64,000 nucleotides of DNA from contig CM035304.1 of NCBI GenBank assembly GCA_002900995.3, positions 665,498 to 729,497 on the forward strand, read 5' to 3'. The stretch is from Ganoderma boninense. Taxonomy: Eukaryota; Basidiomycota; Agaricomycetes; Polyporales; Polyporaceae. Below, piece after piece: positions 1 to 64,000 of this stretch. How positions within the stretch are numbered: position 1 is the stretch's first letter; every line of letters begins with the position of its first letter. A program made the position numbers and the translations under genes. Under the pieces are notes generated by a model, which did no database searches, was not told the origin of the DNA, and was given only the letters and a program-made list of their open reading frames with translations.

Positions 1-919
1 GTTTTCAGCGACCGAGGAGGCACTGTACTTGGGTCTAGATAGGAGTGCTATAAGATGTGAGTCGATTCGCTGACCGATTCGTACCCTCATGGCTCATTCT
101 TCCCAATTTTTCGATGTCCTCGAAGACTCAGGACAACTCATCCTCTTCATCCTCATCTCCGCCCAAGTCTTGTGCTACCCCTGTACAACCTTCGGCCTCG
201 CGGCTACAGCTCAACAATTACAAGAAATCTATGACTTCCTCAACAAGGACGGCGCCGAACCACGGTACGTGTTCAGCGTGCAGTATTGACGGCACCTCTA
301 AATGTGCGTCAGCAAATCATTTGAAGCCTGTCAAGCGGAATCAGTAGGGTTGTTTGCATATGTTGTCTGGACGGGCACCCTCCATCTACAGCTTTATCGC
401 TTGAATTTATGGCCTTTTTGTGGCCTATTTCACCATGCCGATGGTCTCTCACGGGAGCACGTCTGCCATAGAATGCTTCAAGATGATTTCCGACATCTTT
501 GCACACCATGTTGCTTCAAGATGCGCCCTGCAAACGGTCCCCGTGGCAGTAGTATGCCCGGAGGTGGCAAAGCCACCGAACCTCGGTGGATCACGGTGAC
601 TACCAGTGCTGTAGCAGTGACTTTCAGTGATTTCAAGTGGGCTGTACTGTACACCACCGTACTTCATTATCAGACACCGACCTCTGGTGGCGGGAAGTGA
701 AGGCCACTGTGTGTTGTGGAGATGCACTGGACATCAATGGTAGTCGGTGCAGTGCACCAAGCTTTGAAGAATACCAATGGCATTCAGCGATTCTCAGCAA
801 ATATAAATGTATTCTATACTGACGTTGTTCTGCTGAGTCCTGTTGTGTGGTGCTTTTACTATGTGTGATCAAGTGAATAAAGCATTGTCCTAACAATTGT
901 GCAATATTAACAGTCACAA
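1..919. other. No recognised gene, left edge of window
   Basis: Only short overlapping open frames on both strands, none with a recognisable domain or a convincing splice model. This is the 3' flank of the minus-strand KDZ-associated gene whose stop codon lies at 920-922, and it may hold the rest of that transposon, but I see no terminal repeat. Confidence 0.5.
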
Positions 920-3188
920 TTACATCAACTCCTCAGCCTGCTCCCAAAACTCCCCATCTAGCTCCTTGTGAAATTTCTTCATCCTCCTCTCTGTTCTCTC
1001 TGCAAATACCAAAAAAAGAACATGAACAAAGAAATCATAGTTGACATCTGTCATATGGATCATTTGTGCTTCAAACCCATTGAGCCAGGAATTGAATTGC
1101 TCCGCTGTTTCGGTGTTGAAGGCTCGAACTTGATGAATGCGCCCATTTTGATCCTCTCGAAGCTGAATAAGGTCTGGTTGCGAGCCATCTTTAGGAGCGG
1201 GGTTACACCAGAGGCGACAAAGGACATCAGTTGCTTTATGGCCAATGTAGTGCCATGCATCAACAATGAACTTTGTCGACCTCATCCATGAGTCTTGAGG
1301 ATTCTGAGTAACCATATGACGAAGCAAGTCGCATGCATCGTCAAAGACAATAAAGCCTGGACGAGAGTCATGCTCTTGCTCAGGCCATATGTTATTCAGA
1401 ATACTCAGGACTTGTGGAGAGCTTTCAGACTTGTAACACTTGCCCCATCCAATAGGCATGCCACAGGCCCATTGAACCGTTTCGAGGCAGTAGGTGGTTT
1501 TTGCCCGGAATAAATGAACAACTTGATCGCCTGGAGTGTCGTTGAGAGGAGGAAGTTGTGGATTTAGTGCTGGCCGGTGGCCGCTGCCTTGTGCGTGGGT
1601 GGCCTTTTGCTTTTTGATAACCCGCTGCACGCCAGTGTATGACTCGCGATTAAATCGGGAGTCCCACTTGTTGTACCAGCTCCGGTGAGCTTCAGAGTTG
1701 CATGTGAAGGATCCTGGAGAGTCGACTGGTTCTCCACATGGAATAATGCCACAGATGTTGCGGTAGTATAAGTGGTCTTCACAAAACCGCCCATCTCGAT
1801 AATTTACAAGTGGATTGCGACAATCATTGAGGGCACATTTCTAAAATACAGATCAGACCTCATCAGTATATTTCAGAACTAGTGCAAATATATCATGCCT
1901 GATGAGTTATAGTCTTGCCATCCATTACTGCCATCCGTACGTAGCCGCGAGGGTCTCCAGGAGGTGGAGGCTGATGGACAGGTGCTGGGATATTGGCTAC
2001 ACCAGTAGGAAGCTGGACTTCCTCGGCCTCAGGTTGCGCTTGAACCAAGGCCGCCTCGACCTAGGATTTGCTGTTATTCAAGTAGATGGACTCACATATA
2101 AAGTCCACTTACTTCAGGACGAACTTGTGCCACTTCTTCTTCATCAGCAGCTTCAGGTGCCAAGCCATGGGCGAGGAGGTCGGTGTGGTACTGCTTGACG
2201 TGAGTACACTCTTTGCATCCATGGTCTCGAGACGTGGGGAGAACTCCGAGTCCACCAACACCTATAACCGCCCGTACAGATGACGCAAGAACAGCAGAGG
2301 TCGAATGAGCAGGAAGAGAGAAGTCGGTGTGCTGATGGAAAATGAGAAGTCTGCGGGCGAAATGTTCAAAGAACAGTCGTTGAGACTGGCGGTTGGTAAG
2401 GAATGGTCGGTCGGGAAGTTGATCGTTGATCCAAGTGGCAAAGTTGGACCATCGGTCTTTGTTGCGTTGACCATATGGTCTTGCATCCACCCAATTCGCC
2501 GCTCTACCCAAATGCCGTGCTTTGAGATTCTCAGGTAGTCAGCATTGTACTCGAGCCGCTGACGTCGAGTGCGGTTAGGACCAGGATAGGTCCATGAGTC
2601 CGGATAGTAGTCGGCACGACATTTGATGCAGTGTGCAACATACAACTTTGCCTCGCGCCAGCAAAAGTCCGAGGTAAGTACCTTGACAGTATGGGGGTCG
2701 ACTCGTCTCCGCAGTGAACGCCGGGGTGGTCCCTCATCGCAGTTGCAGCATTCGAGGCGAGAGGAACATAGGATAAGGGGGGGGAGAGGAATGGTGGGTG
2801 TAGCAGTGAGAATGTCAGGAGAGACACCTAGAAGTTCATATAACAGATCGAGGTCGGCATGAATACTCGCCGCAAGGTCGTTGGCCTCATCTCCTTCTAA
2901 TCCCTCGTCTACAACACCTCCAACCTGAACGGCAGTTGCGATGACACTCCTGAGCGCATCATGCGCACTCTTGGACCACGCAGTGATTCGACGTTGCCGG
3001 GGATCCCGAAGCTGACGCCTGTGGTGTTGCCAAAGAGGCCAGAGTCCGACGATAGCTATAAGAATGTAGATGGCGCGGACCAGACTAATATCTGGTGCAA
3101 AGTAAGCCGTGAGGGTGAATGTAAGGTCACGGACAGTTGACGACATCGTGAAGAGCTTCGACACAAGATGGGAGGTCGTGGAGGTCAA
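920..3188 (-). CDS. KDZ transposon-associated CxC5/CxC6 cysteine-cluster protein, one frameshift
   Basis: Protein of the fungal Kyakuja-Dileera-Zisupton (KDZ) transposon family. Exon 1 (3188-2114) carries a predicted membrane-like N-terminal segment and a CxC5-type cluster (CCNCD, then CIKCRADYYPDSW), then a region with a CKEC motif. Exon 2 is 2060-1899. Exon 3 (1840-920) begins with a CxC6-type cluster (CALNDCRNPLVNYRDGRFCE) and continues into a transposase-like core with FDDACDLL and FNTETAEQF, candidate catalytic acids. Intron 1 (2113-2061) is GT-AG; intron 2 (1898-1841) needs a GC-AG donor. Both are phase 0, so the three exons join in frame. Within exon 1 the frame changes near 2450-2490, between HMVNATK and RWSNFATW, so the copy is either disabled or miscalled there. 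Start could be 3188 or the in-frame Met at 3146. Family assignment comes from recalled motif patterns. Confidence 0.75.
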
Positions 3189-3470
3189 AAGAGAGAAAGT
3201 ATTGGAGTTGATGCTCCTATACAGGATACCATGGGTAAGACAGGGGTAACGATGTCATAATGAGCGTGATACACTAGCATACAATGTGAAAGCGGTGCTG
3301 TGGGTTAGACTGACTATAAACGATGGTGTAGAGTAAGAGAAACCCGAGTAAGGACAGTGATGGTTGGTTTCGACAACATGCGAAGCGAGAGATGTGGAAA
3401 ACTAACTGTAAGGACGGAGTACAGTCAGCCTGAGTGAAGATATATTAACGCATTCTAGGTTGTTGCATAC

Positions 3471-5530
3471 CTAATCAGAATCCAACTCCTCTGAACTGAT
3501 TCGCCTAGCCTTCTTGCTCTTCTTGTCGGACGGGCCTTCCTCCGTATACTTGCGCTTTTGCTTCGCCTTTTCCTTTCCCTTGCTGCCATCTACTTCGGCA
3601 AGCTCGTCGTCTCTCCACGCTTTGAATTCCTTGAGCGTCATGTCCTCGAAAAATGCGGCCTGCGGTCCATCGGGGTCGTTGAACCACTCCGAGAGCTTCG
3701 AAAGCTTGCGCAAGGTTGTAGGTGCAAACAACTTGCCGTCGCTGTTTGCAGTCGTACTTCCCAAACGCAACACCTTGAGAACGTCGTCCTTCTTGAAGGC
3801 ACGACCACCGTATGTTCCTGCTGTATCGTCATCTAAATCACAATCGGCATCAGTTCACTGCTGAGACTCAGAGCGTAAAGGTAAACCCCTGCCTTCGGGC
3901 ACCTGGTATCCACCCTGTGACTTCTCCCACCCCCAGTCGCTGAGCTGTTGCAAAGTCGAGCGAAGTGCCTTGACGCGAGGCAAGATGATTCCCACCGAAT
4001 GACCCTTTTTCCACTCTCTCTTCGGGCCATTCAGCTTCTCCCGCAGCCACACAATGAACGGCTCCTCGATGGTCTTGCCTATGTTACATGCGGAGGAGTG
4101 AGACGTTATCAGTGCGCTGGACTGGGTCGCTTACCTGCTTGGTCCTCAGTTTGATGTCCGTTCACAGTGTTCGAAGGCCCAGCATTGACGGGCCTACCAA
4201 TGGTCGACGTCTCCAGGCTCGGAACGGTTTCAGTCATCTGCTAATACCAAGGGTCAGCAAACAACGCACATTAGGATCGCAAGCCAGACGAACCGTTGGC
4301 TGCTGCATTGATGAACTCTTCTCGCCGCCACGCACAAACAACCGGCAGACGAGTGTGTCGCTATCCTCGTGAGCTAGCTCAAGCTCGTAGTTGTTTGCCT
4401 TATCGCTTTGAAGGTACTTCACACGTTCGTTGCGCGCGAAGGCTGCCACAGTGCCGATGTCGACATGCGAGTCTCCGATGGTGCCGCGACGAGAGAGTCG
4501 GCCAACAGAATCTACAAGCACTTAGAAGGGCACCGAATTCTGACATGTGGCGTGCTTACTCTTCATAGGAGTGCTTGCATACTCCAATGCCAGAGGTAGA
4601 AGCTCTGAGAGACGTACGATGTTACGTTCCTGGCCCCGGGTGTCGCGTACTTGGCGAATGAGACAGCTAGACCCTGGGATGTGTACTTCGTCGACAGGGC
4701 CGCTGTCATGCTGAAACGCGACGACAACTAGCCGTTGAATAAGTAGTGAGCCCTGTGCAATGGTGTCGCCATTGCTCACTCACTGTCTGGATTGATATGC
4801 TGAACGCCGCGGCTGCTCGGTGCTCCAGTGAGATTGCGAGTCTTCTTGGGTGTCTCTAGGAACCTCACTCCATTGTCCTCAGTTGATGCGAGGTCGTCGA
4901 CTTGAAGCTCATCCTGGCTCGTGCTCTCGGGTTCTGCGGAGGGACTCTGAATAGGGGTCTCCGGTTTCGATGGCTCAGGCGAGGATTCTTCTTCCTCAGG
5001 CTCGAGGCTCTCTCCGCCTACAACAATGAGGAATATTGCAGACCAAATAACCTTGAAAACCTACCTTCAATAGCCGTCTTGGATGGTGCACTGGACCGAG
5101 TGATGCGGCCCTCGAGACGCCTCGTGGAGGCAGGAGGATCACGGGGGATTTCTTGATCAATGAGCGTCTTCAACGCGCTGCATAGCAAAGTCTGTAACAG
5201 TTAGACAGTAAGTAAGCACTGAACGACGTACCCCGTAGCCGGCTTGGCTGTCTTCGACGCCTCACGCTCCTCTTCCACCTCCTTCTCCGCGCTACTCTTA
5301 GCGACTGCCTCCGCATCCTTCCGGTAGGCGAATAGACCCTGGAAGCGCTTCTCTTTTGCGAGGTCCGGATTGTTCTTGAGGTGCTTTTGGATCCGCTTCA
5401 CTAAGGTGTCCTTCCGGTCCTTCGCCTTGAAGATTCCGAGCGCCTTCGCGATCTCGTCGAGGTCGTCTTTCTTGCGACGGCAGTTAACAGGGCCCCAGAG
5501 AGTCTCCGGCTCAGTCTCGGGAGTAGGCAT
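3471..5530 (-). CDS. Hypothetical protein with N-terminal SAP-like motif
   Basis: Multi-exon gene read from 5530 down to the stop at 3471. Exon 1 (5530-5232) starts MPTPETEPETLWG and contains a SAP-like helix pair (KKDDLDEIAKALGI..KDTLVKRIQKHL), usually a DNA/RNA-binding or chromatin-tethering module. Exon 2 is 5177-5065 and exon 3 5017-4784; these join in frame and add a Glu/Pro/Ser-rich acidic linker. Further coding blocks follow at about 4779-4560, 4521-4234, 4052-3855 and 3840-3471. The last is rich in Lys/Glu and ends in a basic, NLS-like stretch (KEKAKQKRKY, KKSKKARR). Splice sites after exon 3 were not fully resolved. I do not recognise the whole protein; a nuclear role is an inference from the SAP motif and basic tail. 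Confidence 0.6.
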
Positions 5531-6997
5531 GGAAGACGAGGTGGTGGTGTGGCACAGAGACAGCGAGATCTAATGGATGACGGTAAAAGCCAAGGACGGA
5601 CGTCGACGCTCGTCGAGGTCCGTCGCGCTGTGATGGAACACAGTGACATACCATAACGGTCAGTGACGGACATCGATCGACAACGGTGGTCGACGGTGAC
5701 CAGGGTGTGACACTGTGTCCGGCCGTTAGACAGTGGCTTACGGTGAATGCCAAGTAAGGGCAGTGACCGGGGCCGAACGTTAATGTGTGTCACAGACGAC
5801 GCAACACCGTGACAGTGTATTCAAGTAAATATCATAACATTTGGCCGGACTTGGCCGGAGAACCGCCGGGTATCGATGGCTATTGGCCGACATTATCGCA
5901 CATCAGTGGCGAACACCGGTGGATGCCACCGTACATCGGTGGTCACTGACTCTTCCACTCCCGAGCATATTACTCACCCCGTGGCGCTCACTGGCTCATT
6001 GTATGCTCCGCCCAATACTCGCCGTGTACCCTGCCCGAGATTCGACTCGTGCACCAGGACCAGTCTCCATACCCTTCTTTCCTCCGTTTCCACATATTGT
6101 CCCGGCAACATCGGTTGCAACGGCCGTGGTTCAATGACTACGAGGTATGCATGCCAAATCTGTTCCTTCCCAGTCCTCCGCATCACATTATTGACATCGC
6201 AACTGCCGTTAGATCCGATACCTTACTCAGAGACAGCACATACGTGCGATGCACGGCTTTTTGCCCTTTCTACGACAGCCAGCATCTAATGGACAGCAGG
6301 ACTCAGCTTTACCTCCGAGGCTGTCGAGTTCATCGCCCATGGTCCGAACGAGAGGATACAACATCTTCCTTGGAAACAATACGCCATGGAGGGTCTCATG
6401 TATTCGACCTTCAAGCAACTCGAATTCCAGACATGTCACGACCTTGCCTCAATCTAGCCCGAAGACGACTGGAAGGTAGACATGCGACACTATCGGATCG
6501 GTCAACGTCAGTCATTATCACAGGTCACCTACCTCCCCGTGCCAAGGCATACTACTTACGAAGCATATCTTCCCATTGTCGTCGCACTTGCGCTCGTTTT
6601 GACCTTTGTGGCAACTTTCGTAGCGTATGTGTTTCCAATTGTCTTCTCAGTCTTGTTTCGATATACCGCTGTACTTACTTCCCATCTCATCTACGTTACG
6701 ATACATTGCTAGCTCGACTCCCATCCGGTCCGAGTCGTTGACAAGCCCCATACCACAACCACATACTATACTGCATTGTACTCATTCCACCCATCATCCG
6801 CTACGATCACGTCAAATTCATGGGGCCCGAGATAGTCTGAAAAGACTTGAAGTGTGTCCTCAGAGTCTCTCGAGTCGTTGATAGCATCACGACTGCCCCA
6901 CTGCGACCCCTCCCCTAGACGCGCCCTATGCCGAATTGATCCAAAAAGTAATGAGATGGGCGCCTGTGAAGGAGGCCAGACTCTCTTAGCTGCTCGA
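5531..6997. other. Intergenic, no recognised gene
   Basis: Divergent interval between the minus-strand SAP-like gene and the plus-strand F-box gene. The first 300 bp are rich in short GTGAC/GTCAC words in both orientations, giving local dyad symmetry upstream of the SAP-like gene. Open frames around 6050-6740 have no recognisable domain and no consistent splice structure, so I do not call them. Confidence 0.45.
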
Positions 6998-8930
6998 ATG
7001 CACCCGTGTCTGCTCTCCCCCGAAATATTCTCCCACATCCTCATCTTCGTCAATCTTGACAATCCTAACCCAGACGTATTCAGAGGATATCACGACATCC
7101 CTGATTTTAATCCAACCTTGGCGCGTTTAGCACAAACATGCAAAACTTTCCTGGAACCAGCCCTGGATGTCTTGTGGTATTCTCAAACGACGCTCGCCCC
7201 TCTCGTACGGACACTTCCAGATGGTATATGGGAGGAGGAAGTGAAGGGTTATGAAGTAGGTACCAATAAGCCCATGTACACACTGGTAGGTCCATCCTCT
7301 CCACCTTGATCCACGTCTCGTTTCATATGTTGCGAGTTTCGCAGGAGTTGATCAACCTTCCCATGGCATCGCAGTGGTCCAGGTTCGACTACTATGCCTC
7401 CCGCATCAAGGAGCTGGGCTTCGTGCGATATAGCTTCGCAGACGCCAACACTACTTCCTGGTTGCGTACCGGAGGGACCACGAGGAGGCGGGAGGTCACA
7501 CTGGGTGTCGTCCGATGCTTATCGCTCACTCGCAGACAGCGTTGGCTGCTGCCGAACCTCGTTTCCCTGCGTTGGAACCACTTCGACAGTCCTTACATCA
7601 GCCTATTACCTCTGTTTCTCGGACCAAAACTCACGCGTTTTTCAATATGTTACGCTCCATTGGCCGAGGAGTTTAACGAAGGCTACATTTCCGCGGAGGC
7701 ATCACAGCTCTTCTCTATCCTTGACCTTTGCCCATCGCTTACACAACTGGAGGTTTGTCCTCAATTCCCAGATGCTGTGGTGAGCGCCGCAGCGCAATTC
7801 GCACTGCGTTGCCCTCACCTCGAGGCCTTCGTTGTTTCGACTCAAGAATCATGGTCGGAAGACCTGTTGCAGCACCTTGCATCGCAACCATTCCTTCGAG
7901 AGGTCAAAATCCGGCTCGGCGATGCCACTGCCGATGTACGCTTCTTGAACGACGCAGTCATGCATTACCCATTCCCATCTTTACAGAAACTCGTGATGGA
8001 CGCCCCTTCCCTCTCATCAGCGACCGATCTTATTCGTGTCATGCGCTCCTGCCACCTTCACACCGTCGCCCTCAACCTCACGGAGCAGATCGCCGCAGCT
8101 GAGCTAGCGGAGTTTTTCGAGACCCTTCAATGCCATTGCTCGCACGACACTCTGCAAGTTGTCGAGATCGCATGGATATCTGACGTGCGGAAATGCAACA
8201 GTGATGACTTTGCACTAGTCCACCTTCGTCCCCTCCTTGATTTTCGCCGCATGCGCACTGTCGTATTCACGTTCCCGATGGTCTATGACCTCGACAATAG
8301 CGACATCAAGCTGATCGCCGATCGCTGGCCACTGTTGATCAAACTTAACCTCGGCGAGAATTGGGGATTCTCCACCGTCTCCCAGTTGACATGGTCGGGC
8401 ATCGCCTACCTCCTCTCCCGTTGCCCCCAGATGATCGATCTCAGCATCTCGCTCGACTCTACCGTGGACGATGTCGCACTGACGACGTCGCTTCCTGATT
8501 TTCGCCCGAACCGCCATCTCCGCTTCCTGGACATCCTGGACAGCGTCATCCGGGACGTGGAGGTCTTTGCGCACTCACTGTTCGTGATCGCGCCGCTGGT
8601 TGCTGTGCTCAGTGGATGGGGATTTGAGTCCGCGCAGCTGGAGATCTCGCCACCGCTCGAGGCTTCCGCATTCATCTCCCAGGTGGACAACATCATCTGG
8701 GAGTTGAGACGGACGAGGATGCGTGAGGAGTTCGATTTTTTGGACCAATATGGTGAGTCACTCACCGTCTTCCGAATGTTGGTTTCTCCTTCCTGATCTC
8801 TGTATACTGTACTTGTCCAGTCGCGAACGAGGCCGATCAGATGAATCCCTTCGCTTCATCCGTGCCTCAGTTCCCCTATGCACGGACGGTCGACATGCTG
8901 GTGTCTCATATGGAGTCCCCAGAGCCGTAA
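6998..8930 (+). CDS. F-box / leucine-rich-repeat-like protein
   Basis: Complete three-exon gene: 6998-7285, 7345-8752, 8821-8930, total 601 codons plus stop. Introns 7286-7344 and 8753-8820 have GT-AG ends and keep the frame. I start at the Met at 6998 because it opens directly into the F-box (MHPCLLSPEIFSHILIFV..LARLAQTCKTFLEPALDVLWYSQ). The F-box usually recruits Skp1 of an SCF ubiquitin ligase. The rest is an irregular leucine-rich array (for example LLPNLVSLRWNHFD, CPSLTQLEV, FPSLQKLVMDAPSL) typical of agaricomycete F-box proteins and a likely substrate-binding surface. No break or missing splice site was seen. The substrate is unknown. Confidence 0.85.
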
Positions 8931-9289
8931 GCTTCGTCCTCCGTTGTGCCGCTCGATATCATGTGTAATTTCCCATCCTTTAACTTTCTATCCCTGAGAT
9001 TGGAAATAACGGCTGGTTTTACTGGAGATGGCGTATTCGGACGCCTAAGGTCCGGGGAGCAGACGACGGGCTCTCGCTACCCGCACTCCACAAGTTGTCA
9101 CCGGTGTCACTAGGCATAGTATCGCCCTCCGTGACTGACGCCCAGTCTGTCTGAGAGTTGAAAAAATCGGACAGAGTCTCTAGAATGTCAAATGACTGAA
9201 GAAATTTGCCACGAAGCTGGAGAAGAGGTTTAAAGTCAGGAGCAGGAGACACCCGAATTGAGTCGGACGCTGCTGACTAACCCTATTTT
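8931..9289. other. Intergenic, nothing recognised
   Basis: Short interval between the F-box gene and the lyase-like remnant. A small minus-strand frame at 9019-9252 has no recognisable motif. Confidence 0.4.
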
Positions 9290-9780
9290 AGGGCTCGCCA
9301 AACATGGGCGTCGAGTAGAACCACTGAATCGACTCTCATATCGTTGCCACCGGGCCGCAACAGCCGCAACCTCGTCTTGACTGCCATCCACGACGACGAA
9401 TACCTATTCACTTCACGAATTCTCACTGGATTCACGACTTCCTCAAGCTCTGATGATCCCACACTCGCCCTCGTCAGTTTCGCCGACAAGGATTTGGGAA
9501 TCCATGTCATCCCTCCCGTCCCGGTTCTCAGAGGTGATAACGCAACTCGAGCTTGGGAGGCTGTCTTTCCAGAGGGCAGCATCAGCCCAGGCAACCAGAC
9601 GAGCCCCTGTGGAGGTTTCGGGTTCTACCTTCGTGGACCGACACACTTCGCCGACGCGTTGAAGGAGCTGGAAAGGCACGCCGAGGTTGTGTTCGGGTAT
9701 AGCATCCTCTTCGAGGAAGGGTTCGAGTTCGTGGAGGGAGGGAAGCTTCCTAGAATATGTGCGTTTCTTCCTGTCCTCTG
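9290..9780 (+). pseudogene. Polysaccharide lyase family 14-like fragment
   Basis: The frame through 9344-9781 encodes a stretch resembling the secreted fungal polysaccharide lyase 14 / alginate-lyase-like fold: WEAVFPEGSISPGNQT, CGGFGFYLRGP, VVFGYSILFEEGFEFVEGGKLP. In related proteins GGKLPG is followed by a Phe-Gly-Gly-Ser stretch; here FGGSS does occur in the next frame just beyond a possible donor (near 9758), but no AG acceptor precedes it. The C-terminal half of the catalytic domain, a signal peptide and a convincing start are absent. I read this as a truncated, decayed copy. The family call is from remembered sequence pattern and could be wrong. Confidence 0.5.
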
Positions 9781-11310
9781 ATGTTTGGGGGATCCTCAAT
9801 TCCCGGAGAGACGGCGGGACTGGCGGTGCTGCTCGAAGGGACTGATCCAGCTGCTCCCGAAGGGGCTCGCCGAGCTCAACCTTTTTGTCGAGTTCCCGTT
9901 CGACGCTCGGCCTGCCGAGCGGTCTGCGACTCGCTACGCGTTGCTGGAGTTCGCGAAGTGGGCATACACCGCTGCTCCGTCGCTGCGGCTCTCATGCAGG
10001 GCCACCGTCGACAGCGACTGGCAGTGGCCGGACCTCGGTCAGGACGACCGTCTAGGGAACGCACTCTTTGACAAGGTTGGCTTTGCCTAGCTTACTTCGT
10101 CGTATTGAGTTATTGCTTCGTGAGGTGGCGGATGCAAACGATAGGTATGTTTTCTCCGAGTAACATTGTGTCCGGGCTCCCGTCGCATACCTACTCACAG
10201 CCAGGCGTCCAAGTAATTGTGTGCAAGTGTGTACGATTCGCAGTACTTGCACGCGGCCGATCGACAAAACCCAGCAGGAACGAAGGCCGCGGTAGATATA
10301 AGAAGGCGACTGCAGAGTGCGAGGTCAGGACACACGGATTTCGTATGTGGGTCCAGAGACTGGGCTCGAGCTGAGACGGGAAATAGGCATCAAACCTTCT
10401 TGAACCAAGTTAATCGCTGAGGGTGATTAGCGCGATGGACAATCGGCGCCGCATGGACCTCCTTCTCTGCTAGCTCTCCTGTATCTCTTCATTCGTTTCA
10501 TTTGCACGTGCGGGTGAGTGTTATACTACGTCATGGGGGGCGCGAGCTAACCTTCTTTATGGGCAGGGAGTTCGGGCATGCCACAATGATTGTGCTGACC
10601 ATTGCGCCCAGGTCCGACCACAACCCCCGGCCTACTCTCGTGGAGGCAGAGGCTATCCGCGCCGGACACTGACGACCGTCCACGGCACGTCGAGCAAGGG
10701 CACGTGTATAGACTGAGTCAGTGTCGAGTCTTTAGCTGACCCGTAGCTGGACTCGAAGTCAGAGACGTCATCCACTATGCTCCGAGCCTCGAGGCTTGCG
10801 CGCGTTTTCAGTCGCATATGCATCGCCTGCCGTCCTGGTATGGAATGTAAACCGTCAAGATTTTCGGAGACAGCCTGTACGCTGTGCTTCCAGATCTCAT
10901 CTTTGAGAGGGTGCCGTTGGGAACTTTTGCCCGCCGCCCAGCCCCGATTGTGGAGGCCCGTCGGATATGGATGGTTTCACCCCCGTTATAAGTATTCCCC
11001 GACTCTCAATGCAGTGTCGGCTATATTTGTGGTTTAAATTATGGGCAGGAAAGATGTTTTGAAGAAATATTGCGGACGGCCGAGCCTGAGGCGGTTTGGA
11101 CCGGTACGGTCTCGGGCCGACGACAGACGTGCGCGCTTATCAAGCGATTTGGAACAAGTTCAACCAAGGTTCAACGTTGCACTCGCCGAACTTGCTGAAA
11201 CTGAGGTCCCAGCTGCTATGACGCACTCGAATACGGTTGAGGGGATTTTGTATCCGCTATGTCGACGTAAGGTGAGTCCCTGACGTACCTTGTGCATAGG
11301 AATTTTCGCT
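9781..11310. other. Unassigned interval with one F-box-like coding scrap
   Basis: A frame at 9785-10090 (LLPKGLAELNLFVEFPFDARPAERSATRY..) reads like a piece of an agaricomycete F-box/LRR protein but has no start, F-box or splice partner. From 10091 to 11310 I see no gene. Confidence 0.35.
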
Positions 11311-12651
11311 GCATCAGGAAAAACACATTTTCTCTCGAGCATCCACAGAAGCTCGATAGCACTGCGAGAGCTCGGTAGGAGTCCGCATAGCCACGCGAGC
11401 ACTCGATAGTTCCACCGAGCCGCCCGAGGCGGACCGCAAATGGCAAAAGAGCTGATGGATTCCTTACGTCATGCGCTAGCATCGTGCCGAAGGCCATGAA
11501 CGCGTAGCACCTGCTCACCATCCACTTCGCCTCCCAAACTCTCATTTCCACTCTCTCTAGCAGACCCAGGGTGGATCACGAACAAGCTACAAGTCCTCGC
11601 CCACCGGCCCTAAACCCGGCGGCACGTGGCCCCATCAATTTGCCAGCACATTCATCAGCCGCCTCTCGTCTTCCTCCCCGCTCCCATCCTCCTCTCTACC
11701 TCAAACCTTCCTGCTGCCTTCTTTGTCCTCGTTATCTAGCTTCCGAGAGTCATTTGGTCTTCCCAGGTCACGCAAGGACGTTCTTCCGAGGGCCTGGAGT
11801 CTATGAGTGCTTGGAGATTACTTGTGCCACGTATCGCTATTCGTCCTAGGGAGTGCGAGGCCCTCTCCGGCTGGTCAAACGGTACGTTCTCCCATTGTTG
11901 CTCACATCATCCTCCTCTGTCCCTTGCATACACTCTGGGAAATGTCTCCATTGCCTCGCAACTGGCTTATCGGGCACCACCCGCGTCTCTCTCTCGGCCT
12001 CGTTCTGTGAGTCGCTGTGATGCCCCGGCGGATTTCTCTTCTCTCTGCTGTGCTCGGTGTTGGATTTGAGCTCTTGGCTGCATATCGGTGGGTGCGTCAA
12101 GTTTTGTTATTGTGCGAGAATGTGTGCGTAGCCCGGGTCCACTGGCACAAATTTTCTCACCGAGGTGAGTCATATTTAGTCCTGAAGTGGGTAAGTCAGC
12201 GAGTCTGGTTTGCGGTCCAGGTAGGTACCAAGCCATGTCTTCCTTATCACTGACCTGTGTGACACCATTGGCGATGCAGCTGACTTCGATCTTGGGGAGG
12301 TACATACTTGGTGACCTCGCGCGAGAGCTCGCGCTGCCGGCGTAGATGAATGTATTAACTTGAATGTATGTAGAATAGCTTGTTTTGACAATATATGTGT
12401 TCTTTTGGACCTTGTTATGTGTGCGCACTCGCAATTCGATGCATGCAAGCTGATTTTTCCTTGTACTATCAGGTCTCGCTACGTCTCCGGGAGATCTATC
12501 GAGTGCTCACTAGGCGCTATGGGATGCAATCGAGTACTCGCTAGTCACCACGGAATGCAATCGACCCCTACCTAAAAGGGGACCTTACTCTCACCCTATC
12601 GCTACTCTCTAGGCCCGATAGTACTCGCGAGTAAAGTTGTTTTTTCCTGAT
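11311..12651. mobile_element. Degenerate element with terminal inverted repeats
   Basis: The left end (from 11312, CATCAGGAAAAA) and the right end (to 12651, TTTTTCCTGATG on the plus strand) are inverted copies. Similarity continues inward with gaps: GAGCACTCGATAG at 11396-11408 faces CTATCGAGTGCTC at 12497-12509, so the TIRs exceed 100 bp. Sub-terminal repeats of a GCGAG.ACTCGAT word occur in both. The interior has no transposase, so this is a non-autonomous DNA transposon of about 1.34 kb. No target-site duplication was identified, so the exact borders and superfamily are open. Confidence 0.55.
12499..12570 (+). repeat. Short tandem repeat inside the right TIR
   Basis: About 2.3 copies of an imperfect 31-bp unit beginning ATCGAGTGCTC / ATCGAGTACTC / ATCGACCCCTA, each of the first two ending in GGGATGCA or GGAATGCA. 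It is part of the sub-terminal repeat structure of the surrounding element. Confidence 0.55.
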
Positions 12652-13622
12652 GTGAGCCCACTGATTTTAGGACCGACGGTGCGCTGATTGGGGTGACGGC
12701 TGGTACCCCATCCAATGCATGCCCCGAGGCTTTATACACGCATTGATGTAGAAGGTGAGGAAATTTCTATGTATCGAGACTGTGAGAGAGGAGACTTCCC
12801 GCCCTTTGTTCACAACACGGGAGAGAACCTCATCGGCGCTTGTTGCCACGCCAGAACAACAAGGGCGCTCGCGAGCCTTGTCTCCGAGCATCCGTGTTGT
12901 TCTCCATGGCAGCAGTCGGTTACCGATGTTATTCAAGTCGTACGGTGCGTGTAAGACGTGAGAGCACTGAGGGGATGGATAAGTTCGCGACTTGACCGCT
13001 AGTGGACTTGTCCATGCCCAAAACAGCGGTCGGGCCTTGACGACGAGCATTCCCGTCCAAGGAGGTGAATTATGGAGTTTCTCTAGCATACATATATATG
13101 TGACTTGTCACATTTCCGACCCCAAAGCCTCCTTTGCCTGTGAATCTGTCCCTTATCGTCGTACCTTTTTGTCCTGGACACGAATTGACCAGAAAATCAT
13201 TTACAGCCTGGGCCTTCTAAAGTGCCGTGGCGGCTATCCGGGTGCCACGATTTTTAGCATCTCCATGGCGGTGTTTTTCGCAATTCCTGGACACGGTAGT
13301 GGGAAGGTCTTGGAAGCAGGAAAGTCGAAATCGTCTGGGGTATGGTCGGTGTTTCAGAAACACGATGCAGAGGGAGCTCCGATGCGGTGCCGACCGTGCG
13401 TCAGCGGAGCTCCACAGCCTTGAAAGGCGGCGTGGCATTTACTGCGGACGCTCTTGCAGTGCCCGGTGCGCTCAGAGTGGACCTCAGGGGCAGTGGTAGG
13501 GGCATGAGGAGCCTGTGCATGGGTGTCGAGATTCCTTTGGCGGGTATAGTGTTTGGCAACGGGCATATATAGGCATTCTGCTTGACGTTTTGCCCGCCTC
13601 GACCGACGTCTGCGATTCTGAT
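12652..13622. other. No recognised gene
   Basis: Several overlapping open frames on both strands, none with a recognisable domain. It separates the TIR element from the block that holds the Helitron and RNR genes. Confidence 0.4.
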
Positions 13623-14249
13623 ATGGCTGACCGTACTTCAAAGGAAGAACTCTTCCATTGTGCAGAGCAAAGGCTGTTTCGATTTGTAGATGGACGCGCT
13701 GCCGCTGGTGTGCGACACCTGTCGCGTGTGCAGATCCTGAGTATGATGGACGAATTCCTTCGCCTCGTCCGTGCGTTGCGCGGCAGGGTTGCTTGCGATG
13801 TTGTCGACGAGGACTACTTCGTACCGATGTATACATTTGTTGTTCAGCAAGCAGAGCGTCAGCGTCCAAGTGCGAAAGGCATGCGGGGGTTCGCTGTGGA
13901 GTATTCACGCATCACTCGGAAATACCGATATCGGTTCTGTCGTTGGGAGTGTGGGGTGGCGACCGATGTGTGGTTGGAAACGCGGGTGAGGTTGGTTGGG
14001 TTACTCCTTGGCTATCTTCGCAGAGACGACCCGGTACGCCTGGGAGACATCAACGAGGCGATCATGAAGCACCGGTCTGCTATTGAAGATGTCCAGCTGT
14101 ACAGCGAGATGAGTGCGAAAGCTGGTCGAGAATGTGAGGCTTTCTTCAAATTACCTTCAAGGGGGCCTACTGATCGCGTTGTAGACGTCGCCGTCAAGGC
14201 TAGGGGGGTATATTGGACGGAAGAGGGCGGCGGGGAACCGAGTGGCTGA
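13623..14249 (+). CDS. Hypothetical protein, possible Helitron cargo
   Basis: Uninterrupted 208-codon frame from the Met at 13623 (MADRTSKEELFHCAEQRLFRF) to the stop at 14247-14249; the frame is open further upstream but without a better start. The protein looks mostly helical, is rich in Arg, Glu and Val, and shows no signal peptide, membrane segment or motif I recognise. It lies on the same strand as RepHel and tail-to-tail with the RNR small-subunit gene. Its coding strand becomes G-rich, like RepHel and unlike the C-rich coding strands of the F-box genes. That makes membership in the same element plausible, as inference only. It could still be a chance open frame. Confidence 0.4.
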   Translation: MADRTSKEELFHCAEQRLFRFVDGRAAAGVRHLSRVQILSMMDEFLRLVRALRGRVACDVVDEDYFVPMYTFVVQQAERQRPSAKGMRGFAVEYSRITRKYRYRFCRWECGVATDVWLETRVRLVGLLLGYLRRDDPVRLGDINEAIMKHRSAIEDVQLYSEMSAKAGRECEAFFKLPSRGPTDRVVDVAVKARGVYWTEEGGGEPSG

Positions 14250-15046
14250 GTGTCATGCATCTTTCAGACCAGGGGATGTACACAGGTATGGACGGATATT
14301 TGTGATAGTCGGTGAGTTCTCATGGGGCGTGCTGTAGGGTACACGGGGTTGGGTCGTGAAGGGATAATACACGGGTAGTGTAGCGCTGGACGAGAAGGTG
14401 TAATGTGATAGTTAGCACTGTGTGGGAAGGGTTGCCCGTAGTGATTGGGATGGGAATTGTGAATGCGAGTGGGCCGTTCGATAGCGGGCGGCCATGACGT
14501 TCCGGTCCTGCAAGACCATTGCCCCATTGCTTGAGTGGATATACGGGTACTGACAGTTCAGACGAATATGGATGGCGAGCGGTGCATCCCCTCCTTTGCT
14601 CCTGGGCACTGCGTACAAGAACGTTCTCGACAGAAGATTCGCGCGGACTACGGTAGAGACTTGAAGTTCGTCTCAGCGGGGTCGCGGCCGGCGGGCCTGT
14701 AGCCTCCGGTCACGCGCACTGAGGTACGGCGAGGTGGGTTGTTGTTCGGCCACCCGAGCGATGCGTGTTCGTGGACGGCAGTGCATTGTTTTCATAAGTA
14801 GTGGTTCAATAAATAAGGCGGTGAATAATAGTACAACGGGCGGCACGTTACGGTAGGTATGGGCGGGGATGAGACGGGCTGTTGATAAGTAACGCAGACA
14901 GAGACGGGATAGCGTTGAGAGTCATACACGACTGCGTAGCTGTACGTCGCAAGGCGTGGATACATAAATAAGTAGATAAAGGGACGGGGGAAACGGCGCG
15001 ACGACGGGCGACGGAGAGTCGTGAAGTTGGTAGGAGTGATTGGAGG
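14250..15046. other. 3' flank of RNR small-subunit gene, G-rich plus strand
   Basis: No gene seen. Minus-strand transcripts of the RNR small subunit would run into this interval. It contains an AATAAATAA word at 14808-14816, which reads UUAUUUAUU in the transcript. The plus strand is strongly G over C (25 G against 9 C in 14821-14880). Confidence 0.5.
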
Positions 15047-16683
15047 CTAGAACGGCTCCTCAACAGAGCTGGGAGCCGATGGTGAGCAAGGACGACGGGC
15101 GATGTGTACAGTTGAGACTCACAACTCGTGATCTGGGCGTGCAGACGTCCCTGTGTATGTAGCGATGTGATATTCGGATACCCTGCGTTCAAAAACATTC
15201 GTGCGCCCGTCCATCGCGATTGTCTGCATGAAGGGGAACTGCCATGGGGTGAGTATGATTCGTGACGTGCAGACGGATGGAGGGGGTTGCGTACTGGGTT
15301 CTTCTTGTGAAAGATTGGACTTAGATCCAGGGCAAGGAGCAGACGATCTGCGATGACTTCGATGTAATCCGACATCATGTTTGGGTTCATTCCGGGAAGC
15401 CCCGTCGTGAGTGCATCTGAAGCGCGATCAGAGTCAGCTGGGGAGGTACAGTAGGTAGATGGAGAGCGCACCGTTGAAAAACACCTGCTCAAGTCGTACC
15501 GCTTCGCATATGATGTCAAGGACGGTAGACAGTGGTGGCTTCTGGGAGATGTAGCTGTACAGGAGGCAGGCGAAGTCTGTGTGTAGGCCTTCATCGCGAG
15601 AGATCAGCTCGTTCGAGTGACAGAGTCCCGGCATTAGGCCTCTGCTTTTCAGCCAAAAAATGGCAGCGAATGAAGAGGAGAAGAATATGCCTTCCACTGC
15701 AGCGAATGCAATGAGCCTCGTCGCGAACGGTTGATCGCGGTCTTCAATCCAGCGGAAACACCAATCCGCCTTGGCTTTGATCGAGGGTATGGAGGAAATG
15801 GCGGAGAATAGGGAACGTTGATGAGCCATGTCTTGTACAAGAGTGGAAAGACATAGGGCGTATGTCTCTGCGTGGACGTTCTCCCTGAAGAGTAGGGTGT
15901 TAGCAAAGTGTGAACCTCGTATATAAAGATATACAGTGCGTACATCATGATTTGGAAGCCGTAAAAGCATCTGGCCTCTGCGGCTTGGACCTCAGAGCAG
16001 AAGCGCTGGACGAGGTTCTCGTTAACTATGCCGTCGGAAGCTGCGAAGAATGCGAGTATCATTGAGAAGAAGTGCCGTTCGTGTTCGGATAACTGGTTAG
16101 TCCAATGAAGGACGTCCGTGGTGAGATCGATTTCTTCGGCGGTCCAGAAGCAGGCCTGAGCTTTCTTGTATGCTGACCAGATCTGAATGGCGTCAGTACA
16201 GATCGATGGATATGAGAAGCGGGGAGGTCTGACCTCCGGATAACGGACAGGGTAGACGACCAGGCAGGCGGTGTCTGGAAGTAGTATGGGATCGAGGGTA
16301 TCAGCATCTACGTGTGCGGGATGTAGAGCATCTGGGTCTGTAGGGCTGTCGGTCTGGGCAGGGGAGGATGGCATCTGAGAGGAGGGGATGGCGTATACGT
16401 CAGTGTCTAGTATCGGAGAGTAGGTGACCGCGGTATAAGTACCTGCTGAAGAAAATGTGTGCGTCTCGGCGGCGGGTTGACCGAATAAATGAGTATGTCG
16501 TTTAATGGCTGAAACGTTCTTGGCACAGCATGATGATATTGTGCCGCGCGGTGCAGTGGCACGGGTTCGGTGCGTCGTTTCAAGGACGGTACCAGTGTAG
16601 GAGTACTGCGGGTGACTGCGGGCCGCGTGCCTGAACCGTGAGCTTGGATGGACGAGGGGCGTATTCGTAACTCGCACCGCCAT
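15047..16683 (-). CDS. RNR2: Ribonucleotide reductase small (R2) subunit
   Basis: Class Ia RNR beta subunit, which holds the di-iron/tyrosyl-radical cofactor used by the large subunit to make dNDPs. Exons: 16683-16234, 16182-15944, 15884-15472, 15416-15295, 15238-15123, 15068-15047; all introns GT-AG, total 453 codons plus stop. Metal and radical residues are all present: [10 protein letters not shown] (Asp), ENVHAETY (Glu, His, radical Tyr), AAVEGIFF (Glu), SRDEGLH (Glu, His). A tiny last exon supplies the C-terminal docking tail FSVEEPF, matching the family pattern ending in Phe. The N-terminal about 130 residues are not conserved; the Met at 16683 is chosen because a TATATATA run lies 31-38 nt upstream, but a Met at 16830 is in frame. 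It is divergent from the Helitron gene. Confidence 0.9.
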
Positions 16684-16949
16684 GATGTTGCGATGGTGGC
16701 TATGCGGTGAATGATATATATGTGACCATATGCGACGGACGACAAATTGTCCCGGAGGCGAGTTGCTGAAGGCCCTGAGAGTATGATGAGATCGTGTGTT
16801 GTGCCATGCGCGCTGAATAATGGGTGGCACTGGCAGAGGTGTCTGGTGGGTTTGGCCCTGTGGTGGATGCCGGTGTGGGTATAAAGGGGACTGGACAATG
16901 CGGGGGAAGAATCTTCAGACTACTGACCTGAAGACTTCAACACGACCAG
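16684..16949. promoter_or_regulatory. Divergent promoter region between R2 and RepHel
   Basis: A 266-bp interval between two head-to-head start codons. TATAAAGG at 16880-16887 faces the RepHel start at 16950 (63 nt from the last T/A core base to ATG). On the opposite strand ATATATAT at 16714-16721 faces the R2 start at 16683. Shared control of the two genes is inferred from this arrangement. Confidence 0.55.
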
Positions 16950-19900
16950 ATGGATACTGCACAAAGTGACTTGGAGAACCTGTCGAACCTCGTCGATCAG
17001 CTACGAGGTATGCCAGACAACCCTTCACTATGCGGAATACGGGCTGACTGGGGAACAGTGGTTGACGACGCCTTAGAAGGCGGCTTGGCGGGGGATGTTA
17101 ATTCTAGGTCGCAGGAACGTGCAGCGCGGACAGAGGGTAAAGTGGTTGTTTGTGGTAGAGCTGGACAGGTTGGACTGATTGAGATGTTTAGAAATCATCA
17201 AAGTAATGAGTGGCGATGCCCGGCGCGCGAAAGAGGTGTTGTTAGGTGAGCGGATCGTTGGTTCTGGTCTAGGCGGACGCTGGATCTGACGAGAGCTTCT
17301 AGCTAGGGTTGTGGGCAGCGGTAACGGCAGCCTGATCCTCGAGTGGGCAGATGAAAGGGAGGTGTCGCTGAACTACACTCATCTTGTGTCGGGCGTGTTG
17401 GAAGCAGCAGTTGAGGGCAGAGACATCGCGACGCTTCCTTGCGATGTGGACGATCTGTTGGTGGGAGGGACGGTTGAGGGTGTCCTTTCCGTGTGGGATA
17501 TGTGGCACACTAAGGATTTGCGTGAAATCAGTAGGCTCCATAGAGTACGTTATGTGGTCAAGGACACGGCTATCCAGTTACGGAAAAGGCTGCTGACGCA
17601 TGAGTGCGAGGACGGGTGTCGGGATATTATCGTTGTTTTTCGAACGTTGCGCTGTCTTCGTACAAGTGCGCAGGTTGACCGAGTGATACGTCGTCGTCAG
17701 GATGAACAGGAAGATTATGATGATGAGTCGTTTATGGAGGTCGCAAGTGAGGAGTTGATGTTGGCGATAATGTTGGAGTGGCAGGATGTAATGCATACAA
17801 GTAGGCTTGTGTTGAAGGTTTGTGCTGTCTGTGGAAAGCGGTGCAAGGTCGATGACCTGCGCTGTCTGAGCGTTGAAGACATTGACCTGACATTGTTACG
17901 GAACGATGACTTACCGCGCCATGTGCTGCCCAGAGCGTACAATTTCAGTTTGTACGATAGGGCTCTGTTGCATCCTAAGGGAATGCGCAGCCTGTGGGGA
18001 CGGGATGAGATAAACGTTTGTTCAGCGTGCGGAGCGGACCTATGCGACAAGAAAAGAATGCCTAGGTATGCGCTGGCGAACTGGCTTTATTATGGGTATG
18101 ACGTGCTTCCGGATGATATTCGAGATGCATTTTCGTCTTCGACGCCTTTCGAGCGCGTTCTTGTGGCGAGAGCAAGGGCCAGCAAGATATCCTTCCGATT
18201 TAGTGAGATTGCTGGGAGTAGTTTGTTCGGATCTGACCCCGCCGTGTCTCAGCGGTGTATCAAGGGGAACGTCATTGTCATGCCGCAGGATGCGACTCAC
18301 CTCAATGTTGTTTTGCCCCCTCCGCCGGAGGTCGTTCGTGATACGATATGCACCGTGTTTGTGGGGCAGACGCCTCCGACACGGGAGACTATAGCTAGGT
18401 TATCCCCGATATTGGTTCGGAAGACGAGGGTGCGTAAGATGATCAAGTTCCTGACTGAGAACAACATGCATTACGCGTCTGCAAGTGACTTCCATGGGTT
18501 CAGTCAGTCCAATCTAGATGCCCTGTTTGCCGATGGGAGTGGTGGTCAGGACCAAGGCGTCGCGTGTGCGATGGAAATAGGATTTCTGGGGGATAATGCA
18601 GCCTTGCGCGGTGCGACGTCTGACTATACCACTCGAAATGACGTTGGGATGGGTCCTAGCAGGGTTGATGAACTTCTGATGGAGAACGTGGGTTATACCG
18701 ATGGAGACGAGACGCCGAGGACTTATGACCAGATGAAGATGCGTGCGTTGAAGTATTGTCTGGCTGGCGGCAAATTTCTGCAATCTCAGGCTGGCAATAT
18801 GTTCGTACCGGACTTTCAGAATCCAAGCTTGCTTAGTTGGTTGTTTCCGCATCTTGATCCTTGGGGGATTGGTGGGTTTTTCGAGGACGCTCGGAAGGTT
18901 CCGTTGGGATTGGAGGAGCAATTGTCTCATTTGTTACAGGTGGATGGTGCGCCGTTTGCTGCAGATCCCAATTTCGCATTTGTATACTACAATATCTGCC
19001 AGAAGAAGGCGGTCTGCGACTCGGTCAATTTTCGGATAAAGGTGTCGCAGCAGCAGGATATCATCAGGCAGTTGCTGGAGATCGATATGCCGATGTTGCA
19101 GACATTGATTGAGCGGTTTGAAAAGCAACCAACGTATGTACCGACGGAGCCTGCTGAACAAGCGATCATGCAAGTGTTAAATAGGGTGCGTATGGTTGGA
19201 CGTGACTTACCTGGGACTGCGGCCTACAAGGTAGTCTTGCGGAATGAGATCCGGAGTTTGATCAACTTCAAGGGAACTCCTGCGTTGTTTATCACGATGA
19301 ATCCGTCGGACGTGAACCATCCCCTCGTGCGGTTATATGCGGGAGAAGATATTGTCATGGAAGACATGGTGACGGGAGAGGAGCTTACATCGTGGCAGAG
19401 GAAGTTGGTGGCGGCGCGCAATCCAGTTGCGTGTGCTATGTTCTTCAACACTATGATATCTTCGTTTATCAATGTGGTGTTGCGATATGGTCGGCCCGGC
19501 CGTGGACTCTTTGGACAGTGCGTTGGATATTTCGGGACGGTTGAGGCTCAGGGCAAGGGGACGTTGCATTGTCACATGCTCATTTGGCTCAAAGGGCACC
19601 CTTCCCCACTGAAAATGCGCGATTCTATGTCGATTTCTCAACAGTATCAGAATGGCATGTTCACCTGGCTGGAGTCTATTATCAAGAGTGAGCTGCTGGG
19701 AACGACTGACGTTGTGCAGGAAGTTGGCGGAGTCGCTCTACCGCGCCCTAGATATGAAGAAGAGGGGAATAGACACCCTGCGACTTTGCCGCTGCCCTTG
19801 GTGTCAGAGCTGCCTCGTGATGTATTTTGGAGGGAGTTTGAACATACAGTTAATGAGTTAGTTAAGGCGTTTAATTGGCATGAACATACAGAAACGTGCT

Positions 19901-22900
19901 GGAAGTATCTGCGTGGGTCTGACCCAAAGGATGATGCGCATTGTCGGATGTGGATCGATGGCAGCACTAGGGCAGTGACGGGGGTTGATGAGGAGAGTGG
20001 GTCGATACTTCTGCGGAGGTTGCATCCCCGAATTGCGAACTATAACGATGTAGTTATTTTCTTGATGCAGTGCAACATCAACATTAAGCATGTGGGGTCC
20101 GGGGAAGCTGCGAACGCTTTGACGCAGTACGTCACCGAATATTTGACGAAGACCACGTTACCTACTCACGTTGGGTTAGCGGCGCTGTTATATGCCATCT
20201 AGAGGTCCGAAGAGCGCTTCCCGGGAGGCGTGCCAGATATATTAAACAATTCGCGGAGTGCCTTGACTACGACGGTGAACCGAATGCTATCTAGACAGGA
20301 GATCAGTCATCAGCAGGTTATGAGTTATCTAGTGGGCAGCGGGGATCATTATAAGAGTCACCGATTTCGTGTGCTCTACTTTGGTGCGTTTGAGAGGCTG
20401 TTCTGTAGTGTATGGGATGATGTCGAGGTTCCTGGGAGTAGCAGGGGTGTGGCAGTGGCTGTTTTAGACCCGAACCAGGGCCAGGCCTCGGGAGGGGATG
20501 TAGTGGATGCTGAGGGTGACAGGGGGGGGATGGCTGATATTGTACAAGAGACGTATCAGGTACAGGAACCATACGATGAAGACGCGACATTGTTTCTCGG
20601 GGCTGGATCCATATCCGCGGTGAACCAGCAACAGGATTATATGTATCGGAGCGATGAGCGTGAGTTCGAGGATATGAGTTTGTACGAGTTTGTGGGAATG
20701 GTGGAAAAGATCACGAAGCGAAGCGAAGAAAGTCGTGTGGCTCGCCGCGAGAGTGGTGGAACCGGACGAGGTAGACGGATAGAGGCTAGAGGCGCGTTCG
20801 GGAGTCAGCATCCACAGTACGAGACCCATATGTTGAGGAAACGCACTGTGTGGGTTGTACCTGTCGTACTTGGTGATAGGATTCCACGAAGTGACAGAGG
20901 AGAAGCTGAACGAGAGGAATGGGCGCGTACTATGTCGATATTGTTCTTACCTTGGCGGCACCCTCGTGACGTGAAAGGGGTTGGAGAGTCGTGGTTGGCT
21001 GCGTTCGAACGGCAGCGTGGTCTGATCAGCGAGGAGCACCTGATTATAATACGGAATATGAACGTGCTTTCAGAGTGCAGGGATGCCCGTGACGCAGTTG
21101 AACAGAGGCGGCGGACGGACGGCGGAAGTGCGTCGGGTTCTGTAGGTGTAGGTAACGTCGATGAGCGCATGCATACTATAGCAGGGGAAGTCGAATTGCT
21201 TCGTCGAAGACATTACGAGGAAAACTATTATGATGAATTTGATGAGGTTGTGACCAGCGCGGCAGGTGGCGAACCCCGTGTGGGACAAACCCTGCAAAGT
21301 AACATGGATCATGTCCTAGGGCCGAGGATTAGAACCGCACTTGACGCCTGTCATCGAGATGTTGATTTGGGAGGTGGCGACTCTCGGGGGTCAGTTTTGC
21401 ATGTCAGCACTCGGGATGGAGAGAACCTACGGATCGAGGCGAGTGTGATGAAGGAGCTGAAACGAAAGCGCGTTATGGAGGAAGATGCGGATGGTGGGCG
21501 GCCACCGAGGCGTCCTCGAGTTGATCATGATCCTCGGGTTGAGATAAGCCGGCTGGAGGATAGTGATCCCAATATGCAGGGGAATCGTGGGGGCGGGAAT
21601 GGGACAGTAGACGGTGAGATGATGTATGCCATGATTGAGCAGGTGATCGAGGAGAAGCAGCTGAGGGCTAATGCCGAGCAGCTGCGTGCGTTCGAGATAG
21701 TGGCATATCACGTGTGTTTTGGAGGCGAGCAGTTGTTGCTGTACATTGGCGGAGTCAGCGGCACTGGGAAGACGTACGTCGTACAGGCTATACTTCGTTT
21801 GTTTCAATTGCTGGGACGGAGGGACGAAGTCGTGCTTGGTGCTCCTACAGGTGCAGCTGCGAAGTTGATCGGGGGTCAAACGATACATTCATTGACGATG
21901 TTGCCAGATACGAAGAAGAGGCGTGATGTGTCGGAACTGATCCGAATTTGGAGAGGGAAAATGTGGATGATATCAGACGAGATTTCGATGGTAGGGGCGA
22001 GACTGCTGAGTCAATGGTCGAGACGCATGGAACAGGCGAAAGGGAATGAAGGAGTGTTATCGGGAGCGCCGTTTGGTGGAGTTAATATGATATTCTTGGG
22101 TGATTTCGGGCAACTGCGTCCCGTCAAGCAAGCTGCGTTGTTCAGCTATAAGCTAGTTAAATCACCGGGGTTAGAAGCGTGCAGGGATGATCAGGGGGTT
22201 GGTGCTCTGATGGGGGCCTATCTATGGCGTTGTGTCCAGAGTGTAGTGGTACTTAAAAAAAATCAGCGACAGATTGCAGATCCAGATTTTGCGGCATTGC
22301 TTACCCGGATCAGGTTGGGGCAAGGCTCCGTTCGTGGAGATAATAGCGACGCGGCATTGCTACGTCGATGCGAGCTGACGCGTGTCGCTGCGCAGTGCCC
22401 GGAGGACCTGATCCGCTTCCGTGATGCGCCTGTGATCGTTGGGAGGAAGAAGATAAGGGACTTGCTGAACGCGCGTTTGATCGAGCATCATGCGCGACGA
22501 GTTGGCCAGGAAGTGCACCTGTACTATGCAAGAGATAGCCTTGCTCGAATGCCTGTTACCGGGCCACTGCGGGATGAGTTGTGGAGGCTTCCGTCGACAG
22601 CGACAAATGACTCTCTTGGGCGTCTTCCCCTGTTCTGTGGAATGCGGGTGATGGTTCAGGAAAACCTGGCCTTCAGTAGGAACGTTGTCAATGGCTCTGA
22701 AGGCATAGTTAGAGAAGTGAAATATGACCTGGATGAAGAAGGACGTCGTTACGTTGTAGCGGTGTACGTGGAGATCGCAGGGGCAGGACAGGTATGTCAT
22801 ACGGTGGAGGAGAACGTGGTCCCCATCTTTCCTGAGATGACGTCGTTCAAGCATGTAATCTCGGAGGATGGTGTTGTACGGCAGCGTACTGTTTCTCATA

Positions 22901-23310
22901 CGCAGGTACCTCTTCTACCTGCGTATGCGTACACGGATTATAAGAGCCAAGGAAGGACGTTAGAGTACGCTATCGTGGATTTGGAGAGTGCACAGACCCT
23001 TCAGGGAGTCTACGTTATGCTTTCGAGGGTAAAAACTCTTCGCGGGCTAGCTGTGTTGCGACCCTTTTCCCCAGAGAAGGTCAATGCGCGGATTTCGGAG
23101 GAGTTGCGGGCTGAGTTTACTCGCCTTGAGATACTAGATGGGCGGACGCGAGAGAGGCACAGCCGAATGGTCGAGTTGCGAGAACATGGCCATAGACATG
23201 AATGGTCCTATCTCGTGAAGGTCTTGCGTTCTAGTGGTGGTATGTCGGTACGGCTAAATCTTAAATTGCTGCTGACTGAGCGTGTAGGTGGCGTAGAAGC
23301 GGCGGCCTAG
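16950..23310 (+). CDS. Helitron Rep/helicase (RepHel), one internal TAG
   Basis: Rolling-circle transposase-helicase. Exon 1 is 16950-17245, intron 17246-17318, exon 2 17319-23310, giving 2,096 codons with one in-frame TAG at 20200-20202. Order of domains: a DUF6570-like cysteine region (CAVCGKRC near 17824, CSACGADLC near 18022, then RYALANWLYYG); a Helitron_like_N Rep domain with the HUH motif GTLHCHMLIW at about 19558-19590 and the two-tyrosine motif YVTEYLTK at 20128-20151; then a PIF1-type helicase with Walker A GGVSGTGKT (21748-21774) and Walker B ISDEISMV (about 21970). The TAG sits just after the two-tyrosine motif, where related proteins continue without a stop, and the frame simply resumes. 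It could be a C-to-T change from CAG. Separate Rep and helicase halves would remain if translation is not read through. Confidence 0.9.
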
Positions 23311-26300
23311 ACTGAGGAAGGTGCTATGGATCGGTCTACGCCTTGGGCGATGTAGGTATGTCAGTCGTTTGTCGGTGTTAGGGGGGAGTGTTGATAAGGG
23401 TGAACATAGGTCGGAAGGCGTGCGCGCCCACGAAACATGTCGAAGGACCTTATCGTCATCGCGGTGAGGAGCGGCGGGGGTGCTTTGATGGCAGTAAAGT
23501 TGTGGTAGACAGGAGTGATTGGTGGAAGGCCCGTTCGGTGGCGTGTCTGCCGGAGAACGTGTTTAATAACCCGTGTGACCTTCTAGGTTCCTGGGATAGT
23601 GTTCAAAGGCAGACTGTTGTACCTGTAGCATTGTAGGGGCGTGCGGAGGGTATATAATACAGCGAGCGACACATGTTCGTTTGGATGCGTCGTCGAAAGT
23701 GAACGGGCGTCAGTGCGAACAGTGGACTCGTCAGACCGTTGGATGAGGTGAACCACGGGAGATTTACCGTCTGCGTCCTGCGCTTATGGGGTTCCAACGA
23801 TATCAAGGTCCGAGAGTTGTCGTGTTACGATGCCAGTGTTGTAGGTAAGTGTGTCGTTTAAACAGTCGCTTGAGGGGGTGAAGTTCGCCAGATGAAGACG
23901 CACCTTTGCGGAGCTCGTGGTGAGGTGTGATACAGCTAATGCGACCCATTCCGTGACGGATGAGAATGCTGGGAAGTGCTGGGTGAATAAGATTGTTTGG
24001 GATGCCGATGGGGGTGTGCGTGGGGGGTGTTCGTGGATGGAAAGGTGGTAAGTGGGGTTGGACCGCTTGGTGTGCGTGGGTTGTGCGGTAGGGAGTCTGT
24101 ACGTTGGCCATAATGAGTCGAAGGCGCAAGAGTGTACAGCGAAGAAATAGGACCTGTAGAAGGACATGGCAACAGGGAGCAATGCATTACACCGACTGGA
24201 GGGTGGTGAGGTTTCGAGAAGGAACAGAGCGGCGAGGTTGCACTCAGCTCAAGTCTTCAACGGTGGCCCGCGTCCGGTCGGTGCGAGCTCCGGGTCTGTT
24301 TGGCCGCCTTCAAGCTTCGGGCCGACGCGGGTGCTTTCTAGGGTAGCCGCCCGTAGGTGTGGCGGTGCCTTGCGCGTACCAGGCGTCTACACCTTTCCGC
24401 CTCACCCACGGGGTCTCCCATACCGCTCATGGTGAAGGTCCATTGAGAAGGTGGAACTACACCTGTCGTATTGTAGGAGGAGGCTCGCGTGGGGCCTCGC
24501 GCGGTCGGGACTTCTGTGCTGCCAGACAATCTTGACCGTGATTAATTCATTTTCTCCGCCAGGTCGTTGGTCGCAGAACCACTGTGTCGCCTGACATGAC
24601 CTCCTCGACATGCCACCGGGGCAGAATTTTACATAGGAAGCTCCAGCCTGGCTGGACTCTCTAAGACCGTGGAACCGATACCTTTGAACGGAAATCTACG
24701 ACCTGAGTTGTGAGGGAGGAGGGCGGACAGGTTAGAGAGTACCGCTGTCTAGTACGCTACCACTGCCGCTTCTGCGGATCTTGCGCTCCACTCATTCACG
24801 ACAGCATCCCGCATACATGCACTCCGGCGGTCGCATTCGAGCACACGGACGGGTCTCGGATGCCGGAACATATTTCAACTAATCATGACACAGCCCCAGT
24901 TCACCAGTGCAATGAATGGGACCGGTCCTGTGGAGATCCGAGGAGGTCGAAAACATCGCCCGAAGTGCGATTTCATGGTAATGGCCCGTGCCATTCAATG
25001 GGCAGCCACTCAGCCCGAGCTCGTACGGCCGGTACGACCACCTCAACACTTCCGACGAGGTGTCCAGTCTACTAATCTGCCGTCAGATACGGTCGCGTCC
25101 CCCTCGCAGCTGCGTGACACGGGGATTTCGCAACTCGGAGTCCATAGGCGCCACCCCGACGGCGACCCACAGTCGCTTTCCCGCGACGCGGTTGTCTGGA
25201 AGGTATATCCGTGCCGTCAAAACGCACACGGACGGACTTTAGACAGCGTCCGGGACCATCGAGGAAGCCGGCAGTGAAGCGCTATAGCGCATTTTGTGGG
25301 CACACAGCGAGTAATTCGAGTATTACTCGACGGTATCATCTCGGGACGCGTGCTAACATGCCGTTCCACAATGCCTGATCGTGCTCGCGACGAACGCCGG
25401 TGATTTAGCGACGATCCGTCAAGTTTCAACACATCGCGCAAACGGCGATTTCATGGAAGTTCGAATCACGCGGCCAGCGAAGCCGGCCCTCGACGAGCAA
25501 TCTAGCCAGCGGAACACTTCGAACGAAGTGTGCGAGGCATGCACAAGTCATGCGGACTGTTCCGCGCCCCCGAGAGCCGTTGTCGAGTATAGCACTGCGG
25601 CGGTGCATGGACGTGCTCGGGAGACCACCGTGAACCCCCAAATGCGGAACACGGAGCCTTCTCGACTGGCGGGCGTACACAGGCTGACGCCGACGCCTCA
25701 AACACGAGCCGGGGAGAGAGATAGAGATGAAAACAACGCGCGCGGACGTTGTCCGGCGTGGGACAAGTGTCCCGCCCAGTCGGCAGAACCGGCACGGACG
25801 TACCACCTCCCTGAGCACGGCCCGGCAGCGCGACGGCCGCCTGCACACAACATATGCAACCGCGAAGGTCGCGTCTCAGCGCAAGAGAACAGGGAGAACG
25901 GGGATCACGCTGCCGGGATGGTACGCGGTCCTGGATTATAGCTGGAGGCGCGGCTCGAGCCGGCGGTAACCCGCAGCTCTACCCACCAAGCGACTTTGTG
26001 CCAAAACGAAGGTCGCCCCGGGCGAACCTGGAACGGCCGCCGTTGTGCTCGGAGCTGGTGGTCACGGCGAGTACTCGCGTTCGTCTCCCCTATGTTTGCC
26101 TTTGTGGTTTCTATCGGCGATGTTGGTACGCTCATGTGCGGTATATCGGTTTGGAATGTTGCTCAGATTGGTTCGTCGTCTGCAGACCTCCTCACTTCTC
26201 ACTTCTAGTAAGGCTCAGTATGGCTCTCGCTACGGCTAGATGGGCACAAACGGGAGGAAGTACCATCGTTGAAGTCTACTCCGGCTACATCAAGCTGCAG

Positions 26301-26741
26301 GGGGCGATTTCGTGCAACCGTCTTGAATATGGCCACATGGACTGCACTTCATTCGCAGGTCCTGTTGTATTGTTGGAGGTGTACCTTCCGAACTGTGGTG
26401 TGCGCACCGGTATTGACGTTCTCTTGAAGGCGTGTATCCTGAGAGGTTGTAGGCAGAGGCCAGCCAACGTGCGTCGTTGACGCGTGACGCGCTGAACAAA
26501 GGGGCGGCTAGAAAGGACAGAATAGTGATCGTCAGAACGGACTGCCCGATGAGCAGCTTGGAGCGCTCAGGACACAGTGCCTCAGCTCCCTGAAGGAACT
26601 CGTTGGCAACAAAAATGCGTCCGAGCAACGTGAGTGTGAGCGTTACGCCACGTCGCGGCCAGCAGAGAACGATGTGGCCATCACTATGCCGGGTGGACCG
26701 TGTGGACCACGATGGTGCCGTTTTGGAGTGGATGAGGAGAA

Positions 26742-27071
26742 AATAAATAGGACGTTTAATACAACGACGTGCATGCGCGTACCAGTGTACCTGAACGGCC
26801 AGTACTGTACAACAATCAAGAAGAGCAGTGGATGGGAGGGGGGCATGTAGTATAAATAGCCTACGACGGTGACATAAATATGGTGTGCATGGGGTGGCAT
26901 AGGATCGTGTGCGAGTGACGATGACAGTAGGTTGTACATATGTATACGACGACTGACTGCCGTCGATAAATATGGAGCGACGAGGAGTACATGGCAAGAC
27001 GTATACGAGGATCGTTTGCCATTGATAAATATGAGGGAGAGGAGTGCATAACAGGACGCGGCGAATAAATA
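26742..27071 (-). promoter_or_regulatory. Array of UAUUUAU words in the R1 3' flank
   Basis: On the transcribed (minus) strand, TATTTAT words occur at about 27071-27064, 27032-27025, 26973-26966, 26881-26874 and 26749-26742, starting 140 nt past the R1 stop. They resemble AU-rich or poly(A)-control elements. Function is inference. Confidence 0.4.
26942..27059 (+). repeat. Two imperfect 59-bp direct repeats
   Basis: Copies start GTATACGACGA at 26942 and GTATACGAGGA at 27001. Each carries TGCC, then GATAAATATG, then AGGAGT.CAT and CA.GAC at matching offsets. Confidence 0.65.
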
Positions 27072-27211
27072 TGTGGGGGCGGTGGGTCCGAAGGAGAACG
27101 CGAGTGAAGGGGTTGAACGTGACTACCGGATACTAATGTCGCATGGGTGTCAGCGTAGAAGGCTGGAGGGAAGGGTCGTTGTCGCGATCACAAATGTCGG
27201 TGATTAGTGGG

Positions 27212-30200
27212 TCAGCCTAGGCAGACTGAGCATGCTGTGGCCGACGTGTAAGACGACATTGGCGAGTCGGGGCGGTGAACGGACGAGGTGGCGCAGGTGT
27301 CGTGATCATCAGAGGGGGGAGTAGGATACATTGAGAGAGCAGGAAGAGGACGCTCGGGAGATGTGTCGTCATCGTCTGACTGAATCGCCGTAAGCGGCGG
27401 TGTATCGTCATTGTCGTCCGTTTGTTCGCTGGCAGGGCTGGATGGGGGTGCCTTTGGTTCGAGACCAAACTGGATAGGGTACGTGGCGGGTTTCGTTCGC
27501 AGGTAGTACATGCCTGTCTTCAGGCCTGCTCCCCAGCCATAGAAGTGCATAGACGTCTATGATAGGCTTGCTTTAGCTGCATCTGTGTGGAGGTTACGGG
27601 GTGCGACACTTACCAGCTTTTTGTATGTGGGATCTGCCATGTAGATCGACATGCTTTGGCTCTGGCATATGAACGGACCGCGGCTTGCAGCGAGGTCAAT
27701 AATACTCTTTTGCGACATCTCCCAGGCAGTCTTGTACAAGTCCTTCAGCTCGGTCGGTATGTCGGGGATATCCTGGATGGAGCCTACGACATGGTGAAGG
27801 AGTGAAATGAGCCCGAGGGACAGGATGAACTTACCATGGTTCCGAATCAGTTGCTGCCGGATATCGTCGTTCCAGAGGTCGCAAATGATGAGGTCACGTA
27901 TCAGCCACTTGTTAATGATCTGGCACTCGATCCCTAGTCCTCTGCGCACGTAAACATTGCTGGATCGACGTCTGAGTTAACGATTGGGATCCTAAAGGAT
28001 CCATGCAAACGCACCTTATATACGGGTCCACCCCGTCATTCACGCCGGTGATTTGAGAGGTCGAGGACGTGGGCATTTGAGCGGTGAGAAGAGAGTTGCG
28101 TAAACCGTACTTGCTGATGCGTGTCTTGAGAGCGGCCCAGTCGTATCTACCCGAAGGCCGTTTTGACCAGAGATCAAATTGTAGCTGTAGGGAGGAGGCG
28201 GGGCTACCTTCCCATGCGGGGTATGGGCCGTGCGTACTGGCGAGGTCGCAGCTTGCTTCGATGGCCGCGTGGTATACTGTCTCGGAGATGGCAGTACTCA
28301 GTCGCCGGGCATCCACGGAGTCGAATGGTAGGCGAGAAATCTGGAAGAGGTTGGCAAGGCCCTGGAGGCCGACCCCGATCGGCCGTGATTGCGTGGCAGA
28401 TTTCCGGGCTGCTTCTGTGGGGTAGTAGTTTAGGTCGATGATCCTGTCGGTGTTTCTGACGACCGCTTTGGCTACGCGATGGAGGGTAGCGAAGTCGAAC
28501 TCGTGCGTTGGCGTGACGAAGGAGGGTAGGACTAGAGATGCCAAGGTGCAAACTGCCGTTTCAGTGGGGGAAATATGTTGCATGATTTCCGTGCATAAAT
28601 TGCTGCTATTAATGACCCCGATGTTGCGCTGATTGCTTTTGCCTGCGCGAACATCAACGTTTGTATGCGGCTCTGCAAAGCATACTGAATGTGACTTACT
28701 ATTGATCGTGTCGCGGTAGATGATGAAAGGGGTCCCAGTTTCGATTTGTTGTTGGATGATTCGATACCAGACGTCTCGGGCCGGGATGACGAGGCGGGCG
28801 GTACCTTGGCGTTCATAGCGGCAGTACGCACTCTCGAAGTTGCTGCCATAGCAAGTGAGGAGCTGGGGGACGTCGACGGGGTCAAACAACGACCACCGTT
28901 CGTTGTCGCGAACTCGTTTCATACTGTTCGTTGGTCAGCGGAGGTGTTAGAATTGTCCGAGAGGGGCATGTGCACGTACAAAAGGTCGGGTATAGTGAGG
29001 CCAGTGAATATATGCCGGGTGCGCTTCTGCTCGAGGCCTGTATTGGCGCGTGCGTCGAGGAATTCGAGAATATCAGCATGCCAAGGAGCCACAAAGACTG
29101 CGGAGGCCGAGGCTCGGCCCGACCGAGACTGAGTTGTGTACACTGTGGTAGCATCGAAGAGACGCATGAGCGGAAGAAGGCCAGGCTGATGTGGGACTCG
29201 GTCTGTCCTGTAGTAGATGTAAGTCACCCGTATAGTAGTGGTTTTGTAAAGTGCTTACCTCGTTGCAGGGATGTTGTGAAGGTCTACCCCGACCCCGCCG
29301 TCGTGCATGAAGATCTTTGCAGTCTGTCGTAGGCCATCGAACATCGTTGTAGTTGATTCCGTGTTGAGAGCTTGCATGAAACAAGAGGCGAGCTGGGGGA
29401 AAGGTGTACCCGAGTTCTTGAGGGTAGGAGTGGCGTGGACGTAGAAGCCGCGGGACAGGAGGTCGTAGGTGTCGAATGCCGCGGTGAAGTCTGTGCCATG
29501 TAGCTGCAGTGCGGTCCGCATCCACATGAACTGCGGGCGTTCGATGACCACCCCTTCGTGCTTCAATAGATAGCTGCGCTCGAGCGACTTGAACATGAAG
29601 CTGCGCGGTCGTGAGAAGGTTAGTGATTCGGGTGTAAATGCACCACGCACTATGTCATCTCGGAGTCGCGTGAGTGTCGAATTGCAGAGTCTATGGCGTC
29701 CGCATTGCTCTGTACAGTGTTGACAAAGTCCGTATGAAAGAAGTTGGGGTGGTCTGGACGGCCCGGCCCCGCGCGTGAGGGGGGGCATGTATCTAAAGTG
29801 TGGATTGTGGACGTACCTTCGTGCATGTTGAGCACGAATCGTGAAAACGACTTGGGCGTGCGGCGATGGAGGGGTGCAATCGCGAGTCGGCCTGCCAGGA
29901 TGGCGTAATCGGGATGACGGTTGGTGGCATCTGCCGTACTCAGAGCGGTGAGGTCCTGCGAGGGCGATCAGATGACGTCGGGCCCGGAGACGGCGAAACG
30001 TTACCTGTATCTCAACTGTTGAAATATCGTCCGTTTTGCCCGCTTCGACCTGTTCCACGATGCTGAAGAGGGGTTAACTTGTACAGCCACTGGGGGGGGA
30101 ATAGAACTGGGCCCGTCACCTGTTGAGATCGAGTCTATCGAGGTCGAGCTCGAATGTGTGCTGGATGATCGGTAGTGTTAGCGGGCAGTGTGTGTTCGGG

Positions 30201-30484
30201 AGATACATTCGGGTGGGGGTACCTTCAACAGAGAGGCGTGAAGCTGGAGGCCGTGGTCAGCTCATGGGGTTGCTTTCACGCCATGCAGATGCCTTACCTT
30301 GTCGCGGTAAAATGGTTCCTGCCTCCTGAGTGGCTGTTAGCAGAAGAGCGAAGGGGAGTATGCTCTAAGGACTGTACCCGTCTGGCGTGAGGACTATGAG
30401 TCAGTATAGCGCACCATAAGGCTGATTATATTGTGACATACCGCGCTTTCTGACCAGGGTGCTCTTTGAAAGATCAGTTATCAT
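27212..30484 (-). CDS. RNR1: Ribonucleotide reductase large (R1) subunit, 15 exons
   Basis: Class Ia RNR alpha subunit. Exons: 30484-30442, 30381-30378, 30325-30298, 30243-30223, 30160-30120, 30062-30005, 29955-29817, 29753-29651, 29600-29259, 29207-28980, 28923-28700, 28642-28015, 27959-27835, 27783-27614, 27556-27212; total 832 codons plus stop, all GT-AG. The N-terminus has a short ATP-cone-like KRDGRQEP. Active-site groups are present: LASCFM (Cys), NSSNLCTEI (Asn, Cys, Glu), AVCTLAS (Cys), PTSSTSQI, the radical-transfer pair GMYYLR, and a C-terminal Cys-x-x-Cys (CSVCLG). The region of specificity loop 2 is unusual: the common GGNKRPGAF is replaced by SRSGRASAS, although a Gln and Arg remain at the expected spacing. 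About 70 residues before the CxxC are low-complexity Ser/Pro/Asp. Convergent with RepHel. Confidence 0.9.
30378..30381 (-). other. RNR1: 4-nt microexon of the R1 gene
   Basis: The sequence ACGG is bounded by CAG upstream and GTACAG downstream on the minus strand. Including it joins AAG-CGC-G to GAGGCAGG and restores KRDGR, the conserved start of the ATP-cone. Direct splicing of the flanking exons loses the frame. Confidence 0.6.
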
Positions 30485-31597
30485 GATGCTGCAGGTGAGG
30501 GCCTTGAGGGGCAGGGGCGATTTGCCTGGTAGGTGTGTGCCGTCGGCCTTTTATGTGGTTGCGCGAAGTATGCACCATGATCGGTCACCCTGGGCAGTGA
30601 GTTGGATGGTGTGGTTTGGCTGGCCGTCTGTTGCCTAGCGCCCCTGTAGGGAAACTTTGTGTGATTAGAGGTATTCCGTAGGCTCCATGGCCCGAATGCT
30701 GGGAATTGGGTATCAGGAGGTACCGGCATGAGTCATGAGGCAGTTTCGAAACGCCTGCGAGTCAGTAGAGGGAGGACAAAGACAGACTGTTTGGTATGAC
30801 CGTGCCTTGCACGATTGCGGCAGAGCGCATCTCGATGGACGGGTAGCACGAACCGGAGTACTAATGCTCACATGCTAGTCGTTGCGATGTCACTTGCGAC
30901 GACATGTGCTTTGGCCTCCTGTGTGCCTTTGCGCATACGATCATTCTACTAGGACAAGACTTCGAGGGAGGCGGGACACGGTTCTGTGGAAAGGACTACC
31001 GGCGTGTCGAGGTGAGATGGTGCGCGCGACGAGATGACGGCAGATCTCTGCTGGCTAGAGAATAATTTGGACAAATTGGCTTGGTTGCTAGATTGCCAGT
31101 GTCTGTGCAAAGTAGTGTGCCAAGGAGCGAGACGTCGGGGGCCGTCGCTGGTCTGAGAAGTGTGGAGTCTACTGTGATGGAGCCGTATGCTGCGCTGCAC
31201 AGTAGGCGCAGGACGAGCTGAATATCCAATGTAGCACCGTGCACGTACCTCTGAAGTGTCGTTGTGAGATTTGAGGTGGTGGTCGAAGCTGTGAGGTCCC
31301 TCTGGGCTTCCGACATCCTGTGAAAGGCGCCGAAGCGTGGGAAGTGCGTGGTCACTACGTAACCAGGGCTAAGTCTACCACCCCGCTGCTCAGTCATTAG
31401 TGGATTGCGGTACCTGCATTGGTCGACTACGGTAGTGAGTGGTGGAGATTTCGTCTATAACAGGTACGTACGTGGACTTGGCAGAGTGCATTTCGTTTGT
31501 GACGGACGGCGATGTTGAGACATTCCGGGTGGGCGTCGGCCTTGGGTCTAAAACTGGCCCTTTGGTCTGGTACGCTCCCCGTATCACCACAGTCAGT
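30485..31597. other. Intergenic between R1 and the nucleotidyltransferase-like gene
   Basis: No gene seen. The 5' side of R1 must hold its promoter. The only clear structure is a hairpin at 30878-30903. An open frame extends the downstream gene to a Met at 31439, which I do not favour. Confidence 0.45.
30878..30903. other. 10-bp stem hairpin, 6-nt loop
   Basis: Arms GTCGTTGCGA and TTGCGACGAC pair over 10 positions with two G-T wobbles around TGTCAC. It lies beyond R1 on the Helitron 3' side, but no CTRR follows within about 12 nt, so it does not qualify as a Helitron end. Confidence 0.45.
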
Positions 31598-32883
31598 ATG
31601 TCCCAGGTTTCTGCCTTTGAACTTTTCCTTCTTGCTGCAGACCCCTCTACGCTGTCCTTCATATTCGACCGGCTAACCGTACATCAAGTCTTCCGGATGT
31701 ACAGGGTCAGCCTGCGAGTATACGTGGTTGTTTACCACTACGTTCGCCTGGCTTGGTCTGTCAAGACCTTTCTTGACCGTTGGTTTGGCCTCGGTGGAAA
31801 CGTGGAGGTCATGGAGATGCTTGAGGACTGTTCTGCCATCATTTCGGGCTCCACTGTCCTCCAGTTCCTGTCCCGTTCCGCTCCTGATCCCAACAGTGAT
31901 CTGGACATCTTCGTCCCTCTGGAGGGGTTGCTCAGGTTCGGTCGATGGCTTCAAGAGATGGGTTACTCCTACAAGCCCCGCGGAGGAGGTCCGCTCACTT
32001 CATTCGATGCTGCAGCCCTGACTCTTCCTGTCCGCTGGAGCTGTGGGCATCATGGACCGTCGACGTCGGACCCTCTTGCCTTCCGGCGGCCCTTCGAAGT
32101 ATTCGACTTCGTAGACGAGGCAGATCGCCCCGAGTCTGTGCAGCGGTCACGCTCGCCTCGTCTACAGTTGATTGCTGTTGTTGGTGACCCTAGGAAGCAT
32201 GTCCTGACCTTCCACTCCAGTACATCACATCTTTGCGACTGATGACTCTGATATGGACGGGCTGATGCGTCGGTAGCAGTAGCCATGAACTACATCACGA
32301 GCAAGAACGTTGTGTCGCTATTCCCGACGTCGACGCTGTCATTGCAGCGCTCGTGGGTCTGTCGGACATGTCGTGGCGAGGGTGCGGGAGTCTACCAGGC
32401 CACAGAAGCCTGGCGCCGGAAGTACACAGAGCGGGGGTTCTCCATAGTCGGTGAACCCGGGTGGAAGGTTGAAGAAGAGCCTGGAGAGTTGTGCGCAGAT
32501 CGTTGGACCGGAGATTCGTGGTGCTGGACTCTTGAGTTTGATCGTGAACGTAAGTGTGTCCTCGACTCGCGCTGTGGGTTTAGCGGTTCACTGTCGCCGC
32601 CATAGCATTTTTCGTTCGCTCGTCGAAAGATGTGGACCCGCATGCTCTTGACCGGGCGATCAAGTTCCAGATCATCACAGCCGCTCGGGGACCGGTTACG
32701 TCCCATTGCTACATGAACATTGCTCCCCCCTTCACGATCAGGTGAGCGTCGCATGCATTGATGGGAAGCTTGCATTGATGGATATACTTGCATAGTGCGT
32801 TTGCTGTCACGGGGCAGTTCGAGTACGCCGAGCCGTGGTCCTACGGGGGAACATTAGAGACCGTTGCAGCCTTCGGCGTGTGA
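31598..32883 (+). CDS. Nucleotidyltransferase-fold-like hypothetical protein
   Basis: Intact four-exon gene: 31598-32219, 32283-32549, 32606-32741, 32796-32883, 370 codons plus stop, GT-AG introns. The N-terminal part (FIFDRLTVHQVFRMYRVS) is F-box-like. It is followed by a nucleotidyltransferase-like signature ISGSTVLQFL..NSDLDIFVP, with the Gly-Ser and paired Asp typical of that fold. The remainder (FHST MNYITSKNVVSLFP, RKYTERGFSIV) matches an expanded agaricomycete family of unknown role as I remember it. I start at the Met at 31598 (MSQVSAFELFLLA); an in-frame Met at 31439 is possible. A third catalytic acid is not evident, so enzymatic activity is doubtful. Confidence 0.75.
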
Positions 32884-35194
32884 GGTTATGTACTAGTAGG
32901 GGAGTGTCGAGCTGGAGTGTATGGTAGTGGTACTCAGTACCGGTATTGTATGCGGCATTGCCAAGACTGGTTACCGTTTATGCCGTAGCGCCCTTGCGGG
33001 GCACTTCAGTTGGTCGGTACCTGAGTTGGGACGATATAACGACGAAGCCCCAAGGCGCATCGGTCTATGACGTTGTAGACTGTGCGAATGACGTTACACA
33101 TGTGGCTGGCTGAAATTCACTTGGGCCGATCGAGTCGGGATAGAGCAGGATGGAGCCGCTTCGCCTGGCCTGTCGCATCTAATGTCGACTTGCTGACCTG
33201 CACATACGCCCACGGCTACCCGGTGGTGTGGAACCAAGTCCCTGAATGCCTATGGGGGATAGTGCGGCCTGAATTGGACACACAGCCTATGGGTCCCGGC
33301 GTGGCGTAAAGTGCGGTGACTTCAAGTGCCGATCTCCGAATGCTTCCGCGACTAACCCGTGGGGAGTTAAGCCCCCGCGTCCGTTCGGGGGTGGCGCGGC
33401 TTGATTTCGGACACACGACCTGAGTGCCGCGCTGATGGATGTGGCTGCTGGGGCCTTTCGATGGCGGATGTGGACTCGATCCGATCTGACCTTCAACCAT
33501 ACCAACTAATGGCAGTATTTACGGGCGGCTAGTTGGTTTCCCTGGCTTCTCCGGGAGTCTTTGAATTGTCATGGTCCGTTCTATATAGTGTATGCGACGA
33601 AGACCAGAATAGTAGTGGATTAGAGTGAGAAGACATTAGAAATTGGGACTAAGGATGTGTGTCATTGCGAATCACCGCCAGTCGGTGTACTCATAGGAAT
33701 TGGGGTCATTGTGCCGAGAAGGCCCGTGGTCATTTGGTGCAGTGAAGCCTTGTGACCATCTGCGTCGAAACGCACTCAATGAGAATTAGGTCGAGGAGAT
33801 GGCGAGACAGAGAGCTCGTGAAATTGGTTTCGGGCTAGCTCCTTCTGACAGGCGGGGACCGTGACGCTCCACCGCTTCTGTGAGATGATATTATGGAGGG
33901 TCACGTCCTAGGGACCCGGCAGTGCGCCCAGGAACGGTGTACTTGGAGTCCCGGTGATCGGAGAAGATGAGACTTGTGCCTAGAATGTTATTTGTGTACT
34001 AAGTAGGCGGGGCCCAGCTGGTAACGGGCGTTCGGGAGGGAGCTCTTTGGGCTAGCATTATGTGTTCTGCATTGGGCCGGAGACGGCGCGGGTTGGGTGC
34101 CTGACGCAAGAGTGAAAATATTCGAATACCACGGGTTAATGAACCTCACGCGAAAAACATATGCGAGCCTGACCCCCGAAAGTTCGGGATTCGTTAGTAG
34201 AGCGTCGATCCTCGAAAGCAGCATTGTATCGTGCTGTGCCATTGCGGATGTGGGGTGGGGGTGGAGAGGAGTCTGTGAAGTGGTACAATGTTGTACGGAT
34301 AGCCCGGGTGGAAAGAGTTGCAGATAGTGGACTCCGGGGTGGCGATGTGTGCGGACGACTGAGAACCGAGGAATGACGCTATTGTTTGCGGAGTGAGGGC
34401 GCATGGCTTGGTGATATTCTATGAAGATCGACCGGTGCAGATCCGATCGGCGAATTCGGGCGGAGTTCTGTGTGTGGGGGTTGAGTCCTGTGTGGCGCCG
34501 GGCGGAGAAGCTGCGGAGTTTATGCGGTCCCAGACCCTTGCGCGGGTGGCGGCGGATGGGCTTGGGCGTTCTTCGGTTTGGCTGTTACCTACCACCGCCA
34601 GTATGCCCGCCATCGACGCTCTTCTGGGTTGTAATGCGTTCCGCTCAGGCGCACAGGCTCATATAATGAGTCGGGGGATACAACAAAGTTAGTCTGTTGT
34701 TTCTCGCTAAATTCCTATGTGTACGGGGTGGTCAGTGGGCCTCGCTGGATGTACGCTGAAGTCTGGAATCCAGTACCTCCCAGCGAGTGGTTCTTCGGTC
34801 GGCTGCATCAAAGTTTGGACGAATGTGGTGGGCCAGGGCGGGGGTGGACATGAAATTGACAAGGTACGTAGCTGTGCCTGTTGTCTGTGCTGTGAAGGTA
34901 GTTTCGTAGTGGCGATGAGGTGCGGTCGGGTCGTCTGGAAATGTGGTCCCAGTGGATATGCAGGCGATGCTGTGTGTGCCACTTCCGCCGTTTGACTTGT
35001 GGTCCCGTTGGAGGCAGTATGGTGCTCCTTTTGGGTGTTCTAGCACCGCTGCGTGTCGATGTGTGCGCTGGGAAATATCGGGGGACTATGACGTGGCGGT
35101 AGAGGGTGAGGCCCCGACTATATTAGCAGCCACTTGAACGCCGAGACGTTCTGCCATATCTTCGTACTCACTCTCAACACACAGCTCGTAACAG
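32884..35194. other. Long interval without a recognised gene
   Basis: No domain, credible intron chain or repeat boundary seen on either strand. Short frames at 33082-33500, 33988-34404 and 34393-34995 overlap on opposite strands and look like chance. The only small structures are short G/C palindromes such as GCCCCCGCGTCCGTTCGGGGG-like pairing near 33371. Confidence 0.4.
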
Positions 35195-36780
35195 ATGGAT
35201 CCCGTAGTGCAAGAGCAGCTGTTGCGTTGGCGATCGGAAACGATCCTAGATAGCGACCTACCGTTCGAAGCTGCCGTTGCCTCGCTCGGAACCCCTGATG
35301 CAGTGGTGGAGCTACGTCAACGGAGTCCGAATAGGTGGACGGTGGGTTGTCGTTTTGCTGCAATGTTCTCGAGGGACTAAAAAATATCCAGCTTTTCAAC
35401 ACGGAGACCAATGAGGTGGCGGTCCTCAGCTATGCGGCATGCTTTTCGAGGTCGGACGACTACTTCACGGGAAATCTGGCTGAGCCTCAACCTGGAGGAG
35501 CCCGCTCCGTCGACGCCGACCTAATGTATGACAAACTGTGAGTGGTAGCCGGGGTGGTACTATCATCCGTATCCTGAATAATAATCTACAGGCAGCCGTA
35601 TGCTAACTTCAAATGCCACTACGCGTACGCCTTTGACACATACAACGACAAGTCCCTGTGGGAGATCCAGTCGGTGAGTTCTTGTTGGTGTATGGCGAAC
35701 TAACTGTAAAATGACAACATTGCGCAGAACTTGGAGACGTTCGTTTCGACGCTGACCGGTTTCAACCCTGATGCCCTTCCTCGCCGCGTTTACGACTCCC
35801 CCGATGACCCATCCAACATGCGCCGCCGATTTTGGATGTGTGCTCCCATGTTTGTTCGAGTTAAACGGGGAGAACGCAAGCGATCACCTCCGGCCCACTT
35901 GCACGAGCGCGTTATCAACGCTGACAAGCGTTCGTACGTGTTCAACGCGAGCCCTGCCAGACCGACAGTGTATACGTTTGACGAGGGGACGGGTGTGTTC
36001 ACCGAAGTCACTCAGTCGGGGGTCCTCATGACTGGGGACGTCACGGTGGTGAATTTTGCGCTGTGCGTCGTCATCGGGGCGAACCAGTGGTACACGGAGT
36101 TCATCCCTGCGGAGATCGTACGTGTCTCTCCCGAGCCCTCATATAGTGCTGTTGTGTCGGACGACGATGGACCCCCCATCGCTACGCAGCGGCCTAAGCT
36201 CAGCCAAGCTATGCAGTTCACTGGTATGACCGGTTCTCCACAATCTGTCGTTGGGGCCGTGAGTGCTGACAGTATGCGTTGTTTTCTAGGAGACGCTCGT
36301 GGCCATGATGTGGTGGTACCGCCTGCCGGTGGTGGATACCAGCCAAACGATGTTCCAGCTCAGCACCAACCTGCCCCACCCCGTCCGCCGTCAGTAACGT
36401 CAGTGACTGTCATCGCTGAATCGGTGGCGGCTATGGAGGTGGACGACTCAGGTGATAAGAAGGTCGAACTCGATGATGACTTGTCCGACTTGTCCGACTT
36501 TGTCGTGGCGGATGTGGAAGGTACAGCTACCTTGCCGTCAGTCTCGTCGGGCTTCGTTCATGCCAACACTCTAAGGGATTCGCGCAAGACGGATTCCGAC
36601 GACGGTCAGAGTTCGACTGCGTCATCCTCCCGTGGGAACGCGTCGGGAAAGAGAAAGCGGGCTGGCGGAGTCTCTTCCGAAGGCTCTTCTGCGGGCAGTG
36701 GCGTATTCACTGACGAGGAAGATCCTGGATCGGGCCCTACTCGTTGTCCACGCAAGACAGGGCCGAAGAACAGGCGGTAG
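35195..36780 (+). pseudogene. Hypothetical serine/acid-rich protein, frameshifted in exon 1
   Basis: Coding blocks: 35195 to about 35376 (MDPVVQEQLLRWRSETIL..WTVGCRFAAMFSRD), then a frame change just before AAAAAA at 35381-35386, continuing GLKNIQLFNTETNEVAVL..MYDKL to about 35538; then a short exon QPYANFKCHYAYAFDTYN (about 35592-35671) and a long exon from about 35729 to 36780 with a likely in-frame intron near 36223-36289 (GTATGA..TTTCTAG). The first half resembles an agaricomycete family of unknown function. The C-terminus is acidic and Ser-rich with basic NLS-like clusters (GKRKRAGG, CPRKTGPKNRR). The frameshift either inactivates the gene or is a homopolymer error. No function assigned. 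Confidence 0.55.
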
Positions 36781-36828
36781 TGTCGGTCTTGCGGAGACCA
36801 TATGGAGGAATCTTACGGGATTCTGAGC

Positions 36829-36938
36829 ATTTATTTATTTGGAACGCCTCGCCGCATTAGTTCGAGTATCCGAGCATTGCTTCGATTATTTATTGGGTCT
36901 GCAGATCGTGCAGGACCAGACCGCTTCGGTTATTTATT
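36829..36938 (+). promoter_or_regulatory. UUAUUUAUU cluster downstream of the 35.2-36.8 kb gene
   Basis: ATTTATTTATTT at 36829-36840 and TTATTTATT at 36887-36895 and 36930-36938, in the sense direction and 50-160 nt past the stop. Similar words follow R1, R2 and the 42.9 kb F-box gene. Confidence 0.4.
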
Positions 36939-37256
36939 AGCTTCGGGAATGTATTATATATATGTGTGTATATGTGTATTTAACGCGCCTGGAGTGGATG
37001 GTCGAGTTGATCGTGCAACGTGTTGTCTTGTTGTCCAAACCCAGGGCTAGGTACGCAGGCGTTTGTCTCGGCATTGGGAGTCCGCTTACTCAGCAGATGT
37101 TACAACCCACGATGTCTGAAGTTTTGTCTCTGGCGGTCGTGCATTGCTGTGCTTGTTTTCAAATCTGGACAGGTTTGTTTTCGACCACAGCTTATACGGG
37201 GCGTTGTGTGTCAGGTCTTCGTTTGAAGTCGCTGCGGCGGGTTGGCTTTGTTCCTG
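36939..37256. other. Intergenic up to the Ty3 insertion
   Basis: Low-complexity TA-rich stretch near 36951-36980, then unassigned sequence. No gene seen. Confidence 0.4.
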
Positions 37257-37261
37257 CTGAA
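37257..37261 (+). repeat. Target-site duplication, left copy
   Basis: CTGAA directly abuts the left LTR; the same five bases follow the right LTR at 42583-42587. Confidence 0.9.
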
Positions 37262-37731
37262 TGTTACGACTGGCTGTCGAGTAAGATCAGGGAGGCTTAC
37301 GAGACGAGCAAGGGTGTCGACGAGCGCTTGTGCAGCGAGAGCGGAGCAAGGCTCGACAGTCAGGCTGGGGACAAGAGTGTATTGAGTGAAGTATCTACAA
37401 GGGAAATACAGTGGGGCTCACCTGGGGACAAGAGGTCGAAACTAGAGTCCCCAGGTAGCAGGCTACAGTCCTTATATACATGTGCAGGTCCATGGGAACG
37501 GAGTACAATGGTAACTACGGTCGCGGGAACGGAAAGGGAGAACAATGGTGTAGGGAACAATAGCGACGGGAAACAACAGAGGAACAATGGGGAGACAGGA
37601 GCTATTGTACTTGGAAACAATGCGGAGGGTTTACAATGCTATGGGGGACAACGAGGACGACATTGGACGTAAACTAATCGAGAAAGGAAACCTGGGCGCT
37701 AAGGTAGGCGCTAAACGGGGTGTTCGTAACA
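37262..37731 (-). repeat. LTR (3' LTR of the minus-strand element)
   Basis: Starts TGTTACGAC and ends GTTCGTAACA; termini form an inverted repeat TGTTACGA/TCGTAACA. 470 bp, same sequence as the copy at 42113-42582. Confidence 0.95.
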
Positions 37732-37732
37732 G

Positions 37733-37745
37733 TACCCCCCTCCTA
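37733..37745 (-). other. Polypurine tract
   Basis: On the minus strand AGGAGGGGGGTAC lies directly before the 3' LTR, the place where plus-strand DNA synthesis is primed. Confidence 0.75.
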
Positions 37746-37757
37746 AGGGTCGTGCCC

Positions 37758-40700
37758 TCACGACCGAGTCTTCTTGTTGAGGGGACCGGGGGCCTCTGGG
37801 TGTGTCGAATGGAATTTCTTTACTACCAGCGGTGCGTTGCTCAGGTCTGCTGCATCTTCCCAGCTGTCTTGCTCAGGGCCCCATCCCTTCCAGTGGACGA
37901 GGTACTGCAGCTTCTTCCATCGCCCATAGCGGCGGGACTCTAGTACTGCTTCAACTTCGTACTCCTCCTCTCCTTCTACTTCGATGGGAGCCGGTTCAGG
38001 TGGGTGTCGACCAGGGAGTTCGCTCTCTTTGTGTGGGAGTAGCAAGGATACATGGAATACCGGGTGCATCGTGAGGTCCTTCGGGAGTTTGAGTTCGTAT
38101 GCCAGGTTGCCTACTTTGCGTTTGACTGGGTAAGGGCCTGCATAGCGGTCAACCAACTTCCTTGATACTCCAGGGACGCGGAAGTTCCTCGTGTCGAGCC
38201 ACACCTTCTGGCCCTCCTTGAACTCTGGAGCGTCTCGTACGTAACGGTCGTAGTGCTCCTTCATCCGCTCGGCTGTTAGAGCCAGTGCTGCAGTCGCATC
38301 CTCTCGTGCACGTCGTAGCTCCTCACGTCATTCATCTGCTGTGGGCACTGCCGTAGACAACATCGGGATGTGGAACTGGGGTTCGAAGCCATACATGAGG
38401 TAGAAGGGTGAATATCCTGTCGATGAGTGCGAGTGTGAGTTGAAGGCAAACTCTGCTATTGGCATCCATTTGACCCAATCATCGCGGTGTTGTGTGCAGT
38501 ACATGCGCAAGTACGCCTCAATCTCCTGGTTCCATCGTTCGGATTGGCCGTCTGTCTGGGGATGATAGGCAGTAGACATTGCACTCTCAATGCCAAGTCC
38601 CTTGAGGATCGCACGGAAGAGCTTGCTCGAGAACTGTGGTCCTCTGTCAGAGACTATCTTGCGCGGCAGACCATGAAGACGGAAGTACTCTCGGATGAAG
38701 TTGTCTGCAGCTCCTTCAGCATCGATCTCCTCGGTACAGGGGATAAGATGGATCATCTTCCCATGTCGATCAACAATGAGCTGTAGTGCGTTGAATCCAT
38801 CTACCACTGGTAATCTGGTGATGAAGTCGCAGGTTACTACCTGGCCAGGGCTGTCCGGGATCTCGTTGGGTTGTAGGGGACCATACGGCTTTGCATGCGA
38901 GTTCTTGCCACGGCGACAGGTGTCGCAGGTCTCCACATACTGCTTGACAAACTTGCCCATGCTCGGCCACCAGTAGTTGCGTGAGACGAGCTCCAGTGTC
39001 TTTGCCTGTCCAGGGTGTCCAGCGGGTGGGAGGTCATGGTGAATGCGTACAATCTCTGCTCGTAGTGCATCATCCTTGGGGACATAGACTCGGCCACGGT
39101 AAAGAAGTAGGCCTTGCTCCGTGTTCCAGTCCACCAAGTCATTCTGTAGACGAGCGGGTCCTAGGCTGTTGAGCTTGCCAAGTGCATCCGCCACCTCCTG
39201 TTCGCGTTCTCCACACTCCCGAATACGTCGAAGCAATGCCTTCTCCGGAACTACTGACAAGTGACCTCGTTTTGCTGCCATGACCTGGAAGTGGCTTGGC
39301 TGCAGCATGGTACGTCCGAGGTTGTCTTCAGTGTCACCGTGCAGGTGGTCTGGCCGTCTCGACAGGGCATCCGCTCTACCATTTGAGGTTCCTGGCTTGT
39401 GTGAGATGACAAAGTCGAACTGTGACAAGTACAGGGCCCATCGTGCCTGTCTGCGCGTGAGGTTTTGTGCCGTACGCCAGTATTCGAGGTTCTTGTGATC
39501 TGACTGGATTTCGAACACACTAGGCAGCCCTTCAAGGTAGTGACGCCAGGCCTGCAGGGCTCGGATGATTGCCAACATCTCCTTGTCATAGATCTCATAG
39601 TTCCGTTCAGCATCGCTCATTGACTCAGAGTGGAAGGCTACAGGGTGCCATTTGCCATCCTCTGCTTCCTGAGACAGGACTCCGCCGGTTGCATAGCCAG
39701 AGGCGTCGACTTCGATGCGAGTCCTACGGTTAGGATCATACATCCGCAGGACAGGGCTTTCTACGAAGCGTCGTTTGAGCTCATCGAAGGCAGCCTGCTC
39801 CTCAGCTTCCCATTTCCAGGGTGCCTTGCCAGTGAGACGGTCTAGGGGTTTGCAGACTGCACTGAAGTCCTTTATGAACCGCCGATAGAAGTTCGCAAAT
39901 CCACGGAACTTTCGTACATCTGAGGCGTTCTGGGGAACAGGCCATTCAGCGATACCCTTGACCTTCACCGGGTCCATCTCCACCTGGTTCTCTGAGACGA
40001 GGACACCGAGGTATTCAACCTTGGGCTGTTCAAACTCGCACTTCTCCGGTTTGCAAAACAGGTCATGCTCTGCTAGACGCTTCAGGACTTCACGTACAAG
40101 TGTCCGATGCTCCTCGAGGTCGTTGGTAAAGATGAGGATGTCGTCGAGGTAGATGGTTATCTTGCCGAGTACGATGAGGTCCTTAAAGATGTCATTCATG
40201 AGTGCAGAGAACGTGCTAGGCGAGTTGGCTAGCCCAAAGAACATGACGTTCGGTTCGAACAGTCCTCGGTTGGTCACAAAAGCTGCCTTCCATTCATCAC
40301 CAGTCTTTATCCGTACATTGTTGTACCCCCAGCGTATATCGAGCTTGGTAAAGTACTTGGCCCTTTTGAGTCGATCCATCAGGTCCGAAACCAATGGCAG
40401 TGGGTAACGGTTCTTAATGGTGATGTCGTTCAGTCGTCGATAGTCCTGTACTGGATGCAGACTGCCATCCTTCTTTTTGACGAAGAAGATGGGTGAGGAC
40501 ATCGGTGACTTCGACTCCTGGATGTAACCTTTGGCCAAGTTCTCGGTAAGGAACTTGTCTAGCTCGGTTTGTTCACTGGGCGACAGGGGGTACACTCTGG
40601 AATGGAACATCTTTGCGTCAGGTACGAGTTCGATTGCGTGATCATAGGGGCCATGCTTGGGTAAGCGTTCAGATGCCTCTTTCGAAAAGACCTCAAGATA

Positions 40701-41378
40701 TTCGTGGTACTGCTTGGGTACGATCTCCTCAACCGGGCGGATCTCCTTCTTCTGATACTCCTGTTCTGCAAGCTGCTGTGAATACGTGTGTGTTGCTGAA
40801 ACAAAGAGTTTGGGGGCATTGCGAAGGGTTCGTCCAGTAGCGAGTGCCTCGAGAAAAGATTCCTTGGTACCATCCCATTCCGGTAGAAAACCTGGTGGTG
40901 GAGGCCTGACCTCCTCCTCTTCCTCCTCCTCGACCATCACGGCCGTACATATCCTTCCCACCGTCTTAGCCTTCCTTACCCGTCGAGGACCGCTGCGCGC
41001 CGTAAGCCGTACCTCCGTATCACGCGCTTTGGTCTCAACAGGTTCGGATGCCTTCTGGTGAGTCGAACACGTCTCTGGACACCTTGAGAGGCGTAGCGAG
41101 CCACGTTCCCAGTCTATCTCCGGGTTGTGCTCGCGCAGCCAGTCTAGTCCAATGATAGCATCCTCCTCTCCGATGTCTGTGACTACAAACACCACCTTCT
41201 CTCGGTGGTCTCCAATTGCCATGTCCAACACGGCTACCTCCCTGATCGTTCCATCACGGTTCTCTGTCCCATCAATGTTATACAGCGGGATGGGTTTGGC
41301 CAACCTCCTCGTGGTGACCCGATTCCGTTCTACGAATCGTCTACTCAAAAACTTGGTAGTAGCTCCACTATCTACCAT
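37758..41378 (-). CDS. pol: Ty3/gypsy Pol polyprotein, one in-frame TGA
   Basis: Frame from 41378 to 38328 (1,016 residues), then a TGA at 38330-38328, then the same frame continues to 37758. Domains: aspartic protease (VDSGATTKFL); reverse transcriptase with KLDIRWGYNNVRI and the active-site YLDD (IYLDDILIF); RNase H (EVDASGYATGG, YDKEMLAII); integrase with an HHCC finger (HH..CDTCRRG) and D,D,E residues in VTCDFI, VSDRGPQF and DGQSERWNQE; and a C-terminal chromodomain (YEVEAVLESR..LQYLVHWKGWGPEQDSWE) that usually targets insertion to modified chromatin. The TGA separates integrase from the chromodomain-bearing tail; CGA-to-TGA is a simple explanation. The upstream frame joins the gag-like region by a -1 shift. 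Confidence 0.9.
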
Positions 41379-41536
41379 GGCAACAATGTCCTTGTGCCGC
41401 TGCTTGCCGATAAGTTGTACTGGGATATGAAAGTGTTGTCCATCATGGTTGACTTCGTATACGAAGGACGAACGCAGTACTGCAAATCGACTGTTACTGC
41501 TCGAGCCGGCACGCGCAGCGTCCAGTGCGGCTCGAA

Positions 41537-41779
41537 TCAGAAACCCTCCTCCTTGGCTAGTGTGGCCGCGGCGAGCCTTTCACCAAGCCGCTTGATCTCT
41601 ACCTGCAACAACTGCACTTGCAGCGCTTCGATCCGCGCTTTCAGTGTTTGGAGTTGTTCGGCCTGAGATGGCGGGATGGCGGACATAGCGGTGGGGTGAT
41701 CGAGGGTTTCTAGGTGGGTGTTGTGGGATGCCTCGCTTCCTATCCCAGGAATGAACACGGCAGGTGCACGATCCAACAC
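41537..41779 (-). CDS. Gag-like short coiled-coil frame
   Basis: Frame ending at the TGA 41539-41537. The likely Met is internal (MSAIPPSQAEQLQTLKAR..), followed by a heptad-rich coiled coil (LQVQLLQVEIKRLGERLAA). Upstream a TAG interrupts the same frame near 41803, before another basic stretch. No capsid major homology region or CCHC knuckle is present, so most of gag is missing. Confidence 0.55.
   Translation of the reverse strand: MLDRAPAVFIPGIGSEASHNTHLETLDHPTAMSAIPPSQAEQLQTLKARIEALQVQLLQVEIKRLGERLAAATLAKEEGF
41540..41546 (-). promoter_or_regulatory. Candidate -1 frameshift heptamer GGGTTTC
   Basis: In the gag-like frame the heptamer reads G-GGT-TTC, matching X-XXY-YYZ, and is followed at once by the TGA stop. 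A -1 slip enters the frame that runs into the protease. Confidence 0.55.
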
Positions 41780-42112
41780 TGTTTGCTCAGCCTCCTCGGC
41801 CTATTGCTGTGTCTTAGCCCAAGGGACACGGGCCCAAGGGTGTTCTGCCTTGGCTTTGTTTCGCCGCCTTTCTCTAGCCTCCCACGCCGTGAGGCGGACC
41901 ACTTCTGTCAGCACCGGGGTCTCGTGTTAGGAGCTTTCCGCGTACTGTACCACTGAGAGTGGCAAGCCTCAGGTTGCGCCGAGACCACGTCCGATGGTGT
42001 GACTAGAGCGCGTACTACGCTAGGCCAACACAGAGGATCTAAGTGCGTACCGTACGAGAGAAAAAGAATGTGGGTAGAGTACACCAGTGCTCGTGTGGAA
42101 GTTTCGACCTAA

Positions 42113-42582
42113 TGTTACGACTGGCTGTCGAGTAAGATCAGGGAGGCTTACGAGACGAGCAAGGGTGTCGACGAGCGCTTGTGCAGCGAGAGCGGAGCAA
42201 GGCTCGACAGTCAGGCTGGGGACAAGAGTGTATTGAGTGAAGTATCTACAAGGGAAATACAGTGGGGCTCACCTGGGGACAAGAGGTCGAAACTAGAGTC
42301 CCCAGGTAGCAGGCTACAGTCCTTATATACATGTGCAGGTCCATGGGAACGGAGTACAATGGTAACTACGGTCGCGGGAACGGAAAGGGAGAACAATGGT
42401 GTAGGGAACAATAGCGACGGGAAACAACAGAGGAACAATGGGGAGACAGGAGCTATTGTACTTGGAAACAATGCGGAGGGTTTACAATGCTATGGGGGAC
42501 AACGAGGACGACATTGGACGTAAACTAATCGAGAAAGGAAACCTGGGCGCTAAGGTAGGCGCTAAACGGGGTGTTCGTAACA
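42113..42582 (-). repeat. LTR (5' LTR of the minus-strand element)
   Basis: 470-bp copy identical by eye to 37262-37731. A CTTATATACA promoter-like word occurs inside both copies, though on the plus strand. Confidence 0.95.
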
Positions 42583-42587
42583 CTGAA
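42583..42587 (+). repeat. Target-site duplication, right copy
   Basis: CTGAA directly follows the right LTR and matches 37257-37261. Confidence 0.9.
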
Positions 42588-42951
42588 CGGTTGTTGCACT
42601 GACACTGAAGCCAAGTGGACGGTTTGGCAGCGTTCGTGGTGAGTTGTTCAGTCCGTATCCATGATGTCAGAGGGGAACTGAGGCACTGGTTCTCGGTAGC
42701 GCTGCTGGTGGACAGTCTTCGAAGGCTTCAAATTGGCACAGTGCAAGGGATAGGGGCAATCAATGTCGCCCTATCCCCTGCCCCTGCTGTACGTCTTCTT
42801 CGCTTTCATGCACAGGTGAGCATTCCCACCTATGTGCATGTACGGGACATTGTCTAATTGAACGGTGTCGTCGAGATTGTTGACGCCGCGTGTTTCGCTT
42901 GCTAGGTATTTCACGCAAAAGTGGCTCTCGGAACACGGTGCAGTCCTCCCG
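42588..42951. other. Intergenic, 5' flank of F-box gene
   Basis: No gene. The reading frame of the F-box gene stays open upstream to about 42865, but that part has no similarity to the paralogue at 48.1 kb. Confidence 0.4.
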
Positions 42952-44081
42952 ATGACCTTAAACCGGCATGGCTTACACTTGCCAGTGGAGCTGTATTGGT
43001 GGGTGGGCTCTCTGCTGCCTGTCAGAGATCTGTGTTCGTACATGCGGACATGCAAGACGATCCATGATGCCTGTGGAAGTCTAGTGTATCGGACAATGGA
43101 CCTCAAGGACGAGAACGCCCGCCGTCGTCTTCCTAGGCTCTTCTACCGGATGCAGGTCCAGTCGAGCCGACATATACGCTTCCCTCCAATCCTTTACCTC
43201 ACCGTCTTGCGAGTCAGGTTGTTTTCCCTTGGCATCGACCTTCCGCAAATTGTGCTCCTCTGCGACGTCCTTGTTGGAGCGGATCGTCTACGCTACCTCG
43301 AGATAGGTACACGAGCCACGATCTCAAGGCAGCTCGTTCCCCTTCTCCGCCGCTTCGGCATCTCTCGCCCATCGACGTCTCATGTGGCAGCTGCCTTCGC
43401 GACAGCGACAATGGACGGCGGTAAATTGCCCTTGACGTTATCGTCGCTTGAATGCCTTCAATCCACGAGCCATGAGGTGCTGACTGCGATTGCCACGAAC
43501 CGGAGACTTCGGGCGCTGGTCTTGGACGGCGTCATGACGCGTGGCGAACTGCAGTCCTTCCTGGAGACGTCGTCAGAGTCGCCTACTTCCTCGATGGTGA
43601 CCACGTTGACGTGCACGGTTTCGACGAACGATGTCGATGCATTCGTGCGCTCCGTGGCATTTGTATTTCCGCGGTTGACCTACCTCAGTATCGGTGTCGA
43701 AGCTCGTCCGCCGTTCGGTCATATCATGACTCTGGAGGTTACTAGTGTAAGCGGTTCTTCGCTCGAGGCCGTGACACGGGCTAACGCTACACGCAGGAAT
43801 TGTTCAAGGCTCTCAGTAGCAGCTCCGCCATACTCCCGGAGCTTCGAGTCATATCGGTCGATTCGCGGTGGTGCTCGTGTAAGAATACACGTGCTGCTGT
43901 CGGGAATGTGGTGGCATGGGTAGCATGGGCTTTCGGACGACGGCCTGAGTTTCGGCGATTCATGTTCTCCTGCCTGTCAATCCGTGAGAAGGACGACAGA
44001 GACGGGACTTGGGTGGTAGAGGCAGTGACAGGGTATGAGAGGGCTCTGTTGGGGTCGTGCTTCAACATACAGCCTCTGTGA
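42952..44081 (+). CDS. F-box protein, paralogue 1
   Basis: Two exons, 42952-43746 and 43797-44081, 359 codons plus stop, GT-AG intron in phase 0. It opens MTLNRHGLHLPVELYWWVGSLLPVRDLCSYMRTCKTIHDACGS, an F-box-like start that lines up with the gene at 48124 (NRFGVSLPMELCSRIASSLTVTDLKVFMRLCKMTHDVGCPL). The remainder is leucine-rich with short repeats (LLCDVLVGADRLRYLEIG, LRALVLDGV, FPRLTYLSIG). An SCF substrate-receptor role is inferred from the family. I start at 42952 because similarity with the paralogue begins there. Its 3' flank carries three TATTTATT words. Confidence 0.75.
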
Positions 44082-44285
44082 GTCTTGGTCTGGATGGGAC
44101 GTCAGCGTTGACTTGCTAACTTCCCATTTCTAGCCTCAAGTGAACCTGATGACTTGCCTTGCAACCCTTGACGTTTCGACAAACCCCGCATAATTCCGGA
44201 CTACCCACTTTCGACTGTGTACATATGCTCTTCGAGGCCGTTTCCCGTCGTATCTATGGTGCCTCCAGCACTCAGTGTTGGTTCG

Positions 44286-44382
44286 ATATTTATTACGCTC
44301 TATCACGTTATTGAGGTAGTCTTTGTACTCTGTCGTATTTATTGACCCTGTGATGACAAGTATGTATAATTTCATATTTATT
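44286..44382 (+). promoter_or_regulatory. Three TATTTATT words after the F-box gene
   Basis: ATATTTATT at 44286-44294, TATTTATT at 44337-44344 and ATATTTATT at 44374-44382, in the sense direction and 200-300 nt past the stop. Confidence 0.4.
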
Positions 44383-46178
44383 GCGGCCGTGATATTTGTC
44401 CCTCGGGGGCCCGTATAGCGTCGCTGTGTCTAACAGGGTCTCTATGGTGGCGTATGGGCGTGGACGGTGGAGCTGGCAATGACTTCGTCGTCGTTCAGAA
44501 TGCCGCGCGTCATGTTCCTCCAGCATCGCTAGGGCTACTTCATTGCAAAGACGTGGACGCCATGAGTTACTGCAATGGACTCCGCCTGCGCCGTTGCAGG
44601 TGTTCTAGAATGTCATGGGTTCGCGCTTACGACTCCTGTGCGGCACAGCAGCTGGTGTATGATAGAGGGACGTTAGACCCTTTGAGAGGGACTAGGTTGA
44701 GAGTAAGCAGTTTTTAGCGTATGAGCGGCCATTGGGCGGTGCAGATCTGGCGATGGGGCGCAGTAAGTGCACTTCAAGCAGTTCATGACGCGCAAAATTG
44801 ACCTGGAGGCTGGCGCGGCGGAGTGAGACGCCACCACGCAGAGATGGCCTAGATTCCTTTGAGAGATGAGGGATTCGAAGTAGCTGCTCTACCCATGGAG
44901 CGCTCCCGCCATTGATGGTGTGGATTGGGTATTGGACTATTCGCACTGGTAGCAACAGAGGGCGATGCGAGGCACCTCGCCTGCGTTTGTGCCTTGCTCA
45001 GGGACTATCCTTTGCGCGCCGGGCGGATGGCTGTTGCCTAACGTACTTCGCTAGCGCGTGAATGGAAACAAAGACGACCTGGCCTTTCCTGGCCTCGGAA
45101 GACGTTATGAAGCTCCGGTTCCTGACCATGCGTCAGTCCGGTTGTCTAGCTCAAAGTGACGAGCGCGAACACCGCCCTATGTCTGCGCGCGGTGGATAAG
45201 TGGTACGCGCAGGCACGGGAGGATGGTGGAGCATACGCGCGTCTCGCGAGTGGATCAAGGATACAGACCGGGGATCGGTCGCGATTAGCTGTCCCACGGT
45301 CACTTGATGCTGTTGGTTGACAAAGCGATCTGGAGGGCGCCGACTGTGGCCTTCTCTCCTCCTCTCCTATGTTGACCTGATGTGGCCGAAGATCCTGGAG
45401 GACGGTGGCGGTCCTATCGGGAGCGAAAGGTTGGATAGTGAGGTCTACGGGGCCTCCTGGTGTATGCCGATATGGACGGACTGGTGCGTTTTCATCCTGC
45501 ACGAGTTTCAGGGGAGGACGAGACATGACGAGCGATCGGAGTCCGCAGTTGTTGGGCCATCTGCGCATTGTTGCTTCTGTGTGTGCGCACGAGTCATAAG
45601 ATGGTGGGAGCACTACAGGCTAGTACTTGAATATGCGATCGAGGCGGTACGGGGATGGCAGTCCCATCTTTGACGCTGCTGTGGAAAGGGGGGTTCGTGG
45701 AGGGTACGTGAGGTTGATCAGCGGCACACGGCGCGGGATCGAAAGCTGACCCTTAATGCCCAGTTGAGTGAATAGTCGGCTGCGGCGCATCGCATTACTC
45801 GAGCATGTTCGTGAGTGCGTCCTTGCGCTTCGTACGGATGTTACAGTTCTGAAGCATTTCTGTAGAGATGTTTCACCAGTAATTGCTTGGCTTGCCGGGT
45901 GGCTGCCGTCTCGGTGTGACCTTCCTTTGTAGATGCTCTTTGGGTGTCTCTTGAACTGCGCGGTCGGTTTGACGGACTGCTGGGATGTCTATGTAGGTCT
46001 CGCTACCTGTACAGTTGGAGGCTCTCAAGCGCGCCATATTTAAGACTTGTTTTCAGCTTCGACACGTCTCACCCTTCCTGGCACTGGATAGTACGCCCAT
46101 TACGATCGAGGTGTGCCACGCGGTTTCCTCCTTATTTAACCGCGAATCCATAACATCGGCGTACTGCAGAAACCACCC
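44383..46178. other. Gene-poor interval upstream of the kinase
   Basis: No complete gene. Between about 45931 and 46150 two open frames could join across a small intron (SLELRGRFDGLLGCL.. and LEALKRAIFKTCFQLRHV..) and look vaguely like the tail of an F-box protein, but I found no start or stop that makes a gene. 45317-45673 is open but has no motif. Confidence 0.4.
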
Positions 46179-47681
46179 ATGGATACTCCTACAACACCTC
46201 TCGACGTGCTCATGGACCCTACGACACTGGTTGATCTGTGCGTCGCTTTGGCTTCCTTCTGGCGCTGCAGTTACTAACAGGGCAATAGCCGCGGATGTCA
46301 GGGCAAGGGTTCTCTAGTCGCAGGTCGTTGTAAGTTTGTCCCCAATGACAACTGCGCCACCTGCTTATGTTTGTGACTGCAGATGAGATAGAGGACTGTC
46401 TAGGCATCGGCATGACTTCGGCTGTACTCCGAGCAGTGGATCAGCGGTCGGGGCTCGTCGTCGCTCTGAAGATAGCCAATTCGAGTTCTGCGAAGGTCCG
46501 GAAGCAGATTGTGAACGAAGAGGAAATCTATAGCTTGATCTCGAGGAAGGCTGGCATTTCGTTAAGGTAGGTGACCGCGTCTTCGGAGGACCATGGCTGG
46601 CCTGACTCGTTTTTAGTCTGTTCACTCGTCTGTTTGACAGTGGTGACCACGATGGATTGCGATACCTAGCCTTCGATCTTGGGGGGATGAATCTCCTTGA
46701 TGTCGTCCATATGGCTGGACTGCATCCGTTGCCGACGCGTCACCTCCGAGAAGTTTCGTCGCAACTACTTCGTGGTCTAGCCTGTGAGTACCCGGTTGGT
46801 CGTAAGAGTCGAGCCTGTATTGATCAAAGTCGATAGTCCTACACTCCTTCGGCGTGGTCCATGCTGACCTCCACCCGAGCAATGTCGTCTTGCGCACGTC
46901 AGAGGTGGTGAAAACCAGAAGAATGCGCCAGGATGGAATTTTCGTAACGAAGGTGAGTACGAACTGTGGCCGTTTAACGTAATCCTGCGCTCGTCTTACC
47001 CCCATCCCACAAGGTCGAGCTCAAGAGCGCGGAAATCTACCTGGTCGATTTCGGAGATTTGCCGATTCTCGTCGGTGAAGGCTTCGGATGTGTGGGCGAG
47101 TCGTCTTACCGTGCCCCCGAGGTCACTCTGGGTAGGGGTTCTTGTTTGTGACGATTCCTTGCTTATGTTGAGTCGTAGATCTCCCGTGGACGCAGGCCAT
47201 CGATGCCTTTGCGGCTGGTTGTATTCTGGCGGAGCTGTACCTCAGCCATGCGCTATTCTACTTCACGGAAACAGAACAGGAACGCCTTGCCCTCGTTGAG
47301 CGGGTGTTGGGCCCATTTCCTGTCAGCTTTGCTCGACGGGCTGAGCGTACACGCCCTGGGACCTTCGTGATCGGGGATATCGTGAAGGTCATCTTTCCGA
47401 GGCAAGACATCGACCGTCCTGGTGAAGTGAAACGAGTCATCAGCGCGCTTTCCCTCTCGGTGAGTGGAGTTGGTCGTAGTCCTTCAAAGGAAGTCCTGAC
47501 ATGTATTTAGGCACTCATCTACGACGATGCATACCTCGACCTGTGTCGGGTATTGCTGGATCTGGATCCATTCCGGAGAGAAGATATTGCGCGGATGCTG
47601 TCGCACCGCTTTATCGCAACTTGCGACGAGGATGTTTTGTTCGCTGAACCTGCGGAGAACCAGGCGGGATTTCTGTTGTGA
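46179..47681 (+). CDS. SRPK-like protein kinase
   Basis: Eight exons: 46179-46237, 46289-46329, 46383-46566, 46617-46783, 46837-46952, 47014-47131, 47179-47459, 47511-47681; 378 codons plus stop. All introns are 47-61 nt GT-AG and keep the frame. The kinase domain begins GRYEIEDCLGIGMTSAV (Gly loop), with the ATP-binding Lys in VVALKIA. The catalytic loop is VVHADLHPSNVVL, with HAD in place of HRD as in many fungal SRPK-like kinases, and the metal-binding DFG is VDFGD. The APE-like segment is SSYRAPEVTL; the late helices include AIDAFAAGCILAELY. The N-terminus is only about 30 residues and there is no obvious docking groove insert, so it is shorter than canonical SRPKs. It lies between two related F-box genes on the same strand. 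Confidence 0.85.
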
Positions 47682-48123
47682 GACGGTCTTCAGTATGTAT
47701 TAATGTTACGCAATTGCGGGGTTATCACCCCATCGAGCTAGTGTTCGTGCCGTGAGAACCTCGTGTTGCTGCGCGTGCGATGCTGGCTGTTCTCTAGCTG
47801 GCCCTACGTGAGTCATACATCAAATTGTACCGCCGAAGTCGTGATTGTCGCTGACGGTTGCAGTGTTCAGCGGTGGCTGAGTGAGTCCCTTCTGTCCAAT
47901 ATCCATGTCCGGACTAGGGCTCGTTGGGTTGGAATTTCGCATCCAGACAAGCTGGGTCATTCGTCTCCAGTATTAAAAGGCCTCTTCCGGTTGTTGCTTC
48001 CTCCGAGCGAAACACCATCTCCCTTGCGACGAAGTAGCATCCGTGTCGGTACGTGATCCACGCAGATTACCGTCATCCAGAATGCCGTGCTGATAGTTTG
48101 CGTGTTTGGGCGTGCCATAGGAT
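47682..48123. other. Intergenic, no gene seen
   Basis: Interval between the kinase stop and the next F-box start. Only short unrelated open frames. Confidence 0.4.
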
Positions 48124-49333
48124 ATGTCCGCCGACCCACTATCCGCTCTCTCTCGACGTCGATGCCCTAGTACTGTGAACCGCTTCGGAGTATCCCTCCC
48201 AATGGAGCTCTGTTCCCGGATCGCAAGTTCCCTGACCGTAACCGATCTGAAGGTCTTCATGCGCTTGTGCAAAATGACTCACGATGTCGGCTGCCCACTT
48301 ATGTATCACTCTATCGACGCGGACCATACCGACGGGGTTCGCATTTTTTCCGCCCTCCTCTTGCGCTTTCATCCTCATTCCGACGGCCATCGGAGACACC
48401 CCCCCGCCTATAGTGTGCGTTCCCTAACGTATACATCCTCGTCCCGGGAGCAGGATATACGGGTGCTTCCTCTCTTGTGCGATGTGCTCGTGCATACTTC
48501 AGAGCTTCGCCATCTGAGCGTCGACTTCGTCCACAATACTTCCCCCCTATTCCTATCCCTGCTGAAGAGGCGAGGTCTGACACGACATCTCGTCTCGCCT
48601 GTCGCGACGGCGTTCAAGTGCGGCGATCTCAATTCGAAGCCCGTCACCAGCCCCCTCTATCTCCCTCGGCTCGTCAGCTTCCGTTCATCTTGCCATCTTG
48701 TCTTGAGCGAACTTGGCGCGAACCGGCCTCTCAGGTCCGCCTGCCTTCCGGAGTATATCGGGAAAACGCAGATGATAACAATGCTCGACGGACTCACCCA
48801 GAACGGCTTTGGTTCCAAGATGAACGCCTATACATGCACCTACGACGTGTATGGCAATGCTGCAGGGCAGCTCTGGGCGATTGGGACCGCCTTCCCGAAT
48901 TTGGTATATCTTGGCGTCTCGTTGCCAGCTCGATCGCAGCTCTTTTCCGAGGAGACGTACGCCATGCTTTCGGTGCGTGTATGGCTTCTGTGTGGTACCG
49001 AAAAACGGTCGTTAACGTGTGTGGCTGCAGACGCTGTTGTACAATTTACGATCCGCTGCATTGGGTTTCACAAGACTAGCTGTGCTTTCGATCACCTTTC
49101 CCTGGGTGACAAATGCCGGCGCGCGTGATCTTGGAGATCGCGTTGACGTCGATCGAGTCACAGCTATCTTCGGACGGTTCACCAGTGTGCAGTTGGAGTT
49201 TCGACGTGTCCTTCTAGACACTTTGACGTTCAGTCAGGAGGGTTCGGGCGACGATCGCTGGCATATAGTCAGTACAGACAATTCTGAGGAGCGCACGAGG
49301 CTGTCCACGAGGGATGCGTTCGGACGACGGTGA
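48124..49333 (+). CDS. F-box protein, paralogue 2
   Basis: Two exons, 48124-48972 and 49031-49333, 383 codons plus stop, GT-AG intron. Starts MSADPLSALSRRRCPSTVNRFGVSLPMELCSRIASSLTV and then parallels the gene at 42952 through the F-box and into leucine-rich segments (LLCDVLVHTSELRHLSVDF; FPNLVYLGVSLPARS). The intron sits at the same place in both paralogues, just after the LRR-like block. Divergence is high, so the duplication is not recent. The predicted role is an SCF adaptor, substrate unknown. Confidence 0.75.
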
Positions 49334-50574
49334 GTGTCTTCTGGTCATCATACGACCTGGGAGATGGCTCACACGGTATTCAGACCTCTTTATTAGGAGC
49401 CATGGAGTCGTCTGCGGGGCGTTGCTCCAGCCATGCGGTTGTGGAACTAGAAGAGAGTTGGCACTGGGCTTCCACGATGCCCTCGGCACTGTCTGCCCCG
49501 GGCATCGTCTCGAGTCGTCCTTTCGTTGCATCCATGATTTCTCATTCGTTTCTGACTGCCGATTTGACAGTGTCTCGTTACAGCCCTGAGTCTCGTTACA
49601 GCTTGGACGGGGCTTGCAGTATCGGGTACATGTGGTGTCCGTGGACCCGTGTATTTATGGACAGCATTATTGTTTCTTTGTGTGCAAAGGCTGGTGTTAA
49701 CGGTGCGGCCGATCCTTTGCCGAGCCTGGTCTCTCAGCGGCGTTGTAGATCCACGACCAGCATACACCAAGACCTTGCGTCCCGCTGTCAAGATGTGCCT
49801 GGACGGTCTACTGTGGTACGCATGCATACGGAATGGGATATCAAGCGTGGATGGATGTAGCTCAAGCCTGCCTGAGCTCTCGATCGTTCACATGCGATGT
49901 GAGCATGTCATTGGTAGTGGCTAGGTTTCGGTATGAGCCCCACCTCTGTCGACTGCTTGGTCAGCTGTCTCAAGTTCTGCGTGCACCATATGTTGTAGTT
50001 CTGATACATCAGGTTCTGGTTACGACTCTAAGTTGTTTTACATCAGGTTACAGCAAGCGATCTGATGTATCACGACGCCTCCTGGGCTTCCGGGACAGCC
50101 ATCAATAACCTACCTAATTGGGGAGGCCTCCTCCGGAATTAATGGAACAGCCACCAGTTATCTCCCTGATTTGGAAGATCTACTTCCAAGCACAGCATTG
50201 CTGCTTCCCAGGCTTATCTAAGCCTGTGGGCCACTGTCCCGGGTGCCTGGGTGCCTCCCTCCATCAATTCCGGTATTCCCCCATCAATCCTGGGCTCCCT
50301 CCATCAATTCCGGGTTCTCCCATCATTCTACCAACCTCCTGCCCCTCCTGTCCCAATATAGCAGTCTCTCCTCCCTCCCGGAATTGTGTTAGCTGTATCT
50401 CCCTCATTTCTGGGTGTATTGACTTCGTTCTTTTTGCATTATGTTCGTCTAATTAACGCGCTTCTAATGCACCTAACACGACCATACAACGAGGGTCATA
50501 ACATATACTAATGGCCCCTCTATAGTCGCTCTAGGGGGGAATGTTTGGCCCATATCTCGGCCGTTTTTGCACGC
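49334..50574. other. Interval with an inverted repeat, no gene
   Basis: No gene. CTGATACATCAG at 50001-50012 faces CTGATGTATCA at 50062-50072, giving an 11-bp stem with a 49-nt loop. From about 50090 the sequence becomes rich in CCTCC/GGGAG words and looks like repeat DNA. One sense-direction GTATTTATGG word lies at about 49649. Confidence 0.45.
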
Positions 50575-50645
50575 ATTTGCTCGCGAGAGGGTGCGTTTTG
50601 TTCGCGTGATCGACGCGCACAAAACGAGCCCTCTCGCGAGCAAAT
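50575..50645. repeat. Long hairpin 1
   Basis: Perfect 17-bp arms (ATTTGCTCGCGAGAGGG / its complement, 50575-50591 and 50629-50645). Inside them a further near-perfect pairing of a CGTTTTGT and an ACAAAACG word extends the stem toward a TGATCGA loop. Confidence 0.85.
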
Positions 50646-50649
50646 CCGT

Positions 50650-50719
50650 CCAGTGGTTCCTCCGGTGCATATATCCCCTCCTCCTGGGGAACAGGTATAT
50701 GCACCTTGGGAACCACTGG
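50650..50719. repeat. Long hairpin 2
   Basis: Three stacked perfect arm pairs: CCAGTGGTTCC/GGAACCACTGG, GGTGCATATA/TATATGCACC and CCCC/GGGG, separated by small bulges, around a 7-nt loop. Confidence 0.85.
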
Positions 50720-50903
50720 ACCGATTGGCTTCGTTCTTTTTGCGTCTGGTAGCTACTAGTAAGTGCATTCTAGGCATATAGGCTGCATACAGGCGCACCA
50801 AGTGGCCACTGTATGAGGGGGGCATCAATAGTCACCAATAGTCAACTTCTTCACCCTATATCTCCTTCGGTTCTTGGCCGTTTTTTGTGCCCCTTATATG
50901 CCC

Positions 50904-50928
50904 GGAAAGCCCTGTGTAAGGGCTTTCC
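50904..50928. repeat. Hairpin 3
   Basis: Perfect 10-bp arms GGAAAGCCCT/AGGGCTTTCC around a 5-nt loop. Flanked on the left by a TTGGCCGTTTTTT-like word and on the right by AATCCGTCCA, as hairpin 1 is. Confidence 0.8.
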
Positions 50929-51312
50929 AACGAGCCTACATATGCCCCAATCCGTCCACTGTAGCCCTCGGACCATAGACCCCTTCCCCTGACTACTCCC
51001 CTCCCTACTGTTTGGCCCATATCTTGGGCAGTTCACGACCCCACGCACTCAGGATCGTTCCAGTCAAGGCCCGCGGGGCAGAGCTCCTTCCCGATCGTGT
51101 CGTGGCCGAATCCACGACCAGACATTTGGTTACGAGCGACGGGAGGGGAAAGACCACCATACATGAGAGTAAGCCAGTCTATCACGACGCCTTTAAGCGA
51201 CTTGACGTCGTCGGCGCGTGATGCATTAGCACCCGCCTGCAACTGATGTTCCAAAGTCAGTCATCGATGCATGAACGACACGAATATCTAACCACGTACG
51301 CTAGCACAAATC

Positions 51313-51816
51313 TTATGAGGTCTCTTGTGTCGATACTCTCCTTCGACAAACCTTGGCATAGAGCCGGAAGTTGTTGGAGAGAAGCTGTTGGTAGATGTCG
51401 TACTGGTGGCGAACCCTAGAGTAGTCCGCGAATGAGCAACGGTCACCGGAAATATGCAAACACGTACTCGAAAGGGAACTTCTCGATCTCATTGTCCGGC
51501 AGCAGCGCCAAGTCTTTGTCAAGTTGAATACCCTTTGATGACGAGCTGTGCGTAATTGGCGAAAGCATGAATTGACCGGACCGAGATGGCGACCCTTGAG
51601 TTTCCATGGGCACGAGACCCCGCTGGTGACATGGCGGTTAGTAGATCGCTGTAGACAGAGGCACGAAGATAACGCACGCTTCTTACGAGGAGGCAGAGTC
51701 AACGCAGAATCCTCAAGGGGGCGTTTCTGGCCGGTCTGAGGAGGGACGTTTTCATCAGACATGACGAAGTGCTTGGGTTCGAAAGGGGGTTGAGAGTCTA
51801 CAGCAGTGGAGGTGAA
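51313..51816 (-). CDS. Hypothetical gene fragment running into the assembly gap
   Basis: Next to the gap a minus-strand frame reads FVMSDENVPPQTGQKRPLED..LPPRKKRAL, a Pro- and Lys/Arg-rich stretch with an NLS-like KKRAL. Further coding-like stretches follow (GIQLDKDLALLPDNEIEKFP; HQYDIYQQLLSNNFRLYAK) in other frames, suggesting introns I could not place. No domain recognised; the 5' portion may be missing in the gap. Confidence 0.35.
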   Translation of the reverse strand, partial: FTSTAVDSQPPFEPKHFVMSDENVPPQTGQKRPLEDSALTLPPRKKRALSSCLCLQRSTNRHVTSGVSCPWKLKGRHLGPVNSCFRQLRTARHQRVFNLTKTWRCCRTMRSRSSLSSTCLHISGDRCSFADYSRVRHQYDIYQQLLSNNFRLYAKVCRRRVSTQETS

Positions 51817-51916
51817 NNNNNNNNNNNNNNNNNNNNNNNNNNNNNNNNNNNNNNNNNNNNNNNNNNNNNNNNNNNNNNNNNNNNNNNNNNNNNNNNNNNN
51901 NNNNNNNNNNNNNNNN
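51817..51916. other. Assembly gap of 100 N
   Basis: Exactly 100 undetermined bases, a customary placeholder length, so the true distance is unknown. Confidence 1.
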
Positions 51917-54900
51917 GGCATTATTGATGCCCGGGGTGTGGGCCATTTCAGTTCGTAAAGGGCCTGCCGGAGTCCGAGCCCGGGGTTTCCCCCCGGGGCA
52001 CAGGGGCCCCCGTCGGGGGAAAGTCATCTCGGTGCCAGAGACGGATGCATACGGACAAGAGAGGACGGGGGGGGGCAGCCGGGATTTTGAAGTGCAATAT
52101 TGTTGGAAAAAACGCACCCATGGAAGTCATCCTCGGTTCCCAAATCAGTGGCTCCTCTCCCGGAACCTCACCGTGTCACAAAAAAAAGCATACAGCCCCC
52201 GGATAACGTCATCAGCTACGAAAAGGCGTTACTGTCTCTTCCCGCGCGCGCGACGCTCGAAGGAACGCCGCGCGCTCGTCTCGTCCTCCTGCCTCGGCAG
52301 GGGCAGGGACAACGCAGGTCGAGGACGGCCTCGACAAGTACAGGCGGCGCGGCTGGCATTCACTACTCACCTCCCCACGCACGAGATCGTCCGGCACTCC
52401 TCCCGCGCAGATCCCCCAGGCAGCGCCCACGGTTCCCCAGCCCAGCGCGTTCAGGCCTCCCGCGCCCCGCCCGCCGCCAGCCGGACGTTCCGCTTCGGGT
52501 GGGCATGATCGACGACCGACTGTGACTCGGGGTGCTCTCCTGCCGCAAACCGGCATCACCTCCCGCGGCAGCGAAACGGGAGCCTTCGCTCGCGCGGCGC
52601 GCACGACCCCGGTGCGCGGTGTGGCAACTGGAGGTGCGGTACGCCGGGCACGCGCGCGTGCTGATGCACTTCGAACGGTCGAGGTGCAAGGTGCTGGCGG
52701 GTACAATGTACCTCGTCACGGACGCGCAAGCTTGACTTTGGTCACGCTCAAGGATACTGCAGTTGGCGACGAGGGGAGGGTCATGAGGACGTAGACAGGA
52801 GCGGCTGTGGGCTTGAGAGAGCGGACGTGTGAGTGTCTTAATCATGGATCTGAATTAAGATCGTATATGTAATATATGCAGTCATTATTGTAATCAGGGC
52901 GTGAGCGGATGCTGACGGTGTGGTTATTTGGTACAGCTACGACGAGGAGTTGCCCGCGCTGTGCCGCGACTTCCTGCACAACCTTGCGTCTCGTCGTCTT
53001 TCCTCGCTGCGCATCTAGGTCCTGCCAGATTATGATGAAGATGGGGTGTACGATTTGGACTTGGACATGGTGTGACTTTCTATCGGTTTGTCGTCGAATT
53101 CAAGTGCTCCCTGCTATACCGTAGACCTTCCAAACTTGGGATCATTTCTTGTAAAACACCAGATAGCAGGAAAAATCACCGTATCTTTTCGGAAGACTGA
53201 CTGAACACTCAGGAACTCGTCGACAACAGTTGTGGTTCGGGTCTGAAACGCTACCGATCAACCGATGTCGATTGCACGGCATCCTATTGTACACATTACG
53301 GTGCGATTCCACCATGCCTGGGTAACATGCATATGTCCTTCGACTTGGTTCCTCCATTCACGACCGTCCCTCAGGCTTCCGGTCTCCTGCGCTGACACCT
53401 GCAGGTCCTTCCTCCGGTTTGCTCACTTTGCTCCCAGGACCCTGTTCGTCATAGTACCGCTGGGTGCCTCCATAGCGCAACTTCTGGTCCTTCTCCGGCC
53501 CTTTTGAAGGGGGAACATCGTAGGTCCCATCCTCGACCTGGACGTTCAATGACAACGTCAGTGCATTAGTGAGCTGCTGCCCTTGCTCCATGCGGCACGA
53601 ATCGCAGAAGGCAACGTACCGTCGCGTACCCCTTCGGTTTGGGACCAGCGCGGGAGTACTCGCCCGACATCTGTTCGTTGGGCCGTTGCACAGACGGATT
53701 CGAGCTGTCCACTTCGTATGTCTTTTCCGACGGAGGAGGGGCGCGATCGACGTCCTTGAAGTAGGAGTCCGTCGTGTGATGCGTGGGTTTCTTGTCATCT
53801 CGACGGGAGAGTGACGTCGAAAACGTTCGGCGCTGCTGGAAATCCCATGAAGGTTGGCCTTGGCCAGCATGAAGATATCGTTCTGTGAAAATACCTGCAT
53901 ATATGCGCGGACTCCATAGACTCTTGGAAACGCGAATTTCAACTCGTCTCCGTCGTGATACTCCGCTTGGGTTCTCCTTGATCCTGGAGGTTTCGAACGC
54001 ACTGTTGCCGTAGAGACACGAGAGATGCGAACGACGTTCGTCAATGGGGCCATCGGAGTATGTGTCTGCGCAAAGGCTCTGAGTAGTGGTGTATGGGCAA
54101 GCGCAAGGACGGGGGCTACGAGCGCATTACTTATTAGGTCGCTGAACGTCACTCAGCAAGAAATCCCTATGACGTCATTGTCGATTGCAAAGCGACGGCG
54201 GTGGGAAACCAATGAGCTAGCAGCAACAGAATGTACACCAAAGATCGCATTATATGGGCCTCATTAGCCTTAGAGCATCGCAACGCATCCGTTCCAAAAC
54301 CTTCCGTTGTGTGGGCTTGAGTGTGCAAGCCCTCACGTCAGTTACCTGCAACCCGACCGAAAGTCGTCTAGAATTGGTGAATCGTAGTTGGTCATTCCGT
54401 GAGTCCGGATCGATCTCGGGCGTGGACGGAGGAGGCTGAATGGCCTCAGTGAAAGACGCGATGAAAGCAGGCAGATTGTCGTCAGGCTGCGTCGCGCACT
54501 GGTGGGGAGGAGTCGAGGCCCTGAGGTCTGGGACTCGAAAGCCGGAGACGGACTGCATGGAAGACGCAACGACGCTGTCGACTCGGCGGAGGGAGAACAT
54601 GAAGTGACATACGATGACCGACGTTAATCTGTGCCCACAGCTGTCAAGACACACTCGGAAGCAAATAGCATGGACTACTTACGGATCGTAGAATAGGGAC
54701 AGGAGGCTCCCGACATCCATGAAGGCCTGGAGAGGAAGGCGAGTGAGCGACCTGAATCCGGATCCGTGGCGTGCAATCTGAGGTCGGAGAACGTACTGTT
54801 GTCAAGCTGAAACCAATCTCAAGAACGTACAATGTCCCAAGGGACCTAATTATTGTGATGAGAGTTCAACTCGTGCTATGTTGGCGAGCTGGACATACAT

Positions 54901-55398
54901 CTATGTCCTAGCACGCGCTCTGCTACACTGAGGCAGGTGATGAAGGAAAGAAGGGGCACACGCCCAGGATATTATCATGAGGCTGTAGCTAGAAGACAAG
55001 AGGTACTAAGTACTAGTGGGTAGCACAAGTTGTTAGTACTGAGGGCTATGATCACTACTACTTGTCCACAGGTCCTCGTGCGACATACTTCTCTGAAAGG
55101 GCAGGGAGAGCCTCGCGCCGCGAGGCAGGATCTCGGTACTTCGCAGGTCTGGGGAGCCGGAGATGCGAGGGCTCGCGCGGCTTGGGGAGACAGCACAGCC
55201 GGCTCCGAGACTGCGCGTCGGTCGAGAACGAGATCCGTGGGAGGCGGCGAGGCTCCGTCGCGCTCTGCGCGATGCTCTGCGGGAAAGCGGGTGAGCGAGA
55301 ATCCCCGACCATCAGGAGCGAAGCGACGCTTCGAGCGCTAGGCGCGAATCCCGCATGTACAGGAGCGAGCGAATGGGACTTACGAAGTGACAACAGAG
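51917..55398. other. Unassigned sequence right of the gap
   Basis: No recognisable gene. 52200-52730 is very GC-rich with overlapping frames on both strands. A minus-strand frame at 53358-54152 ends in a charged stretch (YDVPPSKGPEKDQKLRYGGTQRYY) that could be a real exon, but the upstream part looks random. From about 55060 to 55398 the sequence may belong to the terminal repeat of the DIRS-type element that ends nearby; I could not match it to the other side. Confidence 0.4.
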
Positions 55399-57344
55399 TT
55401 AAGAAACTGTGGGAGCAGCTAAGGAGCGTGAGGCGTCAAGAATGCGCCGGTTGAGCTCGGAATAAAGGTGCGGCTGGGCCTGTAAGTGAGGGGAAAGAAC
55501 TTGTGCATGCTGACGGAGGTACAGGTGGAAGGAGGAGACAGACTGCCAGCGCCCTTTCGCCATGGCCTCTAAGAAAGGCATGCCGTTCAGGAGATGCCAG
55601 AGGACATCAGGACTTCCCCGGGGGTCTTAACGCCTCTTAATGCCTATTAAAGCCCCTTAACGGCCCTTGTTAAGTCTTATTCCGAGCATTAAGACGAGGG
55701 CACAGCCACAAGCGCCCACTAAATAAGACCATCTGACCGGGCGGTCTGGTCCTCAGCCAGAAACCATCGGATTGGGCTGAAACTTCGAGGGAAGCTTCGC
55801 AATGCGAATACAAACGTGCCCACAAAGTTTCAGCCAAAACCGTACTCGGGTGCACCAGCACCTAGTGACTCGGTCTCGGGCGCTTTGGGCGCTAATAGGC
55901 ATTAAGACTAATAAGAGCTAAGGTCCTCGGGGATTTGCTGATGGAGGGAACCGATTCGCGCACTGTGGCCCGGCGGCAGATCGACGTCAGCACCGGTTGC
56001 GACCACCTTCAGGCGTTTCTGCATGGCGTGCCCCGTGAGTGGCCTCGAGTCGTTCTTGTGCCTGTAGCTGAACAGGGGCCCGTCGTCCGCCGGATTGTTG
56101 ACGTGGAGGTGATTCATGAGGGCGGGCAGCGGATCGCAAGTAGGGAGCGCTGGCTGAGGGATGAAAAAGACGTCTTCACCTTCATGGCGTCGTGTCTTGG
56201 TCCACGGGAGAGCAAAGATGTGGGTAGTGACACCATCACGCACTTCAGTGCGATGATGGGAGCGTTGAACATGGACATGGGGGTCGAAACTGGTCAGTGT
56301 TTTCAGGACAAACTCTCCGACTCGGCGGGTGGTGCACCAGAAGACCGTGAGGAGAGCAGCCCACACCGCTGCATCGAGGGGAGTTTCGAGGTCAAGTCCA
56401 CCGCGCAGCGCAGTGAGGATCTCTATGGTGAGCGGAGGCCGTTTTCCACGGCTGGTGGGTGCAAGGCGGTCTGCAGCGCGCAGCATGACTTTGAAGCACT
56501 GCCTGTCAATGTCCCATGCCAGGCCATGCAGGACATGCCAGGCCTGTAAACCTGACACATAATTGTTGACAGCAGTTGCCGAGTAGGAGCCCACCATGGC
56601 GGCCGAGAAGAGCTCCAAGGTGCTCATAGTGACTGGGGTGCGGTCCTCCTCCATCACCCCGTGAACGTCGCACCACACTTGATAGAGAAGAAGGCCAGCG
56701 CCATACATTTCTAGTGTAGAATTGGCATAGCCCAAAGCCAAGGCATCGAGTACCCGGGCGAGATCATCGGCGGAGAAGGGAAGCAGATCACCAGCCCTGG
56801 CTTGAACAGCGCAGGCCGAATGTGGCCTCCACAAACGCAGACGTTCTTTGGCGAGGCAGTGCGGGCACAGGACCGAGGGGTTAGGTGTGAGGTGTGCTGG
56901 ATACGGACGGGGGCGTGCCTTGCTTGGCTGCGCATGGATGGCGACAGGACTAGTAAGCATCTGGGAGGGCATCCCACCAGAAGATGTCGTCTGCTGCGAG
57001 GGATTGCGCGAGATCCTCAGGCTCCTCATTGAACTTGAGCCGCTCGGCAGGGCTGGGCCCCGCCGGCTTGGCGAGAGGTGTTGGTTTGGCCTGCCGCTGT
57101 TCAGTGTCAGTGAGGGGGGCGTTCTAGTCAACGAGGAAGGGGGCAACTGCAGGAGGGATTGTGATTGGAGGAAGGAGGAGAGCAGAAGGCGGGTATCGTC
57201 CACGGGAAGGCTCGTCTGCAGGGTTGGATGCACTGGTGACGTAACGAGCGTGAACCACGACATTTCGTTGCTCGAGAAAGGCTGTGAGCCGCTTGAAGAT
57301 GAAGTTGACGGCAAGGCTGCGGCTCTTTCCTTTCTGCCACCCAT
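55399..57344 (-). pseudogene. Tyrosine recombinase interrupted by a MITE
   Basis: The frame 57344-55908 includes a Cys-His stretch (CPHCLAKERLRLW) and a recombinase N-terminal domain (GYANSTLEMYGAGLLLYQVWC). The catalytic domain follows with the first Arg in CTTRRVGEF, a Lys-containing beta turn (LPWTKTRRHEG) and the His-x-x-Arg box PGHSARIG. Right after that a 317-bp insertion intervenes. On its other side the frame resumes (PDVLWHLLNGMPFLEAMAKGRWQS) and reaches the nucleophile Tyr in FHLYLRQHA, ending at 55399. Without removal of the insertion the protein stops before the Tyr, so strand cleavage is impossible. Confidence 0.8.
55616..55932. mobile_element. 317-bp MITE-like insertion
   Basis: Ends CCCCGGGGGTCTTAAC and its inverted, gapped counterpart (CCCCGAGGACCTTAGC on the minus strand). 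Both TIRs share TCTTAATGCCTATTA exactly. No coding capacity. A target duplication of more than 1-2 bases is not visible. Confidence 0.65.
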
Positions 57345-59498
57345 CGACGACTCCAGTGTTGTCTCCGAAGACCTATACAGTGGGCAACATGAAAGTTAGC
57401 AGGATGGCGTGAGGGTGCACATAGCTAAATGAGTGCCAGACCTTGAAGTGGTGGACATCAGCGTGGATGCGAAGTAAGATAGAGACAAGGAGCTCGAAGC
57501 CGATGGCCTCAAGCCAGCCGATGTCCCTGCCGTCTGAGGGGGACTGCCAGCCAGGAAGGACTCGCCACGCTCGCCACGTCCGCAACCACAACAGCGACTC
57601 CCACTCCTGAGCTGGCATCGGGAGAAAGCGTGGCCATCGAAGATTGGGATGGGACAGGGATGCTTCGACTAACTGAGCCGTGTTTAAGCCTGTGGATCCA
57701 CCAGTCAAGATCGACTGCCAGTCGTTTCGGTGGGGATCGAGGGACATGAGGACGGTCAGATGCGACAGCCATGGCAGCCTCCAGCTGGACGAGGTAAGGG
57801 CGACCGGCAGGTATGACAAGCGTCGCATAGATGAGTTTGCCGTGCAACGACTGTATCTGGTGCAACGTGTGCGTCGGCCGCATACGGCACTCGTGGAGCA
57901 CCGCCAGGTACTTGTCGCGCTTCTTTGGAGCGAGAGCGACACGCCATGCATCCAAGTCCCAGATGAGACCAGTGAACTCAGGCTTGGTGGAGAAGTCCTG
58001 GTCCTTGTCACGCTCCCAGACCAAGCCGAGATGTTGCGAGATGGTGTCGATGTCGTCCAGGATGTATGTGTAATGTTTGCTTTGTGGGGAACGTGTGGAG
58101 GAGGCAGAGAGGTCACGGAGGGGAAAAAGGAAGTCTTCAACAAACTCTTCGACCTGACCATCGGGGAGGAGCCCGCCCGCGTACCACAGACGACCTCCAC
58201 GATGATGCCGGCCACCGACAGCTTTGATGCGTGCACTTGCGTCTGCGCGCTTGCGATTGAGTTCCGGAAGGTGTTCGCGCAGGACCCCGGATGAATAGGT
58301 GATCGTCGACCCATTTGATGAGCGGGCCGATGCTGTGAGCCCGCATGATGTCCGCGCCAGCATCTGCAACTGAGCCGTAGACCCCGACGCAAGATCGACC
58401 ACCGAACATGGCACAAACATCGACGTCAAACTCATCATTGCCCGTCCGCACGACAACGCCTGGCCACTGGGAAGGGTGAAGGGGTATGGATCGGAAAGCC
58501 TCGGAGATATCGCGAATGGCACCTTGCGAACCAGGAGGTAGCATAGCGAGGAGAAGGGACACTGAAGAGAAAGTCCCCCAGGTACAAGGGTACTCGGAGG
58601 CGTCAATTGAAGCATTGATGGATGAGATGCCGGTGGGGCGAGGCGTGTATGGATAGGATAAATTCTGTATGAGACGGAGCATTGTGGGTTTGTGTGGTTT
58701 TGGTATGAGCGAGAAAGGAGACGTCTGAAAAGGACCAAGTACAGATTCAATGATGAGACGAGGGTATGGACCATAATATCGGCCGCGGTCACGCTCCTTC
58801 CGTACGAGGTCACGGAAGGCATCATGATGCAGGGCAATTGTCTGGCTGTTGGGAGGAGTGAAGGACAATGAGATAGGGGGAATGCCAATGTCGAAACCAA
58901 TGCGCAGGGAGCAGGGAATATGGGGGTATCTGGCAAGAAGGCCTGTTGCGCTAAGTTCTTGCTCCCAGCCATCTGCGTTAAGCGGTGTTCGAGGGTGTCG
59001 TGCCCTGGCTGAGAGGGCAGCCTTGAGTGCCATGATCTGCGCTGCCACAGCCTGAGCAGCAGTGGAGACCAATGGCACAGGGGGAGGCGTCGCAGCCACG
59101 AGGAATGTTGAATCGCAAGCAGACCTTGTTGCCATCCGAGACTCGACAGATGCCTCTGCTGCCATCGGCTTGACGGACGTAAGCTCGGACTTTGTCGTGA
59201 TAGTAGAGCTTGTCGGCATTGCAGTCGCGCGTGAGGTGAGAGTGACGGCCAAGGAAGACTGCGCAGGCAGAGGTCGTCGATCCGAGTGCGCTGCTCTGAA
59301 AAGACGAGGAGCCGGCTCGCGGGACGACGGTGCTGTACCGGTCGCGAGGGGCGATGGGATTACGCGAGCTGGTTCGAGTGGCCGAGCTCGGACGTGGGGA
59401 AGAGTTGGCCTGAGCAGCGTGCTGACGAGCGAGCGGGGACGACGGAGTGGTCCCAGGTGTCGCGCTGTACTGCTGACGAGCGAGCAGCCAGCGGACAA
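57150..59498 (-). pseudogene. DIRS-type reverse transcriptase / RNase H
   Basis: The RT begins in the frame starting 59498: RLIIESVLGPFQTSPFSLIPKP, RLIQNLSYPY, AIRDISEAFRSIPLHP, and the active-site box KWVDDHLF. At a C4 run near 58284-58287 the frame changes, then continues LREHLPELNRKRADAS..TYILDDIDTISQHLGL. At a G5 run 57538-57542 it changes again into RDIGWLEAIGFELLV. RNase H acids are DASSGVGVAVV, the Glu in EAIGFE, and SDN-like FGDNTGVVDGW, the last reached across a probable intron (57440-57372, TATAG acceptor). A NPADEPSRG box typical of DIRS RNase H follows near 57220. Both shifts are at homopolymers, so decay and assembly error are equally possible. Confidence 0.75.
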
Positions 59499-60656
59499 GG
59501 AGAGAGGATAGAAGAAGGACAGATGAGAGGGAGGAGAGAAAAGCGTGGGGGGGGGGGTTAGAGTGTATGGTCAGCACAACATCTGGACTCCACAGTGCAA
59601 AGAATCACTGACCACATCTGCCACTCGCTTGACTTCAGCGAGGGTTTGCAAAGCCGCCATGTTGATCATCTCCTTGATTATTTTATCAAGACGTGCCTCA
59701 TTGATGATTGAGACGTCGGGTATAGTGGTGGCTTTTCGGGCCAAGGCGGTGTGATATTCACGACGGACATCTGCAAAGTAGCGGACCAGAGCACTCTCTC
59801 CGAACTGAGGATAGCGGTTGGGGGCGGTGTGACTTTCGAGGCGCATGATGAGGACGACGAAGGCCTGGATGTGAGCGGCATTCCAGCCACACAATCCCGC
59901 GTGCTTCACGAACACTTGTTTGGCCTCGGAGAGCTGGCTCAACTTCAAGAGCGCGTCGGGCAGGGCATTCCGGCTAGGTTTTCCTGCCGCCGAAACCCTC
60001 GTGAAAGACAAGGTGTTGGTGGCAGGGTCTAATGTCCCTTGAAGACCGGTACTCGCAGCATCGTCCACAGAAGCTAGCGCGAGCTGACGCGCCTCTTCAC
60101 GTCCTGTGCGCGTGAAATACCAGAAGCCGACCAGCTTGGTGGGGTCTCGCAGCATGGTTAAGGCGTACTCGGCGATGCCATAGTCTGTGTGCACGGCGAC
60201 GAGCTCTTGCCCAATCTGAGGGAAATTGAATGTACTCGCCGCAGACATAGCGTCATTATTGGTTCCCAGGTTCTCGGCACCCTCGGGACGCTCCCTCTGG
60301 CGCTCTTCGTCCTCCAGACGGCGTTGATCCGCCTCCTCCTGCCGTAAACGCTCCGTCTCTTCCTGAAGTCGCCTGTCCTCCTCGTCTTGGCGTCGGCGCA
60401 GCTCCTCCTCGAGGCGGCGGGCTTCTTGTTCCCCAGCTTGGTACTGTTCCCAGGCTTGTACAGCCCTCTGGTGCTCGTAGTTCCAATTGGCTGCGGCAAA
60501 CTGTCAGGCCTGATCTTCGGAGATGGAAAGGTGTGCGGCGAGGTTAACTATGTAGTCAACCGCCGATCCCTCAGTGTAGTCGGGCATCTCTTCGTCTCGC
60601 GGGTCGCGCGGGGGAATTGGTGCCGGGGGAATTGGTGCCGGCGCAGGATCAGCCAT
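58978..60656 (-). pseudogene. DIRS-type Gag with a premature TGA
   Basis: Starts at the Met at 60656 (MADPAPAPIPPAPIPPRDPR). After 50 codons a TGA at 60506-60504 interrupts the frame, which then continues QFAAANWNYEHQRAVQ, a long Glu/Arg-rich coiled coil (60480-60260), and a folded-looking region (FPQIGQELVAVHTDYGIAEY..WYFTRTGREEA) to about 59600. A likely intron (GTCAGT donor near 59612, CGTCAG acceptor near 59477) leads to a C-terminal Cys-rich finger segment (VCLRFNIPRGCDASPCAIGLHCCSGCG, listed in parts) near 59050-59130. The stop could derive from CGA by one transition. Identity as Gag rests on position and finger. Confidence 0.65.
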
Positions 60657-62533
60657 GTCGGTCGCACTGGAGTTCGCTGGGCTGGTTACTAGTCGAAGGG
60701 GCGTAGAGTGCAAACTAGCAGGAGCTAGGATATGATTATGACAAGCTAAGGTAGCGAAAGAGCTTCCCGAGGACTGGAGCTTCCTCGAGCTCGCAGTGCG
60801 CGGCGGGCGAGCAGGTCGAAAGCGGCGGCGGGAGGCAAAAGGAAAGGCGCCCGTCCGACCGCTTTCCGCCCAGCCGTAGACTACGCACTGCCGCCACACT
60901 CGTGCCTCGCCTGCCTGCAGTGCTGACAACAGGTAGATGGCTCCTGAACATTCAAAAGTCAGCCGGAAGCACGGTGATTGTCCTGGGGGCCACTCACTGT
61001 TGTAGACGAGGATGTAACTGAGGGATGTTCCGACTTTGACGCCATATTTACGGACGCGGTATGTCGATTTGTATGTGTCCCACCAGGCGATGACAACGAG
61101 AACGAGCTCGGCAACAAGTCGAAACGCACACGCAATTTTGGTGTCTATGGGGCGTATGAGTGAGCATGACACGAGGGATCGTGCATGATTGTCCTGTCTA
61201 ACCCACCGCTTGGAACACATGCATTAGCTCTTGTTGACCTTCTGATATATCAGAAGATGATAATGATGGAACGTACTTGGGAGACTCCATCACAAGTATT
61301 ACACCGATACAATCGATACAATTGAAGGGGATGGGTAGGTTCTCAAGGTGACTGATTACACCTTCGCTCTATCTCAAGGATGTATTACTACCCGCGAAGT
61401 AGCCCAATACGCTGATAAACTCACAATACGGGTCACCACTGGTGGTAGTGCGAGCACGGCTATCACGATTGCCAGCCATATCTTCCTGTTTGATAATGCA
61501 CATGCCCGAAGGGCAGAGAAGACTCAAACCCAGCAAGACTTGGGGTGTACCTCCAAACGCAACCGTGCCCAGTGTTCCGGTGACGGTCTGGGTCTGGCAG
61601 ACTACATCAGCAAAAGTGCAAAACACTCGGGCAAGATTGGGTCAATCGGCTCTGGGACCCCAAATTGGGAGAAATTGGTTTCGAACCCGAGCGAGGGCAA
61701 TTGAAGTCGATTGAGTCGGATTCGAAAAATTGCTCGAACGAATTCAATTCTTGCCGGCTTCAAGCGTGTCAAGCTTTCTCCCCTATCCTGCGTTCTGACA
61801 CTCGCCATGGACTGAGAGTCAACATTACCTCCATTATTTGCAGACAGCACTGCCAGTGGCAACCGCAAGAGAGGGCGGGCTGCCAAATCAGGACGGGTCC
61901 CGATCGAGCCCCGACGTCTCAACCCACGACATTATTTCTCAACGCGCTACAAAAACGGTCGCCCCTTCCCCAACCCTTAATGTTCTAACTCTCCCTCCTA
62001 CCTCCATCATCTCTGTCGACTCTCAGTTCTTCCAAGTCCTCGTTTTGAGAGCGTCAAGACAGCTTGAACTTCGATGCGTAGGTGAGATTGGCGTTGGGTT
62101 AAGTGGCATGGTACGTCGTCTTTGTTTTCGGGTTCAGGTTGCATAACAAGGTAAGTGGGCTTCTTCACTGTGCATATATGCGGCTATATGCGGCATTATT
62201 CTGTCCGGGAGTATCCAGGTAAGTGTTTTTATCGTTTTTGCGTGTATATGCCACCGGTCCGAGTCGGGTACATCGGGGTTCCGAAGTGAAAGTCACAACG
62301 TCATATATTCTGAGACATGTGCATATAGACTCTAAAATGTTTGAAATCGATATCAGTATGACAACCCATCTGACAATGGAATTTAAAGCTAGGTAGACAT
62401 TCTACGCTCGTGGTAGAACCTGCCAAATATCTTATCTCGACCTCATGAAGAGCACTGTTCCTCAAGAACCGATGCTGTCGGCTCGTTGGGCACCGAATGA
62501 AAGGTACGGAAAGGTGACCATGAGTCCTGGTCA
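60657..62533. other. No recognised gene
   Basis: The first 300 bp upstream of Gag should contain the 5' terminal repeat of the DIRS-type element, but no matching copy was found. A perfect palindrome TTCTGATATATCAGAA lies near 61238. No coding unit is supported elsewhere. Confidence 0.4.
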
Positions 62534-62790
62534 GATGGCTTGGGGTCTCCGTTGCTAGACCACTGTCTGACGACCCAAGCAAACACCTGTCAATGTGGTC
62601 GACATCGAGGAGAACACACAGAAAGTCGAACCGGAGGACTCGGCAGATGGCTTGGGGTCTCCGTTGCAAGACCACTGTCAGACGACCCAAGCAAACAGCT
62701 GTCAATGAGGTCGACGTCGAAGAGAACACACAGAAAGTCGAACCGGAGGACTCGGCAGATGGCTTGGGGTCTCCGTTGCAAGACTACCGC
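62534..62790 (+). repeat. 112-bp tandem repeat, about 2.3 copies
   Basis: The word GATGGCTTGGGGTCTCCGTTG recurs at 62534, 62646 and 62758, spacing exactly 112 bp. Copies 1 and 2 differ at only a few bases. The period is not a multiple of three. Confidence 0.9.
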
Positions 62791-64000
62791 CCGATGACGT
62801 GCTTTGACTGTTGCCGCTCCATCTTCTCCTGAAGGAAGGTAGCTTCAAGGTGGCCTGGACCGACTGAGACTAAATTATCACATTCGAAGTAAGCTTGAGG
62901 AAGGTTTAAAAGGAGTGCAGTCTATCCAATCGGCCGCATCTATTGGAGCATGATTCCATGATTACCTGGGCTGGATCGAGACTAAATGAGGCACCCGTAG
63001 AGTTGGCGTCTGAAGGCGGCGCATGATTAGCAGAAAGAGAAAGGTCCAGATCACGTTCTCATCTAATCCGAACCTCAGTGGGAAGATCCATCGAGTGCGG
63101 TCTATCCAACGTTCCGCGCAAGTGGGGTAAGGTTGGTGACGTCAATCCGCACACGGAGGAACGGTGAACATGGTCAGGTATATCAGAGACAACAGCACGG
63201 AAGATGAAGGCGAACCAGGCCATGATCCCTGATCGGATGTAGCAAAACATTCTTGTGGCCGTAGTTGGGCGCAATCTGGCGTTATAAAAATGTCACCGCC
63301 CTTCAGCTGGAATCGGTTTTGGGAACTGGGGTGGTGTGAAACGGAGATTCGTGTAATACCTCCGCGTGCAGCCCACAGGGATCGGTACTAATTATCATGC
63401 GTTGCACGGCAGCAACCTCGGGACGTATCACAAATGCGATCGCAGCGCAACTTGTCTTCGGGTCCCATGGCAGTATGCCCTCCAGCCATGCTAGGTAGAG
63501 CGCGTCATCTGCGGACCCTGGGGAGGATACGCCAGTTGCATGCATCGAGCCATACAAAGCCCTGTGGCCACGGATTCCTCCTCGGTGAGCAAGTGATCGT
63601 GTACGTCATGTGAAGAAGAATTTCTTACCTGCTAGCAGGAACCCTAAGAACTATCCTTGTCGCTGCCGAATCAAGTACGTCCGTGTGGCTCCGTGTGTAG
63701 GAACTGGCAGGATGCGGGCACGGAGGCGAGGACAGGGCACTGACACACATTGTGCTCCCCGACCGGAAGATGTGTCATGTCAGGGTTTCTGGGAAGACTA
63801 CTCAGATCTACGCAATCTGTCAGAGACCAGAGAGTGGATGTGGGCGCAAGTTTTCTCGACGCCGACCATATCAAAACTGACCCGAACCGACCTCCCCGAC
63901 TGCCGCACACATCCCTGTGGAATGTTTGCAAATTCGGTTTATAGTCCCGAGCAGCGGAAACACGAATGATACCAGAAACAGCACTTGCTTAACCCTACAT
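62791..64000. other. No recognised gene, right edge of window
   Basis: Short open frames only. A partial similarity of CGAGTGCGGTCTATCCAA-like words near 62918 and 63095 hints at an old duplication. Confidence 0.4.

Follow-up and report, generated by a model that had tools for sequence, protein, structure and literature searches.

Starships, the giant cargo-carrying transposons of the Pezizomycotina, have a tyrosine-recombinase captain. Carriage of ribonucleotide reductase (RNR) is usually read as the mark of viruses and phages outrunning host DNA metabolism, and large DNA viruses commonly carry the enzyme. The element described here is, like Starships as generally known, a giant fungal transposon with cargo, but its ends are different and its enzyme is a RepHel. 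As far as the partial text of its description goes, FoHeli, a Helitron2-type element of Fusarium oxysporum (PMC5148889), shares with it a RepHel without endonuclease, asymmetric terminal inverted repeats, the lack of a target-site duplication, non-autonomous relatives and a transposase ORF found in either orientation with respect to the ends. It differs in its end sequences, in the insertion (after AT, in a sequence context other than TNAT|T) and in content, since a size of 33-50 kb together with R1, R2 and a recurrent set of genes is undescribed for FoHeli in that text. HELPO1 and HELPO2 of Pleurotus ostreatus are also basidiomycete RepHel elements with extra genes (capA-F), but the tabulated elements considered measure 6.6-7.2 kb (one 13.7 kb) and their captured genes are uncharacterised or viral-like; the word "reductase" is absent from the main text (PMC4289320). 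Endogenous giant-virus DNA in Phytophthora parasitica likewise represents a replicon with its own RNR; in the sections of that report considered (PMC8204020) it is a viral insertion, its RNR consists of two partial ORFs of ambiguous origin, and the Helitrons of the contig are separate entries in the repeat table. A literature search, which reached open-licence papers and left subscription journals mostly outside, found no eukaryotic transposon described with its own RNR.

The window, by which we mean the whole 64,000-nt stretch of Ganoderma boninense DNA analysed, contains the left part of what is probably a giant Helitron2-type rolling-circle transposon with a class Ia RNR (R1 and R2) as cargo supplying its own dNTPs, a reading to which we assign a probability of about 0.68.

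Table 1. Features of the RNR element and of the DNA nested in it (window positions unless a contig is given).
Feature	Position	Strand	Remarks
Left (5') end of RNR element	13284..13345	+	starts TTCCTGGACACGGTAGTG...
g13, predicted protein	13500..14249	+	tblastn: 42% identical relative in C5 element; no Pfam match
R2, RNR small subunit, spliced	15047..16683	-	
RepHel N-terminal part, DUF6570 + Rep (HUH, two Tyr)	17290..20199	+	
RepHel C-terminal part, PIF1 helicase	20203..23310	+	cut from N-terminal part by in-frame stop
R1, RNR large subunit, spliced, with ATP cone	27212..30484	-	
g31	31439..32883	+	kept in all three type A elements compared
g35	35195..36877	+	common to type A and type B elements
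Nested Ty3-type LTR retrotransposon	37260..42582	-	identical 472-bp LTRs
g43, F-box-like gene	42862..44084	+	E 2.8e-5, 24.2 bits; Pfam cut-off 24.3, just missed
g46, protein-kinase-like gene, several exons	46287..47681	+	E 3.5e-4, below Pfam cut-off
g48, relative of g43	48121..49327	+	
Nested high-copy inverted-repeat element, one arm, separate	49985..51035	+	
100 N stretch inside element	51817..51916	.	gap or withheld
Right end of window element	C1:781895-781926		beyond window

The sequence-only reading had proposed a Helitron carrying both RNR subunits between 13600 and 31400. The carriage stands, the ends lying outside R2, RepHel and R1 rather than closing around RepHel alone, but the block was drawn too short: the element starts at 13284 and runs past the end of the window. 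On the left, repeat copies of the flank break off at 13279-13284, and the sequence inward of 13284 is kept in the elements on contigs C5 (92% over 59 nt) and C7 (79% over 67 nt). The right end lies near C1:781,926, giving a span of 103 kb, which is due to nested DNA; some 50.7 kb of its left part lie in the window, where the genes were read, and past the window the right end was mapped. The left flank matches C1:860323-860783 at 89%, and the DNA beyond the right terminus matches the same place (score 129, where 200 shuffles reached at most 35). This paralogous empty site joins both flanks, and in this one element the insertion therefore falls between A and T without target-site duplication; in all five elements whose left flank was read, that flank ends in AT. 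The right flank of the empty site was not found inside the window, being located 103 kb from the left end instead, and a palindrome at 50568-50652, considered as the 3' end, was rejected as part of the high-copy inverted-repeat element.

The termini are asymmetric inverted repeats, LTS TTCCTGGWCACG versus RTS CGTGWCCAGG followed by GCCCGGAGGG. The LTS pattern has 20 matches genome-wide (3 for the reversed control) and the RTS pattern 36 (control 0). The 3' ends read ...CGTA|T, ...TGTA|T or ...CCTAT|T, with no canonical CTRR, and the 5' start is TTCC or TCC, ambiguous by one base; these are not the termini of a canonical Helitron (Helitron1), 5'-TC and 3'-CTRR. Canonical Helitrons have a short hairpin 10-12 nt from the 3' end, and Helitron2 elements have hairpins at both termini. 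In the window element a palindrome, GCCCGGAGGGC, stands 8 nt before the 3' end, and in a fold test covering that end it folded no better than shuffles (z -0.28, 0.38). With a RepHel that joins an HUH/Y2 Rep to a PIF1-type helicase, and with no duplication, the element belongs to the Helitron superfamily, and its asymmetric inverted-repeat ends mark it, at the level of sequence, as Helitron2-like and not of the TC...CTRR type. A Pfam scan of one 2134-aa RepHel found no endonuclease domain, the mark of Helentrons. The Helitron2 target, given as between TTTT and T or C in the part of the literature used (PMC5148889), does not match the flanks here, which end in AT. End motifs at C7:362675 and C1:2271869, which face RNR elements, had at first pointed to an ordinary inverted-repeat transposon; we rejected it because each motif is one end of a separate 461- or 551-bp copy, and because two type B elements have no full-length inverted repeat on their far side.

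The RepHel was initially placed at 16950-23310, and its domains are indeed there: Pfam matches Helitron_like_N (E 5e-31) and DUF6570 within 17290-20199(+) and the PIF1 helicase (E 3e-20) within 20203-23307(+), and the HUH motif "HCH", the Rep motif "QYVTEY", Walker A and Walker B were all found. The frame, however, is split by an in-frame TAG at 20200-20202, and for this reason the window copy is probably no longer autonomous, while R1 and R2 still read through. Other RNR elements have longer open RepHel frames (2134 aa at C7:974803, 1998 aa at C5:4526864).

Both RNR proteins have the residues and tails previously claimed for them. The minus-strand exons of R1 join by GT-AG into a 686-aa core that aligns with 1zyz and 3hnc and in which, reading positions by eye, we find the catalytic Cys/Asn/Cys/Glu/Cys positions, the YY pair and the C-terminal CSVCLG tail; an N-terminal ATP-cone region was also found. 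R2, with exons likewise joined by eye, matches human p53R2 (3hf1) with E 1.8e-115 over residues 37-320 and carries the Asp/Glu/His ligand motifs and the radical Tyr (ENVHAETY); its tail, ...FSVEEPF, ends at 15047. The catalytic residues of R1 and the di-metal ligands and Tyr of R2 identify the pair, by sequence, as a class Ia RNR.

Further RNR genes exist in the genome, which holds, besides the housekeeping genes, 17 R1 and 15 R2 loci. R1, R2 and RepHel occur together at 13 loci, a recurrence that makes the R2-RepHel-R1 cluster more than chance. Of LTS-RTS pairs up to 103 kb there are 17, and the eight longer than 30 kb each hold R1, R2 and RepHel; the three remaining LTS matches, which we did not count as elements, are C2:740355, without an RTS partner, and C6:3252643 and C3:868030, whose partners lie at distances of 279 kb and 2.7 Mb. 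The ends of the window element bound seven other RNR elements, so that the further blocks with shared ends that the sequence-only reading had proposed to look for exist, as does an empty site for the window element; the same ends bound seven non-autonomous copies of 0.46-0.75 kb. Type A elements stay colinear for 36 kb, and types A and B differ in gene order. RepHel was located at 35 places, counting fragments, and at 18 of these neither R1 nor R2 is nearby; RNR is therefore not needed by every RepHel relative.

We compared R1 at eight of the 17 loci. The eight proteins form one clade (support 100/99), indicating common ancestry, and share five introns identical in position and phase (a sixth in 6/8). 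In 13 within-type pairs pN is 0.11-0.28 versus pS of 0.75-0.83; synonymous sites are saturated and the proteins conserved, a pattern of strong and long purifying selection on the element R1. At the position of human D57 the host gene has D, and all eight element copies have Q or L. According to the part of the work on this residue used here (PMC3267527), D57N abolishes dATP/ATP discrimination of mouse R1 and increases the dNTP pools of cells, both mammalian and yeast. Since the ATP cone of the elements has diverged as a whole, loss of dATP feedback is a prediction only.

The likeliest role of the element RNR, judging from these sequences, is to supply dNTPs for rolling-circle replication. RepHel would nick and unwind the element, starting rolling-circle replication; an RNR without the dATP-feedback aspartate would hold dNTP pools high, perhaps acting when host RNR is low; and high pools would allow a 33-50-kb single-stranded intermediate to be copied. 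We infer that the cargo raises dNTP supply, which fits both purifying selection and the lost feedback residue, and the presence of several old copies with the enzyme still readable points to a transposon that provides DNA precursors for itself. Whether this extends to a giant Helitron2-like lineage with a feedback-deregulated RNR as conserved replication module, resembling a capsid-less virus with its own DNA precursors and rolling-circle amplification independent of host S-phase dNTP control, we consider an even bet. If the enzyme works, dNTP supply becomes a testable limit on transposon replication, the boundary between giant transposon and virus is blurred, and a mutagenic cost for the host is predicted, because dNTP pools rise when RNR is deregulated. 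With the ends mapped, circles, empty sites and expression can be sought directly.

A possible but rather unlikely alternative is that the RNR is passenger cargo benefiting the host, through extra or deregulated dNTPs and tolerance of stress or DNA damage, like accessory genes of other giant fungal transposons, with the element gaining only indirectly. R1 and R2 reading through in a copy with a broken RepHel, and the F-box-like and kinase-like genes aboard, would agree with this; but RepHel lies within 58 kb of R1 at 16/17 loci and g35 accompanies R1 at 15/17, and no locus among the 17 is free of element features, the sole one without RepHel (C9) having an RTS, g35 and R2 nearby.

Less probable still is that the elements descend from a large DNA virus with a RepHel replicase that became endogenised. 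RNR is a typical gene of such viruses (PMC8204020, in the part used), and one genome holding many divergent lineages with open frames and unlike gene orders in types A and B would suit a viral origin. Against it, spliceosomal introns interrupt the element R1, two of them at positions shared with the host gene, the non-autonomous 0.46-0.75-kb copies have the same ends, and Pfam finds no viral hallmark in 22 distinct ORF pieces; the genome gave no match to the NCLDV capsid (PF04451), although neither did the search controls. RepHel has no relative in IMG/VR, and R1 has five. Helitron_like_N is absent from these five viral records, which are possibly fragments and among whose controls no genome holds the family, while the same search matched it in this genome. 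The closest viral R1 (L043), 49% identical to the window R1, falls with the R1s of host, yeast and human and not with the element R1s, in a tree that leaves out one of the five (L047) and at a fork that is weak (86/92, long branches). Accidental capture of RNR genes now drifting is very improbable and strongly disfavoured: Helitrons do capture genes and there are degraded copies (C9, C2:4176k, and one stop in L007), but 14 loci have retained R1 alongside R2 and the R1 proteins are conserved despite saturated synonymous sites in the eight copies read.

Besides R2, RepHel and R1, the element holds g13, g31, g35, the F-box-like g43 with its relative g48, and the kinase-like g46. For g31, Pfam was uninformative, the AF2 model had pLDDT 48 and Foldseek returned nothing below E 2; the AF2 model of g35 was also poor (pLDDT 36). 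The Ty3-type LTR retrotransposon is a later insertion and no part of the RNR element.

Domain searches and searches of the genome (55.57 Mb in 74 contigs, with the window at C1:665498-729497) agreed with the sequence-only reading on the positions of RepHel, R2, and R1. The window RepHel carries the domains DUF6570, Helitron_like_N, and PIF1, but an in-frame TAG at 20200-20202 divides this copy. The genome is eukaryotic, with introns of ~50-60 nt, and would be that of a fungus, probably a basidiomycete. GT-AG splicing of R1 yields an open core of 686 aa with a C-terminal CSVCLG, whose nearest relatives of solved structure are the class Ia R1 proteins of yeast (E 4e-210) and human (E 9e-209). 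R2, with its exons read by eye, matches human p53R2, and the ligand motifs are present.

The three genes recur together across the genome. The 56 R1 matches fall into 18 loci; all counts are lower bounds, as they derive from the best-scoring candidates only. The window's R1 and R2 are not the only RNR genes: A housekeeping R1 is found at C5:1796470-1798138, 1.1 Mb from the closest listed RepHel, and a divergent housekeeping-type R2 pair lies on C4. RepHel occurs within 58 kb at no fewer than 16 of the 17 remaining R1 loci and R2 within 61 kb at 14 or more of them; R1, R2, and RepHel are jointly present at no fewer than 13 loci. Outside the C4 pair, R2 was found at a minimum of 15 loci. RepHel was located at 35 places (fragments counted), 17 near R1 or R2 and 18 not. 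The C4 pair is arranged head to head, C4:1732568-1733398(-) and C4:1734754-1735589(+); one member is a 344-aa open frame, and the other was matched in several pieces (spliced).

Two gene orders are distinguished among these elements. Type A (see the table below) reads R2(-), RepHel(+), R1(-), g31, g35, an F-box-like gene, a kinase-like gene, and g48; its members are colinear across 36 kb of the window and resemble one another mainly in coding stretches, at ~64-72% nucleotide identity. Type B (e.g., C11:1579-1616k) reads R1(-) … g35(+) … R2(-) RepHel(+). A third, mixed order, with a RepHel side like type A and an R1 side like type B, is seen in the RNR element at C2:3694349-3759479, which may be a recombinant. 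Relatives of g35 occur at 18 loci, 15 of which are R1 loci. The product of g31 (window 31439-32239) and two type B ORFs (L022:1392-2309 and L028:6386-7237) share the motif ISGS...(S/G)D(L/M)D(V/I)(Y/F)V, which we take to resemble a nucleotidyltransferase-fold signature, a likeness that Pfam, AF2, and Foldseek did not support.

The ends of the elements could be mapped. The repeat at window 12820-13284 has three further copies on C1, and these cease to match at 13279-13284; inward of this point, the C5 and C7 elements share conserved sequence with the window. A pattern built on this left end (LTS) matched the genome 20 times, versus three in a reversed control. The right end (RTS) is a 36-nt motif that emerged when two type B elements were compared at their far sides, and consists of the head of the LTS in inverted copy followed by GCCCGGAGGG; its pattern gave 36 matches (three exact, 13 with one mismatch, and 20 with two) versus none in the control. 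When each LTS was paired with the same-strand RTS closest to it, the 20 LTS yielded 19 pairs; we kept 17 of these and left out two whose ends were 279 kb and 2.7 Mb from each other. Seven of those kept are non-autonomous copies of 461-750 bp, one measures 7.9 kb, and one of 20.6 kb contains RepHel only. Every pair beyond 30 kb (8/8) encloses R1, R2, and RepHel, providing the shared ends that had been sought. At five further loci (C3, C11:969k, C7:945k, C5:632k, and C9), an RTS lies 0.6-2.2 kb from the approximate R1 midpoint. Over ~59 nt, the short copy at C7:362214-362675 and the type B RNR element at C1:2217292 have identical left ends, which suggests recent mobilization.

In the window's element, read within the window and over its last ~50 nt at the right end, the ends do not close on RepHel alone: It runs from window 13284 to the RTS at C1:781895 and spans 103 kb, nested DNA included. 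An empty site was identified as a paralogous copy at C1:860740-860880: The left flank of the element matches its left half, and the DNA after the RTS matches its right half (local score 129, versus a maximum of 35 in 200 shuffles). The occupied junctions read …CGCAA|TTCCTGG … CTTACGTA|TGGAAG…, and the empty copy …CTCGA|TGGAAG…; thus, the element inserted between A and T (or one base rightward, the letters being ambiguous), without target duplication.

Judged by its ends, which are asymmetric inverted repeats, the element is Helitron2-like. It departs from Helitron2 in lacking the TTTT target, from canonical Helitrons in lacking CTRR, and from Helentrons in the endonuclease, for which one 2134-aa RepHel gave no Pfam match. 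The accessible text of PMC5148889 assigns an A^T target to canonical Helitrons. As in the FoHeli elements described there, the orientation of RepHel relative to the ends varies, here between types. Extra genes are also reported for Pleurotus Helitrons (PMC4289320, in the portion available), where the word "reductase" is absent from the main text. Among the titles and abstracts listed in searches of open-licence papers on Helitrons, large ones included, and on transposon cargo, none described an element carrying ribonucleotide reductase.

We analyzed the history of R1 in eight of the 17 non-housekeeping loci (three type A and five type B). The eight sequences form one clade (100/99) that divides into A and B (100/100 each); where this clade branches with respect to the host, yeast, and human R1 has weak support (86/92). 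Five introns are identical in position and phase in all eight, and a sixth in six, with the other two displaced by 5-6 columns beside a gap; an extra 279-nt intron in one copy is probably an aligner artifact. The host R1 has two of the introns found in element R1s. The pattern fits a scenario in which a eukaryotic gene with introns was captured once, at the DNA level, before the A/B split. Across 13 within-type pairs, pN ranges from 0.11 to 0.28, and pS is saturated (0.75-0.83): Selection has maintained element R1 over a span too long for silent sites to record. The R1 core is stop-free in seven of eight copies, a mildly favorable estimate as the aligner penalizes stops; the remaining locus, L007, has one stop. 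Separately, a 41.7-kb viral contig (L043; IMGVR_UViG_3300031576_001285) carries an R1 71% identical to host and human R1, far closer to these than element R1s are.

Human R1 Asp57 lies 14 residues before the conserved HPDY/HPDH, in an ungapped alignment. The host gene has D at this position; Q is found in all three copies of type A and in a single copy of type B, and L in the other four of type B. According to the accessible text of PMC3267527, D57N in mouse R1 abolishes dATP/ATP discrimination, and the substitution expands the dNTP pools of both mammalian and yeast cells. The element RNR is predicted to be freed from overall feedback; because its ATP cone has diverged as a whole, this is a prediction and not a measurement. 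The RepHel machinery, the mapped ends, insertion without duplication, recurrence, and selection on R1 are documented here. We propose that RepHel would carry out rolling-circle replication of the element, for which the element's own R1R2 would supply dNTPs.

Other mobile DNA, a Ty3-type retrotransposon and one arm of an inverted-repeat element among it, is nested in the window's element. The Ty3-type retrotransposon is a recent insertion. The inverted-repeat element, present at dozens of places, has two arms of ~0.85-1.05 kb lying ~0.6 kb apart; of the longer matches listed, most show 91-99% identity. A multi-copy element at window ~54900-60930 matches some pieces of C10:99914-117296 at 97-100% identity and others at 74-79%; it has minus-strand ORFs, four of which were scanned and had no significant Pfam match.

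Members and features of the RNR element family
Feature	Location	Details
Type A element	window	
Type A element	C5:4492-4534k	
Type A element	C7:309-359k	
g35 relative outside R1 loci	C10 locus	with R2 and RepHel
g35 relative outside R1 loci	C5:3360k	near RepHel, no RNR
g35 relative outside R1 loci	C7:3087k	
Short non-autonomous copy, same ends	C7:362214-362675	
Short non-autonomous copy, same ends	C8:2432994-2433460	
Short non-autonomous copy, same ends	C3:1815962-1816440	
Short non-autonomous copy, same ends	C7:703624-704103	
Short non-autonomous copy, same ends	C4:3584006-3584549	
Short non-autonomous copy, same ends	C1:2271318-2271869	
Short non-autonomous copy, same ends	C12:2362398-2363148	
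Nested Ty3-type LTR retrotransposon	window 37260-42582	1083-aa pol-type frame; two identical 472-bp LTRs
Nested arm of inverted-repeat element	window 49985-51035	copies e.g. C11:2711782-2714492
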